Source: a virus. Taken from it: DNA of 64,000 nucleotides. Shown piece after piece: positions 1 through 64,000 of this stretch (the first letter of the stretch is position 1; the number at the start of each line of letters is the position of its first letter). The notes beneath the pieces were generated by a model. That model saw nothing but the letters and a program-made list of their open reading frames with translations, was not told the DNA's origin and did not search any database. The stretch lies in the IMG/VR virus record IMGVR_UViG_3300031999_000008, positions 1 through 64,000 of that record; one strand, 5' to 3'. The position numbers and the translations under genes are program-made.

Positions 1-1
1 C

Positions 2-562
2 CTTACGCTTGAAAAGCGCGCAGACGCGTACAGCCGACTGTACACCGCGGCCAAGCGTTGCAATGTACAGCTCACGCCTCTGTCGCTGAAGTTTGCGGGG
101 GCTACAATATCCAACACGCACACCTTACGTGATTGGCTTGATGCGCGTACGGAAGCTGCACCGACAATCGTACAAAAAGCAGCGTACGCGAAACTCGCCG
201 AAGCCACGTACAACATGCCTAGCAATATTACCAATCGCGCGGACCTCGTAAAGGTCGCCTCTACGATTGCACAAATTGATAAGCAAGCCGGACTTGATAA
301 GTTCTACGGTAAGAAATTACCCGACCCGCTTCTGACAGTATTCAATACTGAAAAAGTAGCGGAAGCAACGTGTGACGTAGCCGGCATGCCCGTGCCTGCG
401 TCCACGCTGATGTCGCTACCGCCCCAAATATGGGACCAGATTGACGCTGCTGAAATCGGTGCCGTCGCGCAGAGCGGCGACCCTGATCAATTTCAACAGG
501 TGTTTGCGACTCTTCCTTTAGATGCCAAGATGGTTCTGCGAGAACAACTTGGGCATGTCTGA
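2..562 (+). CDS. Partial CDS (5' end cut by window), unknown, K-x-A-rich
   Basis: The frame is open from base 2 to the TGA at 560-562, so the start lies left of the window; 186 residues are visible. I do not recognise the family. The visible part is helical and soluble, with several Lys-x-Ala tripeptides (QKAAYAKLAEA, VKVAST, EKVAEA). That composition matches the head-core proteins at 36927-42513, so it is probably a virion or virion-assembly protein (inference). It ends 8 nt inside the next gene, indicating translational coupling. Confidence 0.75.
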   Translation, partial: LTLEKRADAYSRLYTAAKRCNVQLTPLSLKFAGATISNTHTLRDWLDARTEAAPTIVQKAAYAKLAEATYNMPSNITNRADLVKVASTIAQIDKQAGLDKFYGKKLPDPLLTVFNTEKVAEATCDVAGMPVPASTLMSLPPQIWDQIDAAEIGAVAQSGDPDQFQQVFATLPLDAKMVLREQLGHV

Positions 563-1247
563 GGCAAAAACTGCGGCGTTAGCAGCACTTCGCGACGACA
601 CGAGTTGTGCGAGCGCATGCCTCCATGCATTGACACATTTGTTTGAACGTAACTGGTTAAACTGGGAACCAGAAACGTTGTGGATTGAGCTCAAGCACTT
701 GGGGCTCGATGTACCCGTACTCAATCGCAGTCAGATCATGGCAGGCAGGTCGCTTATTACGACCGGTCGCTTTTGGTACGACGCTAATGCCTTTGAGGTA
801 GCATGCATCGCATTCAATCAGCAGATACCGACTTATTTTGGCGCTGAAGACGCCCCTGTTGTATACATTAATTGGGCTGTGTTTGAAGCCGATTTAATAC
901 ATCGAGACTTCGAGCATGAGAGTCTGGATTTCGATAGAGAACCGATTTGCTATACAGCGGTTCAATTATATCGAGAAGGCTTTGTTATTGCGCCGCCTAT
1001 GTTAGAGATGGCCCAAGCAGAGCTAACTAAGCGCCTACCTAAAGAAGCGGGTGCGCTGGCGGCTACCGTGCGTGAGGCCTGGGCTGCAGCACCGAGAGGC
1101 GAAGCGCTCTCCAATGCGGCATACCCAGAAACTCCCGCAGGTGTGCAGCTTGCACGGCTCGCAGTTGTACAGCTGTATTTTGAGAAGCGCCTACGTTTGC
1201 GAGAGCAACAACTAGCGCCCCTCAAAAACGCTTCTACGGCGACATAG
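555..1247 (+). CDS. Hypothetical protein, 230 aa
   Basis: The start chosen is ATG 555 (MSEAKTAALAAL), which overlaps the preceding stop by 8 nt. An in-frame ATG at 522 would overlap by 41 nt and is less likely. The product is soluble, mixed alpha/beta, with no membrane segment and no recognisable motif; the C-terminus is rich in Leu, Arg and Gln and probably helical. It ends a plus-strand operon and runs 14 nt into the 3' end of the convergent ATPase gene. Function unknown; the context suggests a structural or assembly role. Confidence 0.7.
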   Translation: MSEAKTAALAALRDDTSCASACLHALTHLFERNWLNWEPETLWIELKHLGLDVPVLNRSQIMAGRSLITTGRFWYDANAFEVACIAFNQQIPTYFGAEDAPVVYINWAVFEADLIHRDFEHESLDFDREPICYTAVQLYREGFVIAPPMLEMAQAELTKRLPKEAGALAATVREAWAAAPRGEALSNAAYPETPAGVQLARLAVVQLYFEKRLRLREQQLAPLKNASTAT

Positions 1248-2520
1248 GGTCCGAGTCCGTAATGAGGTTTGCGCTCTTCTTGTACTCGCGCATTGTGTCA
1301 ATAATGAACTTCATCTTGGCCTGGTACGGCTTTTGTTTAGCCAGTGCCGCCGAAAGCTTGTTCAAATACTTGTCCCCGTCGGTACCCTTGATTTTGCTCT
1401 GTTCGGACAGATGCTGTCCGACAAAGGGTGACAAGAGTTCATTGGGGATATCGCCCATGTACAACGCCAGTTGCGGCGCAATCTTTACAGGGTCAGGCAT
1501 GCCGCTGAACAGCTCGACTGCCAGACCCTTATTGAGCTCGCTGATAACGCTGGCGCGGTTCTTGGCCTTGCTTTCCTTTTCGACAAACTCATTGGTGTCT
1601 TTGTCGATTCGGAAGTTGAGGACAGTCGCCACACGTGTGCGTACCTGCGAACGATGAAGATACTCGTGGAGGATCTCCACCGGCTGAATAAGCGTATTCT
1701 GATCGGCCACGAAGTCCATAAACTTGTCTGCCGCGATATTGCCGATCTGGCCGGCAACTAGCGTGCGTACGTGGCTGTCTGCAATATCGAGCCGTATGCG
1801 CTCGGCCGCAAGCAGGATGTTAGAAGCTTTTTCCCAGTTGGATGGACAGGGAAAGGCTTTGCCCGCATCACGCGCACCCATGTCGTAGAGGTACGTAGAG
1901 GCGGCCTTGAGGAACGCAGGTACCAAACGGTGCCAGTTAGATTCCTTAGCATGTGCTAGGAATGCCTGGAGATCGTGTGTACAATACACAAAGTTGAGAC
2001 GCTTACGGATTGCGTGGTCCTTCTCAGCTTCGTTTACGAGGTAACTGCCGTCGCTGGGGTTCATCGCCGCGACAACCAACACATTCGGGTGTAGTTTGAA
2101 GTTGTGTACGCGACGCTCATCCGTAAGGGTAAACAAAGCATTAACCATCGCTTTGTCACCACGGTTCCACTCATCGAGAAATAGGACGGAACAGCCGTCA
2201 TCTATGGCATGCTGGTTTAGGTCCAACAACCATTGTGGGGGAACGAAGTCGAACGAATCCCCCTTCTCGCTGAACATGATCATCGACACTTCTTCTTGTG
2301 TCATGTGCCCAAAATTCAGCGGATACATGAACCCTTTCTTACTACGGCACCACTGGTGCACGATAGGGGTCTTTCCGATGCCTGTTTCACCAACTAGACA
2401 CACCGTAAGTTTGGGGTCCATAGCCCAAACAATGTCGAGTAACTTGGGGACCGAGCCGATGCCCGTTGGTCCGATACCTAGCTTCTCCCACGGTGACACT
2501 GAATCTTTTTTGTCAGCCAT
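1234..2520 (-). CDS. MoxR-type AAA+ ATPase, 428 aa
   Basis: This is an ATP-dependent remodelling protein of the MoxR/RavA-like AAA+ group. Walker A is GETGIGKT (residues 44-51), Walker B is VLFLDEW (about 112-118), and sensor 1 is Asn in AAMNPSD (about 151-157). The segment between, with DERRVHNFKLHPN, is typical of MoxR and dynein-like AAA proteins that open a pore loop over a substrate. The C-terminal 200 residues are helical and unrecognised. The start ATG has AGGGG six bases upstream. MoxR proteins usually work with a VWA-domain partner, which I do not see here. The gene is divergent from terminase with only 25 bp between; its target is unknown. Confidence 0.85.
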   Translation of the reverse strand: MADKKDSVSPWEKLGIGPTGIGSVPKLLDIVWAMDPKLTVCLVGETGIGKTPIVHQWCRSKKGFMYPLNFGHMTQEEVSMIMFSEKGDSFDFVPPQWLLDLNQHAIDDGCSVLFLDEWNRGDKAMVNALFTLTDERRVHNFKLHPNVLVVAAMNPSDGSYLVNEAEKDHAIRKRLNFVYCTHDLQAFLAHAKESNWHRLVPAFLKAASTYLYDMGARDAGKAFPCPSNWEKASNILLAAERIRLDIADSHVRTLVAGQIGNIAADKFMDFVADQNTLIQPVEILHEYLHRSQVRTRVATVLNFRIDKDTNEFVEKESKAKNRASVISELNKGLAVELFSGMPDPVKIAPQLALYMGDIPNELLSPFVGQHLSEQSKIKGTDGDKYLNKLSAALAKQKPYQAKMKFIIDTMREYKKSANLITDSDPMSP

Positions 2521-2545
2521 AAACCCCTGCTATCCTGTTTAATCA

Positions 2546-4225
2546 ATGCAAGTAAAACATGCGCTGCCAGATCAGAACTTATCCATCAGGCGTTCAGAAT
2601 GGGTAACTACTTTATTGCATCTTGACGGTAAACCTTTTTCACTAGATCATTTCCCCTTTTACCGTCAAGTGTACGATAACCTGTATCCGGCGCTTTTGCT
2701 GAAGACAGCGCGACAGGTCGCAAAAAGTACGACGCTTGCAAACTTCTTGATCATGGAAGCGTGTAGCACGCCGCACTGGAAGAGTTTCTTCATTGCGCCT
2801 AGTCAGGAACAGACGACGAAGTTTTCCCAAACCCGTGTCGGCAAGACAATATTCTACTCTCCAGATATACGTAAGCGTTGGGTATCCAAAGAACTCTCCA
2901 GCCGTGTATTCCAGAAAATGTTTACCAACGGATCTGAGTTGGCATTTTCGTATGCGAGTGATGACCCTGACCGTGCCCGTGGTGTTTCGGCCGACCGCGT
3001 CGCTTACGACGAAGTACAAGATATCATGTATGACGAGGTTATTCCCGTCATTAACGAATGTATGGCGAACTCCGATTTCGCCTATGAGACTTATTGCGGT
3101 ACGCCTAAATCAATGGAAAATACCATTGAACAACTATGGCAGTGGAGTACCCAAACTGAATGGGTAATCAAATGCACTGGCTGTAATACGTACCAGTTCT
3201 TTGAAGATGACAAATGTTTAGGTAAACACGGCCCTATTTGCCTGAAATGCGGCAAGTACCTTAACGTACGTAATGGCGAGTGGGTAGACATGCGGGTCTA
3301 CCCCAACGACTACGAAGGAAAGCGCATTAAAGGATTCCACGTACCTCAGGTAATTCTACCTAAGAACGTGCCAACCTCCATGCCCTCTGATTTCAAAAAT
3401 CAAGAAGTGGCACAAGCGCGATGGCGCCGTATTATTGAGAAGCATGCCGTTTATCCCATCTCCAAGTTCAAGAACGAGGTGATGGGCGTCTCGGACGCTA
3501 TCGGTACTCGCTTACTTTCTAAAGAAGAATTAGAGAGTATGTGCGAGGAATACGATATCCAAGACTACCCCGCGCATAACCTCTTACTCACGGACTTGCG
3601 TGCTGTCGTGGCCGGCGTCGATTGGTCAGGCGGCGGCACCACAGGTGCATCCCGTTCTGTCTTGTGGATCTGGGGCATTACGGGTGGCGGTACGGAGCAC
3701 AGCTTCAAGCTGAAGACGTTGTACTTCAAAATATACCCTGAGACGAACCCCATATCCGGTGGCGTCATTGACCATATCGTGGATATGTGCGGACGGTTTA
3801 ACGTACAGCTGATATTCGGTGACGCAGGTGAAGGCGCTCTCGCGAACTCCAATCTGCGCGAACGCTTAGGTCCACACAGAGCAATGCAGGTGCAGTACCG
3901 CGGCGTTTCGAGCGCAGGCGGCGGTGGTAATTCGCGCCCGTTCTACTGGAACAAAATAGATCGATTCCTTGCGGAACGTACGACAATGATCGATCACTAC
4001 TTCATGTTCATCAAGCGTAGAGGCGTGATTTTTCCGAACCTTCGTTGTATGCAAATCCCTATTCGGGACCTGCTAAATGAATACGAAGAAGTTACGCTGC
4101 AAGGCCGTAAAGTGTGGAGACATGCGCCCTCCCAGCCTGACGACTGTCTGCACGCACAAGTCTTCGGCTGGATGGCCGCGAAGATGATGACCATGGATCC
4201 GTTGTTCACGTACAACGGAGGATAA
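2546..4225 (+). CDS. terL: Terminase large subunit (DNA packaging ATPase-nuclease), 559 aa
   Basis: This is the packaging motor that pumps DNA into the prohead and cuts the concatemer. The ATPase half has a Walker A variant RQVAKSTT (about 56-63) and Walker B VAYDEVQ (about 152-158, Asp155/Glu156). The RNase H-fold nuclease half has acidic residues in AGVDWSGGG (Asp358), LIFGDAGEG (Asp425) and PDDCLHAQ (Asp531/532). Between them, residues 210-235 hold a Cys cluster (C210, C213, C224, C232, C235) that looks like an inserted zinc ribbon, uncommon for terminases. No convincing Shine-Dalgarno precedes ATG 2546. No small terminase subunit is visible nearby. Confidence 0.95.
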   Translation: MQVKHALPDQNLSIRRSEWVTTLLHLDGKPFSLDHFPFYRQVYDNLYPALLLKTARQVAKSTTLANFLIMEACSTPHWKSFFIAPSQEQTTKFSQTRVGKTIFYSPDIRKRWVSKELSSRVFQKMFTNGSELAFSYASDDPDRARGVSADRVAYDEVQDIMYDEVIPVINECMANSDFAYETYCGTPKSMENTIEQLWQWSTQTEWVIKCTGCNTYQFFEDDKCLGKHGPICLKCGKYLNVRNGEWVDMRVYPNDYEGKRIKGFHVPQVILPKNVPTSMPSDFKNQEVAQARWRRIIEKHAVYPISKFKNEVMGVSDAIGTRLLSKEELESMCEEYDIQDYPAHNLLLTDLRAVVAGVDWSGGGTTGASRSVLWIWGITGGGTEHSFKLKTLYFKIYPETNPISGGVIDHIVDMCGRFNVQLIFGDAGEGALANSNLRERLGPHRAMQVQYRGVSSAGGGGNSRPFYWNKIDRFLAERTTMIDHYFMFIKRRGVIFPNLRCMQIPIRDLLNEYEEVTLQGRKVWRHAPSQPDDCLHAQVFGWMAAKMMTMDPLFTYNGG

Positions 4226-4228
4226 AAA

Positions 4229-4381
4229 ATGAGTAGCGTCCTATTAACCGCCCAACGCCAAGGCGTCGTAAATCAACACAGACCACGAAACTCTCTTCAA
4301 CACAAACCATTTGCGTCGGAGGGAGAAAAGGAGGGGTTAGTGTTGAAGCCGGGATCGACTACTCAGATGCTTTTACCATAA
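4229..4381 (+). CDS. Small ORF, 50 aa, unknown
   Basis: A 50-codon ORF starts 4 nt after the terminase stop with a strong Shine-Dalgarno (GGAGG at 4217-4221, spacing 7) formed by the last terminase codons. The predicted peptide is basic and polar (MSSVLLTAQRQGVV...TTQMLLP) with no known motif. The SD and tight spacing support translation; the lack of recognisable homology does not. If it is not real, the 167-base gap before the convergent gene at 4393 is otherwise non-coding. Confidence 0.5.
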   Translation: MSSVLLTAQRQGVVNQHRPRNSLQHKPFASEGEKEGLVLKPGSTTQMLLP

Positions 4382-4401
4382 AAGGTAATCTTTTATGATG
4401 C
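4370..4401. terminator. AT-rich hairpin between convergent genes
   Basis: The 7-bp inverted repeat CATAAAA / TTTTATG with loop GGTAATC lies at the junction of two convergent genes, nested in an outer GATGC/GCATC pair. It has the position of a bidirectional terminator, but the stem is AT-rich and weak. Confidence 0.35.
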
Positions 4402-4953
4402 ATCGTTTACTAGTTCAGGTGTCACCGCTAACGGTAATTTGGGCTTGAGCTGGTACAGTGCCATACGGTTATTGATCAAGAAGCCGGGATAGGCACCAAT
4501 CAAAACTTCGGCAGGCGGCTGTACAGAGCGAATGGCCGACTTCTTCAGGCGTAGTTTACGCGCCACATTGAAGATAGGCATAAGCTCAATGATCCCTGTT
4601 TTGTTATTGAACATCACAATGCAGGGGTCGATGAGCAAAACTTCATCGTCGTCTTCTTTGACGTTGATACCCATGATAGGCCCATCAGTGGTCGAGTAAA
4701 CCTCGATAGCATGCCCTGCAGCACAAAAACCATTGTCCTTTACCAGGGCGAATTCCACGTAGCTACGTTTGTGCATCTCCCCTGTCTTAACCCAGTCAAC
4801 GACCAACTGACCGTTCACGGTACTCGCCTTTGACTCCCACGCGGGTTCGGTATCGGTAGCGACGCCATACCGAAACTCTATACCAAACTTTTCAAATGTT
4901 TTGGTCTCAAGCTGCCTCGAAAGCATCGTTTCGGAGTTCTGTGAGTAGCTCAT
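4393..4953 (-). CDS. Hypothetical protein, 186 aa
   Basis: This soluble mixed alpha/beta protein of unknown family has beta-rich middle segments (for example CIVMFNNKTGIIELMPIFNV). The start chosen is ATG 4953 (MSYSQNSET), lying inside the 3' end of the DNA polymerase gene with 47 nt overlap; an in-frame TTG at 4962 is closer to GGGAG and remains possible. It is the last gene of the minus-strand replication operon. No catalytic motif is visible. Coupling to the polymerase suggests, but does not show, a replication-linked role. Confidence 0.7.
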   Translation of the reverse strand: MSYSQNSETMLSRQLETKTFEKFGIEFRYGVATDTEPAWESKASTVNGQLVVDWVKTGEMHKRSYVEFALVKDNGFCAAGHAIEVYSTTDGPIMGINVKEDDDEVLLIDPCIVMFNNKTGIIELMPIFNVARKLRLKKSAIRSVQPPAEVLIGAYPGFLINNRMALYQLKPKLPLAVTPELVNDAS

Positions 4954-7900
4954 TTTCTTCAATCACTCCCTCGGGTTGAATCAGTAATGGGTGCTTGGCT
5001 AGATACTTTGCAATTGACTGGCACTCACCATAGTTCTCACCGATTTCAGTATCGGCTTCAAACGGTACTGCCATCCAGGCGTATTTGTCGGCAACGCGCT
5101 TCTTAGCGTAGTGCTCGACAAAGTCATGGAGCTGGCCAATATGCCTCTTGGGAAGCTGGAACGCAATAGAGTCGTGAACCGTAAGCAGCATACGTCCGCC
5201 TAGGTCACAACGTAGGGGCTCTTCCATTTCAATAAGCTGTCCGATGACAATATCAGAGCTCGTGGACTGAATTTTGAAGTTACGGCCCTGGCGTTTGGCA
5301 CGTCCGGCGTGTCGAGAAATACCTGCCAAGGGGAACCGACGGCGACGCCCAAAGAAAGTCTCTACGAAATGGTCCCGTGCTACTTCGAGCTCAACGTTAG
5401 TCGCGTAAAGCGCGATCTCCGGGAACATCTGGTAGAGCAGCGCGATGAGTACCTTGGCTTCATCAACGCTCACGCCAATGGTCTCCGAGATCTTCTCAGG
5501 GCCTGCGCCATAGAGAATCCCGAACACCACGCGTTTAATGTTGCTGCGCTCTTGGTCTAGGAGCTTGCGTAGAGCTCCATCAGGAATAAATACGGCGTCG
5601 TCCCTGCGTGCGTACATCTCGTAGGGACGCTTAAATACTTTAGCCGCGAAGAAGCTGTGCATATCCATGCCGTCATTGAGGGCTTGGATAAGCGCAGGGT
5701 CTCGGGCGTAGGCGCAGAAAACACGGACCTCAGCGCCCTTGTAGTCCATGTTGACGAAAACCATGCTGTCGTCGTCGGGTAGAAATAGTTTCTTGAGGTT
5801 CCAACCTGCCAAGAACTTGGGCAGGTTTTGCATATTCATATCACTGGAGCTCAACCGCCCCGTACCCGTTCCGTTCAAATGGAACTGGGTATGTAGAAAC
5901 CCGTCGCGCTTAGACAGCGCTCGAATGTTGGCCAAGAAAGTATTACGCGCTTTACTGGCCTTGCGGTACTTGATCAACCGCTCAATGAAATACGCCGTCT
6001 CCGTAGGGCACTGCTTTTTGTCATCTTCGTACGCAACGAACTGTCGTAGTATTTTCTCAGAGGTACTTGCTTGACCCTTCTTGGTGTACGCAAGTATTTC
6101 GTACGCATCCATCTTCTTGCCGTTGGGGTGCGTCCAGCCCCAATTGTACAAGACGTTGGCTAGCGTAGCAGCGCCGTTCAAATTGATCTCTTTACCGGGA
6201 GGAGCGCTGTCGCGCGTCATCTCGTAAAGCTCTTTTTCTGTCTTCTCAATAACGTTGGTAAACGCTTCTTCGAGAACGTCAATATACGGAATGTCGACCC
6301 GCATGCCGCCAAATTCCATGCGTCCCAATACACGGGACGCCGGGACGGCGTGGCTCTTCATAAGCGGTACAACCTTGGATTGCTCCTTGGCAATACGGCG
6401 CCGCTGAAGACGGGCAAGCTGGCGTGTCACGTCACCATCGACAGCACCGTAGATCTGCAGATCGTGGATAGGCAGGTTCTCAAACCCTGCATCTTTGCTG
6501 ATCTGCTGCTCTTTCTTGGAGCGGGGATCTTCCGGCTTCTTGGGCTCTTTTACAGCCGCGGGCTTCTCCGGCTTAGAGAACCACTTCACAGGTTTCTTAG
6601 GCTTGCCGCGTTTACCCTTAGGCCAGTCCGATACCTCTACATCCCAAGCCGCCTGCTTGCCTGCCAAGGCAGATTTACAGAACAAATAGTCGTCGTAGGC
6701 AAACTGGTACGCCTTATCGGCAACATCAAATATTTGCTTATCCGCTTCGTAAACAACGAGGGCTTCTTTGTACTCTTCAAGAGACTTGAGATAGCCAGGG
6801 TGCTCCGTTGCGATGATCTCACGGAGGTCTTCTAATTCTTTCTCCGCCTCATCGACTTTAGACGCGCTCTCTTCGTCATTGAGCAAGTCGTACAGTTTGT
6901 CTTCGTACCCGCAGTACTGGGGCAAAAAGTTGGCTGTGAGTACCTTCAGGCCGTAATTGCCCTTCTTGTCCTCATCAAGCAAATGCTCACCCAACAAGGT
7001 ATCCCACGCCACGGCATTCACGGGCATACCGTATTTGAGCTCAATGAACTTCAAATCGAATTTCGCGTTGTGAAGAATCTTTGGCTTCGTGCTAGCCAGG
7101 ATCTCGCGAATCTTCGCGGTGAGCTCAGGCAACCGCGCCAAGTATTCTTCACCCGCATGTGGATGGTCGTAAAGAATAGTCGCGGACTTACCCGCGTCCC
7201 ACCCAAAACAAAACGCAATAATGCGCGCCCCTTCCTTCTCAGGATAGAGCGTTGTTGTTTCAGTATCTACCGAGATGGACCAGTGTGCTGCAGGGACTGT
7301 GGCACTGCCGTAATTTAGGATTACGTCACACGCAGCTAGTGCGTCATCCATCGTCTTGGGCAGTAAATAGTCCTTGGACACTTCTTCCAGAGGAAGTGCA
7401 AGAATGCCCTTGTTCACTACTTTATCAAATATATTGATTAGGTTTAGCTTGAACGTCTCAAACACACCCGGAGCTGCTAGCAGCGCCTTTTCACTAAACG
7501 TGGTGTAGATGGGTGCGTTGTACCCGAGATGCGTCGTGAACTTATTACGTATGTCGTTGTACTGCTGCTTCACGCCTAGCTGGCGTAGTGCAGTAGAACC
7601 CATCGCGACAATTACCTTGGGGTTGAACCGCTGTATCGTACCCTGTAGATAGGGACGACAGTGGTGCACCACTTCTTTGTTTGGCGCAGCCGTCTCATCT
7701 TCGGTCTCGGAAATACATTGAACTGCGTAGGTAAACGCATAGCGCAGTTCTTTGTAGCGCTTGTCCGATCCTATTACGGCCTTGAGCGCAGTAGTCAGTA
7801 CTTTGCCGCCATGGCCGGCCATCGGCGTGCCCGCGTCCACTGACGCTCTATCGGGCTGCTCTGCAATAAATAGGACGTCTACTTCAGCGTCAATTTTAGA

Positions 7901-8005
7901 ACTGCCACACCGCTTACTAGGATGTCGGGGACAGCCATTGCAAATCTGGCCTTTATGCTCAAGGGATAAGCCCTCTTCTAGCCCCTGGTCAGGTTCTGTA
8001 GACAT
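4907..8005 (-). CDS. Family A DNA polymerase with N-terminal UDG-like domain, 1032 aa
   Basis: This is the replicative polymerase. Residues 1-190 resemble a family 4/5 uracil-DNA glycosylase, with four Cys placed like the 4Fe-4S ligands (C22, C25, C97, C116 in HHCRPYL); the catalytic GEAPG motif is degenerate (AEQPD). The 3'-5' exonuclease follows (DTET 247-250, NAKFD about 313-317), interrupted by a Lys/Glu/Pro-rich insertion before YGAVDGD. The polymerase domain has motif A DYKGAEVR, motif B RSNIKRVVFGILYG and motif C VHDS (usual form HDE). A UDG-like N-terminal domain is known in the SPO1 polymerase. ATG 8005 has AAGGA upstream and overlaps the primase-helicase stop. Confidence 0.95.
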   Translation of the reverse strand: MSTEPDQGLEEGLSLEHKGQICNGCPRHPSKRCGSSKIDAEVDVLFIAEQPDRASVDAGTPMAGHGGKVLTTALKAVIGSDKRYKELRYAFTYAVQCISETEDETAAPNKEVVHHCRPYLQGTIQRFNPKVIVAMGSTALRQLGVKQQYNDIRNKFTTHLGYNAPIYTTFSEKALLAAPGVFETFKLNLINIFDKVVNKGILALPLEEVSKDYLLPKTMDDALAACDVILNYGSATVPAAHWSISVDTETTTLYPEKEGARIIAFCFGWDAGKSATILYDHPHAGEEYLARLPELTAKIREILASTKPKILHNAKFDLKFIELKYGMPVNAVAWDTLLGEHLLDEDKKGNYGLKVLTANFLPQYCGYEDKLYDLLNDEESASKVDEAEKELEDLREIIATEHPGYLKSLEEYKEALVVYEADKQIFDVADKAYQFAYDDYLFCKSALAGKQAAWDVEVSDWPKGKRGKPKKPVKWFSKPEKPAAVKEPKKPEDPRSKKEQQISKDAGFENLPIHDLQIYGAVDGDVTRQLARLQRRRIAKEQSKVVPLMKSHAVPASRVLGRMEFGGMRVDIPYIDVLEEAFTNVIEKTEKELYEMTRDSAPPGKEINLNGAATLANVLYNWGWTHPNGKKMDAYEILAYTKKGQASTSEKILRQFVAYEDDKKQCPTETAYFIERLIKYRKASKARNTFLANIRALSKRDGFLHTQFHLNGTGTGRLSSSDMNMQNLPKFLAGWNLKKLFLPDDDSMVFVNMDYKGAEVRVFCAYARDPALIQALNDGMDMHSFFAAKVFKRPYEMYARRDDAVFIPDGALRKLLDQERSNIKRVVFGILYGAGPEKISETIGVSVDEAKVLIALLYQMFPEIALYATNVELEVARDHFVETFFGRRRRFPLAGISRHAGRAKRQGRNFKIQSTSSDIVIGQLIEMEEPLRCDLGGRMLLTVHDSIAFQLPKRHIGQLHDFVEHYAKKRVADKYAWMAVPFEADTEIGENYGECQSIAKYLAKHPLLIQPEGVIEENELLTELRNDAFEAA

Positions 8006-11000
8006 CAATCAATTCCTTGCAGAGGATCTCCCTCGTCGATAGTGAACGGCTGCTTAATTGGAATGACCTCAGCGACTTCAGATACCTTACCATTGCGATC
8101 GAACGCTTCGGAATCTGCAATAGCCTTCCGATGTTTATCGATGAGGTTGCCTACGGAAATCAGGCTATAAACGTCTGACGAGCTGGTCATGCCTGCGGCC
8201 ATCAGCCGTGTAATAATGCCTAGTTTTGTAGCTTCCGCTTTATCAATCAACCACTCACCCGCAGTCTCTGCTTCAGACTTCAACGAGAAGGGTGTCTTCG
8301 TTCGGTACTGCGCATTCTTGAGCAGTGTCTGTTTTACCTCAGACCACATAATGCCAATGCACTGGGACCGCTCATCATAGTATACGCCCACTTTACTGGC
8401 GCTGATTTTGTCCCGCTGATTCTGATCCAGAAGCATGGACTTGATGTTGGTAAATTGATTAGGCTCGTCTTTGGCCGGAATAGGCGCGTTCAGGACCGTA
8501 TCAATAATGTTGTGTCCAGCAGTGCTTCGATTACGCTCGTAAACCTGCTGCTTACGCGTCTCACGATAGTCCTCGATAAACTTCTTACCGTCAACGCCAA
8601 ACGCGTCTAGGACCGCTGCCATCGGCATTAGGTTTTCCGTGAAACGGTCGACGTTCTGAATATTGATTGCACCGTCGCCTGCTTGGCGCCGACCAAACTG
8701 GTTGTACAGGTCAGAGTAGCGTTGCTTAACGCGAGGTGCCAAATGAAGGGAGTGTAGCAACACACTCAGGCGCAATTTCTCTATTTCCTCAAGGGAAAAG
8801 GCATTGCGTAATTCTAGGCGGACGTTGTTGTGGTTTGGATTCTTCTTGAGATTGATCGTGTTAAAACGACTCTCATCCATGGCATCCACAATGGGCGTAC
8901 CGCTAGCGGTGATCACATTATTCTGTAGGTGATACGCCCGACTCTGTCCCTCTACAGTACCTTGGCTGAGCGTAGCCTTACCCGCGGTGGCTAACGTACG
9001 GCAGCGCTGGTAGAACGTCTTCTTGTTACGCGAATCAGGGGACCCGTCATCGGGATCGTTCATCTCATCGAGCGCCGATACCAACCGGGTATTCGTGAAT
9101 ATCTGGTAAAAACCCGCCTGTGTAAAGCTGTCCAACGCAAGCGCGTGATCACACAACGAGAACTCGCGTAGCTGCGTATGGTTCGCTGTCACGGACAATA
9201 GCGTGGTCTTACCCGATTCAAACTGCGCCTGGTAATGTGTGAGCATGCGACGTCCGGTAATAACGTCGTACAGATGATTGTAAAATACGAGACCGGCACA
9301 GTACAAAGAGTCGACTTCCTGATTTCGGAAACCGAAGCCTGTATTGATTAACTTGTGCACCATTGTGAAGGTCTGGTGTGCCGTGTACGGCGGCCGTTGG
9401 GTAATGTCCGCTGCGCACTTTATTTGGTTCGTCCAACCGTGCTCCATATCCTCAATGAGGTTACGGCGGTGGTCTAGGTCAAATACGATGCCGTTATCAC
9501 TAGGCCCCTCTAACTCAGTAACAGTAGAAAGACTTGATAAATCAGCGGTCCACTTAAGGCGATAAACACGATTGCCATTAACAATATACCCTGGTTTTCC
9601 GACATCTACATTCTCCAGGTGAATGCCCTGACCCTTGATGAAACCACCCGCGTAGTCAACGGCCTCAGCAGAGAGCATGCTGTACGCGCGCTGTACATCC
9701 TTCTCAATCATCTCTTCGGACTTGTCCAGCGCCGTCTGGGCTGACTCAGGGTCGTCCACGGAGGGGAAGTACGAGGGAAGGCCAATTTCATCCCGTGCCC
9801 AGTAATAAAGACTGCCGCGGGTGGTATACCGTTTGAACTGGGTAATGGCCGCTTTGTGGTCCACTTGAACAGGCAGATACTGCTTGCGTGTTTTATTCCA
9901 TAGCTTGAGAACGCCCTGGTCACAGTCCCAGGTAGTCACTTGGTAATTGCTTCTAATCCAATCCGCTATTTTCTCGACAAACCCAAGCGCGGTATCGTCT
10001 TGCAATTGCGTCTTACGGAGCAAGTCCGTTGCAGGGACGGACGGACACATCCTCGCAAATTCTTCTGCGAAAACCTGGCGCTCTGCGTCATTACGCAGGA
10101 TCGTACTGAACTCGGTACCTACCTCTTGTAGGCCAATAATATTGTCTTGGTGAATACCCTTGATACGCGTCTTCGCGCGTTCAATACACCAACGCGTTGC
10201 GAATATGTAATTCTTGGGCTCACAGACTTCTTTAAATACAACGTCGAATCCGTGTACCTTAATAGCCTCATCCGGGTCGATCTTGCCAGGTACAGGATTA
10301 CGTATACGCTGAGGCCATTTAAATACCTGAACCGCAACACGGCGAGTCTTAGGCAACACACTCGCGGGATAGCTATCTCCCGCGGCATCGTCATCGCCCA
10401 TAAGGCGACACTCGGTGAAACCGAGGTCGGCCATGAAGTCTACGCCGTTGTGACCTGCTCCGCCCAAGGCAATCACAACTTCGTCGACATCAGGGCAGTT
10501 GGTGAGCATGCCCTGCGTCAGTGCTAACGCGTCGTGTTCGCCTTCAACAGCGATAAAGCGTGTTACCTTCTCGCTTGCGTAGTGTTTATAGAACGAGGAA
10601 GTAAGTACTCCAAAAGCACCGAGTTCCCCGCCTTCCTTAGGCCGCACAAACCGTACAGACGCTTTATCCGGCCCGGGAATACGTAGCTTAAAGGCGGATA
10701 CCTCGTCTGGAGAAACAGCGTACGTGTACGTAACGCAGTTCATGTAAGTGACATTTAAATAGTCACCAACAAGTCGCATGCACCAAGTAATATCCTCTTC
10801 GTTACCGCCCAACTGCGCGCACAGCTTTTGTAGATCAGTGGATGTTGGGAGCATGCCCAACGACCCCAACATGTCTACCGACGTAATTCCGCGCTGCTTG
10901 AGCCACGTAACGGTGTTCGCCGCATTCTGCGGTACTTTGTCAGCGAGCCATACCTTACATAGGTACTGGTGAAAAACCTCGTTCAACATCTTCATGCGAT

Positions 11001-11373
11001 GTTGTTCAAGCTCAGCTTCATCCAGCTTCTTGATGTCTAGCTTTTCGAGCTTAAAATGGTCGCGGAATGTACGTGCGACTTCGATGTATGTAGAGTGTAA
11101 ATATTTATTTACGAATCGAATAGGATCTGAAGTATACGTACCACACGAAAAACAACGGTAATGTCCCTTCAGAGGACTAAGCACTCCTGATGGGTTAGTG
11201 TCCGGGTGATACGGACACTGCAGTTTAATTGTCTCCCCCGCTTCTTTAACCTTCTGTGCGCCCAGCGTATTTAGGAGGGTTACCCATGCCGCTGTAGGCT
11301 GCTTCCATAGCTTCCGAAGTTCCGCTTGATCAAGCTTCGCTGTCTTCGATGCGCTCTTCTCCTGCTTTGACAT
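8005..11373 (-). CDS. Primase-helicase (CHC2 zinc finger, Toprim, ATPase), 1122 aa
   Basis: The gene joins primer synthesis and helicase functions. The N-terminus has a primase zinc finger CPYH...CFSC (C53, H56, C74, C77). A Toprim domain follows, with the acidic motif FIAVEGEHDAL and the DDD cluster in LMGDDDAAGD. The C-terminal half has a P-loop (QFESGKTTLL) and a Walker B-like ALDEMNDPDDG, in the style of virus/phage superfamily 3 or D5-type helicases; the exact helicase class is uncertain. The start chosen is ATG 11373 (MSKQEKSA, GGGGGCGG upstream); an earlier in-frame start at 11409 would overlap the nuclease gene further. The stop overlaps the polymerase start. Confidence 0.92.
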   Translation of the reverse strand: MSKQEKSASKTAKLDQAELRKLWKQPTAAWVTLLNTLGAQKVKEAGETIKLQCPYHPDTNPSGVLSPLKGHYRCFSCGTYTSDPIRFVNKYLHSTYIEVARTFRDHFKLEKLDIKKLDEAELEQHRMKMLNEVFHQYLCKVWLADKVPQNAANTVTWLKQRGITSVDMLGSLGMLPTSTDLQKLCAQLGGNEEDITWCMRLVGDYLNVTYMNCVTYTYAVSPDEVSAFKLRIPGPDKASVRFVRPKEGGELGAFGVLTSSFYKHYASEKVTRFIAVEGEHDALALTQGMLTNCPDVDEVVIALGGAGHNGVDFMADLGFTECRLMGDDDAAGDSYPASVLPKTRRVAVQVFKWPQRIRNPVPGKIDPDEAIKVHGFDVVFKEVCEPKNYIFATRWCIERAKTRIKGIHQDNIIGLQEVGTEFSTILRNDAERQVFAEEFARMCPSVPATDLLRKTQLQDDTALGFVEKIADWIRSNYQVTTWDCDQGVLKLWNKTRKQYLPVQVDHKAAITQFKRYTTRGSLYYWARDEIGLPSYFPSVDDPESAQTALDKSEEMIEKDVQRAYSMLSAEAVDYAGGFIKGQGIHLENVDVGKPGYIVNGNRVYRLKWTADLSSLSTVTELEGPSDNGIVFDLDHRRNLIEDMEHGWTNQIKCAADITQRPPYTAHQTFTMVHKLINTGFGFRNQEVDSLYCAGLVFYNHLYDVITGRRMLTHYQAQFESGKTTLLSVTANHTQLREFSLCDHALALDSFTQAGFYQIFTNTRLVSALDEMNDPDDGSPDSRNKKTFYQRCRTLATAGKATLSQGTVEGQSRAYHLQNNVITASGTPIVDAMDESRFNTINLKKNPNHNNVRLELRNAFSLEEIEKLRLSVLLHSLHLAPRVKQRYSDLYNQFGRRQAGDGAINIQNVDRFTENLMPMAAVLDAFGVDGKKFIEDYRETRKQQVYERNRSTAGHNIIDTVLNAPIPAKDEPNQFTNIKSMLLDQNQRDKISASKVGVYYDERSQCIGIMWSEVKQTLLKNAQYRTKTPFSLKSEAETAGEWLIDKAEATKLGIITRLMAAGMTSSSDVYSLISVGNLIDKHRKAIADSEAFDRNGKVSEVAEVIPIKQPFTIDEGDPLQGID

Positions 11374-12142
11374 TCCGCCCCCGGACCGTGCAAATCGTTC
11401 GGAAATCACACCAATCGCAATGCTTCCCCACGGTTGCGTCAGGTGTGTCTGCCTTTACGGACTTTTTGTTCAAGTAGTCAATTAACCAGGGTTGCAACAC
11501 ATCTTTGATATAAGACGGTTTTACCGGATTAGACCATTCCAACTTACTGTGTGCTACGTAGTGTAGGGCGCACTGAACTCCTTTTAAATCCGGAAAGTGC
11601 GCCAACGCCATTACAGTATAAAAATGTAATTGCGTAGTGTAATACGTAGCGGGACGGACCCGGCCCGTCTTGTGGTCGATGATGATAACGTGTCCGCTCT
11701 CCAGAACCAAGCTCATATCGACGATGCCTCGAATGATTCCGCGCTCGTCCGCAAAATCACAGGCTTCGTAATCTTTAGTCACTGCCCACTTGTTTTCTAA
11801 CAACACATGCTTGACCGGATAATTCGACTTAAACACACGTATGCGTTCATCGAAGTCGATCAACGGCTGTGCGAAGGTCTTCACCTTCTCTTTGTCTTTG
11901 TGCGTTAGATCCGATTCAGACTCGGTAATCGCGGTACTAAGCGCCTCGGCGACGTGCACACCTTGTAGGACAAGTTCTTGCGCTCTATGTACAGTGACAC
12001 CCACAATAGCAGCAGATCCCTTGGGACCCGTTGCTACTTTGTCGATGTATCTGTACTTAAAAGCAAGAGCACACGTCGCAGCCAATGACGCCTTTGAAGG
12101 CGACCAAGGGCCATATTTAACAAGGGGCAAGTGCTTAGTCAT
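11330..12142 (-). CDS. PD-(D/E)XK exonuclease, Cas4/AddB-like with Fe-S cysteines, 270 aa
   Basis: This is a RecB-family nuclease. The core runs RGIVDMSLVLESGHVIIIDHKTGR, giving Asp, then D-x-K (IIDHKTG), followed by the QLHFYTVMAL helix with Gln typical of the family. One Cys lies near the N-terminus (ATCALAFKYRY) and three at the C-terminus (HCDWCDFRTIC), the spacing of a 4Fe-4S cluster in Cas4, AddB and Dna2. A role in DNA end resection or recombination is inferred. It is followed by the primase-helicase with overlap. The start has AGGT 6 nt upstream. Confidence 0.88.
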   Translation of the reverse strand: MTKHLPLVKYGPWSPSKASLAATCALAFKYRYIDKVATGPKGSAAIVGVTVHRAQELVLQGVHVAEALSTAITESESDLTHKDKEKVKTFAQPLIDFDERIRVFKSNYPVKHVLLENKWAVTKDYEACDFADERGIIRGIVDMSLVLESGHVIIIDHKTGRVRPATYYTTQLHFYTVMALAHFPDLKGVQCALHYVAHSKLEWSNPVKPSYIKDVLQPWLIDYLNKKSVKADTPDATVGKHCDWCDFRTICTVRGRNVKAGEERIEDSEA

Positions 12143-12150
12143 TTTTACCT

Positions 12151-12186
12151 AAATAAAAAGCGCGGGTACTCGCAATACCCGCGCTT
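12151..12186 (-). terminator. Rho-independent terminator after SSB-like gene
   Basis: Read on the minus strand, an 11-bp GC-rich perfect stem (AAGCGCGGGTA / TACCCGCGCTT) with a 7-nt loop is followed by TTTATTT. It lies between the SSB-like gene and the nuclease start, so it should separate the SSB-like transcript from the nuclease-primase-polymerase operon or attenuate read-through. Confidence 0.85.
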
Positions 12187-12205
12187 CTAATTCACACCGT
12201 ACGAA

Positions 12206-13054
12206 TCAGACTGAATCAGAGAAATTGATTTCTTCTTCACTTACACTCACACCGTCGGCAGGCAATGCTCCCCCGCTGCCACCACCGCCGCCACTTGCAG
12301 CGCGCTTGGTGTACTCTTCCTGTAGAAGAAGCATCTTCTTGTAGTTCGAACTGAAGTATTCGAACAACATGTCACACACTTTGGAGACGTCTTCGGTCGT
12401 CCGCTGCGCCGTGGCATTTGTCTTCAGCACGTAATAGGTATTCTTGCCGGTGACCATCTTCTCGACACCGAGCGTGAATACACGACTCCACATGTTCGGC
12501 GGCAGAGACAATTGGCGGATATTCTTTCCCGCCTTGGCACTCGTCTTCGTAAAGTCGATGCGATAAATACTTTTCACATCGGGCGTCACGACATAGTAGG
12601 TCGACCCCGGACTGCACTGAGGGCGCTCGCCCTTTACGAATTGACCGTAGGGACAGGTCTTGCACGTGCCATAACGGTTACCCGTCAGACCGTCCATAGA
12701 CTGGCACTCGATCTTGTCGTCATCGCCCCAGCGAACACGGTTGTTGTGCGTGTAGACCGGGATGAACTCAAGTTCGTCGCCGACGTGCTCGCTCTGGGAC
12801 GTATATAATTGACCGACTTTAGTCTCGGCTGGTATCTTGTCGGAGTTCGAACTGTTCTGCTTCAGCGCAATGCGGGGAATCTGGACACGCTGCGGAGCCT
12901 CGATACCCTTTACCGCCGGGGTGGTCTTGCTAGCAAGTACCTCGATGTTAAGTCCGAGCTCCGTATCAGCAAGCGTGTTTGCATACGCCCTGAGAGAGTC
13001 CGCTACACTGTTCAACGTTTCGTCGTATTTCTGGATTTGATTATCGGTTGTCAT
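12206..13054 (-). CDS. Putative single-stranded DNA-binding protein, 282 aa
   Basis: The last residues form an acidic, flexible tail (SEEEINFSDSV) after a Gly/Ser linker (GGGGGSGGA), the architecture of ssDNA-binding proteins whose tail recruits partners. The middle has four Cys (IECQSMDG, YGTCKTCPYG, RPQCSPG), a probable zinc site, followed by beta-rich sequence. T4 gp32 also combines zinc and an acidic tail. It stands alone between a terminator and a divergent sigma gene, so it is likely strongly and separately expressed. ATG 13054 has AGGAAAAA upstream. The SSB call rests on architecture and context, not recognised homology. Confidence 0.6.
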   Translation of the reverse strand: MTTDNQIQKYDETLNSVADSLRAYANTLADTELGLNIEVLASKTTPAVKGIEAPQRVQIPRIALKQNSSNSDKIPAETKVGQLYTSQSEHVGDELEFIPVYTHNNRVRWGDDDKIECQSMDGLTGNRYGTCKTCPYGQFVKGERPQCSPGSTYYVVTPDVKSIYRIDFTKTSAKAGKNIRQLSLPPNMWSRVFTLGVEKMVTGKNTYYVLKTNATAQRTTEDVSKVCDMLFEYFSSNYKKMLLLQEEYTKRAASGGGGGSGGALPADGVSVSEEEINFSDSV

Positions 13055-13142
13055 TTTTTCCTGCTCCGCACGGAGCCTGTTTGGGAACGGTCAGACTAAC
13101 GTAAGCTGCTAGGAAGCACAACAGCTGTTTCGGGGTAAAAAG

Positions 13143-13826
13143 ATGCGCGCTAATACTTCTGCAGACTCGCTATCGCGTTACTACAAAGAAGTCGAGTCGA
13201 CGCGAATGCTAACCGCAGAGGTAGAGCGCGAGCTCATCCAACGGTACAAAGAAACGAAAGACCCCAAGGCCCGCGACCTGATTGTGCAAGGTGCACTCCG
13301 GTACGTAATAGCTGAAGCTCGCAAGCATCCTCGAAGTAGGATAGAGCGATCCATTCTCGAAGACCTCATCGCTGCGGGGAATATAGGGCTCATACGAGCG
13401 CTCACTAAATTCAAACCCGAGGCGGGTACCCGCTTTCTGACATACGCTAGCTGGTGGGTACGCCACGAGATGCGTGAAGAAGGTCGACGTCTCGGTTTAG
13501 TACATGTGCCGGCGCATGCCATTGCTAAAGGCTTGCGCACGCCGCACACCACCGAGTACGTCGAGAATATCGTCGGAGACGCAGATACCAACTTAGAAGG
13601 CTATGCAGTCGATATCGAAATGCAGCAAAGCCTTCTAAAATTGTTCCAACTAACAGACCTCTCTATACGGGAGGTCTTCATCATTAAAACGTCGTTCGGC
13701 ATCCACACAGCGCCTAAGACGTTAAAACAAATAGGACGCGTATTGGAGATTACAGGTGAACGCGTGCGTCAGCTACGGGAAACAGCCGTTACCAAACTAC
13801 GCTCGGCTGCCTCCCGTTTTGTCTGA
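13143..13826 (+). CDS. Sigma-70 family RNA polymerase sigma factor, 227 aa
   Basis: This protein directs RNA polymerase to promoters. Region 1.2-like sequence lies at residues 12-36, region 2 at 46-117 (LEDLIAAGNIGLIRALTKF, then FLTYASWWVRHEM, the -10 recognition helix), a region 3 start at VHVPAHA (about 121-126), and region 4.2 helix-turn-helix at 194-221 (LKQIGRVLEITGERVRQL). It is shorter than RpoD, with region 1.1 absent and region 3 much reduced. Since the phage also encodes beta/beta' proteins, this may be their specificity factor (inference); redirection of host polymerase is the alternative. It is the only plus-strand gene in the replication block and ends flush against the ParB-like gene. 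Confidence 0.93.
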   Translation: MRANTSADSLSRYYKEVESTRMLTAEVERELIQRYKETKDPKARDLIVQGALRYVIAEARKHPRSRIERSILEDLIAAGNIGLIRALTKFKPEAGTRFLTYASWWVRHEMREEGRRLGLVHVPAHAIAKGLRTPHTTEYVENIVGDADTNLEGYAVDIEMQQSLLKLFQLTDLSIREVFIIKTSFGIHTAPKTLKQIGRVLEITGERVRQLRETAVTKLRSAASRFV

Positions 13827-14840
13827 CTACGCCGTCTGCACAGCAGCGTCCGCTTTGCGAGGACGCCCGCGCTTCTTCTTCACAGGCTGGCCCTCAGAGT
13901 CCACCGCCGCAGTACGTGCCGCCTTAGGCTCGTCCTCATCGGTTTCCTCTGTAAGTACCTTGTTATCCTTCGAATGGTAATTTACGTCCGAATACTTTTC
14001 GTTGACCTTAAGGTCCGTCACGTTGGTTACGCCTGCGTCGCCTAACGCAATACGAATCCCCGCAGCGACGCCATTGTAAAACGTCTTTTCGTCCTTGCTG
14101 TTGAGCTTGGACTCGGCCTCAAAGGACACGTCACTGACGTACTGAACGAGGTTCTTCGCCGTAGGGCGTCCCTTGTTCGCGTACTTACGCCGCTTGCCCC
14201 CTTCGCTGGCAGCGTCCTTCAGCAACTTGCGAGCGTCCGCCCGCGTGTCGGCGTTCAATACTTGATCGACAAGCGCGTTCTGCTTGTCCTCTTCCACGTC
14301 AGCAATGTGTAGCGCCTGTTCCAGAGTAATATCTCCAGACTTGAGGGCCTGCTGCGCTTGGTGTGTCAGCTGAGTCGCCACCTTGTAGTGGTAGCTGACC
14401 CAAGACTGGTTGCGTCCTAGGCGTGCTGCAATATCGCGCTGTTCGAAGCCTGCGAGAACCAGACGCTTTACCTGCTGCGAGATTTCATACGTAGTCAGGC
14501 TCTTACGTTCAATATTCTCTTTGAGATTCCGAACACGCAGGTCATCGAGATTTCCCTCGTTCAATACGACGTCCAAGGAAGCATAGGCATCTTCGCCCAT
14601 TTCTTCTCGGATTTTCGTGATCGCATAGTATCGACGGAAACCGTAGACCAACAAATAGCGCGGGGATTCCGGTGTGCCAGCGTTCTGCTTCAGCGCCACA
14701 CCCACGGGTTGAAGTAGGCCGTCATCCATGATGCTCTGTTTGAGCTCATCGATTTCGGTGTACTCTTTACGGCAGTTAAAATCGAGATCCGCGATGATGG
14801 ACTCGAATGGAATAGATACCAATCGTTTCTTGGCTGGCAT
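13827..14840 (-). CDS. ParB-like DNA-binding protein with C-terminal AT-hook, 337 aa
   Basis: The N-terminal ParB/Spo0J-type domain (residues about 5-110) includes ELKQSIMDDGLLQPVGV and the arginine patch YGFRRYYA. A helix-turn-helix follows (EQRDIAARLGRNQSWVSYHYKVA). The tail has an AT-hook (KKKRGRPRK). Chromosomal ParB proteins bind parS and hydrolyse CTP; phage versions serve in plasmid-prophage partition or as transcription or nuclease factors. No ParA is seen, so partition is unsupported and a DNA-organising or regulatory role is as likely. RBS AGGGGAA precedes ATG 14840. Confidence 0.85.
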   Translation of the reverse strand: MPAKKRLVSIPFESIIADLDFNCRKEYTEIDELKQSIMDDGLLQPVGVALKQNAGTPESPRYLLVYGFRRYYAITKIREEMGEDAYASLDVVLNEGNLDDLRVRNLKENIERKSLTTYEISQQVKRLVLAGFEQRDIAARLGRNQSWVSYHYKVATQLTHQAQQALKSGDITLEQALHIADVEEDKQNALVDQVLNADTRADARKLLKDAASEGGKRRKYANKGRPTAKNLVQYVSDVSFEAESKLNSKDEKTFYNGVAAGIRIALGDAGVTNVTDLKVNEKYSDVNYHSKDNKVLTEETDEDEPKAARTAAVDSEGQPVKKKRGRPRKADAAVQTA

Positions 14841-14852
14841 TGTGACGTTCCC

Positions 14853-15080
14853 CTAAATTTTGAAAAGGATGCGACGGATTATCTTGACGATATTTTTTAT
14901 AGCCGCCAGAACATGCGGTTGCATGAGCCAGTGCACTATATCGGAAATGGTTCTCAACAGGTCTTCCATGACGTCTCCCACGGAAGAAACGTGCATGGGT
15001 ACGCTTACACGTCTGTGCGCTAGCGTACTTGGACCGAACCCGTAACTGACCGTACCTACTCGCGTCTGTCTCGTAACCAA
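14853..15080 (-). CDS. Small basic amphipathic protein, up to 75 aa
   Basis: The C-terminal part (MEDLLRTISDIVHWLMQPHV followed by IKNIVKIIRRILFKI) is a strongly amphipathic, basic helix that could sit on membranes. Two starts are plausible: TTG 15080 with a strong AGGAGG four bases upstream (75 aa, overlapping the previous gene by 25 nt), or ATG 14969 with GGGAG upstream (38 aa). It lies directly upstream of the ParB-like gene on the same strand. Function unknown; a small membrane-active or host-takeover peptide is possible. Confidence 0.45.
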   Translation of the reverse strand: MVTRQTRVGTVSYGFGPSTLAHRRVSVPMHVSSVGDVMEDLLRTISDIVHWLMQPHVLAAIKNIVKIIRRILFKI

Positions 15081-15310
15081 GCTGCCTCCTCTCTTACTTT
15101 ATCCTTGCTGATAAAAGTAAGATTGAGTTGTGATAACGCTACCCCCTCAAGTACGTCACCTACCGCCTGATGAAATTCCCCAAGAATCTCATCACGCGGA
15201 CCATTCGCAGCAATACTTACAATGTACAACGCTCGAATAATACTGGCTCTTTGCGTAACCAGATCGCTTACTGAGCGAACTATTTCACTTCGTTTGCTCG
15301 GTTGCGGCAT
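15056..15310 (-). CDS. Hypothetical protein, 84 aa
   Basis: The start chosen is ATG 15310 (MPQPSKRSEIVRSV), because the region upstream is better explained by the zinc ORF in another frame (15285-15458). A GTG at 15409 would give 117 aa. The product is a helical soluble protein ending with a charged run (DKVREEAAWLRDRRE). No motif recognised. It overlaps both neighbours and belongs to a run of small minus-strand genes. Confidence 0.6.
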   Translation of the reverse strand: MPQPSKRSEIVRSVSDLVTQRASIIRALYIVSIAANGPRDEILGEFHQAVGDVLEGVALSQLNLTFISKDKVREEAAWLRDRRE

Positions 15311-15458
15311 GTTCAAATGGCTCGGACCCGTGGATGGGACATAAAACGACACTACCGTGTTTGCGTAACACTGCCCCACAATGCGGGCACTGGTCAAGAT
15401 CCGTCTCACCTAATTTAGTGTTGACTCTAGGAGTCTCGTCAACGCCGTACTTCTCCAT
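15285..15458 (-). CDS. Small zinc-finger-like protein, 57 aa
   Basis: This ORF of 57 codons is easily missed because a longer frame overlaps it. It encodes MEKYGVDETPRVN, then CPHC...CPIH spaced as a zinc knuckle or ribbon (Cys24, Cys27, Cys40, His43). The start is ATG 15458 with a weak AGAAAG upstream; the stop is 15285, overlapping the start of the next gene by 26 nt. The paired CxxC and CxxH make a chance ORF unlikely. Role unknown; small zinc proteins of this type often bind nucleic acid or host proteins. Confidence 0.6.
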   Translation of the reverse strand: MEKYGVDETPRVNTKLGETDLDQCPHCGAVLRKHGSVVLCPIHGSEPFEHAATEQTK

Positions 15459-15497
15459 TTCAATACTTTCTAGCTAACAAGAGGAGTACAATCTCTT

Positions 15498-15833
15498 TTA
15501 CCTTGTTTGCTTCGCGTTTTCGTTTCTAGCACGACGTACCGGTTCAGGAAACAGTTTTGAACGCGTCAGGTCGTGTAGTAACCGCGGAATACTTTTACTG
15601 CGCGTACCTATTACATTTTCTAGTACAACTATGTTGTCATTACAGACGACAACTAGATCAGGCAAGGGGCCTTCAAGCCCCAGTAAAAATGTACGTATTT
15701 TCTCAGCGTTACGTTGCTTTAAACGGGTCTCCGTGTGGTGCAACCGCGCTTCTTCCAAGGACATAAACTGTACGGTTTCACGTCCTGTACGATCGCACTG
15801 CACACGGACTTGCACACGAACGTCACTCGTCAT
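15498..15833 (-). CDS. Hypothetical protein, 111 aa
   Basis: The start ATG 15833 has GAGGAG eight bases upstream. The N-terminus is beta-like (VRVQVRVQCDRTGRETVQF), followed by a charged helix and a hydrophobic beta strand (DLVVVCNDNIVVLENV), ending in a basic Arg/Lys-rich tail. No family recognised. It overlaps the upstream gene by 11 nt. The basic tail fits nucleic acid contact, which is inference only. Confidence 0.6.
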   Translation of the reverse strand: MTSDVRVQVRVQCDRTGRETVQFMSLEEARLHHTETRLKQRNAEKIRTFLLGLEGPLPDLVVVCNDNIVVLENVIGTRSKSIPRLLHDLTRSKLFPEPVRRARNENAKQTR

Positions 15834-16254
15834 TGCGCTCCTCAAAGAACGCGACCTTTTCCTCTTTCAGGCGAACAACATTCGCTGCATCCAACACCGG
15901 ATGAATGTCCCCACCCATACCCGTATATACGCGAATCAAACTGGCAATAACGGAACCCAGATTGGATTGGTCAATGACCGCAGTTGCCAAGGCGAGACGT
16001 CCACTGAAGTCTGTAAAGTCTACCTGAGCGCCTCCGTTAATACTAATCGCCGAGTTTGCTTCTTTACGGAACGTCGTGACGTTACAGCGGGCGTTGGGGT
16101 GATTCAACCCGGGTGTCTGCCGGAAAATCATGAAGGCCGCGTTACATTCATCGGGTCGATGCGGAATATGTTGCGTCATCCCCTCGCGAATGTGCAAGGG
16201 GAGCTTCATTAGATCGGGCTGTATGCCCGTGTTGTCCCACATATTCTTGCTCAT
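15823..16254 (-). CDS. Hypothetical protein, 143 aa
   Basis: The start ATG 16254 (MSKNMWDNTGIQ) overlaps the stop of the upstream nuclease gene in an ATGA arrangement, so the two are translationally coupled. The protein is soluble and mixed (beta strand SAISINGGAQVDFTDFSG, then helices) and ends in a charged tail. I do not recognise it. Coupling to a RecB-like nuclease suggests a DNA metabolism context. Confidence 0.65.
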   Translation of the reverse strand: MSKNMWDNTGIQPDLMKLPLHIREGMTQHIPHRPDECNAAFMIFRQTPGLNHPNARCNVTTFRKEANSAISINGGAQVDFTDFSGRLALATAVIDQSNLGSVIASLIRVYTGMGGDIHPVLDAANVVRLKEEKVAFFEERNDE

Positions 16255-17129
16255 ACACGCTTCCTTCCGCGACAGTCTGCCCAGTAAGGGCACCATTTCG
16301 CAGAACACCACCAATTTTCAGGATTGGTTTTTCGGAAGCGTCCTGCAGCTATATCTTGCGCGACTTGGCTCACTACGTCTAGTGCGTGTAGTACCTCTTG
16401 GTTGGTACGCACTGATTCCGTACGAATGAATCGGTCCGGCAGGGTTTTAGTCGGCTTGATGAGTTGTTCCAGCCGAACGATGGGCTTACCCGTTACGTGT
16501 GCGTACAAGCTGAGTTGCAAGCTGTTATCGGCATCCGCCTGGGGGGACGCGCGCTTCTTGGTCTTTACGTCCCCGATTGCGAACTCCTCTTCTAAGTCGA
16601 TGACGCCTAGAAAAGGAATCACAAGGCTCTCGTCCGTGATGATGTTCATGCGGACAATACGCTCGGCGGCAATTGGCTTTACCGGCGCATAATTCTCGCC
16701 AGTCTCCTTGTTGCGCTCGTTGCCTGTAGCGGCTCGCCGATAACGTTTCGTCAGGCTGATGCCCACGTCCTTTATCTTGCCGGGATCGTTGTCGGTATCT
16801 TCGTCGTCAATCTCAGCAGTCTTAATCTCTTCGTCGTGGAGCTCTGAATACGCGTCGAGCATCTCTGCTTCGCTAATGGGCGCGTTGTCAATCATGCTCA
16901 AGTGCAGCTTCTCGGCTGCTTTATGTACAGCACGCCCCTGTACCTGAAAACTATTCGAAGGTACCTTCCGACGTTTTACATAACGGAAGTAATAAGCTTC
17001 GCCGCACTTCATGTACTGTGTGACTTGTGAGACTGACAAGTAACCTTGCGGGAGCTTGTCCTTAAAGGTGTCGTCCGCAGGTACCGGAGGAATAACTACT
17101 AGCTCTTCATTATCGACTTCGTCAATCAT
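16251..17129 (-). CDS. Second PD-(D/E)XK nuclease with Fe-S cysteines, 292 aa
   Basis: A RecB/Cas4-type nuclease distinct from the one at 11330. An N-terminal Cys lies in MKCGEAYYFRYVKRRK, followed by the QGRAVHKAAEKLHL helix (His of the family). The active-site strand pair is FLGVIDLEEEFAIGDVKTKK (Asp and D-x-K), followed by the Gln helix LQLSLYAHVTG. C-terminal Cys lie in WWCSAKWCPYWADCRG. Four Cys in a 1+3 pattern match a 4Fe-4S cluster as in AddB/Cas4. It sits in a run of coupled minus-strand genes with the SNF2 helicase, so recombination, repair or replication-fork processing is likely. Confidence 0.87.
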   Translation of the reverse strand: MIDEVDNEELVVIPPVPADDTFKDKLPQGYLSVSQVTQYMKCGEAYYFRYVKRRKVPSNSFQVQGRAVHKAAEKLHLSMIDNAPISEAEMLDAYSELHDEEIKTAEIDDEDTDNDPGKIKDVGISLTKRYRRAATGNERNKETGENYAPVKPIAAERIVRMNIITDESLVIPFLGVIDLEEEFAIGDVKTKKRASPQADADNSLQLSLYAHVTGKPIVRLEQLIKPTKTLPDRFIRTESVRTNQEVLHALDVVSQVAQDIAAGRFRKTNPENWWCSAKWCPYWADCRGRKRV

Positions 17130-17130
17130 G

Positions 17131-17574
17131 TTATGTACGCTTCTCCATGTTGCGGCTTTGACGAACTATTTTCTCAATGCTACTGACTGCTGCCTCGTCC
17201 TCGCTCGCCACCGCCCGGATAGCCGGCTTGGCGCGCGTGACTTCTGTACGCCCCATGCGCGGCGTCGGGTCCATGAGGTCATTCAGAGTCAACGAGACTC
17301 CATCAGGCTCCCGCGACACGTCTTCCTCCGCGTCCTCGTCGGTATACGTTACAACATCTTCTGTTGGAACAACGTCTACGTACCCCAACGTATGTACGGG
17401 AGCCGGCGCAGGCTGCGGCAGAATGTCCGCCTCTACTTTCAAACCAATCGGGTATGCGTGCAGAAATTGTCGACATATGTCGTCAAGATTCTTTACGTTA
17501 AAACTCTCCTTCGTAAAATGATCTGTGATCATTTGTCGTAAATCAGCCTCTTCGAATTCCAGGGTTATTTTCAC
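17131..17574 (-). CDS. Hypothetical protein, 147 aa
   Basis: A GTG start overlaps the SNF2 helicase stop (GTGA), so the two are coupled. The N-terminal 50 residues look folded (MKITLEFEEADLRQMITDHF); the centre is acidic and Pro-rich, probably disordered (DEDAEEDVSREPDG); the C-terminus is basic. No known family. It may be a small partner of the helicase or of the nuclease 1 nt downstream (inference from coupling). Confidence 0.65.
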   Translation of the reverse strand: MKITLEFEEADLRQMITDHFTKESFNVKNLDDICRQFLHAYPIGLKVEADILPQPAPAPVHTLGYVDVVPTEDVVTYTDEDAEEDVSREPDGVSLTLNDLMDPTPRMGRTEVTRAKPAIRAVASEDEAAVSSIEKIVRQSRNMEKRT

Positions 17575-19475
17575 GGTATGGTCCTTACACTTGCGGTGTG
17601 CCGCAGCATGGTGCGGTCATACTTACATTCTTTGTCGTACAGTTTAATCTTGTATTTGTTGCACCGCGTATAAAAATCAGGACACGTGGCGCACACCGTC
17701 GCAGATGTTACGAGCAGACTGAAATCTATTTTCTGATCTAATGCTTTAGCCTTCGCGTCATCCAACGTATATCGCCCTAAGAGACGATAAACAGTGACTT
17801 TACGTGATTGGCCAATACGGTAGTTGCGATCTAAGGACTGTAAGTAATGCTCCAGGCTCCAGGGCAAATTGTAGTAAATGGTGTAATTCGCGGCATTGAG
17901 CGTTACGCCAACGCCTGTACTGACTTGTGCTAAATAAATCCGACAGATAGGGTCCGTGTTAAAGGTAGTCATCGCGGACATCAAGTCCTCACGAGCCATA
18001 CCGCCTTGAACACGTACATACTGTATACCAGACTCTTTTACCGCATTTTCGATGTCATCGAGCTCAGTGTGGAAATTAGCCCAGATGATCACTTTATTCG
18101 CTGGGTCTTCTAGAATAGTTTCGAGTAAGCCCTTACACCGATCTAGACGTGCATTCGATTTGCAGTGATGAACTGCCGTCGGAGGTTGCTTTGTTACGAT
18201 TTTACACGTTTGCGTGTACGGTTTTATACCGTCATCCACACAATTAATAACGTGTTTACAACCATTGCACAGCCCTGGGTTACGCGTAGTCATGTACACG
18301 AAGCCGCTGCTAATTTGATCGACTTTGCCTAGCAACGTGATCGTCTCATCGGCTATCACGTGCGGAGGCGTCGTTAGGCCATCTGCATGCGATAACGTAC
18401 CGTCGAGCATACGGTCTTTCAACGAAAGGCCTGCGCCCATACACCGATCTTGAACCAGCGTGTTGTATTCCTTCTTCTGGTCAGGAAACAACGCGAAATG
18501 CTCGTCGATAATTTGTTGTGCAGGTAAATCTAAGCACTCTTCCTTAGTCTTCTTCAGACTTACAAGGCTGACGCGCTCATTCATGAGCTCCAGGTTTTTA
18601 AATCCGAGTAACATCTTAGGTACGTTATCGTCTTTTTCCCACTCAGGGAAAACACCGAACATCTTACGAAAAGCCCACCAGTTTTCGGGACACAGATACG
18701 TGCCTAGAAATCGCAACTGCGCGTACATATCAAAGGGCGACCCCAGCGATGGCGTGCCCGATAGCAATACACGGCGCTTGGCTCTCAATGCCAGCGTTGT
18801 TACGGCTTTAGTCCGATTTGAAAATGGAGTTTTTAACTGATGCGACTCATCCGCGATGATGGCATCGTAACCTATTTTCAACAATTCGTCGGTATACAGG
18901 GACGCGACGGTGTAGGTGACAATCGTCGCAATCGGCGTGTGTTGCTGCGCTTGGTGGATGCGTGTGGTCTTCTCTTTTTTAGAGCCGTCGATAATTAAGA
19001 CGTCAGAGATCTCCCCGTGCTTCTGAAATTCGTCCGCCCACGTGCCCAGCATCACCAACGGACATACGACCAACATCTTGGCACCCGTGAGACGCTGTAA
19101 GTCCACGGTTATCTTACATTTACCTAAGCCAGGTGAATAGAAGAGACCTGCCCGGAGATTGCGGTAAAGATGCAGAACCCCCGCTTTCTGATGTTGGTAA
19201 GGCGGCGTAATGAAACTAAAATCGGCAGGTAGCGTTACGTCTTGTGCGAGCTGCTGTACGTGATGAAGTACTTCGGGTGAGCACTGCAGCCCTGGGATCT
19301 GTTTCTTCAAGTCCTCCAGCACAATCGCATGCACCGGATAGAAAGCAGGGAAACGCCAGGTGTTCGACGCTCCCGAAAAAGTTGCCCCGTATACTTTTTT
19401 AACTGCCGCTGACTGGCATTGCAGTGTAAATATCGGGGTACCGTAAACAGTTCCGAGTTTTAACGTGTCTGTCAC
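17571..19475 (-). CDS. SNF2-family helicase/translocase, 634 aa
   Basis: A superfamily 2 SNF2-type ATPase that moves on DNA. Motif I is SPGLGKCKI (about 115-123; Cys replaces the usual Thr after GK), motif II is IIADESHQLK, motif III is LLSGTPSLG, and motifs V-VI are QVSTGVGVTLN and QSLDRNYRIGQSRKV. The insertion between lobes carries Cys-rich stretches (CNGCKHVINC) and the C-terminus has CATCPDFYTRC, both possible zinc sites. Phage homologues act in fork remodelling and recombination. The start is GTG 19475 with AGGAG seven bases upstream. The gene is divergent from the portal gene with 26 bp between. Confidence 0.92.
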   Translation of the reverse strand: MTDTLKLGTVYGTPIFTLQCQSAAVKKVYGATFSGASNTWRFPAFYPVHAIVLEDLKKQIPGLQCSPEVLHHVQQLAQDVTLPADFSFITPPYQHQKAGVLHLYRNLRAGLFYSPGLGKCKITVDLQRLTGAKMLVVCPLVMLGTWADEFQKHGEISDVLIIDGSKKEKTTRIHQAQQHTPIATIVTYTVASLYTDELLKIGYDAIIADESHQLKTPFSNRTKAVTTLALRAKRRVLLSGTPSLGSPFDMYAQLRFLGTYLCPENWWAFRKMFGVFPEWEKDDNVPKMLLGFKNLELMNERVSLVSLKKTKEECLDLPAQQIIDEHFALFPDQKKEYNTLVQDRCMGAGLSLKDRMLDGTLSHADGLTTPPHVIADETITLLGKVDQISSGFVYMTTRNPGLCNGCKHVINCVDDGIKPYTQTCKIVTKQPPTAVHHCKSNARLDRCKGLLETILEDPANKVIIWANFHTELDDIENAVKESGIQYVRVQGGMAREDLMSAMTTFNTDPICRIYLAQVSTGVGVTLNAANYTIYYNLPWSLEHYLQSLDRNYRIGQSRKVTVYRLLGRYTLDDAKAKALDQKIDFSLLVTSATVCATCPDFYTRCNKYKIKLYDKECKYDRTMLRHTASVRTIP

Positions 19476-19501
19476 GTTTTACTCCTATCGAGGATGTCTA
19501 C

Positions 19502-21232
19502 ATGTCTGAACCAGGAATCGCGGATCTAGCAGGCGGCGGGGCACGCGGCGGCGGTAGCCATCCCAACCCAATGTTCGATTTTATTACGGGCTTTGCCCCC
19601 CGTAAGCTCAAGGACCTATTTCGCTGGGTTGAGTACCTTTACTACAACTCAGCCCACATTTTCGCAGCGTTAAAGAAGTTCTCGGAATACCCGATTACGG
19701 AAGTCTCGATCAAGTCGAATGACGAGTCTTTAACACAAAATTGGGAACGCGTACTTAACAAATCGATCAAGATAAAGAACATAGCCATTGCTACGGGCCT
19801 GGACCTCCACCTGTATGGCAACTCGTTTATCTCGGTTTACCAGCCGTTCAACAGATTTCTAATCTGCACGAAATGCAACGCGCGTACGGGTGTCCGCAAG
19901 GTCAAGTACAAATTCAATCTCAAATCCCTGAGCTTCAACTATCACTGTCCAGGGTGTCACTCCGCTGTCTCTGGCAAAATGCATGACGAGAAGGCCGCGG
20001 ACGAAACTCGGATAAATATTATCCGTTGGGACCCGAAGTTAATCGACATCAACCACAACCCCATCACCGGGGAGTCTATCTACTACTACACGATCCCCCA
20101 AGACTTAAAGCACAAAGTCGAAAAGGGTGACGCGCACATCATCAACACGATGCCGATTGAGTTCCTGAAGGCTATCAAAGATAACAAGGTCTTTGAATTT
20201 GCTGAAGGCCAAGTCTATCACATGAAGATAGACCCCCCAGCGGGCATCTCGTCGCAATGGGGATTTCCGCCTCTTACAACCACTATCAAACTATTCTTCT
20301 ACACAGCAGTGTTGCGTAAGGCTAACGAAGCCATCGCGTTTGAACACATTGTACCGTTTAGAGTACTACATCCTGCACCCGTCAGCGGCGCTGCTGATCC
20401 CGCCCAGATGATAAATCTGATGAAATGGCGGCAGGAGCTCACCGCAAATATCAAGCGTTGGCGGCGAGATCCTTTGCACATCATGTTCGCCCCTGCGGCC
20501 CTTGGCGTAACCATGATGGGCGGCCAGGGTCGCTCATTACTGACCCTCGGCGAGATTAAAGAAGCCGAAGAGGAAATCATCGCAGCTATGGGAATTCCGC
20601 GAGAATTCTTGTATGGCGGACTTTCCTTTAGCGGCTCGTCTATTACGCTGCGTATGCTTGAAAATCAGCTTGAAACGTATACGTCGCACCTCAACGAACA
20701 ACTGAATTGGATTATCAAGCAGACTTCGAAGATCCTCGGTTGGAAAACGGCAGAAGCTGAGTATCTGCCGTTCAAGCTCGTCGATGATACGGTGCAAAAG
20801 CAAATGGAACTGCAGTTGCAACAAATAACAGGGAACATGATTTCCAATACGTCGTTGCTCGAAGTTAGTGACCGGGACATCAACGAAGAACGTGAGAAGC
20901 GTAAGCAAGAAGCGCTTGACGAAGCGCGTATGCAACAAGATTTGCAACTGCAAATTCAGAAGATGCAGACATCAATTACGTCGCAAGCCCAGCAAGAATC
21001 TGCAAACGGGCAGGGATTGTCATATAACCCTACGGCTGTAATCGCCCAAGCGGAACAATTAGTACAGCAAATCAGCCAATCCGACCCCGCTACGCAGAAA
21101 TCCATGCTGTCGCAGCTATCCCAAGAAGACCCCGTCATGTATGCTGTCGTGAAAGACCGTTGGCAAACAATGCAAACGGTACAGAAACAACAAGCAACAG
21201 CCACAATGGCTAATGGGGCCGCACCGCAATGA
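19502..21232 (+). CDS. Portal protein with zinc-ribbon insertion, 576 aa
   Basis: This is the dodecameric head vertex channel for DNA. The evidence is the general portal layout: an N-terminal helical wing (FRWVEYLYYNSAHIFAALK), a beta-rich stem region, and the conserved late segment with GIPREFLYGGLSFSGSS followed by a long helix and a Gln-rich C-terminal crown. Residues 122-152 carry C122-x2-C125 and C149-x2-C152, a zinc ribbon inserted near the wing, unusual for a portal. The start has GAGGATG upstream. It is coupled (ATGA) to the next gene. The portal is far from the capsid genes (43050), as in several large phages. Confidence 0.88.
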   Translation: MSEPGIADLAGGGARGGGSHPNPMFDFITGFAPRKLKDLFRWVEYLYYNSAHIFAALKKFSEYPITEVSIKSNDESLTQNWERVLNKSIKIKNIAIATGLDLHLYGNSFISVYQPFNRFLICTKCNARTGVRKVKYKFNLKSLSFNYHCPGCHSAVSGKMHDEKAADETRINIIRWDPKLIDINHNPITGESIYYYTIPQDLKHKVEKGDAHIINTMPIEFLKAIKDNKVFEFAEGQVYHMKIDPPAGISSQWGFPPLTTTIKLFFYTAVLRKANEAIAFEHIVPFRVLHPAPVSGAADPAQMINLMKWRQELTANIKRWRRDPLHIMFAPAALGVTMMGGQGRSLLTLGEIKEAEEEIIAAMGIPREFLYGGLSFSGSSITLRMLENQLETYTSHLNEQLNWIIKQTSKILGWKTAEAEYLPFKLVDDTVQKQMELQLQQITGNMISNTSLLEVSDRDINEEREKRKQEALDEARMQQDLQLQIQKMQTSITSQAQQESANGQGLSYNPTAVIAQAEQLVQQISQSDPATQKSMLSQLSQEDPVMYAVVKDRWQTMQTVQKQQATATMANGAAPQ

Positions 21233-21738
21233 AAGATTTCATGAAGGCGCTTGAAGAAGCGCAGAAACTACCTGATTTATCAGATAATGAAAGCCCTATC
21301 CCGGACCTACTCCGAGGCGCGGACTTAGATCGGGCAGTACGCACTGTTGCGCCCGGTACCCCCGGCAAAGTAACGGGTGCCAACGAGTTTAATTTCGAAT
21401 ACCGTTGTGCGCGTCTTCAAATCGGTAAAGAATTGATTGGCTTCGAGAACGGACAGGCGCAGTTTAGCGATATTGACGAATCTGACCGTCTTAAAGAAAT
21501 CATGGACATGTCCTTGTCTGGTGAAGCAGTTGTATCTAAAAAGACAGAGACATTTCTAAAAGACGGTACAGTTATCATCTGGCTAGAGTGGCTAGAACCT
21601 AAAAAGTCCGTAGCTAAAAAAGATCGGGAATTTCTTACGACCCCCGAACTTCTTAGCCCCGTTCGACTAACCGATAGTGATACAGACTCGGATAGCGATA
21701 CGGACGCGGACTACTCTGACACTGACGATGACAATTGA
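21229..21738 (+). CDS. Hypothetical protein with Asp/Ser/Thr repeat tail, 169 aa
   Basis: The ATG overlaps the portal stop (ATGA). The first 140 residues look folded, with no known motif. The last 25 residues are a low-complexity acidic tail of alternating Asp, Ser and Thr (DSDTDSDSDTDADYSDTDDD), likely disordered and perhaps ion- or DNA-repelling. Coupling to portal suggests a head-assembly chaperone or head component, which is inference only. Confidence 0.7.
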   Translation: MKDFMKALEEAQKLPDLSDNESPIPDLLRGADLDRAVRTVAPGTPGKVTGANEFNFEYRCARLQIGKELIGFENGQAQFSDIDESDRLKEIMDMSLSGEAVVSKKTETFLKDGTVIIWLEWLEPKKSVAKKDREFLTTPELLSPVRLTDSDTDSDSDTDADYSDTDDDN

Positions 21739-21741
21739 GTC

Positions 21742-21771
21742 CCTATCCGAACGTCACCCCGAATAGGGGCT
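21742..21771. terminator. Imperfect hairpin between convergent genes
   Basis: CCCTATCCG pairs with CGAATAGGG (one mismatch) across a 10-nt loop, in the gap between the portal operon and a convergent minus-strand gene. It has no T-run, so it is at best a weak bidirectional terminator. Confidence 0.35.
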
Positions 21772-21816
21772 TACCTCATTCGCCGAAAGGACGAACGGGC
21801 TTGACGTGTACTGCCA

Positions 21817-22569
21817 TCAGCTCTCTCCTGCTGGAGACAGTGTTTGTGCCACCAGCTGCTGTATTTTCTCAATGTCCGTGTGTTTCACGGCAGGGTTTGA
21901 AATAGAGCGCTTAGGGTGGGGCGGCTGACTGGATCGTTGTGGGGGTCGGTTAGACGGCCTCGAAGCCTGATCCTGTTGGAAACAGTGTTGGCAGAATTTC
22001 CGACTCCCATGTACCCATTGAAGCCCCCGGTACAATACGGGTGCGACCTCGCTCAACACGACGGTCTGCACTTTGGGACATCGGGTACACCCGAATGTCT
22101 CAACAATAATGTTTTCCCAACCACGGGGATTTTTCTTACGAAGAAAATCCACCGTTTCCTGCGTAGGATCACGCAGCCACACGCCGATTTCGGTGACCCG
22201 AAAGCACGTGCAGAACTCTTCCATGTGCACAGGCAATTCCCGTACACACAACGAACAGTAGGCGCGCGTTTCACGCCCTACATCCAGCCCCCAGATGATC
22301 CGGTAAAACTGCGCCAGCTCACATAGCTGCGTTACCGTAAAGTCTCGTCCCCCTTTGTGACAGTTCACTTGGGCCTGTTCGTAGGCCCCCCGACTTACTT
22401 CTTTGACGATCATCATCGCCATGCGCTGATCAACCCCCGCAAACAGCTCCGCCAAGAGCAGTGCTTGCTGATTCAGCTTTACTAGCGCCTCGTAGCTAGC
22501 AGTTTCCAATCCGTCCTCCTCTTTCAAGTAAGCAGGCACCATAAAGGTGTCTACATATACTTTTACCAC
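21817..22569 (-). CDS. Cys-rich zinc-binding protein, 250 aa
   Basis: Several Cys pairs suggest two or more zinc sites: CSLC with CTC (residues about 105-123), CTRC (about 161) and CQHC (about 197). The C-terminus is Pro/Ser/Arg-rich and probably disordered. The only start is GTG 22569, without a clear Shine-Dalgarno; ATG 22542 is an alternative. It is divergent from the RNA polymerase gene with 45 bp between, so it could share its control region. A nucleic acid or RNA polymerase binding role is possible but unproven. Confidence 0.65.
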   Translation of the reverse strand: MVKVYVDTFMVPAYLKEEDGLETASYEALVKLNQQALLLAELFAGVDQRMAMMIVKEVSRGAYEQAQVNCHKGGRDFTVTQLCELAQFYRIIWGLDVGRETRAYCSLCVRELPVHMEEFCTCFRVTEIGVWLRDPTQETVDFLRKKNPRGWENIIVETFGCTRCPKVQTVVLSEVAPVLYRGLQWVHGSRKFCQHCFQQDQASRPSNRPPQRSSQPPHPKRSISNPAVKHTDIEKIQQLVAQTLSPAGES

Positions 22570-22575
22570 TAACAG

Positions 22576-22605
22576 TTGCTGTATTAGGAGCGGACCGCGT
22601 ATACT
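22576..22605 (+). promoter_or_regulatory. Candidate promoter for RNA polymerase operon
   Basis: TTGCTG, an 18-bp spacer and TATACT lie just before ATG 22615. Transcription from it would start at about 22612, giving an almost leaderless message, so either that is real or the true promoter is further upstream. Confidence 0.4.
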
Positions 22606-22614
22606 AGGGCAGCT

Positions 22615-25600
22615 ATGCCGCCCAAATTACAGCCTTTATTAGCCGATGCCGACGAACGCCGTGAGCAGATTCGTCAGAAGACAATGGCAGGTCTCAACGC
22701 ATTGTTTCCTCTTGTAGGGAAAAACTCGACGGTCGAGATAAAGGATATTGGCATATCCAAAAAAGATTACTCTCAGGCAGAGCAAAAAGAAGCGCTGATG
22801 AGCGGGCGTACGCTACACGAAGCCATCCAAGGCACCATGGTTCTACGCGATAACCGTACGGGTAAAGTGTTAGACCAGCAAAAGCGAACGCTATTACACC
22901 TACCGTATTTTACTAAGCGTTACACGTTTATCGTTGGCGGTATTGAGTATGATATCCCGAGTCAGTTGCGCCTCAAGCCGGGTGTGTATACCCGCGAACG
23001 CAACAACGGTGAATACGAAGCAGCCTTCAATTTGAGCAAAGGTTCGAACTTTCGTCTCTCGATGGAACCGGAGTCAGGCCGGATTCATATGGAGTTAGGC
23101 GCTTCAAAGATCCCGTTATACTCGTTATTACGCTCACTCGGCGTGCCTGATACGGAAATCAAATCGTACTGGGGTACGGAGCTCAAGGACGTAAACGCCG
23201 CCTCGTCTAAGGACAAAGAAGAGATCATACTCAATAAAATACTGCTGAAAATTAAACGTCCCCGCGATGTACTGCCTACGACCTTAGAAGGTAAGCGCGA
23301 GTTCGTACATAATTACTTCGATAATACCGCGATGGATCCTGAGGTCAATGCGCGCACCCTCGGCAAGCCATTAGCGAAGGCCAACGCTACCGCTCTGCTT
23401 ACCGCTTCCAAGAAGCTCATAGACGTACAGAAAGGGTTGGCTGACGAAGACGACCGCGATAGTCTTGAATTCAAGACGATACATTCCGCGGATGACTTCT
23501 TTAAAGAGCGTTTGGATATCGATGCAAAGCGCACGATTGCCAAAAAGCTCACCATGCGTCTCAATCAGGCTAAAGAAAATGACCTGAAAACAATCATACC
23601 TAATTCAGTGTTTACCAAATCTATCAATTCATTCTTGACTAGTGCCGCTATTTCTTCGAGTCCTACCCAAATCAACCCCATGGAGATTATTGACCATGCG
23701 GGTAAAATAACGTCACTCGGCGAAGGCGGCATTACTAACGACCGCGCTGTGCCTTACGAATCGCGTAAGGTCCATAATACCCACTTTGGTATCCTCGATC
23801 CTGTACGTACCGCAGACGGTGCCAACGCGGGTATTGTGATCCACAGCAGTTTGTCAGGGCACCGCGACGCGGCTGGCAATATGTACGCGTATATGAAAGA
23901 TATGCGTACAGATAAAATGACGCACGTGCCCGTCATGACTTTAGCCAAAAGTGTTGTTGGGTTTTCTAACCAAGAACACCGTACGCACTGGGACGCGATT
24001 AAAGGCTCGGAAACGGTATCCGTACCGAAAAAAGATGTCGATTACATGATGCCGGATTCCATGTACATGCTGGGTCCCGCAACGTCATTGGTTCCCTTTC
24101 TAAATGGCATGCAGGGAAACCGCGCCATTATGGGATCTAAATTCCAGACACAGGCGCTGCCCTTAATCGAACGCGAAGCGCCGTACGTGCAAGCGATGGG
24201 CCCCTATAAGGGGGTCAGCATGGAAAAAGAATTAGCCATGCTAGTATTGCCCACATCCCCCGTACATGGGACCGTGGACCACATTGACGAACACTATATA
24301 CATATTCGTCCCGACAAAGAGAAGACCGCAGCGGCAGGTCCTACGCTTATCAAAGTGCCTTACAGCACGTATTTTCCATTAGCGTCTAAAACGTACCTAC
24401 ATGATGATCTCAACGTCAAAGCCGGCGACAAGGTAAAGAAAGACCAGACGCTAGCAGACTCGAATTTTACGAAGCACGGAGCGCTAGCGCTAGGTAAGAA
24501 CCTGTCCGTCGCGTACATGGCTTATTACGGCAAGAATTCTAACGACGCTGTTGTAATTAGCGAAGACGCGTCGAAAAAGCTGATCTCAGAACACATGTAT
24601 AAGGAATCTTTGCAAAAAGGCCCCGACGTAGTCTTGGGCAAAGCCAAATACGTTGCGTATTTCGGTGTCCAATACACTGAAGAACAGTTAAACAAACTGG
24701 ACGACGCGGGCGTAGCTAAGAAAGACGCGCACCTCAATAAAGGTGACCCTGTGATCCTGGGACTGCGTAAAGCCGCGCCTACGCCTGAGTCTGCGCTGTT
24801 AGGCAATTTTCATAAGTCGTTGGTGAGGCCGTACCGCGACGTAACCGTAACGTGGGACCATGATTCCCCCGGCGTGGTTCAGGACGTAGCCAATGTGGCA
24901 CGTCAGGTCATGGTCACCGTACGTACGCAAGAAGTAATGAAAGTGGGCGATAAACTCGCTAATCGGTTTGGTGGTAAAGGTGTTGTCTCCGAGATCGTCC
25001 CCAACGAACGCATGGTTAAGGACGAGAGCGGTAAGCCTATCGACGTACTATTTACTTCCGCGGGCATCGTTAGCCGTATTAACCCCAACCAAGTCGTGGA
25101 AGCCGCTCTCGGTAAAGTCGTTGAGAAGACGGGTAAGCCTATCGTCGTACCCCAGTTTAACCCTGAAGATAACGTTAAATACGCAAAGAGACTGCTTAAA
25201 GAACACGGTATTAAAGACAAAGAAACTGTGTACGACCCCGTTTCCGGCAAGCACATTCCCAACATATTCGTTGGGCGCTCATTTATACACAAGCTATTCA
25301 AGTCCACAGAGACTAACTATTCCGCACGCGGTGTGTCCGCCTATGACATCAATCTCCAGCCTACCAAAGGCGGGGATGAGGGTGCCAAAGGTCTCGGGCG
25401 TATGGAAATAAACGCACTTCTTGCGCATAATGCACGTAACGTTCTGAAAGAATCACTCACTCTAAAAAGCGAGAAAAGCGATGACTTCTGGCGTGCGTAC
25501 GAATTTGGCTTGCCGGCTCCGCCGCCTAAGACGCCATTTGTTTCTGAAAAATTCATGGCGATGCTTAAAGGGGCGGGGATAAATATACAGAAAGAAGGCC

Positions 25601-27009
25601 CGCACGTCACACTCGGGCCCATGACGGATAAGACTGTGAAAGAACTCTCTTCCGGCGCTTTAAGTGTTCCGAGTCTAGAGAAGTCCAAATCGTTCATGGT
25701 TAACGCCAAGAATATGAGCCCCGAAGACGGAGGGCTATTCGATCCTGCTCTAACCGGCGGCATGGGTGGCACGAAGTGGTCTCATATGGCGCTTAGTGAA
25801 CCTATCGTGAATCCTATTTTTGAGGATTCGGTGCGGCGTCTGTTGAGCATGTCGAAGAAACAACTGCGCGAAGAAATTGGTAAAGTAGGCGGAGGCGGGA
25901 TCAAGTCCCAGTTAAATAAACTGGACCTGACAAAGCTAGCCCAAGACTTGCGAGAACAGACCAAGTCTAAGCGGGGGTCTGATCTAGATAACGCAGTAAA
26001 AAAGCTCAAATATGTAGAAGCGTTAAAGGCCGGTGGTTTCTCGAAAGCTGGTGACGCATACACCTTGAGCAACTTAGCGGTAGTGCCTCCTGTGATGCGT
26101 CCTATTCTGCCGTCGAATAAGGGCAACGAGTTGCAGATATCCGATATCAATTATCTATATCGAGATGTCGGGCTTGCGAGCTCAGCACTCGCTAACAGTA
26201 AAGAAACTGAAGTGCCTTCGCTTATGCAAGAAGCCAGGCACCATTTGCATGACACGGTAGGCGCCCTATTCGGGGTACAAAAACCGACGAGTCCGCAGCT
26301 CTTGGGGCGTGAGGCAAAAGGCTTCATTGAACAGATCACAGGATCTGGCTCACCCAAAAGCGGTTTCTTGCACAAGAAAATTCTCAAGAGACAACAAGAC
26401 TTATCCGGTCGCGCTACAGCGACGCCTGACGCCACTCTCAACATCGACCAAATCGGTGTGCCAGAGGACATGCTCTGGACTACTTACTCTAAATTCATAA
26501 TGCGTGGGCTTATCAACCAAGGCTACAAACCGCTAGACGCACGGGAGATGATTGAAAATCGGCACGTAGCTGCACAGAACATTCTCAACAGAGAAATTAC
26601 ACAACGGCCCATGTTCGTGAACCGTGCACCGTCCCTCCACAAGCACAATGTGGTCGCAGCGTACCCTGTGTCTGTTCCGGGTAAGTCTCTCCGCGTCAAT
26701 CCGTTTATGGAAACCGGCATGAACCTGGATTACGACGGGGACGCTATGCAGCTCTACGTGCCCGTGTCGGAACCGGCTGTTGAAGAAGCGCGCAACCTGA
26801 CGCTCTCCAACCTGTTGTTCAGTGACAAGAATCCTAACGATCTCATGGTCTTTCCGCAGCACGAGGCCATTCTAGGTACTTACCTTGCGACGCACCACAA
26901 AGATGCCGGCCCTGTGCGTAAGTACAAAACAAAGAAAGAAGCGATGGCCGCTTACCATAGTGGGGAGATCACTATGAATACTCCTGTCGAAATACTAGAA
27001 TCGGCCTAG
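22615..27009 (+). CDS. RNA polymerase beta fused to N-terminal half of beta', 1464 aa
   Basis: A catalytic core chain of a multisubunit RNA polymerase. Residues 1 to about 1000 follow bacterial beta in order: FIVGGIEYDIPSQL (fork/lobe), SLGEGGITNDRAVPYESR with HNTHFGILDP, VGDKLANRFGGKGVVSEI (about 777) and the C-terminal GLGRMEINALLAHNARNVL. Beta' then begins: PEDGGLFDPALTGG (about 1035), VVPPVMRPILP (about 1152), FVNRAPSLHKHNVVA and the Mg-binding N-L-D-Y-D-G-D at 1370-1376. The beta' zinc finger 1 (four Cys in bacteria) is absent. The protein stops shortly after EAMAAYHSGEI, before the bridge helix, which is in the gene at 28032. ATG 22615 has AGGG upstream. Confidence 0.95.
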   Translation: MPPKLQPLLADADERREQIRQKTMAGLNALFPLVGKNSTVEIKDIGISKKDYSQAEQKEALMSGRTLHEAIQGTMVLRDNRTGKVLDQQKRTLLHLPYFTKRYTFIVGGIEYDIPSQLRLKPGVYTRERNNGEYEAAFNLSKGSNFRLSMEPESGRIHMELGASKIPLYSLLRSLGVPDTEIKSYWGTELKDVNAASSKDKEEIILNKILLKIKRPRDVLPTTLEGKREFVHNYFDNTAMDPEVNARTLGKPLAKANATALLTASKKLIDVQKGLADEDDRDSLEFKTIHSADDFFKERLDIDAKRTIAKKLTMRLNQAKENDLKTIIPNSVFTKSINSFLTSAAISSSPTQINPMEIIDHAGKITSLGEGGITNDRAVPYESRKVHNTHFGILDPVRTADGANAGIVIHSSLSGHRDAAGNMYAYMKDMRTDKMTHVPVMTLAKSVVGFSNQEHRTHWDAIKGSETVSVPKKDVDYMMPDSMYMLGPATSLVPFLNGMQGNRAIMGSKFQTQALPLIEREAPYVQAMGPYKGVSMEKELAMLVLPTSPVHGTVDHIDEHYIHIRPDKEKTAAAGPTLIKVPYSTYFPLASKTYLHDDLNVKAGDKVKKDQTLADSNFTKHGALALGKNLSVAYMAYYGKNSNDAVVISEDASKKLISEHMYKESLQKGPDVVLGKAKYVAYFGVQYTEEQLNKLDDAGVAKKDAHLNKGDPVILGLRKAAPTPESALLGNFHKSLVRPYRDVTVTWDHDSPGVVQDVANVARQVMVTVRTQEVMKVGDKLANRFGGKGVVSEIVPNERMVKDESGKPIDVLFTSAGIVSRINPNQVVEAALGKVVEKTGKPIVVPQFNPEDNVKYAKRLLKEHGIKDKETVYDPVSGKHIPNIFVGRSFIHKLFKSTETNYSARGVSAYDINLQPTKGGDEGAKGLGRMEINALLAHNARNVLKESLTLKSEKSDDFWRAYEFGLPAPPPKTPFVSEKFMAMLKGAGINIQKEGPHVTLGPMTDKTVKELSSGALSVPSLEKSKSFMVNAKNMSPEDGGLFDPALTGGMGGTKWSHMALSEPIVNPIFEDSVRRLLSMSKKQLREEIGKVGGGGIKSQLNKLDLTKLAQDLREQTKSKRGSDLDNAVKKLKYVEALKAGGFSKAGDAYTLSNLAVVPPVMRPILPSNKGNELQISDINYLYRDVGLASSALANSKETEVPSLMQEARHHLHDTVGALFGVQKPTSPQLLGREAKGFIEQITGSGSPKSGFLHKKILKRQQDLSGRATATPDATLNIDQIGVPEDMLWTTYSKFIMRGLINQGYKPLDAREMIENRHVAAQNILNREITQRPMFVNRAPSLHKHNVVAAYPVSVPGKSLRVNPFMETGMNLDYDGDAMQLYVPVSEPAVEEARNLTLSNLLFSDKNPNDLMVFPQHEAILGTYLATHHKDAGPVRKYKTKKEAMAAYHSGEITMNTPVEILESA

Positions 27010-27022
27010 TATCGAGGCACCC

Positions 27023-27346
27023 ATGCCCTTCAAGAGTGAGAGACAAAGACGTCTGTTCCATGTCAAAGCCGACAAGGGTGAAATCCCCCAATCAACGGTT
27101 AGCGAGTGGGAACACGCTACTAAAAATAAGAAGGCCCTCCCTGAGCACGTAGCTAAGGAAGCCTACGCTCAAGGCAAAAGAGCAGCAGCTGTCAAAGTAG
27201 GCTTCATGGAAGACGTAGATCCTGAAGACTTACCTGCGCCGTTAAAGCATCGTAAAGAAAAATATCTACGTGAGTTGTATCGACTAAACGCAGCCACGGG
27301 ATTGCCTGCTGGCGGACTTATTTCGGAGGATTCCCGTGAAAGCTAA
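27023..27346 (+). CDS. Small phage protein with PFKSERQRRLF motif, 107 aa
   Basis: The N-terminus MPFKSERQRRLFHVKADKG resembles a widespread class of short phage proteins that begin with P-[FY]-x-S-x-x-Q-R-[RK]; their function is not established. The rest is helical and charged. It is the first of three genes between the two RNA polymerase genes, with GAGG before the ATG, and overlaps the next gene by 11 nt. Confidence 0.7.
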   Translation: MPFKSERQRRLFHVKADKGEIPQSTVSEWEHATKNKKALPEHVAKEAYAQGKRAAAVKVGFMEDVDPEDLPAPLKHRKEKYLRELYRLNAATGLPAGGLISEDSRES

Positions 27347-27803
27347 GACGTCTATGTTCGCAGTTGTGGCTATGGCCTCGTTTCTGTTGGCTGGTTGTGA
27401 CTTCCTAAAAACAACGACGGGCCAAGCCATCATGGACTACGTACTTCAAGCGGTTGTTCTTATCGTGACGCCTGTCGTGTTACTGCTCGCTAAACGCGTT
27501 GTACAGATTGTCGAACAAAAGACAGGTTTAGCCGCTTCAGCGCACCAGCTAGCCCTCGTAGACGACGCTGTGTATAAAGGCGTTGCCTACGCGGAAGAGC
27601 AGGGCCGTAAAGCCTTTAAAGTCAACGAGCCTATTCCTGACGGGAATATGAAGCGGCAAATGGCAACTGAATTTGCATTGGATATGGTAAAGAACCACAA
27701 TGCAGCCGAAATTAGCCGCGACTACCTACTGAAGATGGTCGAAGCACACGTAAACCTTGCCCGGGATCCCGCCGATAAGAAGGTAGCCAATGCGCCTGTA
27801 TAA
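27336..27803 (+). CDS. Holin-like lipoprotein (LLH-type), 155 aa
   Basis: The N-terminal signal ends in lipobox LLAG-Cys21 with Asp at +2, which in Enterobacteria retains lipoproteins in the inner membrane. A second hydrophobic segment (VLQAVVLIVTPVVLLLAKRVV, about 36-56) follows. The C-terminal half, with HQLALVDDAVYKGVAYAEEQ, resembles the conserved part of LLH-type phage holins. The start is GTG 27336 with GGAGGATT upstream. It is embedded between the RNA polymerase genes, an odd place for a lysis gene. Alternative: a membrane protein of another function. Confidence 0.6.
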   Translation: MKAKTSMFAVVAMASFLLAGCDFLKTTTGQAIMDYVLQAVVLIVTPVVLLLAKRVVQIVEQKTGLAASAHQLALVDDAVYKGVAYAEEQGRKAFKVNEPIPDGNMKRQMATEFALDMVKNHNAAEISRDYLLKMVEAHVNLARDPADKKVANAPV

Positions 27804-28032
27804 CCATGGCCGTAGAGCGCTACTCATGAAGCTAGGGCTCGACGCCGAAGCGTTCACCCAAATGGTTCAACAAGACGATACTGCTGACTTCGTAAATCAA
27901 AATACGACGTCTAAAGACATGAACCAGAATCTGGATAAAGCGCCTGCATGGGGTAGCCAGAGCTCCATGGAAGCTGGCGACGCAGGCACTCGCAATTACC
28001 AGATGGGTCTTCCTCGCGCAGGCGCGGTGTAG
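27790..28032 (+). CDS. Small protein with Y-x-H-G...K-L-G N-terminus, 80 aa
   Basis: It starts MRLYNHGRRALLMKLGL, a tag also seen at 45557 (YTHGCHVALTKLGM) and 55133 (YTHGRRHAQIKLGV). The rest is polar, Gln/Asn-rich and probably disordered. It overlaps the lipoprotein gene by 14 nt and its stop shares one base with the GTG start of the beta' C-terminal gene, so the five genes form one coupled operon. Probably a virion protein by analogy with its tag-sharers (inference). Confidence 0.65.
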   Translation: MRLYNHGRRALLMKLGLDAEAFTQMVQQDDTADFVNQNTTSKDMNQNLDKAPAWGSQSSMEAGDAGTRNYQMGLPRAGAV

Positions 28033-29843
28033 TGTCTAAAACGCTGGGTCAGTATTTGTTGGATGGGGCGATACCCGTTGGGTACCGCCCTAAAGACGTA
28101 TATTCTAAGTCCGATCTACGTAGCAATATGCTGCGATTAGCTAAGGATGATCCAGCGCGTTACACAAAAACAATTACAGAAGTAAAGCGTTTAGGCGATG
28201 AATTCGCCACTAATTTAGGTATATCAGTAGGCCTTGATGATATCGAGCCCTTGTATAAAACACGCGACGCCATTACCAAGCCCGCGTTGGCTCGCGTTAA
28301 AAAAGCCAAGACCAAAACAGAGCGGCAAGACATTATCTCGGAAACTCAGGATAAACTCCTAGAGTACGCCATGAAGCACCCAGGAACCATGGGTGAAATG
28401 GCACGGTCCGGCGCACGGGGTAGCTCGCTCCAACTCATGCGTGCCGTAGGCGCACCCGCCGCAAGTAGCGACGAAAAAGATGATCTACAAGGTTGGCTGA
28501 CAACGCACAGTTATGCGGAAGGCCTTCGTCCTTCAGAGTGGTGGGCCAATAACCGTGAAGCCCGAATGGCTGCGGTAAAGACTCAGAATGAGGTCATGGA
28601 GCCCGGCGATTTATCTAAGATTTTGATCAACAATACCAGTGATCAAATCGTGACTATATCGGATTGTGGCACCAAAAACGGCCTACTTATAGCGCTTACG
28701 GATTCACATATTCTAGATCGCTTTACGGCACGCACCGAACACGGACTGCCTCGCAATACGCTCATGACTCCCCGGGTTGTAAGCACGCTACAGCAGCAAA
28801 AAGTCGAACGCATGTTGATGCGGTCACCTATGACTTGCGAAGCGCAGCACGGCATCTGCCAACATTGTGCAGGTTTGAGTACGCTCGGCGTCATTAACAA
28901 GATCGGTGAAAATTTAGGCATTCGTGCAAGCCAGTCGTTAGGGGAACCCCTTACGCAACTCGCGCTGAATGCTAAACACGGCGTCCGTCTTTCAGGTGCT
29001 AACCCGCTAGAAACCACCGGGCTAGAGGGCTTTCGCAAGCTGCTAGAATCCCCTGCGTCCTTCAAGAATAAAGCGACGCTCGCTCCTGAAGACGGCGTCG
29101 TTACCGCGATTTCAAAAGCACCTCAGGGTGGCTATTACGTCACGGTCAACGAAAGTAAGACGTACGTGTCCCAGGGGTTAAAACCTACTGTCTCTATAGG
29201 CACGACCGTCCATGCTGGCGACGTTCTATCTGAGGGGACGCCGCGCCCCGATGAGGTTGTGCATTACAAAGGCCTCGGCGCAGGCCGTGCCTACCTCGTG
29301 AATAAGCTCGGCGGCATCTACAAAGATAGCAAAATAAACGTAGATCGTCGGCATTTTGAAGTACTCGCGAAGTCTACGCTCAACCACGTACGTATTGAGG
29401 ACGTGGACGATGCTGACTCTGCGGCACATGGTCTCGTACGTGGTGATGTAATCGACTACAACCGTTATCGTAATATCGTGGGCGACAAGACACAGCACAC
29501 GGATATAGATAACGCTGAAGGTAAGTACCTCGGTGAGGGTGTATTGCACCATTTGGCAGGTACGCAGATTACGCAGCCAATGCTAGCTGAAATAAAAGAT
29601 GCCGGATTTACTAAGGTACGCACGGCTAGCCAGGCGCCTGTTGTGTCTGCGGTCATCGCGCCTGCGACGCGTAATCCTCTGTTGAATCCCGACTGGCTTG
29701 TTCGGATGGGACATCGTTATTTGAAGCAGTCCCTTTTAGAGGGAGCCCAAAAGGGACAAACTTCTAACATTCACGGCACGAGTCCGGTCCCCGGTCTCGT
29801 ATTCAGCGGGGAATTCGGTGAGGGTGAAAATGGCCAATACTAA
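28032..29843 (+). CDS. RNA polymerase beta' C-terminal half, 603 aa
   Basis: It completes the beta' chain. The first residues (KTLGQYLLDGAIPVGY) align with the bacterial segment just after the N-terminal half ends. The bridge helix is GARGSSLQLMRAVG (about 137-150), the trigger loop region THSYAEGLRPSEWWANNREA (about 157-176) and QNEVMEPGDLSKIL. The second zinc site is complete: SDCGTKNG plus TCEAQHGICQHC. The signature NLGIRASQSLGEPLTQLALN matches bacterial AAQSIGEPGTQL. The start is GTG 28032 (TAGTG), coupled to the upstream stop, with no good SD. Together with the 1464-aa chain it supplies all active-centre elements. Confidence 0.95.
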   Translation: MSKTLGQYLLDGAIPVGYRPKDVYSKSDLRSNMLRLAKDDPARYTKTITEVKRLGDEFATNLGISVGLDDIEPLYKTRDAITKPALARVKKAKTKTERQDIISETQDKLLEYAMKHPGTMGEMARSGARGSSLQLMRAVGAPAASSDEKDDLQGWLTTHSYAEGLRPSEWWANNREARMAAVKTQNEVMEPGDLSKILINNTSDQIVTISDCGTKNGLLIALTDSHILDRFTARTEHGLPRNTLMTPRVVSTLQQQKVERMLMRSPMTCEAQHGICQHCAGLSTLGVINKIGENLGIRASQSLGEPLTQLALNAKHGVRLSGANPLETTGLEGFRKLLESPASFKNKATLAPEDGVVTAISKAPQGGYYVTVNESKTYVSQGLKPTVSIGTTVHAGDVLSEGTPRPDEVVHYKGLGAGRAYLVNKLGGIYKDSKINVDRRHFEVLAKSTLNHVRIEDVDDADSAAHGLVRGDVIDYNRYRNIVGDKTQHTDIDNAEGKYLGEGVLHHLAGTQITQPMLAEIKDAGFTKVRTASQAPVVSAVIAPATRNPLLNPDWLVRMGHRYLKQSLLEGAQKGQTSNIHGTSPVPGLVFSGEFGEGENGQY

Positions 29844-30222
29844 TTATTACGAAGCGGGGCGTAGCGCCGCGCGAGCCCGTTTTGAGAAAACAGCTTTGAT
29901 CGGCGCAGCCATTGGTGCCATGAAGGCCAAAGAAATGAATCCCAAAGATCCTCAACTCTTTCCCGGTGCTATTGCGGGTGAGTTAGGTGGTTTGGGTGGC
30001 ATGGCGCTCGGACAAACCGTAGGGGCTGTAGGCGGAGGCTTAGTGGGAGCTGCCGCAGGTATTCCACTGAGCATCCTGCTCAAAAAACCCGAACTACTTT
30101 CACATCTCGCAAACGCCGGTGCAATGGTGGGTATGGTAGGCGGCGGCATCGGGGGCTTTGTGCACGGCGCTAGGCGCTTGCCCGAAGCGGTCCTTAAAGA
30201 TACCCGTAAGCCAAAGAAGTAA
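29830..30222 (+). CDS. Glycine-zipper membrane-like protein, 130 aa
   Basis: The start ATG 29830 has GGTGAGGG upstream. The N-terminus MANTNYYEAGRSAARARFEK is a variant of the tag Y-x-x-G-x-x-A-A-x-x-F-x-K. The middle is a long Gly/Ala-rich stretch with many GxxxG spacings (GELGGLGGMALGQTVGAVGG), two or three possible membrane segments. It overlaps the beta' gene by 14 nt. Likely a virion-associated or membrane-inserting protein; function unknown. Confidence 0.7.
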   Translation: MANTNYYEAGRSAARARFEKTALIGAAIGAMKAKEMNPKDPQLFPGAIAGELGGLGGMALGQTVGAVGGGLVGAAAGIPLSILLKKPELLSHLANAGAMVGMVGGGIGGFVHGARRLPEAVLKDTRKPKK

Positions 30223-30252
30223 AACCGAGTATGTTCCTGAACACAACAGTTA

Positions 30253-30281
30253 TTGGGCTAGACAATCAACCAGCCTATGAT
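30253..30281 (+). promoter_or_regulatory. Sigma-70-like promoter in repeat copy 1
   Basis: TTGGGC, 17-bp spacer, TATGAT. It is conserved with the second copy at 31092, including the spacer sequence. Confidence 0.6.
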
Positions 30282-30346
30282 TAACGTGCGGCCTCTAGAG
30301 ACGCAGAGAGCTACCATGTCGAATTCACCGTTTTTTAAGCGAGCCC
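30253..30346 (+). repeat. Direct repeat copy 1 (promoter plus start of next gene)
   Basis: About 94 bp, roughly 90% identical to 31092-31185. It includes the promoter, the leader and the first 10 codons of the copy-2 gene (MSNSPFFKRA versus MSNSPLFKRA). In copy 1 the GAGGAG SD is changed to GAGACG and the real downstream gene begins at 30391, so this copy looks like a duplicated expression cassette fused upstream of another gene. Confidence 0.85.
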
Positions 30347-30390
30347 TGTGCTCGGTCTATTCTTCAGCAGTGAATTCGGAGAGGGGACCG

Positions 30391-31062
30391 ATGGCAAATA
30401 TTGACTATATCGCCGGTTCCGACGCTGCTGCGTATACTTTTTTAAAAACGGCAGTGACGCCGGCTTGGATTAAAGATCGTCTACGTAATGTCAGGTACGC
30501 TCTAAATGCGGATGAAGTCGCCGAGGTAGGACGTCCCGCTTTGACGTCAATCGCTAAGCGGCTTAACAACTCTATGAAATCAAATGACTCTGTGTTAAAT
30601 AATCTCGAACCACTTGTACAACACGAGTACAAACAAAATAGGTTTAAGGTTATTATGGGTACCAATGCTCCGGGTACGTACCCACATCATCAGGGTGATC
30701 ATACTAACTATACAAACTTTTTAAATAGTGCCGGCCGGCGTACTGGCGTATTGGGAACAGCGCCCGTTACGCCCCACGGCGAATACGTTTACGAACGTAT
30801 GCCGAGTCTATACGCTTGGGATAAACGTAAGACACTGAATATGCGACTCGAACAATTGCGACGGCAACTGGATGCTAGCGTGGCGCAGAGTGCGCCTAAG
30901 CTGAATAAACCGCTACCACCAACGCCGGCCGCAACACCCGCAGTAGCAGGTCCTCTGCGTAATCCGTTTAAACTAAGAGCGCAGTTAACGCCAAGTCCGT
31001 ACGCGGACGGCCGTTTTAATCACACGCGCCCCCAAATTCCACAACCCGTGCCCTACCGCTAG
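30391..31062 (+). CDS. Hypothetical virion-operon protein, 223 aa
   Basis: The start ATG 30391 has GGAGAGGGG upstream and begins MANIDYIAGSDAAAYTFLKT, matching the tag of the 29830 protein. A start at 30316 is in frame but its SD is degraded and the first 25 codons would come from the duplicated segment. The C-terminus is Pro-rich (KPLPPTPAATPAVAGP) and basic, probably disordered. No enzymatic motif. Likely an internal or accessory head protein (inference). Confidence 0.65.
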   Translation: MANIDYIAGSDAAAYTFLKTAVTPAWIKDRLRNVRYALNADEVAEVGRPALTSIAKRLNNSMKSNDSVLNNLEPLVQHEYKQNRFKVIMGTNAPGTYPHHQGDHTNYTNFLNSAGRRTGVLGTAPVTPHGEYVYERMPSLYAWDKRKTLNMRLEQLRRQLDASVAQSAPKLNKPLPPTPAATPAVAGPLRNPFKLRAQLTPSPYADGRFNHTRPQIPQPVPYR

Positions 31063-31091
31063 ACGTAAAACCAGTGCGACTACGAAACACC

Positions 31092-31120
31092 TTGGACTAG
31101 ACAATCAACCAGCCTATGAT
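31092..31120 (+). promoter_or_regulatory. Sigma-70-like promoter in repeat copy 2
   Basis: TTGGAC, 17-bp spacer, TATGAT, 35 bp before the start codon at 31155. Conservation with copy 1 supports function. Confidence 0.65.
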
Positions 31121-31185
31121 TAACGCGATGCCTCTAGAGGAGCAGAGATCTACCATGTCGAATTCACCGCTTTTTAAGCGAGCCT
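31092..31185 (+). repeat. Direct repeat copy 2 (promoter plus start of gene)
   Basis: The intact copy of the 94-bp cassette: promoter, XbaI-like TCTAGAG leader, GAGGAG Shine-Dalgarno and the first codons of the 422-aa protein. See copy 1 at 30253. Confidence 0.85.
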
Positions 31186-32423
31186 TTGTTCGCGGACTGA
31201 ACGCCGAGCTCATCCGCCAGGGCACCGTTGTGTATCCTTCTAAGGAAGCAGCGGATGCGTCGGCCGACTATGTCGCGGATCAATCAGGCATGCCCGACCC
31301 CTATTTTGAGGGCGAAGCGCTTGACATCAAGACGGCGGGCACTCTCTGCGAGTACCTCATCAAAGCGGCTGAATATCAGTGCCAGCAAGCCGGGGATAAG
31401 TACAACCCGACCGTGACTAAGACGGCGCAGGAAAGCACGCCTGTGGCTGTTGCCACTCACGACGCCTGGGCGTTGATGGAAAAGGCTGCATCGGAGACGG
31501 GCTCTCTTGTTGAAGGCGGCAAAGATCCGAACACAGAGCCGGACGCCGCTCGCGACAACGCCGAAGCCGCACTGGATATGAAGAATCGTCCCCAGGGTTA
31601 TGCGCACCTCGGCGAAAAAGGCGTTGGCAATTACGAGGATCCCAGCGAGGGAACCGTAGGCCACCAAGCGAAGCATCCGATGGCTCCCGGCGCTACGGGA
31701 CACGATACAAATTCGCTCAACAAGGGTGCGTCTCTGTCGGAGATCGTCCGTCGCGTTGGCACCAAGACGGCTGCCGGTACGGGCACGCTCGTTACTGGCG
31801 GCACGCAACCCAACACGTTGGCGGCTGCGGCGCAGCATGAGTCGTTGGCTGCGCTTGAGCAGAAAAATCGTCCCGAAGGCTACGCTCACCGCGGTGAGAA
31901 GGCTGTCGGAACCACGGAGTTTAAGATTCCGTCGAGCGCTGTGATGGGTCATGAGCAACCGCACCCGCACGTTCCGGGTGCCACTGCATCGGGCAGCAAC
32001 TCGATCATTGCGCAGACCAAGAACGCTTTCGATCAACTCTTCGCCAAGACGGCAGAGCAGGTTGTTCCGTATCTCCCCGAGAATATGGACGACAACATGA
32101 AGGTTGGCCACGTCCGCGCAATGCTCGGATTAGAGACGTCTGAGCGCGCCGATTACCTCGGCAATCTGTACTCCTCGTTGGGTGCCCAGAAGGAAGCTGC
32201 GGAGTCGGTGCGGGATCATTTCCGTAAGTCGGCGGCGCATGCCGAGCCCGATGGTGATGAGTGTGAGTCGACCGATAAAGCCGCCCCCATGTTTCCTCCC
32301 GCGATGAAGGCGCATGAGAAGACGGAATCCAAGAAGGAAGAAGCTGCTGAAAAGGAAGCTTCTGCGGCGCCTACGCGAGCCCTCACAGGCCTGCGCGACC
32401 GGCTTGCTAACCTGAGTCGCTAA
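31155..32423 (+). CDS. Virion-operon protein with internal tandem duplication, 422 aa
   Basis: The start ATG 31155 (MSNSPLFKRAFVRG) has GAGGAG 12 nt upstream; an in-frame ATG 31116 lies inside the -10 box and is unlikely. Residues about 115-187 and 209-283 are a duplicated unit: TGSLVEGGKDPNT...NRPQGYAHLGEK and TGTLVTGGTQPNT...NRPEGYAHRGEK, each ending in an APGAT/VPGAT segment with DTNS or GSNS. K-x-A tripeptides are frequent (DIKTAG, TKTAQ, TKTAAG, AKTAEQ). Product unknown; the repeats look like an extended structural protein of the head core. Confidence 0.75.
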   Translation: MSNSPLFKRAFVRGLNAELIRQGTVVYPSKEAADASADYVADQSGMPDPYFEGEALDIKTAGTLCEYLIKAAEYQCQQAGDKYNPTVTKTAQESTPVAVATHDAWALMEKAASETGSLVEGGKDPNTEPDAARDNAEAALDMKNRPQGYAHLGEKGVGNYEDPSEGTVGHQAKHPMAPGATGHDTNSLNKGASLSEIVRRVGTKTAAGTGTLVTGGTQPNTLAAAAQHESLAALEQKNRPEGYAHRGEKAVGTTEFKIPSSAVMGHEQPHPHVPGATASGSNSIIAQTKNAFDQLFAKTAEQVVPYLPENMDDNMKVGHVRAMLGLETSERADYLGNLYSSLGAQKEAAESVRDHFRKSAAHAEPDGDECESTDKAAPMFPPAMKAHEKTESKKEEAAEKEASAAPTRALTGLRDRLANLSR

Positions 32424-32633
32424 ATGCGGCTCACACGAGCAGCATTAGAGCTCGGACTTCAGCTTGTTCAAACTAAGCTCGGGCAGGCCATGGGCGTCCC
32501 GGGCTTTTCCGTTTATGCACCTGAAGAAGCTGAAGCCCTAGCGCCACAACCGTCGATCTTCCAGCAGACACACAAAAAAACGCCGTCTACCACGGCGCAT
32601 ATAAATTCTCCGAAGATCGTAACTACCCGGTAA
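32424..32633 (+). CDS. Small protein, 69 aa
   Basis: ATG directly follows the preceding TAA. The N-terminus (MRLTRAALELGLQLVQTKLG) is an amphipathic helix ending in K-L-G, loosely like the recurrent tag; the C-terminal half is Thr/Pro/Lys-rich. No recognisable family. The 70 bases between it and the next gene hold a short TTACC-CTAC-GGTAA inverted repeat and no clear promoter. Confidence 0.5.
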   Translation: MRLTRAALELGLQLVQTKLGQAMGVPGFSVYAPEEAEALAPQPSIFQQTHKKTPSTTAHINSPKIVTTR

Positions 32634-32703
32634 GCTAATCGGCTAGACTCCCTACGCATCAAGAAGTCTTCTGCCTCAGCAGTTACCCTACGGTAAAAAA
32701 TAC

Positions 32704-35700
32704 ATGGCCACCATTAAAAAAGCCCTGTTTTCTCCGGCTGTAAACGCTCAACAGCAGATGCCCAATGCTGCGGATGAGCAGCAGCTGTTCGAAGACAAGT
32801 TTGGGCAGATGGCGTATCAAGCCTTCTCGTCTAAGTTTCCCGATCTCGTAACAGAAATCGTTACGTTTAAGATCTTGGATGCAGACTTAGCCACGGGAAC
32901 GGCTGTTGGTGCGTTCATTCTCGAACAGGAGAGCGATTACGTTTACGTACCCGCTGTGTTGTCTGAAAATGAGCTTAAGCCGTTTGATTTAATGTACGTA
33001 AAAGCGAAGGATATATTTCTTCCGCTTACCAACGACTGGTTAGAAGAAGTAAAAAAGGGCACGATCTCGTCGCTCGGCGAAGGCAGCAAGCTCCCTGAAA
33101 CGGTTCCCACTGACGTGGATATCCGTAACATCGTAGTGCCGCCGACGACGGGACGGTACAGCTATGCCAGCTATAATTCGGTTTCTCCTCGGAGTCGCCT
33201 TGAGGCTCAGGCGACAGAGCCGCTGGGACGAAAACTGACCAAGATTGCAGGCGTCGGTCCTTTTCCGGGCAATGGTCAGCCTGGGATGCAATCTGACTTT
33301 AACCCGCAGCTGTGGGCGACGTTCGTTGAACAATTTCAACGCACGCAGCAACAGACTCCCGGTCAGGCTTTGGACAGCGGATCTCTCGACGTAGAGACGA
33401 TGGCCAAGATGTACAAGTCTCACACGAAGACGTGGGAGATGATGGCTGACCCGAGTGCCAATCCTTTGGCCAATGCGCAAATGCCGGGTCTTGCAGCGGA
33501 CGGGTCGGGTGCGCAAGCACAAGGTCAGATGCCGCAACAGGGGCAAGCCCCGCAACAAGCGCAGCCCCAAGCCCAAGCTCCGGGTATGCCCCCTGCCATG
33601 AAGATGGGCAGCCTTCCGGGTGAAATAGCCCAGGACTTAGTGCCTGCTGCACGGCCGCGTACAATTGGGAGTAAGCTTGAAAAAGTAATTACCAATCTTG
33701 TACGTAATGCGGGCATTGGCGCAGTCACGGGTGGTGTTGCCAACGCAGCGCATAACGAAGGTAACGACATTGGTGGCGCTGCAGCCCGTGGTGCCCTGGG
33801 CGGTACCGCCTTGGGTTTTCTTGGTGGCCATGCTGCAGAAGAATTGGCCGCGCAAACCGGAGCCAAGGCAAATCCCGAACGTCTTCAATCGTTAGGGCGT
33901 ATTACTGGCGCAATGGGCGGCGGGTATCTTGCAGGTCGTGCAAACCCTACGCAATTTTCGATGCCCAGCATGGGCGGCAACAGTGATTACGCTACGCGTT
34001 ACGCTGCCGATCACGGTGAAAACTTAAAGAGCATGTTCCGCCATGCCCAGAAAAAGAAGAAGCCGTACACCAAGCGCTTGCCGGAGTTTTTGGCAAAGGC
34101 GCCCTCCCGTGTCAAAAAGGCCTACCTAAAGGTCCTTAGTACGAATCCGGAACTGTTGAAGAAGACAGCGGAATTGTATGGCGAAGAAGCGCTTATTCAG
34201 GCGCTTTCTGAAACCAAGACCGCCAGCGGAGGCCCTGCGCCTGCCATGGGCTCGCCGGCTCGCGGCAGCTTGCGTGTTGCGGATCGCAGTACCAAGCCGG
34301 GTACATACACAGACTTTTTCGGTGAAGCCGCACCGGCCGCCTTCAAGGGCGTATTGATGCGCGGATACTATTTCGACGACACGCGCCCCAAGCTGAACTT
34401 GGCCGTGCACGTCGAAACAAAACACGACTACCAAGACACACTTGGCACGGGTATCTACCGATTGTTTACGTCGGAAGGTTCTGCCAAGAACGCTCTTGTA
34501 TTTAGCGAACCTTTTGATCTCACGAGTGACGCGCGAATTACTTTCCCGCGTAACGACTCGCGCGTTAAGCGTCCGCAAACACGCGTGCCTTTCGATGAGT
34601 TCAATAAGGAACCTAACAGCGCGCCTGGTTTCGAACGGCGTCCGTTTGCCGACGAAGACGTGGGCCGTTCGCACGACTACAGGCGTCTGGCGGTCCTGGA
34701 AAACGGGGACTTCGTTCTAACAAACAAGCTTTTTGGTGAATTAAGCACCGAAGGCGCGTTGAAGGGCTCCAAGCTCTACAACACCGTTATGAAAGATGGC
34801 ACGTCCAAGCCTTCCAAGGGTACGGGCATGTTCATCACAAAGCGTGGCGCGTCCTATCTCGGTACACTGCCTGTTGAAATCAGTGAATTGTCTACGGGCT
34901 CCAATGGAGTAATCCGCGGCAAGATTTCTAGCCAGTCGGGTTTCGGCGTAAAGAGCTTCGTAATCGATCCGCGTTCGCCCATTAACCGTCCCATGAAAAT
35001 GAAAGACGAAAGTCTTGTCATTATTCCTGCGGGCTGGCAGTGGATGAGTTTGGGCAAGCGCCTAGACAACGACAATTTCATGAGCTCAAGCACCGGCTTG
35101 AGTGACGTAGTCATGAACGCGCTTGGATCGATGGGCGTCCATGAAGCTGTCGTGCGTAATGCCGGACAGAGCATGTACGACGTTGATGGCACACGTACGC
35201 TCAACAAGAGCGCAGCGTTGCAATTAATCGCGTCTAAATACTACGTACACGCCTCTGCGGCTGAGGCAATGTTGAAAATTGCGTCACACCAGAATGTGTG
35301 CCGTGCACATATCGTTTCGCCCGAAGCGTACGGTATGCTCAAGTACCGTGTGAAGATCGCACAAGGCGAGGCGGCACCCCAGACCTCGATGGGCGGCCCG
35401 CCCGCAATGCAGCAACCGCTGCCGCCTCCGGTAGCTATGCCTCCACTTCCTGGGGCAGCGCCGGGCTTGCCTCCCGCAATGCAAAACGCTCCGGCTCCTG
35501 CGCCTGAGCCGCAAGGGCCGTCCCCCGTGGATCAAGCCTTCGGCGAAGCCATGGACGGTCTGCAACAACAAATGACCGCCCTCCAAGCACAGCTCGATGT
35601 GCTTAATACGGTGCAACAGCGTGCGCAGCAGATTGCGGGCGGCGGCGGCGCAGATGACGCAGGTGCTCCGCCGGCGGAAGACCCCAGCATGCAGGGTATG

Positions 35701-36219
35701 CCTCCCGGCATGTCACCTGACATGGGCAGTGCGCCCGACGCCGGGGCACCTCCGGCTGACCCCAATGCGCAAGCGGGCATGGACCCCAATGCGCAAGCGG
35801 GCATGGACCCCAACGACCCAAACGCGCAGGCTGCACAGCCCTCCATGCCGATCATGCGCACGGAAGAGCCGTCCTCGGATGAGATTGCCTCGCAAATTAA
35901 TCCTGCGTTCCTACAAGACGCAGCTAATTTGCATGAGACAGGCGCATTCGACGCAGGGACTATCGCCTCCCTAGCGCGTAACGGAAATATGAAGTCTGTT
36001 ACGTCGCAGTACGCCGCGTCTCTCGAAGAGAGCGTAGATGACCTGGGTCGCACCCTGCTTACGCTCTACATGCAGGAGCCTAAGCTCAAAGAACAACTAG
36101 GCGACGATACATTCCTTGACCTTGAAACCCAACTTCGGGATACCTTTCAAGGCCTCGGTAAACTCGTACTGTCTTTGACGCACAACGCTTCGATGCTCGA
36201 CCCCAATGCGATCGCCTAA
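32704..36219 (+). CDS. Large multidomain virion protein, 1171 aa
   Basis: I do not recognise the family. Residues 1-170 look like a compact beta-rich domain. A Gln/Pro-rich linker (about 265-300) is followed by a Gly/Ala membrane-like stretch (GGAAARGALGGTALGFLGGH, about 355-375), then a basic KKKKPYTKRL segment, a large folded region (about 520-880), and a second Pro/Gln-rich region with a perfect DPNAQAGM tandem repeat. The C-terminal 120 residues are helical. Size, low-complexity linkers and a hydrophobic patch fit an internal or ejected virion protein (inference). No strong SD precedes the ATG. Confidence 0.75.
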   Translation: MATIKKALFSPAVNAQQQMPNAADEQQLFEDKFGQMAYQAFSSKFPDLVTEIVTFKILDADLATGTAVGAFILEQESDYVYVPAVLSENELKPFDLMYVKAKDIFLPLTNDWLEEVKKGTISSLGEGSKLPETVPTDVDIRNIVVPPTTGRYSYASYNSVSPRSRLEAQATEPLGRKLTKIAGVGPFPGNGQPGMQSDFNPQLWATFVEQFQRTQQQTPGQALDSGSLDVETMAKMYKSHTKTWEMMADPSANPLANAQMPGLAADGSGAQAQGQMPQQGQAPQQAQPQAQAPGMPPAMKMGSLPGEIAQDLVPAARPRTIGSKLEKVITNLVRNAGIGAVTGGVANAAHNEGNDIGGAAARGALGGTALGFLGGHAAEELAAQTGAKANPERLQSLGRITGAMGGGYLAGRANPTQFSMPSMGGNSDYATRYAADHGENLKSMFRHAQKKKKPYTKRLPEFLAKAPSRVKKAYLKVLSTNPELLKKTAELYGEEALIQALSETKTASGGPAPAMGSPARGSLRVADRSTKPGTYTDFFGEAAPAAFKGVLMRGYYFDDTRPKLNLAVHVETKHDYQDTLGTGIYRLFTSEGSAKNALVFSEPFDLTSDARITFPRNDSRVKRPQTRVPFDEFNKEPNSAPGFERRPFADEDVGRSHDYRRLAVLENGDFVLTNKLFGELSTEGALKGSKLYNTVMKDGTSKPSKGTGMFITKRGASYLGTLPVEISELSTGSNGVIRGKISSQSGFGVKSFVIDPRSPINRPMKMKDESLVIIPAGWQWMSLGKRLDNDNFMSSSTGLSDVVMNALGSMGVHEAVVRNAGQSMYDVDGTRTLNKSAALQLIASKYYVHASAAEAMLKIASHQNVCRAHIVSPEAYGMLKYRVKIAQGEAAPQTSMGGPPAMQQPLPPPVAMPPLPGAAPGLPPAMQNAPAPAPEPQGPSPVDQAFGEAMDGLQQQMTALQAQLDVLNTVQQRAQQIAGGGGADDAGAPPAEDPSMQGMPPGMSPDMGSAPDAGAPPADPNAQAGMDPNAQAGMDPNDPNAQAAQPSMPIMRTEEPSSDEIASQINPAFLQDAANLHETGAFDAGTIASLARNGNMKSVTSQYAASLEESVDDLGRTLLTLYMQEPKLKEQLGDDTFLDLETQLRDTFQGLGKLVLSLTHNASMLDPNAIA
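35758..35805 (+). repeat. 24-bp tandem repeat, two perfect units
   Basis: Two exact copies of GACCCCAATGCGCAAGCGGG plus CATG, followed by a degenerate third, encode DPNAQAGM twice within the linker of the 1171-aa protein. A slippage-type coding repeat. Confidence 0.9.
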
Positions 36220-36925
36220 TCCCCGCCACCGCTATGATGCGCTAGTTAATCAGCGCAGAATACCAGAGACGAACCATGAGCGTTCTCTGTTCGTAGCGTT
36301 GCATGGTAAAGACGCCCTGGATAAGTTGAGCCCGCTCCGTCTTTGGAATCCTGATCAAGAAATAAACTCAATCCTCGACTACCCGATGTTGGTATTCCGG
36401 ACTGAGTCTATTCGCAGTATTCTCGAAGCGTTCATGATCGCTACGGATAATGACTTTTCGATATCTCAGGCCATTTCGATGCCGCCTGAAGAAGTAAATG
36501 TTTATCGAGAGTTGTTCTTCGATACATCTGTCTTCAAGACAGAACTAGAGATCATGGTCTTCATGCAGGAGATTCCTGAGGAGCACCCTTACAAGCCCTA
36601 CTACCGTATTGCCTACCACCAAGGCCTTGGCGCTTTGCAGTGGCACTTCTGTCGTAATAAGGGCGAAGTACTTGCACAGGACGTCATTAAAACGCTCATG
36701 ACCGATTCTTACTTCAGGTCCATGGAGCATCGAGGGCAGGCTATTACGGGCAAGCTCGCAAGAGAAGCTGCGAAATACGCTAAGATCTCGTTAGAGTGTG
36801 CACGAGCTCTGTTGGGTAATAACGACTTCATCAACGAAGACGCCGAGAACCTTCGTATCCGGTTTGAGGAAGCCCGCGGCAACCGTACCGTCGAAGATAT
36901 AGGCGCGGATAAGGTGGTTCACTAA
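36206..36925 (+). CDS. Hypothetical protein, 239 aa
   Basis: The ORF begins at ATG 36206, overlapping the preceding gene by 14 nt; the first 20 residues are atypical and the true start may be a later non-ATG codon. The body is a soluble alpha-helical protein (FRTESIRSILEAFMIATDN; DVIKTLMTDSYFRSMEHRG). No motif recognised. It lies in the head-core operon, 1 nt before the next gene's ATG, suggesting a head-assembly role. Confidence 0.65.
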   Translation: MRSPNPRHRYDALVNQRRIPETNHERSLFVALHGKDALDKLSPLRLWNPDQEINSILDYPMLVFRTESIRSILEAFMIATDNDFSISQAISMPPEEVNVYRELFFDTSVFKTELEIMVFMQEIPEEHPYKPYYRIAYHQGLGALQWHFCRNKGEVLAQDVIKTLMTDSYFRSMEHRGQAITGKLAREAAKYAKISLECARALLGNNDFINEDAENLRIRFEEARGNRTVEDIGADKVVH

Positions 36926-36926
36926 C

Positions 36927-37700
36927 ATGGCTCACATCACCGAGAACGACTACAAGAAGCTGGCAGAGGCCGTCTCTGACGACTTGCTGTTAAATAAAGT
37001 CGCTTTAAATGACAGCATCTCCAAGCTGGCCTCCTCGATGGACATGAGCCAGGAGCAGGTCCGCCGTCTTTGTGAAGCGTCGAATAACACGACATTCAAC
37101 AAGATGTTTCAATCCAAGGATAAGACTGCATCCGACCGCATGGTCGAATTTGATGTAGCCGACGCAAGTCGTGTCCTGGGCGGCGCTGTAAAAGAAGCTA
37201 GCGCGCACGTACCCGACGCTGGCGTAGTTTACTTGTCCGAGTACCGGACTTTGCGACCAGACGACCCAGAAGAAACTACGACCAAAGTCGCATTTGAAAT
37301 GCGTCCTGAGTCTAAGCCGAGGACCGAACAAGACCGCCGTACCTTGCGCAAGACTCTGGATCATCTTCGGCATGAAAAGATCGCAACCGAGTACATGTAC
37401 TCTGATGCACTGCATGCCATCAAAAATCAGTTCAAGCGGCTTTACCGCGATACTGATTTTCAGACATTCGAGAAACGCGCGGCGGCAATCCACGGCGCTG
37501 CTGCCCTACGTCCTTTGACTGACATGCGTGCGCAACTTCGCATGCCTGCAGTTACCTACGATTTTGACCGCATCCAAAAGACCGCGGGCTACGTAGACGA
37601 CAGTAAGATCGAGTATAAACTCATGTCAGACGCAGTTGCGCATGCTGTTAAGCTTGCGGAACTCACTCAGGGTATCTCTAAACTGGAGACTCTTGTATGA
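36927..37700 (+). CDS. K-x-A-rich helical protein, 257 aa
   Basis: Highly helical and charged, with at least ten Lys-x-Ala tripeptides (KKLAEA, NKVALN, SKLASS, DKTASD, VKEASA, TKVAFE, EKIATE, EKRAAA, QKTAGY, VKLAEL). No known family. The composition and neighbourhood (prohead protease two genes downstream) suggest a scaffold or core protein processed by that protease; this is inference. Coupled to the next gene (ATGA). Confidence 0.7.
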   Translation: MAHITENDYKKLAEAVSDDLLLNKVALNDSISKLASSMDMSQEQVRRLCEASNNTTFNKMFQSKDKTASDRMVEFDVADASRVLGGAVKEASAHVPDAGVVYLSEYRTLRPDDPEETTTKVAFEMRPESKPRTEQDRRTLRKTLDHLRHEKIATEYMYSDALHAIKNQFKRLYRDTDFQTFEKRAAAIHGAAALRPLTDMRAQLRMPAVTYDFDRIQKTAGYVDDSKIEYKLMSDAVAHAVKLAELTQGISKLETLV

Positions 37701-38326
37701 GCCGGTTTGATGAAACCGTGACGAAGATTGCCGCGTCACAGGTAAAAACGGCGTTGATCGCACAACTGCCTTCGCTGTTGAACGCTGAAGCAAAGCCTAA
37801 GCACGCTGGGCGTGCCGAGACTGCGTTAGAAAAAGAAGCAGGCATTTTTGAGCATGTTTTTGGCCACGGTAAAGAAATCTCAGGTGCTCAAACTATCGCA
37901 CGTGCTATCGCGGGTGGTGTAGGCACCGCCGCGGTTATTGGCGGTGGTACATATGCGGTTGGTCGCGCGCTAGATAAAGCAAACGCAGCCAGCGAGACGC
38001 TTACGTCGCAGCGCCAGCAAATCGGTAAGCTCAAGGGCGAACAAACTTTTCGCCACAGCTTAAATGCTAAGCTCGCGCCCATGCATGTTAAAGTGTTTGC
38101 GGCTATTAAGAAAGATCCGGTCATTGCCAAGGCGGACCACGCGCTTATTCATTCGTCTTACGAAACGATGAAGCGCTTTGCCCCGCACTTAGCCGCTGAT
38201 GAAAATGCAGCGCGTAGCTTCTTGCGTGAAAACGCAATCTACGGCACGGGTCCGAGTTACGCTTCGTTGAAGAACCTCGCCGACGCTGAGCAATCGGTTG
38301 GCAAAGCTAGCGGTCTGGGAGGCTGA
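37697..38326 (+). CDS. Helical protein with glycine-rich membrane segment, 209 aa
   Basis: The ATG overlaps the upstream stop (ATGA). Residues about 70-96 form a Gly/Ala-rich hydrophobic segment (IAGGVGTAAVIGGGTYAVG) flanked by helices. K-x-A motifs occur at the N-terminus (TKIAAS, VKTALI, EKEAGI). Its layout, KTA-rich head then hydrophobic patch, recalls proteins at 29830 and 53517. Function unknown; a virion core or membrane-interacting protein is possible. Confidence 0.7.
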   Translation: MSRFDETVTKIAASQVKTALIAQLPSLLNAEAKPKHAGRAETALEKEAGIFEHVFGHGKEISGAQTIARAIAGGVGTAAVIGGGTYAVGRALDKANAASETLTSQRQQIGKLKGEQTFRHSLNAKLAPMHVKVFAAIKKDPVIAKADHALIHSSYETMKRFAPHLAADENAARSFLRENAIYGTGPSYASLKNLADAEQSVGKASGLGG

Positions 38327-38327
38327 A

Positions 38328-39005
38328 ATGTCTTACGATGCAATCATGCATAAACTGAGCTCGGCTGAGTTGACCCTCAGCCCTCAGATGCAAGACGTGA
38401 TTCAACGCGTACGTGAGACGGGACTCCACAAGGTGGCAGCTCCGTTATACGGCGTGGATGAAGTTACGCTGAAAACAGCGGTGCAGCAGTTGAGTACTGC
38501 GTGGTTAGCGCAGCACTACAAGTACCAGAAGATTGCTTCAGGACTCGACTCGTACGCGATCGTAAATGGTGAGAAAACCGCGGGTCCTCGGGACATCTGG
38601 AATGCGGTGCAAAGCCGTTTTTTAGGTAAGGCGCCTGCCGCAGCGGAAGCTACAGGCGCCGCACATTTACCGGGCCTTGCGGATACCCTAGCCCCCACCG
38701 GTCGCGGTATCGGCATTGGCAAGCCGGTTAATAGTTTCGGAACGGGAGGCTTAGCCGCGCCCATGTCTCAAGAACAACAACTGGGCCATCAATATGCCGG
38801 CATGGTTCGCGACGTAGCCCCGCGTCTAGAAGCAGGCAACGCAATCGCTAACAAAATGCGCACTAGCGCGATTCCTCCTGAAATGCCTCCGGCTATGGCG
38901 CAAGCTCGCCAGGCAGGGCAGGCTACAGCCAAGATGTTGACTCCCGTGTCCCAATTTAGCGGATCCAAGCGAATCCTGCCTGCCAAGCCCGGACAACTGG
39001 CCTAA
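38328..39005 (+). CDS. K-x-A-rich hypothetical protein, 225 aa
   Basis: The start ATG 38328 (MSYDAIMHKLSS) has GGGAGG four bases upstream; an earlier in-frame ATG at 38298 lies inside the previous gene without SD. The N-terminal half is helical with four K-x-A tripeptides (HKVAAP, LKTAVQ, QKIASG, EKTAGP). The C-terminal half is Pro/Gly/Ala-rich and probably unstructured. It immediately precedes the prohead protease gene. Likely a head core or scaffold component (inference). Confidence 0.7.
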   Translation: MSYDAIMHKLSSAELTLSPQMQDVIQRVRETGLHKVAAPLYGVDEVTLKTAVQQLSTAWLAQHYKYQKIASGLDSYAIVNGEKTAGPRDIWNAVQSRFLGKAPAAAEATGAAHLPGLADTLAPTGRGIGIGKPVNSFGTGGLAAPMSQEQQLGHQYAGMVRDVAPRLEAGNAIANKMRTSAIPPEMPPAMAQARQAGQATAKMLTPVSQFSGSKRILPAKPGQLA

Positions 39006-39006
39006 T

Positions 39007-40860
39007 ATGTCTTACTCCAAGATCATCACATTAGACGACCATTTCTCGACCGGGGAACCCACGGTCCAGCTGGTATCTACGTGGGGTCGTGGAGGACGGC
39101 TGTTGCGGGAAGCAACTTCGCTGCACAAGATTGCCAGCACGCACAGCCCCGCTGTTGAGTATATCAAGACCGTCGCGCCTGAGCCCGGCAAGACTATTGT
39201 TCTTGTTATTGGCCTTGGTGACAATGAGACCTACGGTGCCAATCGTAATGGTGATGGTTTCCCGTCCCAGCCCGTAAAAGGCAAAATCGCTGCCGACGAA
39301 GTGCTTACTAAGCACTATCAGTCTTACGATAAAGCGCATGTATTTGAGCATCATGTAAACAGTGACCCTGCCAAAGCGATCGGACGCGTAAAGAAAGCTT
39401 TCTGGAATCCCCACATGCGTCGTGTGGAAATGGTTGAGGACTTCGATAATGCGAAGGCTCCCCATTTATTAGAAAAGATTGCCAGTGGTGAATATCCTGC
39501 GAAAAGTATGGGTTGCAGGATCAAGTACGACGTCTGCAACAATTGCGGTAACAAAGCAAAGACACGTGCTGATTATTGCGACCATCTGAAGTTCGCAATG
39601 AGCCGTATTGACCCGCACTCGGGTGTCCAGAATTCGGCCTTGAATCCCAGCCCGGATTTCTTCGACAGCTCTTGGGTCATTCGCCCTGCAGATCGTACGG
39701 GTTTCATGATGAAGAAGGTCGCCAAGGAACACCCGTACGAAATTCGTATGGGCAGTTTCGAACTCGGCGATATCATCAATGACTTATCCAGCAAATCGGC
39801 TGAATTAGGCAAAGCCGCGGATATTGAGAAAGTAATGCAAGGGGAACCTACTGCATCTGTCTCAAATCTAAAGCCTAAAGACGCTCAACTCGTAAAGAAA
39901 TACGTGAGCGAATGCGCTGATTCCTCCGATAAAGAGCCTGATCATACGCGTGCTGTAAGCATTATGATCAGTTACAAACCCTCAGAGGCTTTGGAAAGTG
40001 CTGACGAGTTAGGGCTTCCCCTCGGTCTAAAAGATATTATTCAATACTTCTTGGGTAAGATCGCTCCCGAGACAGCGGGTGCCGATAAGAAGACGTTAAA
40101 GTCGGCTAATGACCATTTGGGCCTGATCTATTCCGTCTACAGTAAGTATCCTCGTTTCTACAACGAGCTCGTTAAAGAAGCGGGCTTGGACGGAACAAGC
40201 ACGTCCAACCCCACGCTTCTAAAGAAATTGGCTGCTGAAAGCCCCACCACGGATTACTTGAAGCGTCAGGTCATGCCTGAAGCAATGTATCCCGGTCGGG
40301 CTAAAACAGATATGGTCTCGTGGACGGACCCGAACTCGGGTCAACGCTACCAGACAAATTACGGTGCGGTAGAGCAAACACACGATCCATTGATTCGAGA
40401 AGGTCTTGCACATAAGGCGCTGGCAGGCGGCGCCTTGTTAGGGACTGGCGCACTTTTAGGTGGGGCAGCTTTCGCAGCGCGTAATACCCGTATACCTAAG
40501 GCCCTAACGATTGGCGGAGGTCTCGTAGGTGCAGGTTTAGGCGCAGTAGGTATTCATAACCTGCTAGGGCCTACACCAATCGCCGGACCCAAGGTCGTAA
40601 CCGACCAGGGCGAGACTATCTCGGGCTGGACTCCGATGACTCCCAAGCATGCTGAAACCACGCTAGCTAACTTCCCGTACATCGTGAAGCGTGCGAATGA
40701 AGCTCCAACTGCTATGAATCCGCAATACGTAAACTGGTTCATTGATCAATTGAAGTTCGCTGAGATTCATGATGAACTAAGCCCGTATATCGGACCTACG
40801 CTCGACCTAGAAAAGGTTGCGCAAGCCCTCGGTACGTCGATATTAAAGCGCACCGAGTAA
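39007..40860 (+). CDS. Prohead protease, 617 aa, with zinc site and hydrophobic tail
   Basis: The N-terminal 200 residues match the phage prohead serine protease pattern: FEHHVNSDPAKAIGRV (catalytic His about 115/116, with the usual PIG-like turn) and SGEYPAKSMGCRI (nucleophile Ser167, S-M-G). C177, C180, C191 and H193 form a probable zinc site just after the active centre, not standard for this family. The remaining 400 residues are unusual: a helical region and a Gly/Ala-rich hydrophobic segment (about 475-520). Prohead proteases are usually 200-300 aa. It should mature capsid and core proteins in the head. The gene sits among the K-x-A-rich proteins. Confidence 0.75.
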   Translation: MSYSKIITLDDHFSTGEPTVQLVSTWGRGGRLLREATSLHKIASTHSPAVEYIKTVAPEPGKTIVLVIGLGDNETYGANRNGDGFPSQPVKGKIAADEVLTKHYQSYDKAHVFEHHVNSDPAKAIGRVKKAFWNPHMRRVEMVEDFDNAKAPHLLEKIASGEYPAKSMGCRIKYDVCNNCGNKAKTRADYCDHLKFAMSRIDPHSGVQNSALNPSPDFFDSSWVIRPADRTGFMMKKVAKEHPYEIRMGSFELGDIINDLSSKSAELGKAADIEKVMQGEPTASVSNLKPKDAQLVKKYVSECADSSDKEPDHTRAVSIMISYKPSEALESADELGLPLGLKDIIQYFLGKIAPETAGADKKTLKSANDHLGLIYSVYSKYPRFYNELVKEAGLDGTSTSNPTLLKKLAAESPTTDYLKRQVMPEAMYPGRAKTDMVSWTDPNSGQRYQTNYGAVEQTHDPLIREGLAHKALAGGALLGTGALLGGAAFAARNTRIPKALTIGGGLVGAGLGAVGIHNLLGPTPIAGPKVVTDQGETISGWTPMTPKHAETTLANFPYIVKRANEAPTAMNPQYVNWFIDQLKFAEIHDELSPYIGPTLDLEKVAQALGTSILKRTE

Positions 40861-40863
40861 AGC

Positions 40864-40892
40864 TTGTATTATCAAAGACTACCCCCTAAGAT
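40864..40892 (+). promoter_or_regulatory. Sigma-70-like promoter before head-core genes
   Basis: TTGTAT, 17-bp spacer, TAAGAT, followed by TAACGACG as in the repeat promoters (TATGATTAACG). It lies in the 59-bp gap between the protease gene and the gene at 40920. Confidence 0.65.
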
Positions 40893-40919
40893 TAACGACG
40901 AAACCCTTGAGAGGGATCT

Positions 40920-41495
40920 ATGGCTGACAATCAAGACGCATTCTCCCGTATTTTGAATCGCATGCAGGATGCAGATACTGGGATCACAGAAAAAACAGCA
41001 GCTGCGGAGCCTGAGGCACCTAATGCCGCTGCGCGCATGTTGTCAACCGTGCGCACCATCTCAAGCGCGGTGAAGACCGCGTCGGTTGCGCCTAGTACAC
41101 CTGCCACTCCCGTGGCGAGCCTGGAGCGTATGGCTAAAGAAGCACAAGCTGCGGAGCAGGATCAGTTGCTCAAGCAAGCTCAGTTTATGGGCGCCGCTGT
41201 TGCTGATGGGTTCATGGAGCGTTTTGCCCAATACGACACCGCTCTTACGAGTCAGGGCGTAAAGACGGCCGCTACGTTGCCTGCCAATAACGCCGAGTCC
41301 GAGGCGGTGTTGCAAAAGGTAGCGGAAGCTGCGTATAGCCAGGCTGTCCAAGACATGGAGAAGCAGGCCGCCGCTGAGTACGAGCAGGGTTACAACGACC
41401 AGCTCCAAGAGATTCACAAGATTGCGTCCGACGTGCATTACATCGGACAGCAGACTGCGAACCACCTCGTTCAAGAGGCGCGTAGCAGCAAATGA
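40920..41495 (+). CDS. K-x-A-rich scaffold-like protein, 191 aa
   Basis: A helical, Ala/Glu/Gln-rich protein with eight Lys-x-Ala tripeptides (EKTAAA, VKTASV, AKEAQA, LKQAQF, VKTAAT, QKVAEA, EKQAAA, HKIASD). Low complexity and high helicity, directly after the protease and before the capsid genes, is the usual place and look of a scaffolding or core protein. No homology recognised. RBS GAGAGGGA precedes the ATG; the stop overlaps the next start. Confidence 0.7.
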   Translation: MADNQDAFSRILNRMQDADTGITEKTAAAEPEAPNAAARMLSTVRTISSAVKTASVAPSTPATPVASLERMAKEAQAAEQDQLLKQAQFMGAAVADGFMERFAQYDTALTSQGVKTAATLPANNAESEAVLQKVAEAAYSQAVQDMEKQAAAEYEQGYNDQLQEIHKIASDVHYIGQQTANHLVQEARSSK

Positions 41496-42154
41496 GCCGC
41501 TTCGTAAACATCGGTGAGCTGGCAGATCAGGTGCTTGAGTCCGTACGTACGGAAACACGCGCCAAGACTGCATCTGCTCAGGCACCTATACGTAATTACG
41601 TGCCTGTTGCCCGTGAATTACGGAAGCTTGCCGCTGATTTACGCGAAGCAGGCCCTGACGACGACGTAGGCGAGGCTGATATGGCCGCGCTTATGCAAGA
41701 TCCCGAAGTAATGCAATTAATGCAAGAACTCGAAGCCAATCCCGAGTTATTGCAGCAATTGCTTGAACAAGGTGCGGGCGGTCCTGAAGGACAAGAGCTT
41801 GCGGCAGGTGCTGCAGGGGCTCCCGACGGGGACATGCCTTCTCCCGAAATGCTGCCTTCGGGCGCACATCCTGGGATGGACCCCGAAGCTGCCTCCGGCA
41901 TGCCTCCCGGTGCCATGGGCGCTCCGCCGCCTGCTTCGCATCAAGAGCACGAAGAAAAGCCCCCGCACCACGGTCAGCCTGAAAAGGATGACCAAGGAAT
42001 TCCCCCGGGGTTGAAAGCAGCGAGTGAAATTCGTAAGATCGCTGCGCAATTAAAGACACACAACGAACACTCGAAGAAGGTTCGTTTGGTGAAGGCCGCT
42101 CAGATGCTAAACGCCGCGACCGGCCTCAAGCATCTCACCGAGGGTTTCAAATGA
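41492..42154 (+). CDS. Scaffold-like protein with acidic Pro/Gly region, 220 aa
   Basis: ATGA overlap with the previous gene. The N-terminus carries AKTASA and RKLAAD; an acidic Glu/Gln/Leu helix follows (QDPEVMQLMQELEANPELLQ), then a Pro/Gly/Met-rich disordered stretch with repeated PEMLPSG/PGMDPE-like units and a His/Lys-rich KPPHHGQPEK, then a basic C-terminal helix with KAASEIRKIAAQL. This architecture is common for scaffolding proteins. Function inferred from position. Confidence 0.7.
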   Translation: MSRFVNIGELADQVLESVRTETRAKTASAQAPIRNYVPVARELRKLAADLREAGPDDDVGEADMAALMQDPEVMQLMQELEANPELLQQLLEQGAGGPEGQELAAGAAGAPDGDMPSPEMLPSGAHPGMDPEAASGMPPGAMGAPPPASHQEHEEKPPHHGQPEKDDQGIPPGLKAASEIRKIAAQLKTHNEHSKKVRLVKAAQMLNAATGLKHLTEGFK

Positions 42155-42513
42155 GCCAGTACGATAGGGCGAAAATTGCGGACTTGCTCGATGCGGTCGC
42201 CGAATACGTAGACGACGTAGAGTCGCAGAAAACTGCGGCTGAACAGTCGGCGCGTAATGAGCGTGTCGAGAAGCTTGCTCAGAATTACTCTGTTTCGACG
42301 GGCGAGGCCCTTCCCAACGAGTTTAAGCTGAAATTAGCAAGTTTAGACCCGACAACCCTTGATCATTTACTCAAGGTTGCCAAAAATAATACAGAGTCTC
42401 CGGATGCCCTAGGGAAGCCGGCGGATGCAGACGACACCCCGGCTCCAAGGACAGTCAAGGAAGCCGCGGAAAACGCAGAGAAACGATTCCTTGACTTCCT
42501 CATCAACGATTAA
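42151..42513 (+). CDS. Small K-x-A-rich head protein, 120 aa
   Basis: ATGA overlap with the previous gene. Six K-x-A tripeptides in 120 residues (AKIADL, QKTAAE, EKLAQN, LKLASL, LKVAKN, VKEAAE). Helical, soluble, unknown family. It ends the coupled trio just before the decoration and capsid genes; probably a minor core or scaffold protein. Confidence 0.65.
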   Translation: MSQYDRAKIADLLDAVAEYVDDVESQKTAAEQSARNERVEKLAQNYSVSTGEALPNEFKLKLASLDPTTLDHLLKVAKNNTESPDALGKPADADDTPAPRTVKEAAENAEKRFLDFLIND

Positions 42514-42533
42514 GGCGCAGGAGATAAATTCCC

Positions 42534-43001
42534 ATGGCAAGTCTCAATGATAAGTTTGACGTTCTCCGCGGCTGGGAGCCTGGTGGCGATGCTGGCGTTG
42601 ATCAGTCATTGCCGCCCCTCAAGATTGCAAACGTTCCCGTCACCCTTCTTCCCGGCTACATCGTAGTTGCGGATACGAACGGCGATGTGAACGTTGCTAC
42701 TTCGCCTGCCAGCGTTGCGCTCGGCACTGCCCAGCCGCCCCAGGTTTACGTCGTGCTTGAAGGCAACGGCGTCGATACGTCCACGCAGTTCGTGGAGAAG
42801 GTTGTTTGTCTTCGCGGCAAACTGACCATCAAGACTGACAAGCTCAACACTGCCCAGTCCTTCCCCATTACGGGCAAGGTTACTTACAGCAACGGACTCC
42901 TTAGCGATGCCGGCGCTGCCGCAACTACGCATGTCATTGGCAGCGTGCTTGCGAACAACGTAGCTACGGACGGCACCATCGTCGTCGAGCTGGACATCTG
43001 A
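42534..43001 (+). CDS. Putative head decoration/stabilisation protein, 155 aa
   Basis: Beta-rich small protein (VPVTLLPGYIVVADTNGDVNV, then GKLTIKTDKLN...GKVTYSNGLL) with few charged helices, immediately upstream of the major capsid gene, the typical place and fold type of a capsid decoration protein. It has a strong AGGAG before its ATG. The assignment rests on size, composition and position; a minor tail protein is an alternative. Confidence 0.6.
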   Translation: MASLNDKFDVLRGWEPGGDAGVDQSLPPLKIANVPVTLLPGYIVVADTNGDVNVATSPASVALGTAQPPQVYVVLEGNGVDTSTQFVEKVVCLRGKLTIKTDKLNTAQSFPITGKVTYSNGLLSDAGAAATTHVIGSVLANNVATDGTIVVELDI

Positions 43002-43049
43002 GTCCTTGTAATTAACCGCCCCCTAATTCTGGACACGGAGCTAAATTAA

Positions 43050-43976
43050 ATGTCTAACGCATATCGCACAGAGACTGAGAAGGTCTCGGCCCAGTTCATC
43101 AACTCTAACTTTGTTCGCAAGCTCGAACAGGGTCGGGTTAAGGAAGCCACCGAAGAAGGTTCGGCTTTCATTCGCACCAAGATGCGCCAAGAGGCGTTCG
43201 TGCGCGAAATTCTTCCCCCGGTTCTTCTTGCGGACGATGAGATCGACCGTGATGAGAACACGGACCAGCCGAAGAAAATCGTCGAGAAGGAGCCCGACTC
43301 CATCGCGACGTTCGTGCCCTTCTACGGCACTGGCGTTCGTACGCTCTTCCGCGGCCCGCGTTACGCTGTGCACTTCGGTAAGACCGAGTCGCAACGCTTC
43401 CGCAAGAGCAAGTTCGAGCTCATGACCTACCAGAACGATATCCGTAAGATTCTTTCGGATAACTCTGTGAAGGACATGGCTGACCAAGAGGACAGCAAGT
43501 TCATCAACACGATCAACTCGATCCTCACGAGCAACCCGACGCAGGTCACGACTGCGGCTTCGTTCAATGCGGCTGCCTTCAAGGGCATGTTCCAGAACTT
43601 GGTCAGCCGTCGCATCCCGATCGGCAAGGTCCTGATGACCAAGTACACGTACTACGAGGCGCTTGACCTCCCCGCGACCGACGTTGGTAACGACGTGGCC
43701 TCGGCTCACTACCGTGATGGTATTGAGAAGGAAGAGCGTCTTTGGGGTCTGCCTGTCGTGACCACCATCAAGACAGACATCCTTACGGCGCAGGCCGGTG
43801 CGACCCACTCGGTCTGGACCTTCGGTCCCGAGAACTACCTGGGTAACTTCTTCCTGCTGCAGGACGCGACCCTGTTCATCAAGCAGGAAGCGGACATGAT
43901 CTTCTTCCACAGCTATGCTGCTCCGGGCATCGGCATCGGTAACACCGCGTCGATCACTCGCTGCGACATCGCGTGA
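43050..43976 (+). CDS. Major capsid protein, 308 aa
   Basis: Identified by position (after protease, scaffold and decoration genes) and by sequence character: an N-terminal helix (EKVSAQFINSNFVRKLEQG), an extended E-loop-like segment, the helix DMADQEDSKFINTINSILTS, and a beta-rich P-domain-like end (GLPVVTTIKTDIL ... VWTFGPENYLGNFFLL), consistent with the HK97 fold. No obvious propeptide is visible. Codons are strongly biased to C-ending forms compared with neighbours, as expected for a highly expressed gene. GGAG lies 10 nt before the ATG. Confidence 0.85.
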   Translation: MSNAYRTETEKVSAQFINSNFVRKLEQGRVKEATEEGSAFIRTKMRQEAFVREILPPVLLADDEIDRDENTDQPKKIVEKEPDSIATFVPFYGTGVRTLFRGPRYAVHFGKTESQRFRKSKFELMTYQNDIRKILSDNSVKDMADQEDSKFINTINSILTSNPTQVTTAASFNAAAFKGMFQNLVSRRIPIGKVLMTKYTYYEALDLPATDVGNDVASAHYRDGIEKEERLWGLPVVTTIKTDILTAQAGATHSVWTFGPENYLGNFFLLQDATLFIKQEADMIFFHSYAAPGIGIGNTASITRCDIA

Positions 43977-44440
43977 GCATGATGGGACTGCACTGGTTAA
44001 AAATAGACCGTCCCTGTATTCTTGAGGTTCCACAACTCAAGGATTACGCAGGTCAGGCCCTGATTTTCAGGCCGCCAGCCCTGTCAACGCGCTGTGTTAC
44101 ATCCGAGGTGTTTAATCACCCCTTGGTTAAGGCGTACAGGGACCAACTTCTACTTGTAGAGGTTGCCGGAAACGGTGCAGTCCTCGCTCCTGCTGCAGCG
44201 CCTACTGTCGAAGTGGTAAAGATTGCTCCTGATTTTACGCCTGCTCCGGCTGTAGTAGAACCAGCAGCAATTGTGCCTGAAGCACCGCCCGCCCCCGCCA
44301 TCGTGGAACCCGAACCTGAAGTAGCCGCCGAAGTGCCCGCGTCAGAAGAACTCGCATCGGACGCCGTGTCCGCTGACGACGCTTCTTCTACCAGCAACGA
44401 CGACGGTAAAGGATTCGAAGTAAAGCGTCGGCGTCGTTAA
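43973..44440 (+). CDS. Hypothetical protein with Ala/Pro/Glu-rich tail, 155 aa
   Basis: A GTG at 43973 overlaps the capsid stop (GTGA); ATG 43979 or 43982 are alternatives. The first 65 residues look folded (LHWLKIDRPCILEVPQLKDY). The C-terminal 80 are Ala/Pro/Val/Glu repeats (APAVVEPAAIVPEAPPAPAI) ending in a basic KRRRR. Probably a head accessory protein; function unknown. A bulged hairpin follows it. Confidence 0.65.
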   Translation: MSMMGLHWLKIDRPCILEVPQLKDYAGQALIFRPPALSTRCVTSEVFNHPLVKAYRDQLLLVEVAGNGAVLAPAAAPTVEVVKIAPDFTPAPAVVEPAAIVPEAPPAPAIVEPEPEVAAEVPASEELASDAVSADDASSTSNDDGKGFEVKRRRR

Positions 44441-44463
44441 CCTTAACCTCTAAGGAACGGAGG

Positions 44464-44496
44464 AGCGCGCACATCTGTTGATGTAGCGCGCTTTTT
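44464..44496 (+). terminator. Strong hairpin with T-run; may also bridge an SD
   Basis: A 12-bp stem (AGCGCGCACATC with GATGT-A-GCGCGCT, one bulged A, loop TGTT) is followed by TTTTTC, a textbook terminator. It ends 4 nt before ATG 44501, while GGAGG (44459-44463) lies directly upstream of the stem. Folding would place the SD 8 nt from the start. Confidence 0.75.
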
Positions 44497-44500
44497 CATT

Positions 44501-45064
44501 ATGGCGACACAACAGATTAAATGGCTACCCTCAGGGTCCCCAAACGTAATTGCGTACGAGATCATTAAAAGCGACGAAGGGCGTGATGGCTCCTACACGC
44601 TTTTAGCCCAGATCTTACATCAAATCCCCGGAACGAACTGGAACTCCACAGGGGCCTATTTCTTCTACAATGACGTCGAGATCAGCTACCGCTATTACCG
44701 GATACGGGTATTAGACCGGTACGGTAATGTCGCAGAAGACACGGCCCCCACACCGTTTAAAGCGGGTAATGACCCGGTAATTACTCCGACGTTACATTTC
44801 CTGGCACTACACGAACATACGAACGGACAAAACAATCTTACGTACGTGACAGACGGTGGCACGCCTATCGGTAACGCGGACATTCGCGTTTACAAAAAGA
44901 TCGACTACGACCTACGTAATTTCGCCAAAGCGGTGGGCACTACGATTACTAGTGCTGCAGGTACTTGGGTTAACCCTGTATTTGTAGAGCCTGGTGAGAC
45001 GTACACGATCGTTTATCATAAGGTAAACGAGTACGGTCCTGATACTATCGAAGTCACCGTGTGA
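44501..45064 (+). CDS. Fibronectin type III-like virion protein, 187 aa
   Basis: The first 85 residues follow the FNIII pattern: conserved Trp (IKWLPSGSPNVIAYEIIKSDE), then YRYYRIRVLDRYGN, a typical Y-x-Y-R-V-x-A-like strand. The second half resembles another beta-sandwich (TLHFLALHEHTNG...YTIVYHKVNEYG). Such domains decorate phage heads and tails and bind carbohydrate weakly. There is no SD in the usual place; translation may rely on the hairpin-bridged GGAGG. Confidence 0.7.
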   Translation: MATQQIKWLPSGSPNVIAYEIIKSDEGRDGSYTLLAQILHQIPGTNWNSTGAYFFYNDVEISYRYYRIRVLDRYGNVAEDTAPTPFKAGNDPVITPTLHFLALHEHTNGQNNLTYVTDGGTPIGNADIRVYKKIDYDLRNFAKAVGTTITSAAGTWVNPVFVEPGETYTIVYHKVNEYGPDTIEVTV

Positions 45065-45071
45065 GGAGTCT

Positions 45072-45551
45072 ATGCCTGTAGTCGGTACCCCAGCTACGCC
45101 TGTGATTCTCACGGTAGATCAAGTACGGCGCTTCATGCGTGACCGTCCGGATCACAACATTCTTTTAGATGCTGTCGACTACACCCAGGACGATATCAAT
45201 CAGGGTATCGAAATGGTTACGTCTAGGTACAACTCGATAACACCGCAATCCGGGCTACTACCGCAGTCGTGGCCCTCCCACATGCAGTACGTTTTACTCC
45301 TAGGTGTATCAGCATATCTCATTAAAAGCAGCGCGTTCTTACAGCTGCGAAATCAAGCTACGTACCAAGACGGCGACATCGCTCCCATTGGTATCGACGA
45401 TAAATACCCTCTGTATATCCAGTTCTCACAGGTATTGGACGCCGAGTGGTCCCAGCTAGTGCAACAAATTAAGATTCAAAACAATCTTGAGAGCGTTTAT
45501 GGTTACGTGAGCTCAGGCTACACAAACGTAAGTCGCTTCCACCACAAGTGA
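45072..45551 (+). CDS. Putative head-tail connector protein, 159 aa
   Basis: Helical protein (DDINQGIEMVTSRYNSITPQ; HMQYVLLLGVSAYLIKSSAF; YIQFSQVLDAEWSQLVQQIK) of the size and helical pattern seen in head-tail adaptor proteins, placed between capsid and tail genes. GAGG lies before the ATG. The assignment rests on position and size; no diagnostic motif. Confidence 0.5.
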   Translation: MPVVGTPATPVILTVDQVRRFMRDRPDHNILLDAVDYTQDDINQGIEMVTSRYNSITPQSGLLPQSWPSHMQYVLLLGVSAYLIKSSAFLQLRNQATYQDGDIAPIGIDDKYPLYIQFSQVLDAEWSQLVQQIKIQNNLESVYGYVSSGYTNVSRFHHK

Positions 45552-45556
45552 GTTCC

Positions 45557-46300
45557 ATGTCTAGCTATTACACTCACGGATGTCATGTTGCCTTGACTAA
45601 GCTGGGTATGGAAGCAGGGCCCGCGCCCTATGCGCCTACAGACGTCCGCGACTCGACTTTCGCCGACAATAAGAAACAACTTCTCTGGAAGAACATGGAC
45701 GATGAAGCGTTCATGACCGGGGAAGAATCCGGTATTGGCATGCCGTCCCCAAGTAAAGAGGCGTCTGAAAATGACGGGGGTTACGGCGACCCAAGCGGTC
45801 CGTACGGTGCGGGTTCGTACGACGCCAACGCCGATAAAGTCGACCGCGATCAACGCAACAGCGATAGCGTGGCACGTGGTTTTGAGACAAATAGGTTGCT
45901 TGATCAAAGCTACGGACCTGAAGCTGCAATGACTCAGCCTCATGGGCCTAAGCTCGCTTTCCCCACAGGACTAAACGCTAAAGCGGGTATTTCAGGCGCT
46001 GCAAATATGGGCCGCAACATGGGCGCATTACCCAAATTGCCGAGCCCGATGAGCGTTAAAGGCATAGGCCAAAACGCACGTGCCGGAACAATGCATACCA
46101 GCATTAATTCCCGAGCACCGCTAGCAAACCAGGCGATTAGCAGCGCCGGAAGCAAATCCATGACGCCCGCACCGACCGCAGGGAGCGTCGGTAATATCTC
46201 AGGCTCTGCGTCTATTAGCCCCAGCGTTGGCATGCCCTCGATGCCATCCATTTCCCCGCCTGCGGCACCTAGCGCATCGCGCACTACGTCAGGTATGTGA
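45557..46300 (+). CDS. Y-x-H-G-tagged disordered virion protein, 247 aa
   Basis: Start ATG 45557 or GTG 45548 (which overlaps the upstream stop). The N-terminus SSYYTHGCHVALTKLGMEAG carries the shared tag. The remainder is Gly/Pro/Ser/Ala-rich, low-complexity (SPSVGMPSMPSISPPAAPSA) and probably disordered. Unknown function; its position among connector genes suggests a virion component. Confidence 0.65.
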   Translation: MSSYYTHGCHVALTKLGMEAGPAPYAPTDVRDSTFADNKKQLLWKNMDDEAFMTGEESGIGMPSPSKEASENDGGYGDPSGPYGAGSYDANADKVDRDQRNSDSVARGFETNRLLDQSYGPEAAMTQPHGPKLAFPTGLNAKAGISGAANMGRNMGALPKLPSPMSVKGIGQNARAGTMHTSINSRAPLANQAISSAGSKSMTPAPTAGSVGNISGSASISPSVGMPSMPSISPPAAPSASRTTSGM

Positions 46301-47220
46301 TGGACCTTGTGTACTACAGCAAGTTTCCTATGCGTATTAAATACGCAGCGAACCTTGCTATGGGCGACGCTCGGCTATCCACACTGCAAAGTGCTACGGG
46401 CAACGATGGGCGGCTACACCCGCTCACTACAGGGGACCCGCGAGATCAAGCGGGGTCTGCGTTCAGTGAAATGCAGCGCCAGATGCGCATTGATTCCAAT
46501 GACGAAACGAACGAGTTCTCTGTTGGTTCGGATCAAAGCAAAACCGCACGGGCACAGCGTCTCGCTCGACGCACAACCTTTAGAGACCTGGATATCTCCG
46601 TTGAAACGGATACGGGGTCCCACCGGCAGTGGCATGACCCCCATACCGGTCGCGAAGGTAAAACGTTGATGCAATACCCCTATGGGTATATCCGTGGCAC
46701 CCAAGGCATGGACGGTGAACACATTGATTGCTTTGTAGGTCCTGACGAAGACGCTGAGAGCGTCTACATCATTACAACCAATAAGGGTCCTGATTTCAAG
46801 GATGCGGATGAACAAAAAGTAATGCTGGGCTTTGCGTCGGCTGCACAAGCAAAGCAGGCCTTCTTAGCGCATTATTCGGATCCCAAATTCTTTCGCGCTC
46901 TGAGCACCCTGCCATACGCTGCGTTCAGAAATAGGGCGTTTAAAACGCTGCACAGTCGTACCAAGAAAATAGGTTCCACAGCTAATTTCGATGGTATTTA
47001 TGACTGGAACCGGAACGCACAGGGTCCTCACCATGACCAAGTCCCTGGAGACTACCTAGGATTCCCCGCTTCTAGTTTAGTGGGTCTCCGGCAGATTGAA
47101 GGCAACCCCATGTCGCCGTCGGATCGTGTAGACCGTATGTTCCGCTTCAACGACCAAGAAATGAACACACGCGTCCTAGATGGAAACGATGCTGCGGCTC
47201 CTGCTGATCCAGGTGTCTAA
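46300..47220 (+). CDS. Inorganic-pyrophosphatase-like (InPase) domain protein, 306 aa
   Basis: Residues about 100-210 match the InPase domain described in phage polyvalent proteins: MQYPYGYIRGTQGMDGEHID, with D-G-E-H-I-D-C (138-144) echoing the soluble pyrophosphatase signature D-G-D-P-x-D. DEQKVMLGFASAAQAKQAF and LAHYSD follow, typical of this domain. In polyvalent proteins it is thought to travel with the DNA and act in the new host. Here it is a stand-alone gene between connector and tail genes, consistent with a packaged protein. Catalysis is unproven. Confidence 0.7.
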   Translation: MDLVYYSKFPMRIKYAANLAMGDARLSTLQSATGNDGRLHPLTTGDPRDQAGSAFSEMQRQMRIDSNDETNEFSVGSDQSKTARAQRLARRTTFRDLDISVETDTGSHRQWHDPHTGREGKTLMQYPYGYIRGTQGMDGEHIDCFVGPDEDAESVYIITTNKGPDFKDADEQKVMLGFASAAQAKQAFLAHYSDPKFFRALSTLPYAAFRNRAFKTLHSRTKKIGSTANFDGIYDWNRNAQGPHHDQVPGDYLGFPASSLVGLRQIEGNPMSPSDRVDRMFRFNDQEMNTRVLDGNDAAAPADPGV

Positions 47221-48053
47221 TGCGAGTCACAATTACACGCACCGTGCCCGTTCTCCGAGATCCTAAAGATCACGGCGTGTTCGTACAATGGGATGTACAC
47301 GAAGCGCCTTCTGCCGAGCTCACGTTCAAACTCGAACATGCCGCAGCACCTGAAGGTCCATTTGACGTAGTTATTGACGGGCTAAAAGGATTCTACTTCT
47401 TCGATAAGTTCAGAGGTACCCCGATACCGCCCGCGGGTGCGACACGTGAAAACATCAATTATTTGTCGATTACGCGTTCATACTATTACCGAATAACGGC
47501 CACCGCAAGCAACGGTGATACTGCACAACACGTCCTAGATTTACAAAATACGCTATCACCGCGCAGGGCTCGGTTACAGCGTAAAATGCTTCGCGATCTA
47601 TCGATTGGTTTCAAGTTTAACGGTACCGACACATACGTTTTAAAGCGAAAACATTGGGGCATTCGGTGCCGCAAATGCTTCGATGTACTCACGAAAAAAG
47701 TAACAAATAGTAAGTGTCCTGTTTGTTACGGCGTAGGTCTTGAAGGGGGCTTTGAGAATCCTGTACTCATACGTGGACGCTTCTGCGCGCCCAATTCGAA
47801 TACGGATCTTACGCCGCAGGGTTTGAGTGATGTAACGAAGGTCCGTTTTCTATGCTCCGATTATCCAAACGTAGATCCCTTGGATATTCTCGTAGACAAG
47901 AAGCAGAATCAACGATTCATCGTGCAACAACAAGCTCAAACAGAGCTACAACGTAATACAGTTCATCAATCCCTCGTTGTTAGCCAATTGGCCCAGGATT
48001 CGATCGAATATCGAATTCCTGTAAATGCTGACACCGCGCCGGTAATCTACTAA
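47220..48053 (+). CDS. Structural protein with zinc ribbon, 277 aa
   Basis: ATG overlaps the previous stop (TAATG). The N-terminal 120 residues are beta-rich and FNIII-like (HGVFVQWDVHEAPSAELTFK ... SYYYRITATASNGD). Residues about 157-178 hold CRKC...CPVC, a zinc ribbon, and the C-terminus is beta-rich. Placed before tail genes and coupled to them, it may be a neck or tail-completion protein. Family not recognised. Confidence 0.65.
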   Translation: MRVTITRTVPVLRDPKDHGVFVQWDVHEAPSAELTFKLEHAAAPEGPFDVVIDGLKGFYFFDKFRGTPIPPAGATRENINYLSITRSYYYRITATASNGDTAQHVLDLQNTLSPRRARLQRKMLRDLSIGFKFNGTDTYVLKRKHWGIRCRKCFDVLTKKVTNSKCPVCYGVGLEGGFENPVLIRGRFCAPNSNTDLTPQGLSDVTKVRFLCSDYPNVDPLDILVDKKQNQRFIVQQQAQTELQRNTVHQSLVVSQLAQDSIEYRIPVNADTAPVIY

Positions 48054-48721
48054 TGGCCGGTAATGAAACACGTGCAGTACGGCCACGCACTCCGCAAGAC
48101 CACCTTAAGGTGGCTGCAGGGTCTGCATTGGCTATTCAAGGTATTTTCCTTGAAATTATACGTGAACGCTTCAGGCCTGACGCAGGTCTTGAATGGTATT
48201 GGGATCCAGATCCCACGCTTACAAAAATACTCATTGAAACTAGCCTAAACGAAGAGATCAATACGCGCAATCAAGCGCCAGCCGTTTACGTAACCAGACT
48301 GCAGTCAACGCCTACAAAAATGGCTGTAGGTGACCGTGCAGAGGTCAATCTTCCGGACCACAAAGAATTATTCAAAGCGCTTATGCGCGTCGATATGCAG
48401 TTAGAGTGTGTTAGCAGCGACGAAGGTGAAAGCACCGTACTCGGTGATATCGTCCAATTTATGATTCTTGCATCACAGGATGTGATCCAAAAAGCATTCG
48501 GGTTACATAACTTCACGCACCCAATACTCGGGCAAGTAACCCCTCAGTCAGAAGACCAAACGCATTGGATGACCCCGATTAGTTTTTCTATCGAATTCTG
48601 GATTCATTGGACTCAGGTCCCGATTGCCCCCTTGCTACAACAGCTAAACGAGAAAGTCCAGATTAGCGGTACAGACGTGTTTCGGCAAACTGTGCTAAAT
48701 TCTATGCGCCGAGCACCCTAG
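48053..48721 (+). CDS. Tail-region protein, paralogue A, 222 aa
   Basis: Shares its whole length with the N-terminal 225 residues of the next gene (LKVAAGSALAIQGIFLEIIRERF versus LKIAAGSPLAIQGVFLEI; AVYVTRLQ; VSSDEGESTVLGDIVQFM versus VSNDEGESAVLGDIIQYM; QVPIAPLLQQ). The pair is a tandem gene duplication. Location between neck and sheath genes suggests tail terminator or neck proteins. Coupled by TAATG. Confidence 0.7.
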   Translation: MAGNETRAVRPRTPQDHLKVAAGSALAIQGIFLEIIRERFRPDAGLEWYWDPDPTLTKILIETSLNEEINTRNQAPAVYVTRLQSTPTKMAVGDRAEVNLPDHKELFKALMRVDMQLECVSSDEGESTVLGDIVQFMILASQDVIQKAFGLHNFTHPILGQVTPQSEDQTHWMTPISFSIEFWIHWTQVPIAPLLQQLNEKVQISGTDVFRQTVLNSMRRAP

Positions 48722-48731
48722 CGAGGTCCCT

Positions 48732-49793
48732 GTGGCAGGACATGAGCACAGCCTCGTAAGGCCCAAACAGTTCGTACAGGATCCGTTAAAAATAGCCGCG
48801 GGGTCACCGCTTGCTATTCAGGGCGTATTCTTAGAAATCATCCGTGAGCGCTTTCGCGCTGATGCGGGTATCGGTTTAATCTGGGATCCTGATTTAACCA
48901 CGACCTCCATACTTATTGAGGCGGGCTACAACGAAGAAGTAGAGTCTCGGAATCAGGTTCCCGCAGTATATGTAACGCGTCTACAGACCGTCCCCGGTAA
49001 GATCATGGTGGGTGATCGTGTTGGCGTTCGGCTACCTGATCACTTAGAGGCTTTCGGCGCACTGACCACCGCCGTATTGTCGATTGAATGTGTATCGAAC
49101 GATGAAGGTGAGAGCGCGGTACTCGGCGACATTATCCAGTACATGCTCCTCGCATCGCAAGACGTAATACAGCGTGAATTTGGCTTTTACGACATGTCCC
49201 ACCCGTCGTTAAGCCAGACGCAACCATTTTCGCGTGACCAGACTAAGTGGACAACAACCATCGAGTTCCAGGTCCAATTCTGGATTCGATGGAGCCAGGT
49301 CCCGATTGCGCCCTTACTACAGCAAATCGCGCAACGCGTCACCTTTCACAATAACGACGCTAGTGACCATTTCGTCGATGTAACTATTAACTCGTTGCGG
49401 CGCGGAGAGTTATTCGACCCCGCCGCGCACGCCCCGTGCGTCGATCTACCTCCCAGTCGTGTAAGTATTGTGGGTCCCCCGGGACCTCCGGGGCCCGCAG
49501 GCATCCCTGGCCCGCCCGGAGCGCCTGGAACTACGGTATACCTTCTAATAAATCAGCCCCTTACAGGGCCGATAAACGGTATCAACACAGTTTTTCAGAC
49601 TGCGATTCCGTTTATGCACACAATCCCTGAGCGAGAAATTTTCTACGTAAATGGTGTACGTCAAAGAGATGGCATTGGTAACGACTACAATGTTTCTGAG
49701 TCGGTACCGCTCGCAGGCTTTAATACAATCACCATGGTATATGCGCCTAAAGCTGGCGATGTACTTACGGTAGATTTTTACGCAGCTACCTAG
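48732..49793 (+). CDS. Tail-region protein, paralogue B with collagen-like segment, 353 aa
   Basis: GTG start. Residues 1-225 are the duplicate of the preceding protein. Then a collagen-like run of six Gly-x-y triplets (GPPGPPGPAGIPGPPGAPG, residues 248-266) leads to a beta-rich C-terminal domain (LLINQPLTGPINGINTVFQT ... NVSESVPLAGFNTITMVYAP) like those at fibre or decoration-protein tips. The collagen segment should trimerise. Suggests a trimeric projection on the neck or tail (inference). Confidence 0.75.
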   Translation: MAGHEHSLVRPKQFVQDPLKIAAGSPLAIQGVFLEIIRERFRADAGIGLIWDPDLTTTSILIEAGYNEEVESRNQVPAVYVTRLQTVPGKIMVGDRVGVRLPDHLEAFGALTTAVLSIECVSNDEGESAVLGDIIQYMLLASQDVIQREFGFYDMSHPSLSQTQPFSRDQTKWTTTIEFQVQFWIRWSQVPIAPLLQQIAQRVTFHNNDASDHFVDVTINSLRRGELFDPAAHAPCVDLPPSRVSIVGPPGPPGPAGIPGPPGAPGTTVYLLINQPLTGPINGINTVFQTAIPFMHTIPEREIFYVNGVRQRDGIGNDYNVSESVPLAGFNTITMVYAPKAGDVLTVDFYAAT

Positions 49794-49810
49794 TCCCTGA
49801 AAGGCCCGTA

Positions 49811-50698
49811 ATGCGCGCCCTAGTTTTAAGCAGCGGTGGATCACGGGGACAATACCATATCGGTGCACTACGGTATTTATACAAGGAACACGCCGTAAAA
49901 CACCAAATAATTTGCGGCACGAGCATAGGCGCCATTATCGGCAGTTATATCGCACAATATCCTTACGGTCAGGAAACATTCGCGATTGACAGATTGGCCG
50001 AGCTCTTCGAGCGTTTAACCACGGCGGATGTCTATACACGCTGGCACCCCTGGGGGGTGTTAGCGGGCCTGTTTAACCGGTCCAGTTTTTACAATAGCGC
50101 GCCTTTGCGCAAGCTCATTAGTACACACATAGATGTGCACCGCATCCGCGATAGCGGACGTCAAGTACGTATTGGGGCTACGCACATCCAACCCACCGCG
50201 TTAAACACTTCTGGAATTAGTAACTACAACGTCTATACGGAAAAACACCCTGATCTCCTAAAAGCCATCATGGCATCTGCCGCGTTCGCGCCCTTCTTTG
50301 AGGGAGTTGAACTAGATGGCAGCTTAGCTGTTGACGGCGGAGTACAGACAGTCACACCCATCAAGGCAGCTATTGAGGCCGGTGCGACGAATATCGACGT
50401 TGTCATATGTTATCCCATGTATTTAACGTACCCTAAGACGCGCGACCTGACCGCCATCCATCTAGGGCTACATGTTATCGACCTAATGGTCAACCGACTG
50501 ACATGGATCGACATTGAGCGTACGCTCTTCATAAATTCGTTGGTCCAGGCAGGCCACGCCACGAAAGCGCGATACGTCGCGCTAAACATTATCCACCCCG
50601 ATGTGGATCTCGAAGTTAATTCCCTGGAATTCCTTCCCAAGGATGCAGCCCGCTTACAAAAAAAGGGCTGGGATGACGCGAAACTAGTGCTTAAGTAG
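49811..50698 (+). CDS. Patatin-like phospholipase, 295 aa
   Basis: A lipid acyl hydrolase of the patatin/RssA type with a Ser-Asp dyad. The oxyanion loop is SSGGSRGQYHIGAL (7-20), the nucleophile elbow is GTSIG (Ser38), and the catalytic Asp is in AVDGGVQT (Asp175). All catalytic parts are intact. No signal peptide. It lies between tail genes and the sheath gene with AAAGG before its ATG. A role in membrane breach during entry or in lysis is plausible; either is inference. Patatins are uncommon in phages. Confidence 0.9.
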   Translation: MRALVLSSGGSRGQYHIGALRYLYKEHAVKHQIICGTSIGAIIGSYIAQYPYGQETFAIDRLAELFERLTTADVYTRWHPWGVLAGLFNRSSFYNSAPLRKLISTHIDVHRIRDSGRQVRIGATHIQPTALNTSGISNYNVYTEKHPDLLKAIMASAAFAPFFEGVELDGSLAVDGGVQTVTPIKAAIEAGATNIDVVICYPMYLTYPKTRDLTAIHLGLHVIDLMVNRLTWIDIERTLFINSLVQAGHATKARYVALNIIHPDVDLEVNSLEFLPKDAARLQKKGWDDAKLVLK

Positions 50699-50713
50699 TA
50701 AAAACCCCGTTGC

Positions 50714-50742
50714 TTGTAGGAGAATCCTAGATTCCCTATAAT
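50714..50742 (+). promoter_or_regulatory. Sigma-70-like promoter of sheath gene
   Basis: TTGTAG, 17-bp spacer, consensus TATAAT, with a 45-nt leader to ATG 50788 and GGAG before it. The best promoter in the window, fitting a highly expressed structural gene. Confidence 0.75.
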
Positions 50743-50787
50743 CCCACACAAATACGCTGCTTTTATTGAGCAAGCCGGAGCTAGACA

Positions 50788-53517
50788 ATGGTACGACCGA
50801 TTGTTCTACTTTTTCAAGAGTTTGCGACGCTGTCCGCGACACCCACGACGCCCGATCTTAACTGCGTCATCGTCGGACCGGCTTACGCAATCCAAGATTA
50901 CCTTACAGACAAGGTAAATATCGAAGTATCGGCGTATGGCACGCTCCAGGCAGGTGTGAGCTACGTACCTCCGGTCGCGAACGTTGCTGCGATTACGCTA
51001 GCTGCTCCGCCTGGCCTGCCTGCAGGCGGCTGGGTTGATCCGGCGTCGGTAAAAGTGTACTTCGATGAAGTACGCGTCAAGATGATCAGCGGTACCGACG
51101 GTACATGCACCATCAATGACAATTTGCTGACCTCAGCGGGCGCTACGTTCGCGACCACAGGTGTGCAAGCAGGCGACGTCGTAATCGTTGACGACCCCAC
51201 AACGGTGACCCCGAGCCTCATTCTCACGATCGTGAGTCTGGCAGGTGAGACAGGACTTCGGCTGTCTCGTAATTTCACGGCCACCAACGGTGCCTCCCTC
51301 AATTACCGCGTCGAACGCCGCCTGACCAATCAGTTGATTGACAGCGCGTTTGTAGTCCTTCCGACGTACCGTCAATCCAACGAAATCCAAATCCTGGGTG
51401 GAGTTACGTGTGTTGTCGGCACCACGCCTCGTCTCGTTATGTACGCTCGCGTTTACGTCGCGTCACGCGCGTATCGCACCGACTTGCAGTCGCTTGATAG
51501 CGTCAATTCGACCACAGATATCACGACCAAACTCGGGCCAATTGACAGCCGCAACCCGCTGGCTGCGGCGGTTTACGTTGCTAAACAAAACGCCGGCCAA
51601 GCTCCTGTTCAATTTTACGGCGTAGTCTCGGATGATCTCACGGGCTACAATTTAGCCAAGGATGCGATCTCCACCGACGACAGCATTTATGCGATTGTCC
51701 CTCTTACTTCGGACATCACTGTCACTGCAGCCTTCAAGGTTGAAAACGACACGCTCGCAGATCCGACCGCAGCGCTGAATACAGGCGTGCCGCAGAAACT
51801 GCGGGTGGTTATCGGTTCGGGTGCTCTGACTGCACAGAAGACTGTCGTAGATCAGAATACGGATGCCACTGCGGAGCAACTTACAGGTGCGCTCCCCGGC
51901 GGTGGCGTAAAAAACATCACGCTGGCGTCGCCCTTTAACGCGCTCACTAGCAACCTCAGGCCGGGTGACAAACTCGTTTTGTCGGCGAGCGAAAACGTCG
52001 CACCGCTTGATGGTACGTACACGATTGCGCATATCAACAGCGCGACATCTGTCGAAGTAAACGAAGCTACCGCTGCGGTTGCCGTCGTGGCTGCCGAAGG
52101 CGTCAATTACACGGTTACGCGTCCTTCGACGGGCGCTACGATTATCGCCCTCGTCGATAACCGGGCGTCCCTGACGGCTGCTGCGACCACATTCAAATCC
52201 CGCGTCGCAGGTATTACACCGGGTGCGCGCACCATTGCACTCGTACAGAACGGTACGACTGCGAATGGGATCTTTAGCATCGTCGAAGTAGCTGGCGTTT
52301 CGACAATCGTGAACGGTGACTTCACGTCTACCAACATTTCTTCGCAAGAATTGGTAGACGCGATTAATACCGGTGCAGGCGTAACTACGTCGTTCTCGGG
52401 GTCGATCAATCTCGTCGCCTCAACTTCGTCGGGAGCAACTGCGCAAGTAGCCTTCGCATCGGCGGCACTTTCGACGGGTACTGCCGGTATTGACGCGCTC
52501 ACATCTACTGCTGCACTCGATGCGGTGTTCATCAAACTCTTCGATTCGAACGCGACGTTCATCACTGCGGGCGTGCTTGCGGGTGATATTATCGAAGTGC
52601 CTAGCAACCCTAACGGGTCGTTCAGCACGAACACCAAGCAATTCGTGGTAGATCAAATCCTCAGCGAGCAGCGTTTACAAATCGCAAATATTGCTTCGGG
52701 GTCTTACGTCAATAACACCTCGACTATCGAGAGCGAGCTCCCGCACCTAGATAATCGTCTGGGCACTGGCACTCTGGTCACGCAGGGTTCTATCCGCTAT
52801 CGCGTAATTCGTAATCTGAGCAAGGACCAGCAGGTCGCTCAATTGGTCACGAATGCGCAAAGCCTGAACTCGCGCCGTGCCATCCTCGTGTGGCCTGACC
52901 TCGTAACAGTATCCGGCTTGGTCGATGGTTCGAAGACGCCGAATTCCGATGGCAGCGCTGCCGCCGCCGACCCGCAACCCGGTTACTACTTGAGTGCCGT
53001 CGTAGGCGGTATGACCGCAGGCCTTCCCAGCCATCAGGGCTTTAGCCGCCTTGGCTGTGCGGGTATCAGCCTTATCTCACACTCCAGTGATTACTTCTCC
53101 GAGAAGCAACTCACGGATCTGTCGGATGGTGGCTGGTATGTATTCGCTCAGAACGCGCCTACGGCCCTGCCCTACAGCATTCACCAATTGACCACGGATC
53201 CCTCGACGTTGCAGTCGGGTGAGTATTCCATCGTAAAAAACTTCGATTTCGTATCGTTGTTCTACCTTGGAATCCTGGAGCCGTTCCTTGGCGTATGGAA
53301 CGTCAATACAGACACACTTGGCTTTATCCGCCAGGCCCTCAACACGGGAACGGAGAATCTTAAACTCCGCCGTGTTGCAAAGATCGGCGCTCCGCTGAAC
53401 TCTGCTACAATCACATCGGTAGCGGTGTCTCCGGCATCGGCAGATCGTGTCGAAGTCTATATTGAAGTAGACCTCCCCAAGCCTTTGAATGTCATCGGCT
53501 TACACCTCGTGGCATAA
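50788..53517 (+). CDS. Contractile tail sheath protein, 909 aa
   Basis: Forms the contractile outer tail. The N-terminus (LNCVIVGPAYAIQDYL) and the C-terminal region (GGWYVFAQNAP; LGFIRQALNTGTENLKLRR; ADRVEVYIEVDLPKPLNVI) have the layout of T4 gp18-type sheaths, whose C-terminal domain is conserved. It is followed closely by a tube-like gene, the standard order. At 909 aa it is longer than T4 gp18 (659 aa), with large Ala/Thr/Val-rich insertions in the middle (about 200-640) forming surface domains. Overlaps the next gene (TAATG). Confidence 0.82.
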   Translation: MVRPIVLLFQEFATLSATPTTPDLNCVIVGPAYAIQDYLTDKVNIEVSAYGTLQAGVSYVPPVANVAAITLAAPPGLPAGGWVDPASVKVYFDEVRVKMISGTDGTCTINDNLLTSAGATFATTGVQAGDVVIVDDPTTVTPSLILTIVSLAGETGLRLSRNFTATNGASLNYRVERRLTNQLIDSAFVVLPTYRQSNEIQILGGVTCVVGTTPRLVMYARVYVASRAYRTDLQSLDSVNSTTDITTKLGPIDSRNPLAAAVYVAKQNAGQAPVQFYGVVSDDLTGYNLAKDAISTDDSIYAIVPLTSDITVTAAFKVENDTLADPTAALNTGVPQKLRVVIGSGALTAQKTVVDQNTDATAEQLTGALPGGGVKNITLASPFNALTSNLRPGDKLVLSASENVAPLDGTYTIAHINSATSVEVNEATAAVAVVAAEGVNYTVTRPSTGATIIALVDNRASLTAAATTFKSRVAGITPGARTIALVQNGTTANGIFSIVEVAGVSTIVNGDFTSTNISSQELVDAINTGAGVTTSFSGSINLVASTSSGATAQVAFASAALSTGTAGIDALTSTAALDAVFIKLFDSNATFITAGVLAGDIIEVPSNPNGSFSTNTKQFVVDQILSEQRLQIANIASGSYVNNTSTIESELPHLDNRLGTGTLVTQGSIRYRVIRNLSKDQQVAQLVTNAQSLNSRRAILVWPDLVTVSGLVDGSKTPNSDGSAAAADPQPGYYLSAVVGGMTAGLPSHQGFSRLGCAGISLISHSSDYFSEKQLTDLSDGGWYVFAQNAPTALPYSIHQLTTDPSTLQSGEYSIVKNFDFVSLFYLGILEPFLGVWNVNTDTLGFIRQALNTGTENLKLRRVAKIGAPLNSATITSVAVSPASADRVEVYIEVDLPKPLNVIGLHLVA

Positions 53518-54344
53518 TGACCCGGTTTCACGCGGAACCTACGATACCAAAAACCTTCGTAGCCCCTTTCCAAAAGGTGGCTATCTTTGGTTTTTTGACG
53601 CGTACGCTTCCACGTTTAGCCGGGCGTGCGTTTAGCGGTCTGACCCCTACAAGCCTTGCCCGTCCATTTCACCCCGCAGCGACCGGCCTAGAGCGCGGTA
53701 TTATTGCAGGGGGAAATAAACTATTGAGTCCGGAGCACGCCGCGACCTTCGCGCGCACTATGCGCGGAGTACCTCGAAACGCTATTCGAGAGGCTATTAG
53801 CAACAGCCTTATCGGAGGTGCTTTGGAGGGAGGTATTGGTGCGTATACTGCAGACCCCGGACAAGGTGCTGCCGGCTTTATGCAGGGTTTTGGATCCGGT
53901 GCTGCATCAGGTGCGGTGTTCGGCGGGATATCTGGTGCAGCAGGCGGCGCAGTACGTAATATGCGCGGCATTAACATGTCAGGCCTCGCTAAGCAGCACG
54001 GCATGGCCCGTCCCGAAATGGCTAAAAAAGTAAAAGGCATGGGCACATGGGACGCCCTCAAAGGCTCCTTTGGTAAGACCGATGGCTTAGACAGACAAAT
54101 TGCCCGCCACAAAACGATAGGTGGCATCGGTCAGCTGGGCGCCGAGATGGCTCTGCCCATGGCGCTTCTTCCAAGTGCTTCTGAGCCGGAACCGCCGCCG
54201 CCTGCCCCGTCGATACCCAAACCCCCTACTTTTGCGCCCAATACGCCTTCGGTCTACTCTCAGCCCCAAGGTTTTAAAGGCGGCTCAGTCTCTTCTCTAC
54301 TCAAGCCCATCGATTTAACAAAGATCCCAAGCTATCATAGGTAG
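53517..54344 (+). CDS. Gly/Ala-rich virion protein, 275 aa
   Basis: ATG overlaps the sheath stop. Residues about 98-148 are Gly/Ala-rich with GxxxG spacing (GGALEGGIGAYTADPGQGAA; GSGAASGAVFGGISGAAGGA), hydrophobic enough to insert in a membrane. The C-terminus is Pro-rich (EPPPPAPSIPKPPTF). Unknown family. It lies between sheath and tube, where a tail-associated or injected protein would be coded. Confidence 0.65.
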   Translation: MTRFHAEPTIPKTFVAPFQKVAIFGFLTRTLPRLAGRAFSGLTPTSLARPFHPAATGLERGIIAGGNKLLSPEHAATFARTMRGVPRNAIREAISNSLIGGALEGGIGAYTADPGQGAAGFMQGFGSGAASGAVFGGISGAAGGAVRNMRGINMSGLAKQHGMARPEMAKKVKGMGTWDALKGSFGKTDGLDRQIARHKTIGGIGQLGAEMALPMALLPSASEPEPPPPAPSIPKPPTFAPNTPSVYSQPQGFKGGSVSSLLKPIDLTKIPSYHR

Positions 54345-54357
54345 CGAGGAGCCCCAC

Positions 54358-55140
54358 ATGCCTATCGGTATTGCACGTAATTTAACCACATGGAAGTTCC
54401 AAGACACGTACGTGGAACGCGTGATGGATAACGCCGCATATACGTCGGCCCATCCTGATGACACGCTGGTGTTGGCAGGGCCCTCACGTAGCACCGGAGC
54501 TCAGGGGAGCGATACCACAGGCTCGGGGTCCCTACTTGCTATTGGCATGATGCAGAATTTAAACATCAGTCAAGTAAAATCGACAACGCCTGTAATGGCG
54601 ATCGGTTCAGGGCGCTCGTTCTTCGTGAGCGGCAAAGCGCAGGGTAACGGCAGTATTGCGCGTCTGTTCGTCAATGGACGCAATCTACTCCGCGTCCTTT
54701 ACCATAACGCACAGTCAAGTGATATAAACGTCGGCGCATTCGATGACAAACCGGCGGATCATACGACGTCACAGTTCTACATCAACCTGGACTCTGAACT
54801 TTACTACATCCCCTTTGGTCTTGCCGCCGTCTTCCGTACCAAGGCCCATGACGTTGTGGGCGGCTTTTACGCCGAATTAACCATGATTCAGTCTTACAAT
54901 ATTAGCATTCAAGCCGGTGCTAATATGATTGCTGAACAGGTCTCTTTCATGTTTGACCGTCTCATGCCGTACAGTGTTGCGAGCGTGTCGGCCACTGGTC
55001 AAGTTCCCCGGAGTACCCTGGATGCAATTGCAGGCTTCGTAGACCCGGATCTGTCCACCGCCGCCAATTCGGGAAGCCTCACTGAGAACACAATCGGTGA
55101 CTTTAGTAACGGCATTCCCACGAACTTTGTAAGTGCCTAA
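54358..55140 (+). CDS. Putative tail tube protein, 260 aa
   Basis: Next structural gene after the sheath, GAGGAG before the ATG. The beta-rich sequence (LAIGMMQNLNISQVKSTTPV; MAIGSGRSFFVSGKAQGNGS; YNISIQAGANMIAEQVSFMF) has the alternating pattern of gp19-like tube subunits. Size is somewhat larger than T4 gp19 (163 aa). Assignment by order and pattern. Confidence 0.7.
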   Translation: MPIGIARNLTTWKFQDTYVERVMDNAAYTSAHPDDTLVLAGPSRSTGAQGSDTTGSGSLLAIGMMQNLNISQVKSTTPVMAIGSGRSFFVSGKAQGNGSIARLFVNGRNLLRVLYHNAQSSDINVGAFDDKPADHTTSQFYINLDSELYYIPFGLAAVFRTKAHDVVGGFYAELTMIQSYNISIQAGANMIAEQVSFMFDRLMPYSVASVSATGQVPRSTLDAIAGFVDPDLSTAANSGSLTENTIGDFSNGIPTNFVSA

Positions 55141-55495
55141 CACCCCCGCCTATACGCACGGCCGCAGACACGCTCAGATTAAACTGGGCGTGTTTGGTGC
55201 TATGCTCGGTGGTGCGGGTGTTGGGGGTCTTGCGGGTTATGTCCTGGCTCCTGAAAATAGAAAAGGGCATGGCGTTATGTATGGCGCTGCCCTTGGTGGT
55301 CTAGGGGCGGGATTGGGCTCCGCAGCAGCCCCTTACATGCATGCCGCCGAGAATCCGGGACTACTTGCACGTACCGGAGTGTCTACGGCGAGTACAGGCC
55401 TCGGTACGCTCGCGGGTATTGGTGCAACGGGGGCTCTTGTAGATAAAACGAACGTACCCACCTCAGATGATCCGTACCACTATCGCTCCAGATAG
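55133..55495 (+). CDS. Y-x-H-G-tagged glycine-zipper protein, 120 aa
   Basis: GTG start overlapping the tube gene. N-terminus TPAYTHGRRHAQIKLGVFGA carries the shared tag, followed at once by Gly-rich hydrophobic segments (AMLGGAGVGGLAGYVLA; YGAALGGLGAGLGSAAA; GLGTLAGIGATGALV). Probably membrane-inserting, perhaps a small ejected or tail-tip protein. Combines the two recurring themes of this genome, the tag and the glycine zipper. Confidence 0.65.
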   Translation: MPNTPAYTHGRRHAQIKLGVFGAMLGGAGVGGLAGYVLAPENRKGHGVMYGAALGGLGAGLGSAAAPYMHAAENPGLLARTGVSTASTGLGTLAGIGATGALVDKTNVPTSDDPYHYRSR

Positions 55496-55508
55496 TTTAT
55501 CGTAGGGC

Positions 55509-57053
55509 ATGCAAAAGCCGCCGGAACTGCCGCCGCAGCCCATACGAATTAATACGCGCGCCGATCTCCCCAACCCTACCGCCTCTCGCGGAGGGATAGG
55601 CGATAAAGCCAAACACGGCGAGACCGGCACAGTTGTCGCTTATTTCTGCGATACGTACATGGCGACAGTGCTTACTAGCACTGGACGTACAGTTACCCTG
55701 CCGCGTATGCGTTCGTCGCCGGGCGACGTTGCGCATTTAGAAGTAGGTACTGAGGTACTGATTAACAACGATTACGGTGCGCCTTTTATCATGGGTATTT
55801 TAACACACCCTGCAGGAGTACCCAGCGATGGTGCGAATCATTCGATCACTGGCATCGAAGGTGTGGGAGGTAATGGTTTAAACCAAGCTAGTACGCAGAC
55901 ACCTGGGAATTACCGGCTTAGAGCCGAGCCTAAAGACTTAATACCCGGTGACTGGGCGCATGTCGGTCCGGATGGAAATTCCGTAGGCGTCCTCGCAGGC
56001 GGCGTGAACGTTATGCGTTCGAGCTCATTGTCGCAGTTCCGTACACACCAAGTAGACGATACGACCGAGATTATATCTCGAAATCATCGGCACATTACCG
56101 ATATGGGTTTCTCTGAAACCCATAACGATAATGGCAGTATCAATTATACGTTTCGGGGTGCATCGGACCAGCGTACGGAGTCGGGTCCTGATGAGGAACG
56201 CTGGACAATCAAACTAGATATGGGTGCCATTGGGGATGTGTTCAATTTTGAATTGTGCACACCTCAAAACCAGACACTATTCAAGTTCCACGTAAATTCC
56301 GATGGCCAGTGTGAAATCTTCGGACTTAATGGAGTCAGCATAAATTCCGGTTCTCAGAACGGAGGAACCAGCGCCGAAGAAAATACCGGAGACAAAGTCT
56401 CCAGCGTTGGGGGTAATAAAACCACAACAATCACGGGTAACTCCACAGAGACCGTGAAAGGTAGCGCAGGTAACCACGCGTACGTTGATCACGAGACTAC
56501 CGCAGGTAATGATATACGAAGTCAAGCATTGCGCGACCATGCAATGTCTGCGGGACGACATATGTACGTATCAGTACAAGGCAGCCCTATCCCAGGGGAC
56601 GCCATGGTGTATGACATCACATCCGGCAATTGGGTCGTGAAAATAGGCGGGCCTTTGTCGCCTGATCCGCTCAGTGCCTTTGATATGCAGACCTACGCAG
56701 GAGATATGAAATTTTCATCTCTCTTAGGAGGTAATTTCAGCGTCACTAGCCCTCTAGGTGTGCTCGAATCCAACACGCGACAGGCCGTATTATCCACGAA
56801 TATGCTCCCTGATTCCGTTATACTTGGTGGAAACGTACTCGTCAGTCATCTTGTTAAATACGAACAACTCGAAGCACACTTACGTATGCTCTACACAATG
56901 CTAGATCTCCACGTACATATCGAAAACGGCACAGCCGTCGCAGCAGGCATCCCAGTGGTAGGCGCAAGCGGTATTCCCGTAGTACCTTTCACGCCGACAC
57001 TTTCCCCTTCAATACTGCTAATGAAAAGTCTGACTACAGGGGTGACACTTTAA
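55509..57053 (+). CDS. Baseplate spike/puncturing protein, 514 aa
   Basis: Residues 35-105 look like the gpV/gp5/VgrG-type OB-fold (GETGTVVAYFCDTYMATVLT ... GTEVLINNDYGAPFIMGIL). A repetitive beta-stem follows (GGNKTTTITGNSTETVKGSA, then NHAYVDHETTAGND), as in trimeric spike needles. Located after the tube gene. The spike would pierce the outer membrane. No lysozyme domain is seen. The 3' end overlaps the convergent gene by 20 nt. Confidence 0.8.
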   Translation: MQKPPELPPQPIRINTRADLPNPTASRGGIGDKAKHGETGTVVAYFCDTYMATVLTSTGRTVTLPRMRSSPGDVAHLEVGTEVLINNDYGAPFIMGILTHPAGVPSDGANHSITGIEGVGGNGLNQASTQTPGNYRLRAEPKDLIPGDWAHVGPDGNSVGVLAGGVNVMRSSSLSQFRTHQVDDTTEIISRNHRHITDMGFSETHNDNGSINYTFRGASDQRTESGPDEERWTIKLDMGAIGDVFNFELCTPQNQTLFKFHVNSDGQCEIFGLNGVSINSGSQNGGTSAEENTGDKVSSVGGNKTTTITGNSTETVKGSAGNHAYVDHETTAGNDIRSQALRDHAMSAGRHMYVSVQGSPIPGDAMVYDITSGNWVVKIGGPLSPDPLSAFDMQTYAGDMKFSSLLGGNFSVTSPLGVLESNTRQAVLSTNMLPDSVILGGNVLVSHLVKYEQLEAHLRMLYTMLDLHVHIENGTAVAAGIPVVGASGIPVVPFTPTLSPSILLMKSLTTGVTL

Positions 57054-57525
57054 ATGTGTCTTCATTGACCTGAACGATTCCGGGACACTCTTCGAGACCA
57101 CAGCGGTAGTTGAGCGTTACTGTTTCACGTAGGTCCTCCGTTAAGAGATCCAGAACTTCCACGTCCATACCGCCTACCATGACGTTGTGTATCTGCTCAG
57201 ATAGAGCGAGTTGCTCCCGTACAAAATTAGTTCTGTTTTTACAGATAGGACAGATTACGGGAACGACTCGCCCCGTCATGGACTTTTCCCATCGCGTCGC
57301 AGGTTCTGCAAACGCCGCTGCCGTATTAGCTTCTACTTGCGTGACGTGCTTCTGACAGCTCTCACAGCGGAACATCTTCTGTGATTCAAAAGTATCCTCG
57401 TGCTTCAAATCTAAAAAAGAAAAGTCATCGGAGTAAGGTGCTCCCTGTTGGGAATACACATAACACCCAACGATGCGCAGTTCTTTTGAGTAACAATGCG
57501 GACATTGAACTTGGTCAGTAGGCAT
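57034..57525 (-). CDS. Multi-zinc-ribbon protein, 163 aa
   Basis: Four Cys pairs: CPHC (8-11), CESC (about 54-57), CPIC (about 90-93) and a late C-x4-C (RCGLEECPG). This suggests two zinc ribbons separated by a helix (VREQLALSEQIHNVMVGGMD). RBS GGCAGG lies just before the ATG. Minus-strand insertion into a plus-strand tail region. Function unknown; nucleic acid or protein adaptor likely. Confidence 0.7.
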   Translation of the reverse strand: MPTDQVQCPHCYSKELRIVGCYVYSQQGAPYSDDFSFLDLKHEDTFESQKMFRCESCQKHVTQVEANTAAAFAEPATRWEKSMTGRVVPVICPICKNRTNFVREQLALSEQIHNVMVGGMDVEVLDLLTEDLRETVTLNYRCGLEECPGIVQVNEDTFKVSPL

Positions 57526-57583
57526 CCTGCCTTAATACGCGACGCTTATAGTTTTGCAAAGTAAAAACGCGATATCTAGCGCC

Positions 57584-57925
57584 TCAGTCGCACGCAAGAC
57601 CCCTGCGCTCCCATTCGGGCAAGAACACGTCCGTGAAGATGAAAGACGCATCCATAGTGACTCCTTCCGTACGAAGGTACGTATATACCCCTTGCGCCCC
57701 CTTACGGACATACGCTTCGGCCATCGCGTGATAGTCAAAATCTATGTGGGATGTATTCGACTCGGGTTCTGCATCCAACGTCCGTAACGCATAGACAAAT
57801 TCAGTATCGGCCAAAAGTATATCGACCGCTGCGCGTATAATACCGTCCATCAGGTCATGCGCTGTTCTGCACAATAATTTTTCTACTTCGGTATACTGCT
57901 TCGTCCGCATACGTGTATGGCGCAC
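57584..57925 (-). CDS. Hypothetical protein, 113 aa
   Basis: GTG start with GAGAGGA six bases upstream; ATG 57910 is the alternative. Helical soluble protein (EVEKLLCRTAHDLMDGIIRA; HAMAEAYVRKGAQGVYTYLR). No motif recognised. Lies downstream of the terminator at 57945, upstream of the zinc protein gene, in the minus-strand island. Confidence 0.65.
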   Translation of the reverse strand: MRHTRMRTKQYTEVEKLLCRTAHDLMDGIIRAAVDILLADTEFVYALRTLDAEPESNTSHIDFDYHAMAEAYVRKGAQGVYTYLRTEGVTMDASFIFTDVFLPEWERRGLACD

Positions 57926-57944
57926 AAATCCTCTCAGGGCTAAA

Positions 57945-57970
57945 GGGAAAAAGCACGTTAGTGCTTTCTC
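57945..57970 (-). terminator. Rho-independent terminator after 193-aa gene
   Basis: Minus strand AAAGCAC-TAAC-GTGCTTT followed by TTCCC, giving a 7-bp stem with T-run. A second GC hairpin (CCCCGCG-ATCAA-CGCGGGG, 58001-58019) covers the stop codon of the upstream gene. Confidence 0.75.
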
Positions 57971-57997
57971 AACCGAGTTGTACTCCGTCTAGAAATA

Positions 57998-58579
57998 CTA
58001 CCCCGCGTTGATCGCGGGGTTCAACTGCAACAACAACTGTTGGAGCGGCTCCAGCTCCTTGCGGATCTGGCGGTGCAGGTCTTTCGCCTGCCGCTCCAAG
58101 GCGCGGCTCATCTCACGACGCATCTCTGCGCGAAAGGCCACGAGCTCGGGGGCTGCCGTGGTTTCCGCCGGTACTTCCGGAGCGTCCGCGGTTTCGGCAA
58201 GCTCCGCCGAGTCCACGGTCCCCGTCTTCACCGACTTCTTCCACTTCTTGTAGACGGCGCGCATCTCTGATTCGAAGTCGTTGGACCCGTCATCCGTCGA
58301 TGCCGAAAGCGCGGGCACCAGAGACAGGTGTCCAGTGCCGGAGCGCCGCTGCACTGCGGCCATCACACTCGCCTTGACCTCCTCCGCGATCTTCGGTCCC
58401 CTCACTGCGATCTCCTTCTGGATCTTCTTCTGTGCTTTCTTTTTGAATTTCTTCTTCAGCTTCTTGGCCTCCGCGTCGTAGTCCGGCGCAGCGTCCGTAA
58501 ACTTGTTGACCACAACGTCAACCACCTTGATCGCAACCGCAGTGCCGACTGCAACCCCTACCATTTCGGTTAGTCCCAT
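57998..58579 (-). CDS. Membrane-anchored basic coiled-coil protein (moron-like), 193 aa
   Basis: The N-terminal hydrophobic helix (MVGVAVGTAVAIKVVDVVVN) is followed by a Lys-rich stretch (KKLKKKFKKKAQKKIQK), an acidic linker and a C-terminal coiled coil (FRAEMRREMSRALERQAKDL). Strong AAGGAGAAG SD. It has its own promoter and terminator, opposite to the flanking tail genes, and codons richer in C/G third positions than neighbours: the signature of a recently acquired moron (inference). Function unknown; possibly membrane-associated host modification. Confidence 0.7.
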   Translation of the reverse strand: MGLTEMVGVAVGTAVAIKVVDVVVNKFTDAAPDYDAEAKKLKKKFKKKAQKKIQKEIAVRGPKIAEEVKASVMAAVQRRSGTGHLSLVPALSASTDDGSNDFESEMRAVYKKWKKSVKTGTVDSAELAETADAPEVPAETTAAPELVAFRAEMRREMSRALERQAKDLHRQIRKELEPLQQLLLQLNPAINAG

Positions 58580-58621
58580 AACTTCTCCTTTTGAATCGAG
58601 GCTATAAATGCCTCACACTAT

Positions 58622-58627
58622 ATTATA
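58622..58627 (-). promoter_or_regulatory. -10 box (TATAAT) of 193-aa gene
   Basis: Consensus TATAAT on the minus strand in GGGTATAATATAG, immediately downstream of a terminator; no clear -35 box at 17 bp. A similar GGTATAAATATATAG lies before the 170-aa gene. A GAGGC-TATAAAT-GCCTC hairpin-capable repeat follows in the leader (58599-58616). Confidence 0.55.
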
Positions 58628-58631
58628 CCCT

Positions 58632-58657
58632 TAAAAGGGGGTATTTTACGTACCCCT
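58632..58657 (-). terminator. Rho-independent terminator after 170-aa gene
   Basis: Minus strand AGGGGTA-CGTAAAA-TACCCCC followed by TTTT. Separates the two minus-strand moron-like genes. Confidence 0.75.
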
Positions 58658-58719
58658 AAAGAATACACACTCCGCGGTAAAGCGAAATGTGTATTTCGTT
58701 CGGAGATCCGTATACGGAC

Positions 58720-59232
58720 TCAGAACTTGTCGACGATTCGACAGAGACGCTTGTTCTCCAGAGTGAGCGCCCTAGAAACCTCCATCTCTACGAGCTCTTC
58801 GAGGGCCATCTCGCCCGCAAGTTGGACAGCAGCGGCGCGGCGTGCCGATTCTCGGTACGCTTCCGGCACGTCCTCGAACTCACTTTCATAAGTATCGTAA
58901 GCTCTCCCCAGGGCTTTGTCCCATACCGCGTCCTGCTCAGTCTCGATCTCCGACGCCGCCTCTGTCATCCATCGCTGGACGAGGGCATCGGCACGGACAC
59001 CGCGCGCAAGCTCTTTTTCTCGGCGCTCCCGCGCCTTGCGCCCGGCGGGCGTCTCCCCGCTGAGCTGGAGCTCCGCGAGCTTGCGCTTCTTCTTACGATT
59101 CTTATTCCGAGACTGTACGTCCGCAGCGTAGGTCTCAGAGTTGCAGTGTGAGGTGTACGCGCCCATCACGACAGCGCCAGTCATAGCAGCTATCGCAACA
59201 GGCACTACGAGTGCCACAGCTTCCAATGCCAT
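58720..59232 (-). CDS. Membrane-anchored basic coiled-coil protein (moron-like), 170 aa
   Basis: The same layout as the 193-aa protein: an N-terminal membrane helix (AVALVVPVAIAAMTGAVVMG), a basic region (RNKNRKKKRKLAEL), then charged coiled-coil helices (KARERREKELARG; EMALEELVEMEVSRAL). Sequence identity between the two is low, so common origin is uncertain. AAGGAAGAA before the ATG; an AT-rich promoter region (TATAAATATATAG) lies upstream. Codons are GC-rich at third positions. Likely an accessory early gene. Confidence 0.7.
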   Translation of the reverse strand: MALEAVALVVPVAIAAMTGAVVMGAYTSHCNSETYAADVQSRNKNRKKKRKLAELQLSGETPAGRKARERREKELARGVRADALVQRWMTEAASEIETEQDAVWDKALGRAYDTYESEFEDVPEAYRESARRAAAVQLAGEMALEELVEMEVSRALTLENKRLCRIVDKF

Positions 59233-59328
59233 ATGTTCTTCCTTTTTTTAGAGCCAACTAATTGAACTCTATATATTTATACCATTTTTATGGTTGGTTT
59301 TTGAGTGCGCACAAGGCACTATGGCAGG

Positions 59329-59499
59329 ATGCCCAAGAACTCCTGGACCCGCCAACCGCCTATTCTTCGGTTGTTTGTGTTTCTCGAAGAGACCAAGTTA
59401 CTAGCTAAGCGCGATGCGGTAAATGCGCAGCTTGCGCGTGCTAAGGTACTCTTAGAAACCCAACTTCAAGCAATGAAAAATACTCAAAATGGCAAATAG
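59329..59499 (+). CDS. Small helical protein, 56 aa
   Basis: ATG 59329 (MPKNSWTRQPPILRLF); an upstream in-frame GTG at 59305 is possible. The C-terminal two-thirds is one amphipathic helix (ETKLLAKRDAVNAQLARAKV). Overlaps the next gene by 11 nt. SD weak, so the start is uncertain. Unknown function. Confidence 0.5.
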   Translation: MPKNSWTRQPPILRLFVFLEETKLLAKRDAVNAQLARAKVLLETQLQAMKNTQNGK

Positions 59500-61282
59500 C
59501 TGGCATGAATTAGACGCGGGTCGCCTCCTCCCCAAAGCAGTACGGGATGCACTGCTACAGGCCGGTAAGGCACAAGATGCGGTTACCAATGCGCTCGCCG
59601 TTCTAGAACTTGCGTTAGAAATCGCAGCAGCCGTTGCGGGACTAGCTTCGCAAGACCCTATTGAAGCAGTACTCCGCGAAGCCATTGCCCAAGCAGAGGC
59701 TTTCTTAGACGGTTTGATCGGTAAGACTACCGCACACGGCATTATGATCCCCATTCAGAAACAGTACTTCGGTATTGGGGATCCTATCCCGCCGGGTAAC
59801 ATCGATACGACGACGGTCAATCCTGCGTACAATGACTTATTACGAAGCGGATCTATCCCCGTCATCAAAGACGGGGTTATCGCGCCGGAGACTATCAGTT
59901 TTATTAACTCCAATGCATACACTGTTGGAGGTAATCAAGGCTATTACCGCACACTTATTCAATCGATTCAAGATTCGGGAGACTTTGCAAAACCAGACTT
60001 CCCGTCGAATTACGCCGTTGCCGGCGTAAGTGTTATTTTCGGGTCAAAGAGCCTTACGGATATCTACCGGATTATAGCGTTGATCAACAAATTCTTACAT
60101 TTAGGATTACGTGCGGATATGGGCGCGGGCAGCCAACCGCTGCCTCCCAATCTAACCTACCGTATCGCGCCTATTCCGACAGAAGGTAGAATTGGTGTTC
60201 AATTAGACTGGACGCCGCTACCCCTGTTTCAGGTAAAGCCTTTATTTAGCCTTGAAAAGGCGCATATACGCGAAATATTCGTGGTTCGCTCCACTACACC
60301 GAACTTTAGAGAAGCGTTCGCGTGGGGTAAAGTATTTCCTGCAGAACCTACCGCGTCTCAAGGCAATCTGCCTTCAACCCCGGATACCAAGGTAATCGCG
60401 CGTCTCACCAACGATGGCTTTATCAAACGGTATATAGATAAAGACAGTACCTTAAAAATAGGCGTGGCCTATTACTATGCACTGGCCATCCGGTACACCA
60501 TCGACGGTGTCGTCCAGCCTATGAGCAATTTCTCCAACGTGGTACGTGTTTTCTACAATGCCCGTCCGGGTAGCTCCCGTGGCGGTGTACCTCCTGATTG
60601 GTACGCTACCGCGTCGCTCGCGCAGATGTTCCCCCTACTCCAAGACCTTGTAAGTAAACTGAAACTGCTACTAGAAGGATTGTTAACACGCAGCGCTTCA
60701 AACAGCGGCATCGCGCAGATGCTTAAACAAACCGTACAGCAAATAAAGCAACTCGTAGAGCAAGCAGAACTGATAAACGCCGACCTCGCGCGCCTGCGTG
60801 CACTACTAAATGATTTAGCAAATGCTGACGTAGGCGGTATTTACACGACAAGTTTCAGTGTTAAAACCGGAGGCATCCTAGCTTGGACCTCTGAGCTTGC
60901 TGTGCGCATGTCCAATCCTGAAGAAACGCACAGGCCCCCTTTTTCGGGTGGCGACTTAACGGCAGGGTTTGTGCTAGTTGCAGGCGCCCCCAATTTACCC
61001 CAATTAGCAGGATTCGTTGCGCTCATGGACTTACTTTTCGGGTCGTCCGAAGCGAACCCAATCAACAAAGCATTAGACGTTCTCGGAACGCCTACCATAG
61101 GCAGAACCGGCGTAGTTTTCAACGAACGAATGACACCCTCCGACGCGCCAGGGTCTACCCCCCCAGCCGGTACTGGTGCGCCAGCAGTGGACGCTACTGT
61201 GATCGTTGTGCCAGCTACCGTAGCCCCGACGCCCGTATTCGATACTAAAATGCAGCCGTCTTCAACGTTACCTGACTGTTAA
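59489..61282 (+). CDS. Tail/baseplate protein with FNIII-like domains, 597 aa
   Basis: The N-terminal 80 residues are helical and Ala-rich. The middle (about 215-360) contains beta-sandwich repeats of FNIII type (YRIAPIPTEGRIGVQLDWTP; VAYYYALAIRYTIDGVVQPM). A helical coiled region with QIKQLVEQAELINADLARLR follows (about 385-445), and the C-terminus is Pro/Ala/Thr-rich. Placed after the spike gene; probably a baseplate or tail fibre-associated structural protein. Family not recognised. Confidence 0.65.
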   Translation: MANSWHELDAGRLLPKAVRDALLQAGKAQDAVTNALAVLELALEIAAAVAGLASQDPIEAVLREAIAQAEAFLDGLIGKTTAHGIMIPIQKQYFGIGDPIPPGNIDTTTVNPAYNDLLRSGSIPVIKDGVIAPETISFINSNAYTVGGNQGYYRTLIQSIQDSGDFAKPDFPSNYAVAGVSVIFGSKSLTDIYRIIALINKFLHLGLRADMGAGSQPLPPNLTYRIAPIPTEGRIGVQLDWTPLPLFQVKPLFSLEKAHIREIFVVRSTTPNFREAFAWGKVFPAEPTASQGNLPSTPDTKVIARLTNDGFIKRYIDKDSTLKIGVAYYYALAIRYTIDGVVQPMSNFSNVVRVFYNARPGSSRGGVPPDWYATASLAQMFPLLQDLVSKLKLLLEGLLTRSASNSGIAQMLKQTVQQIKQLVEQAELINADLARLRALLNDLANADVGGIYTTSFSVKTGGILAWTSELAVRMSNPEETHRPPFSGGDLTAGFVLVAGAPNLPQLAGFVALMDLLFGSSEANPINKALDVLGTPTIGRTGVVFNERMTPSDAPGSTPPAGTGAPAVDATVIVVPATVAPTPVFDTKMQPSSTLPDC

Positions 61283-61325
61283 AGCCGTTCAAATACACTA
61301 AAATAGCCACAGCTAGGAGACTCTG

Positions 61326-61715
61326 ATGCCCAATTTAACAGTTTCGGCCACGCTGACCTACGGCGATACAACCCCCGACGGGGCCGTGCCTTGTCGCGAG
61401 CCCTTGTCGTTCACGCTCGCCTATACAGAAGCATCGATCAAGACAGTCCAGATTGCGGCTAGTACGACCGACTTCCCCATCTTGGTAGATACTGTGGGCG
61501 CCCCTAAGTTTATCTTTGCCAAGTCAGAGGCTACCGACGTAACGGTAAAACTGTCTGATGGGATCGTAGCAACCCCCACACCGACGAGCCTTTCTGTGGA
61601 TGGTGGTTGGATCATGCTTGCTAACCCTAACGGCCAAGCAATCAAAAGCTTGCTCGTAACAACACCCGCTTCTCCTGCCAGCGGTGCACGTGTTAAGGTG
61701 ATAGCCTTCGAGTAA
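61326..61715 (+). CDS. Small beta-rich structural protein, 129 aa
   Basis: AGGAG before the ATG. Sequence is almost entirely beta-type (LTVSATLTYGDTTPDGAVPC; ATDVTVKLSDGIVATPTPTS; KSLLVTTPASPASGARVKVI), resembling small tail or decoration proteins. No enzymatic motif. Coupled to the next gene (TAATG). Confidence 0.6.
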   Translation: MPNLTVSATLTYGDTTPDGAVPCREPLSFTLAYTEASIKTVQIAASTTDFPILVDTVGAPKFIFAKSEATDVTVKLSDGIVATPTPTSLSVDGGWIMLANPNGQAIKSLLVTTPASPASGARVKVIAFE

Positions 61716-62008
61716 TGGAAAACGCGCTCACAGTGATTCTGCAACAAGGTCCGCTCGGCGCGATCACTGTCCTGTTCATTTATTTGTATTTAGCCGAACG
61801 TAGCAAGAATTCAGACTTGCAAGTCACGGTCGCGGAAATACATAAACATAACTATGAAACTCTAGATAAGGTTCGTGAGAGCCAAATCCGTAGAGAACAG
61901 GAAGTTGCCGCGACTCTAGAGGAGTACGGCAAGGGCGTCATTCAAGCCGTACACCATTCGACAGTGGTGTCCGAGGAATTACGGAGGCTTCACAATGTCC
62001 GCAAGTAG
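61715..62008 (+). CDS. Small membrane protein with coiled coil, holin- or spanin-like, 97 aa
   Basis: N-terminal membrane segment (LGAITVLFIYLYLAERS, about 14-30) followed by a long charged helix (NYETLDKVRESQIRREQEVA). The topology fits small holins, antiholins or i-spanins, and the gene is followed by a coupled gene; but no endolysin is seen in the window. Assignment by topology only. Confidence 0.5.
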   Translation: MENALTVILQQGPLGAITVLFIYLYLAERSKNSDLQVTVAEIHKHNYETLDKVRESQIRREQEVAATLEEYGKGVIQAVHHSTVVSEELRRLHNVRK

Positions 62009-62300
62009 CCTAGAAGCGAAGAGCACCTCTGAGCTAGAGATCCTGAATAAACAGCTCGCTCAGACGCAAGCGCGTCAAATAAACAAAGAACTGACGCGCT
62101 TAAAGCGTGTGTCCGACCACACTGCTACAAAAGCGCCTACCGAAGCCGACAAGACCGGTCAATTCATCGTAGTGCCCCTCAATACCGTCCAAGGGGACAC
62201 TATTGAGAAAGCCCACGGCGAGGCCGTAAAAACGTGCACTGATAGCGGCATTGAAATGGATAAAGCTAAAAAAAGAAAGAAGTGGTTTAAGTGGGGTTAG
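61995..62300 (+). CDS. Hypothetical charged protein, 101 aa
   Basis: GGAGG nine bases before the ATG; overlaps the upstream gene by 14 nt. N-terminal helix (STSELEILNKQLAQTQARQI), basic C-terminus (KAKKRKKWFKWG) with aromatic residues that could touch membranes. Coupled with the membrane protein, so perhaps its partner. Function unknown. Confidence 0.6.
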   Translation: MSASSLEAKSTSELEILNKQLAQTQARQINKELTRLKRVSDHTATKAPTEADKTGQFIVVPLNTVQGDTIEKAHGEAVKTCTDSGIEMDKAKKRKKWFKWG

Positions 62301-62623
62301 CTGATTGTACCGGTGCCTGTACCTGACCCGGTTCCAGTTCCCGTAAGTGGGACTGTAGCGAGAGGCGCCAGCGTCGCAGCAAACGGCGTTACTGGATCCC
62401 GCTGAAGACCTGCTGTAGACGTAGTCACGTTAGTCGTTGTACTGATCGTATCGACTGTGACATTTACATTTACAGTGGCGTTCGCCTGTATATGCGTGAC
62501 GATGGCATCAGCCAACGCGTCGGCTAACTTTCGAAGAGAGGGACGTCCTTTCTTAGGCGTCTTAAACGTCGTATTTATGTTGGCATAAATAAGATCGGAT
62601 AACCCAGTCTTCGAAAGTGCCAT
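62297..62623 (-). CDS. Thr/Val-rich hypothetical protein, 108 aa
   Basis: Basic helical N-terminus (GRPSLRKLADALADAIVTHI), then Thr/Val/Asn beta-like stretch (NVNVTVDTISTTTNVTTST) and a low-complexity TGTGTGSGTGTG tail. Its last bases overlap the convergent gene by 4 nt. Layout resembles small phage structural proteins; otherwise unrecognised. Confidence 0.6.
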   Translation of the reverse strand: MALSKTGLSDLIYANINTTFKTPKKGRPSLRKLADALADAIVTHIQANATVNVNVTVDTISTTTNVTTSTAGLQRDPVTPFAATLAPLATVPLTGTGTGSGTGTGTIS

Positions 62624-62628
62624 AGCCT

Positions 62629-62904
62629 TTACCCTGATTTCTTCGGCGTGTACATCGACACCTGGGATCCTTTTTTCTCAGCAGGGCGATTACCGTGCGT
62701 ATGCACGTACCCTGCTTTGAATTGTTTAGATCCCGGATACGACATTACTATAGTGTGGGGCAACACGCATGAGCTCGGCAACTTCGCAAAGTGCTTAGTG
62801 TGCTTGCACTCAGGACAGACTTCGGGCTTACCGTCTGAACCTTCGACGTAGTCATCGAATACGTGCCCGCAGTTGCCGCATTCGAAATCGTAGTGCTTTA
62901 GCAT
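62629..62904 (-). CDS. FmdB-type zinc ribbon protein, 91 aa
   Basis: Begins MLKHYDFECGNCGHVFDDYV and continues to VCPECKHTKHF: the CxxC...CxxC ribbon with the Y-x-F/Y-x-C-x-x-C-G start typical of FmdB-family zinc ribbons, small putative regulators of uncertain role. ATG abuts the upstream stop (TAAATG). Phages carry such proteins often, function not established. Confidence 0.8.
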   Translation of the reverse strand: MLKHYDFECGNCGHVFDDYVEGSDGKPEVCPECKHTKHFAKLPSSCVLPHTIVMSYPGSKQFKAGYVHTHGNRPAEKKGSQVSMYTPKKSG

Positions 62905-63276
62905 TTATGTACGACTTCGCCGAGGTTTGATGTCGCCAACGGGGTGATCGTCTTCGTCTGTGAACCGCTGGCGGCTGTCCATCTCGTCTTGTTTCGACTC
63001 ACGGATCGAAAGGTATTTATCGCCTATTTCACGCAGTAGATCTGCAGCATCGTGTACATTGTACACGTTTAAAAAAGGTTGAATATCGATGATCTGACCA
63101 TTGTCATCGATTTTGGCAGTACCAATCTTAAAGGAGTACTTGGGCACGGGCAGGGGTAATTCATTGACCTCCACAACCACACTGCCCTTTAGTTTCTTCT
63201 CTACGGGCCTCCACGGGATCTTCGTGGCATTAGGATTAAATCGGGGTTTACGACCGGAATTGCTATTACTGTACAT
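62905..63276 (-). CDS. Hypothetical protein, 123 aa
   Basis: Start chosen at ATG 63276 (MYSNSNSGRKPRFNPN) with GGAG 12 nt upstream; ATG 63315 would add 13 residues but lacks an SD. Basic N-terminus, central beta strands (GSVVVEVNELPLPVPKYSFK; IGTAKIDDNGQIIDIQPF), C-terminal charged tail. No motif. Just downstream of tRNA-Lys on the same strand. Confidence 0.65.
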   Translation of the reverse strand: MYSNSNSGRKPRFNPNATKIPWRPVEKKLKGSVVVEVNELPLPVPKYSFKIGTAKIDDNGQIIDIQPFLNVYNVHDAADLLREIGDKYLSIRESKQDEMDSRQRFTDEDDHPVGDIKPRRSRT

Positions 63277-63336
63277 GGATTGGGGAAACTCCAAAATGAT
63301 TTTACGTTGAAGCATGTTTACTCAGACTATACATAG

Positions 63337-63408
63337 TGGGTCCGGCGGAAGTCGAATCCGCAATAAACAGGTTAAAAGCCTGCTGTCCTACCGTTGGACT
63401 ACGGACCC
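63337..63408 (-). tRNA. tRNA-Lys (TTT)
   Basis: 72-nt cloverleaf on the minus strand: acceptor GGGTCCG/CGGACCC, D-arm GTCC...GGAC, anticodon stem GCAGG/CCTGT with loop CTTTTAA (anticodon TTT), T-arm GCGGA-TTCGACT-TCCGC, discriminator A. The 3' CCA is not encoded. Confidence 0.93.
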
Positions 63409-63493
63409 ATAACTATACAGGACTAAATAATACGGACACGTAAGAACAGTCAATAGTGTAACTCTAGGTTACTACTGGCCTTACGTTTAGCAA

Positions 63494-63652
63494 CTACTGC
63501 CAGGTTCCGCGATTGCCTTTGACCGCAGACTTACGGTCTTTCTTGTTACCGTGACACCAGCGGTGCACCGTGTCAGCAATGCCGTGTGCTTCTGCTTTAC
63601 ATTTGGTGCAGGACACAGCCTTGGCACCACTCGGACGAGATGACTTTCCCAT
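63494..63652 (-). CDS. Small zinc-finger-like protein, 52 aa
   Basis: ORF between the two tRNA genes, GGAG nine bases before ATG 63652. Product MGKSSRPSGAKAVSCTKCKA continues to HRWCHGNKKDRK: CTKC with H...WCH as possible zinc ligands, and a basic tail. Small basic zinc proteins of this kind often bind nucleic acid. Not homologous to anything I recognise; the ligands and SD support it as real. Confidence 0.6.
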   Translation of the reverse strand: MGKSSRPSGAKAVSCTKCKAEAHGIADTVHRWCHGNKKDRKSAVKGNRGTWQ

Positions 63653-63679
63653 TAATAAATCTCCGAATTAAAGAAACGG

Positions 63680-63751
63680 TGGGCCTACTTGGACTCGAAC
63701 CAAGAACGTTCCACTTATGAGGTGGGGGCTCGACCATTGAGCTATAGGCCC
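63680..63751 (-). tRNA. tRNA with CAT anticodon (Met or Ile2)
   Basis: 72-nt cloverleaf on the minus strand: acceptor GGGCCTA/TAGGCCC, anticodon loop CTCATAA (CAT), T-arm CTTGG-TTCGAGT-CCAAG, discriminator A, no encoded CCA. Lacks the initiator-type C1-A72 mismatch. Whether it is elongator Met or lysidine-modified Ile cannot be decided by eye. Confidence 0.9.
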
Positions 63752-63811
63752 TTCACAACTGAAAAGCAGACGCTTTGCTGCTATACTCTTATACCGAATT
63801 TTTGTTTCTTT

Positions 63812-64000
63812 TCATAACTCGGCGTCATCACCATCTTCAACGACAACGGGCTCTTCGTCGTCCTCTTCATCGTCTTCGGACGCCAGTCGCGTCACGCGTA
63901 TGATAAACGCGTTGCCGTCTTCATCTTCACATTCGAGAGACGCAAAGTCTTTTTTAACTTTAGGCGTCGTGTCAATACTAACTTTATCTTCGAGTGCCTC
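63812..64000 (-). CDS. Partial CDS (5' end beyond window), acidic C-terminus
   Basis: Reading frame open from base 64000 down to TGA 63814-63812; 62 residues visible. Beta-type sequence (FASLECEDEDGNAFIIRVTR) is followed by a highly acidic tail (ASEDDEEDDEEPVVVEDGDD). Unknown function. The 60 bases between its stop and the tRNA contain AT-rich sequence (GGTATAAGAGTATAGC) that could be a promoter for the tRNA genes. Confidence 0.65.
   Translation of the reverse strand, partial: EALEDKVSIDTTPKVKKDFASLECEDEDGNAFIIRVTRLASEDDEEDDEEPVVVEDGDDAEL

Follow-up and report, generated by a model that had tools for sequence, protein, structure and literature searches.

A sigma70-family protein and a multisubunit RNA polymerase encoded together in an Arash-like phage lineage with two promoter motif classes

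Results

A compact sigma factor is encoded upstream of a phage RNA polymerase

The DNA analysed here (the window) is 64 kb out of a 90,903-bp IMG/VR virus contig, and its features are collected in Table 1. A preliminary description had placed a sigma-70 protein at the first locus listed, and the gene, named sigma-A here, is real. Its product scored above the curated Pfam cut-offs for Sigma70_r2 (E = 4e-11) and Sigma70_r4 (E = 6e-8) and also matched the PHROG sigma family (8e-28); among the PDB matches listed, those in sequence and in fold were sigma factors throughout. The predicted structure is of low confidence (pLDDT 57.5) and was used solely for its match to sigma folds. The best sequence matches were RpoS and SigA, not ECF sigmas, and regions 2.1–2.4 are still close to these two proteins. 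Region 1.2 was weak (14.8 bits versus a Pfam cut-off of 22), and region 3 was not detected between regions 2 and 4, where a linker of ~45 residues stands instead. Sigma-A has the region 2 and the region 4 helix-turn-helix of the sigma70 family and lacks the region 3 of full-length group 1–3 proteins. Its architecture would suit an ECF (group 4) sigma, but its sequence is nearest RpoS/SigA. The protein had been called canonical, with intact regions 2 and 4.2; regions 2 and 4 are indeed present, but region 3 is missing and some contact residues differ, both in region 2.2 and in region 4.2.

In a comparison with relatives, no conserved early or late motif was found in the DNA upstream of the sigma-A gene. 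A minus-strand ParB/KorB-like gene (13827–14840) abuts its 3' end convergently. On the same strand, a single ORF at 4907–8008 combines an N-terminal uracil-DNA-glycosylase-superfamily domain with a family A DNA polymerase.

The RNA polymerase genes start 8.8 kb from the sigma gene, confirming the earlier figure of ~9 kb, and sit inside the head-gene cluster, between the portal and major capsid genes. Beta' is split in two genes and beta is fused to N-terminal beta', unlike the AR9/phiKZ pairs for both. An alpha subunit gene was searched for and none was found.

Table 1 Features of the window.
Feature	Position	Strand	Remarks
Sigma-A (compact sigma70-family protein)	13143..13826	+	227 aa; Pfam, PHROG, PDB matches
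Early-class element GGTAAAAG	15495..15502	-	Motif match
Portal protein	19502..21232	+	34% identity to Arash gp204, annotated portal
Early-class element GGTAAAAG, upstream of divergent gene 21817–22509	22560..22567	-	Same site in G001, G003, G004, G006, G007
Promoter-like TTGCTG-N18-TATACT, just upstream of polymerase gene	22576..22605	+	TTGYGN-N18-TATAMT in G001–G004, G006, G007
RNA polymerase, beta fused to N-terminal beta'	22615..27009	+	Catalytic loop NLDYDGDAM; flap tip and clamp helices; orthologue Arash gp206
RNA polymerase, C-terminal beta'	28032..29843	+	Rpb1 domain 5, 1e-17; orthologue Arash gp216
Putative late promoter TTGGGC-N17-TATGAT	30253..30281	+	Duplicate of 31092 site
Putative late promoter TTGGAC-N17-TATGAT	31092..31120	+	Footprinted in G001, G003, G004, G006, G007
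Putative late promoter TTGTAT-N17-TAAGAT	40864..40892	+	Footprinted in G001–G005, G007
Major capsid protein	43050..43976	+	41% identity to Arash gp226, annotated major capsid protein
Putative late promoter TTGTAG-N17-TATAAT	50714..50742	+	Footprinted in G001, G002, G003
Probable late -10 CTAAAAT without TTG, upstream of 61326	61298..61304	+	Also in G001, G003
Early-class element GGTATAAG	63788..63795	-	Motif match

Sigma-A and the polymerase are linked across an Arash-like lineage

Orthologues of sigma-A were identified in Salmonella phage Arash (OQ632216; gp196) and Vibrio phage D181 (OZ196140; D181_0244), where the sigma gene lies 9–10 kb upstream of a polymerase 33–35% identical to that of the window. 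Both phages resemble the window in this placement (~10 kb upstream), in the beta–beta'N fusion with a separate beta'C, and in a similar order of terminase, portal, capsid and tail genes. They differ from it in that their proteins are 23–43% identical and their sigma-A combines a longer linker with decay of region 4.2. D181 differs further: its sigma-A is on the other strand, and a homing endonuclease gene (locus 145616–146565) breaks up its polymerase gene, which runs on in two ORFs.

Scans of IMG/VR gave nearer relatives, with polymerases mostly 67–79% identical, and more distant near-complete genomes of 172–194 kb. Sigma-A and the polymerase were both present in 15/15 other genomes or contigs spanning both loci (G001–G007, G010–G015, Arash and D181). 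The window contig is therefore probably about half of a 180–190-kb phage. It is Arash-like, with syntenic terminase, portal, polymerase and capsid genes and sigma-A near the polymerase. A deeper-branch polymerase, 33% identical, was seen in L101 (6193–10710); its catalytic loop reads ADFDGD and its flap tip is shorter.

A second sigma family is present in the long genomes

Arash and D181 also encode a separate sigma family, sigma-V (Arash gp10 and D181_0011). In sigma-V, region 3 is recognised by Pfam (9e-9) and region 2 is divergent; the sigma-V profile matched only sigma factors in the PDB, and its predicted structure (pLDDT 72) matched sigma structures. It was found in 11/11 long genomes (Arash, D181, G001, G005, G007 and G010–G015). 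A search of the 90.9-kb window contig for a second sigma found none. Because G001, G005 and G007 place sigma-V 34–39 kb upstream of sigma-A, that of the window phage would be expected beyond the contig's left end. D181, a phage with its own polymerase and two sigmas, has in addition a gene annotated as an Srd anti-sigma factor (23371–23985).

Mass spectrometry of Arash virion preparations detected beta gp206 most, with 3516 spectra (PMC10585845, Table 2), along with beta' gp216 (1210 spectra) and sigma gp10 (467 spectra, full coverage); the sigma-A orthologue gp196 is missing from the virion protein list (PMC10585845). The authors name early transcription or carry-over as explanations (PMC10585845). 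Carry-over in these preparations is real, because the particle list includes many non-structural proteins (PMC10585845), and the presence of polymerase and gp10 may partly reflect it. By analogy with Arash, the window polymerase is probably a virion enzyme that works first with the other sigma.

Putative late promoters precede virion genes

Four boxes of the form TTGnnn-N17-TAnnAT had been described at 30253, 31092, 40864 and 50714, and all are present exactly as claimed. Across the whole window the pattern had only six plus-strand matches. In two cases the first downstream ATG (30277 and 31116) shares bases with the -10 box; translation more likely begins at 30316 and 31155. With uncorrected starts, 2/6 matches were intergenic (binomial P = 0.036); with corrected starts, 4/6 lay in upstream non-coding DNA, for which the same arithmetic gives ~1e-4. 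The description of at least four intergenic promoters holds insofar as all four boxes are non-coding after this correction, but only three are independent, since the 30253 site repeats the one at 31092 within a short duplication, and the pair is scored as a single event. The duplicated segments (30253–30400 and 31092–31240) comprise promoter and gene start, both ORFs reading MIN..PLE.QR.TMSNSP.FKRA, and the relatives are single-copy.

In refined form the motif reads TTGnnn-N16-CTAnnAT and stands mostly 24–47 bp before a start codon. At 31092, 40864 and 50714 the spacers have diverged in relatives while the boxes are footprinted, and a spacing series of the boxes had its maximum at 17 bp. Searches for this stricter motif gave 4 sites in the window genome versus 0.10 expected from shuffled upstream regions, 4 versus 0.27 in G001 and 2 versus 0.09 in G007; G005, G014 and D181 showed no clear excess over shuffled upstream regions. 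The -10 element CTAnnAT by itself exceeded expectation on the late strand of the window genome (6 vs 2.4), G001 (12 vs 3.6), Arash (8 vs 3.0) and G010 (9 vs 3.9), and it was not enriched on the opposite strand of these four. Late sites are few per genome. The second half of their -35 is GGC, TAT, TAC, TAG or GGG, not ACA, and a C before the -10 is common to them. The three independent boxes recur before orthologous virion genes in relatives, and the boxes appear to behave as late promoters, in agreement with the earlier proposal. Two Arash matches to the late motif (137608 and 139384) were dropped as support, for each coincides in part with an opposite-strand early element.

A second motif class precedes early-strand genes

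A second promoter class, GGTAWAAG, which the preliminary description had missed, precedes early-strand genes. An unbiased expectation-maximization (EM) search of G001 returned TGGTAWAAG before other-strand genes, with a log-likelihood of 240.6 versus 116.0 for shuffled sequence; the same search of the window genome by itself gave no clear motif, and the longer relatives were needed. Counted in co-oriented upstream regions versus shuffled means, GGTAWAAG occurred 6 times in the window genome (vs 0.44), 15 in G001 (1.0), 8 in G005 (0.7), 25 in G010 (0.9), 9 in G014 (0.6) and 20 in Arash (0.7). D181 had few (3 vs 1.2 expected), and its three sites are near-identical. Nearly all sites belong to the minus strand, the early one. 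A longer form of the motif, GGTATAAGnAAnnTGTA, is seen in Arash and G010, where a weak element also stands ~17 bp upstream of TATAAG. The motif resembles an extended -10. Host sigma70 needs T at -7; in the early sites this position is G throughout (by search pattern and extended context), and host sigma70 is an unlikely reader of the class.

Two arrangements of these elements recur. In Arash the only plus-strand early element (11588–11595) stands directly before gp9–gp10, gp10 being the virion sigma, and the element at 96469 in G010 is placed in the same way. In divergent regions of Arash (137.6 and 139.4 kb) and G010 (42.5 and 44.4 kb), a minus-strand GGTATAAG overlaps a plus-strand CTAAAAT head to head, in a fixed arrangement.

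Interface residues favour the phage core and fit the late -35

Two docking elements are conserved in the phage core, the clamp coiled coil of beta' and the flap tip of beta, on which sigma2 and sigma4, respectively, dock in bacteria. In the window branch the clamp helix has changed from bacterial LYRRVINRNNRLKRLL to LYRDVGLASSALANSK, with loss of basic residues. Region 2.2 of sigma-A reads LIAAGN, where E. coli sigma70 has its core-binding residues Q406 and E407; RpoS, SigA and four sigmas of other phages, the six sequences of the comparison set, keep Q/E at the Q406 position. Because the losses in sigma-A and in the phage clamp are complementary, they favour the phage core as partner, as judged with this small control set of six sequences.

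Region 4.2 in the window branch reads TGERVRQLRE. Of the sigma70 positions that contact the -35, E585, R588 and Q589 have their equivalents here, while R584 is replaced by G. Such a region fits a -35 conserved as TTG only. In the window branch, TTG stood 16–18 bp from CTAnnAT in 20/38 sites. The count in Arash and G010 was 4/17, and three of these four coincide in part with opposite-strand early elements. TTG thus accompanies an intact region 4.2; where region 4.2 has decayed, as in the Arash branch, the -10 is kept and TTG is mostly absent.

Discussion

The preliminary description had left two courses for sigma-A, to direct the phage core or to redirect the host enzyme. Linkage, docking elements and paired interface losses favour the phage core. 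The genes, their linkage, the two motif classes and the conserved docking sites were observed in these genomes, and polymerase and sigma-V are on published record from Arash virion preparations (PMC10585845); which core each sigma binds, which promoters it reads and when is inferred, and here we lean towards the following mechanism. A virion-carried core with sigma-V, of the Arash gp10 type, would first read the GGTAWAAG promoters on the opposite strand. Sigma-A would be made during infection as a specificity subunit, bind the core (beta–beta'N plus beta'C) and direct it to the TTGnnn-N16-CTAnnAT promoters before virion genes. Region 2 would dock on the beta' clamp helices and read and melt the -10, and region 4 would dock on the beta flap tip and read the -35, as in a bacterial sigma.

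The most credible alternative, though still an unlikely one, is that sigma-A redirects the host core to late promoters, as T4 gp55 and the SPO1 sigmas do, with the phage polymerase acting only early, with sigma-V. Most known phage sigmas act on the host core (general knowledge; PMC7824862), sigma-A keeps its closeness to RpoS and SigA in region 2, and the polymerase, but not sigma-A, is reported from Arash virions. Against this stand the strict linkage of sigma-A with the phage polymerase and the Q406/E407 pair, lost in step with the phage clamp, unlike in the six host-type sigmas.

It is improbable that the roles are swapped, with sigma-A reading early GGTAWAAG and sigma-V the late sites, or shared, with both serving both. 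Gp10 is packaged late and is therefore present when late genes are on; however, an intact helix for reading the -35 occurs only in sigma-A, and the presence of TTG follows that helix. Moreover, bacterial region 3 reads extended -10 elements, sigma-V has a region 3, and the early motif is similar in form to such an element. Still more improbable is that ordinary host sigma70 promoters account for the late boxes, to which their TTG and TAnnAT at 17 bp and their small number per genome would be suited, and that sigma-A does something else, for instance competes with host sigma70 or takes its place, given a -35 second half other than ACA, the shared C before the -10 and, at early sites, G where sigma70 needs T (general knowledge).

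A complete sigma-controlled system in this lineage is a fair possibility, and we offer it tentatively: one multisubunit core, a packaged early sigma reading lineage-specific extended -10 promoters and a switch by a second sigma to late promoters. At the head-to-head overlaps in some divergent regions, early and late firing would then be mutually exclusive.

Several known systems share parts of this arrangement. The N4 and P23-45 virion RNA polymerases are likewise carried in the virion for the first genes; they are single-polypeptide or tail-tape-fused enzymes and work without sigma factors (general knowledge; PMC10770324 for P23-45). The non-virion and virion polymerases of AR9/phiKZ resemble those of the lineage in having beta and beta' homologues only, no alpha and a separate specificity subunit; the likeness of a virion-carried enzyme extends to the window polymerase by analogy with Arash. 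Neither AR9 gp226 nor phiKZ gp68 is similar to sigma in sequence, and the promoters used have no conserved -35 (PMC9209446), unlike the two recognisable sigma70 specificity factors and two-box promoters of the window lineage. The mReC group (multisubunit-RNAP-encoding Caudovirales, PMC7481178) is similar in that it consists of tailed phages from metagenomes whose beta and beta' can be aligned; the paper makes no mention of sigma or promoters (PMC7481178). T4 gp55, SPO1 gp28 and other phage sigmas are also sigma70-related late specificity factors reading phage promoters, but the phages that encode them have no multisubunit polymerase of their own (general knowledge; PMC7824862 for jumbo phages).

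Two converse routes are described in reviews of jumbo phages (PMC7824862, PMC7598289): some have their own multisubunit polymerase and no recognisable sigma, others have sigmas that act on the host core. Jumbo phages bearing sigmas are mostly without polymerases (PMC7824862). The earlier statement that phages with multisubunit polymerases usually lack a recognisable sigma agrees with these sources. The literature searched gave no description of polymerase and sigmas combined beyond the Arash annotation and proteome. The present lineage of large phages has its own polymerase plus two sigmas, and its genomes show two corresponding motif classes, which suggests that it runs its own sigma-controlled transcription and does not only borrow the host's. 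A small viral core in which no alpha was found may use ordinary sigma factors. With Arash as a cultured member, sigma–core co-evolution and sigma switching as a viral early–late programme become directly testable.
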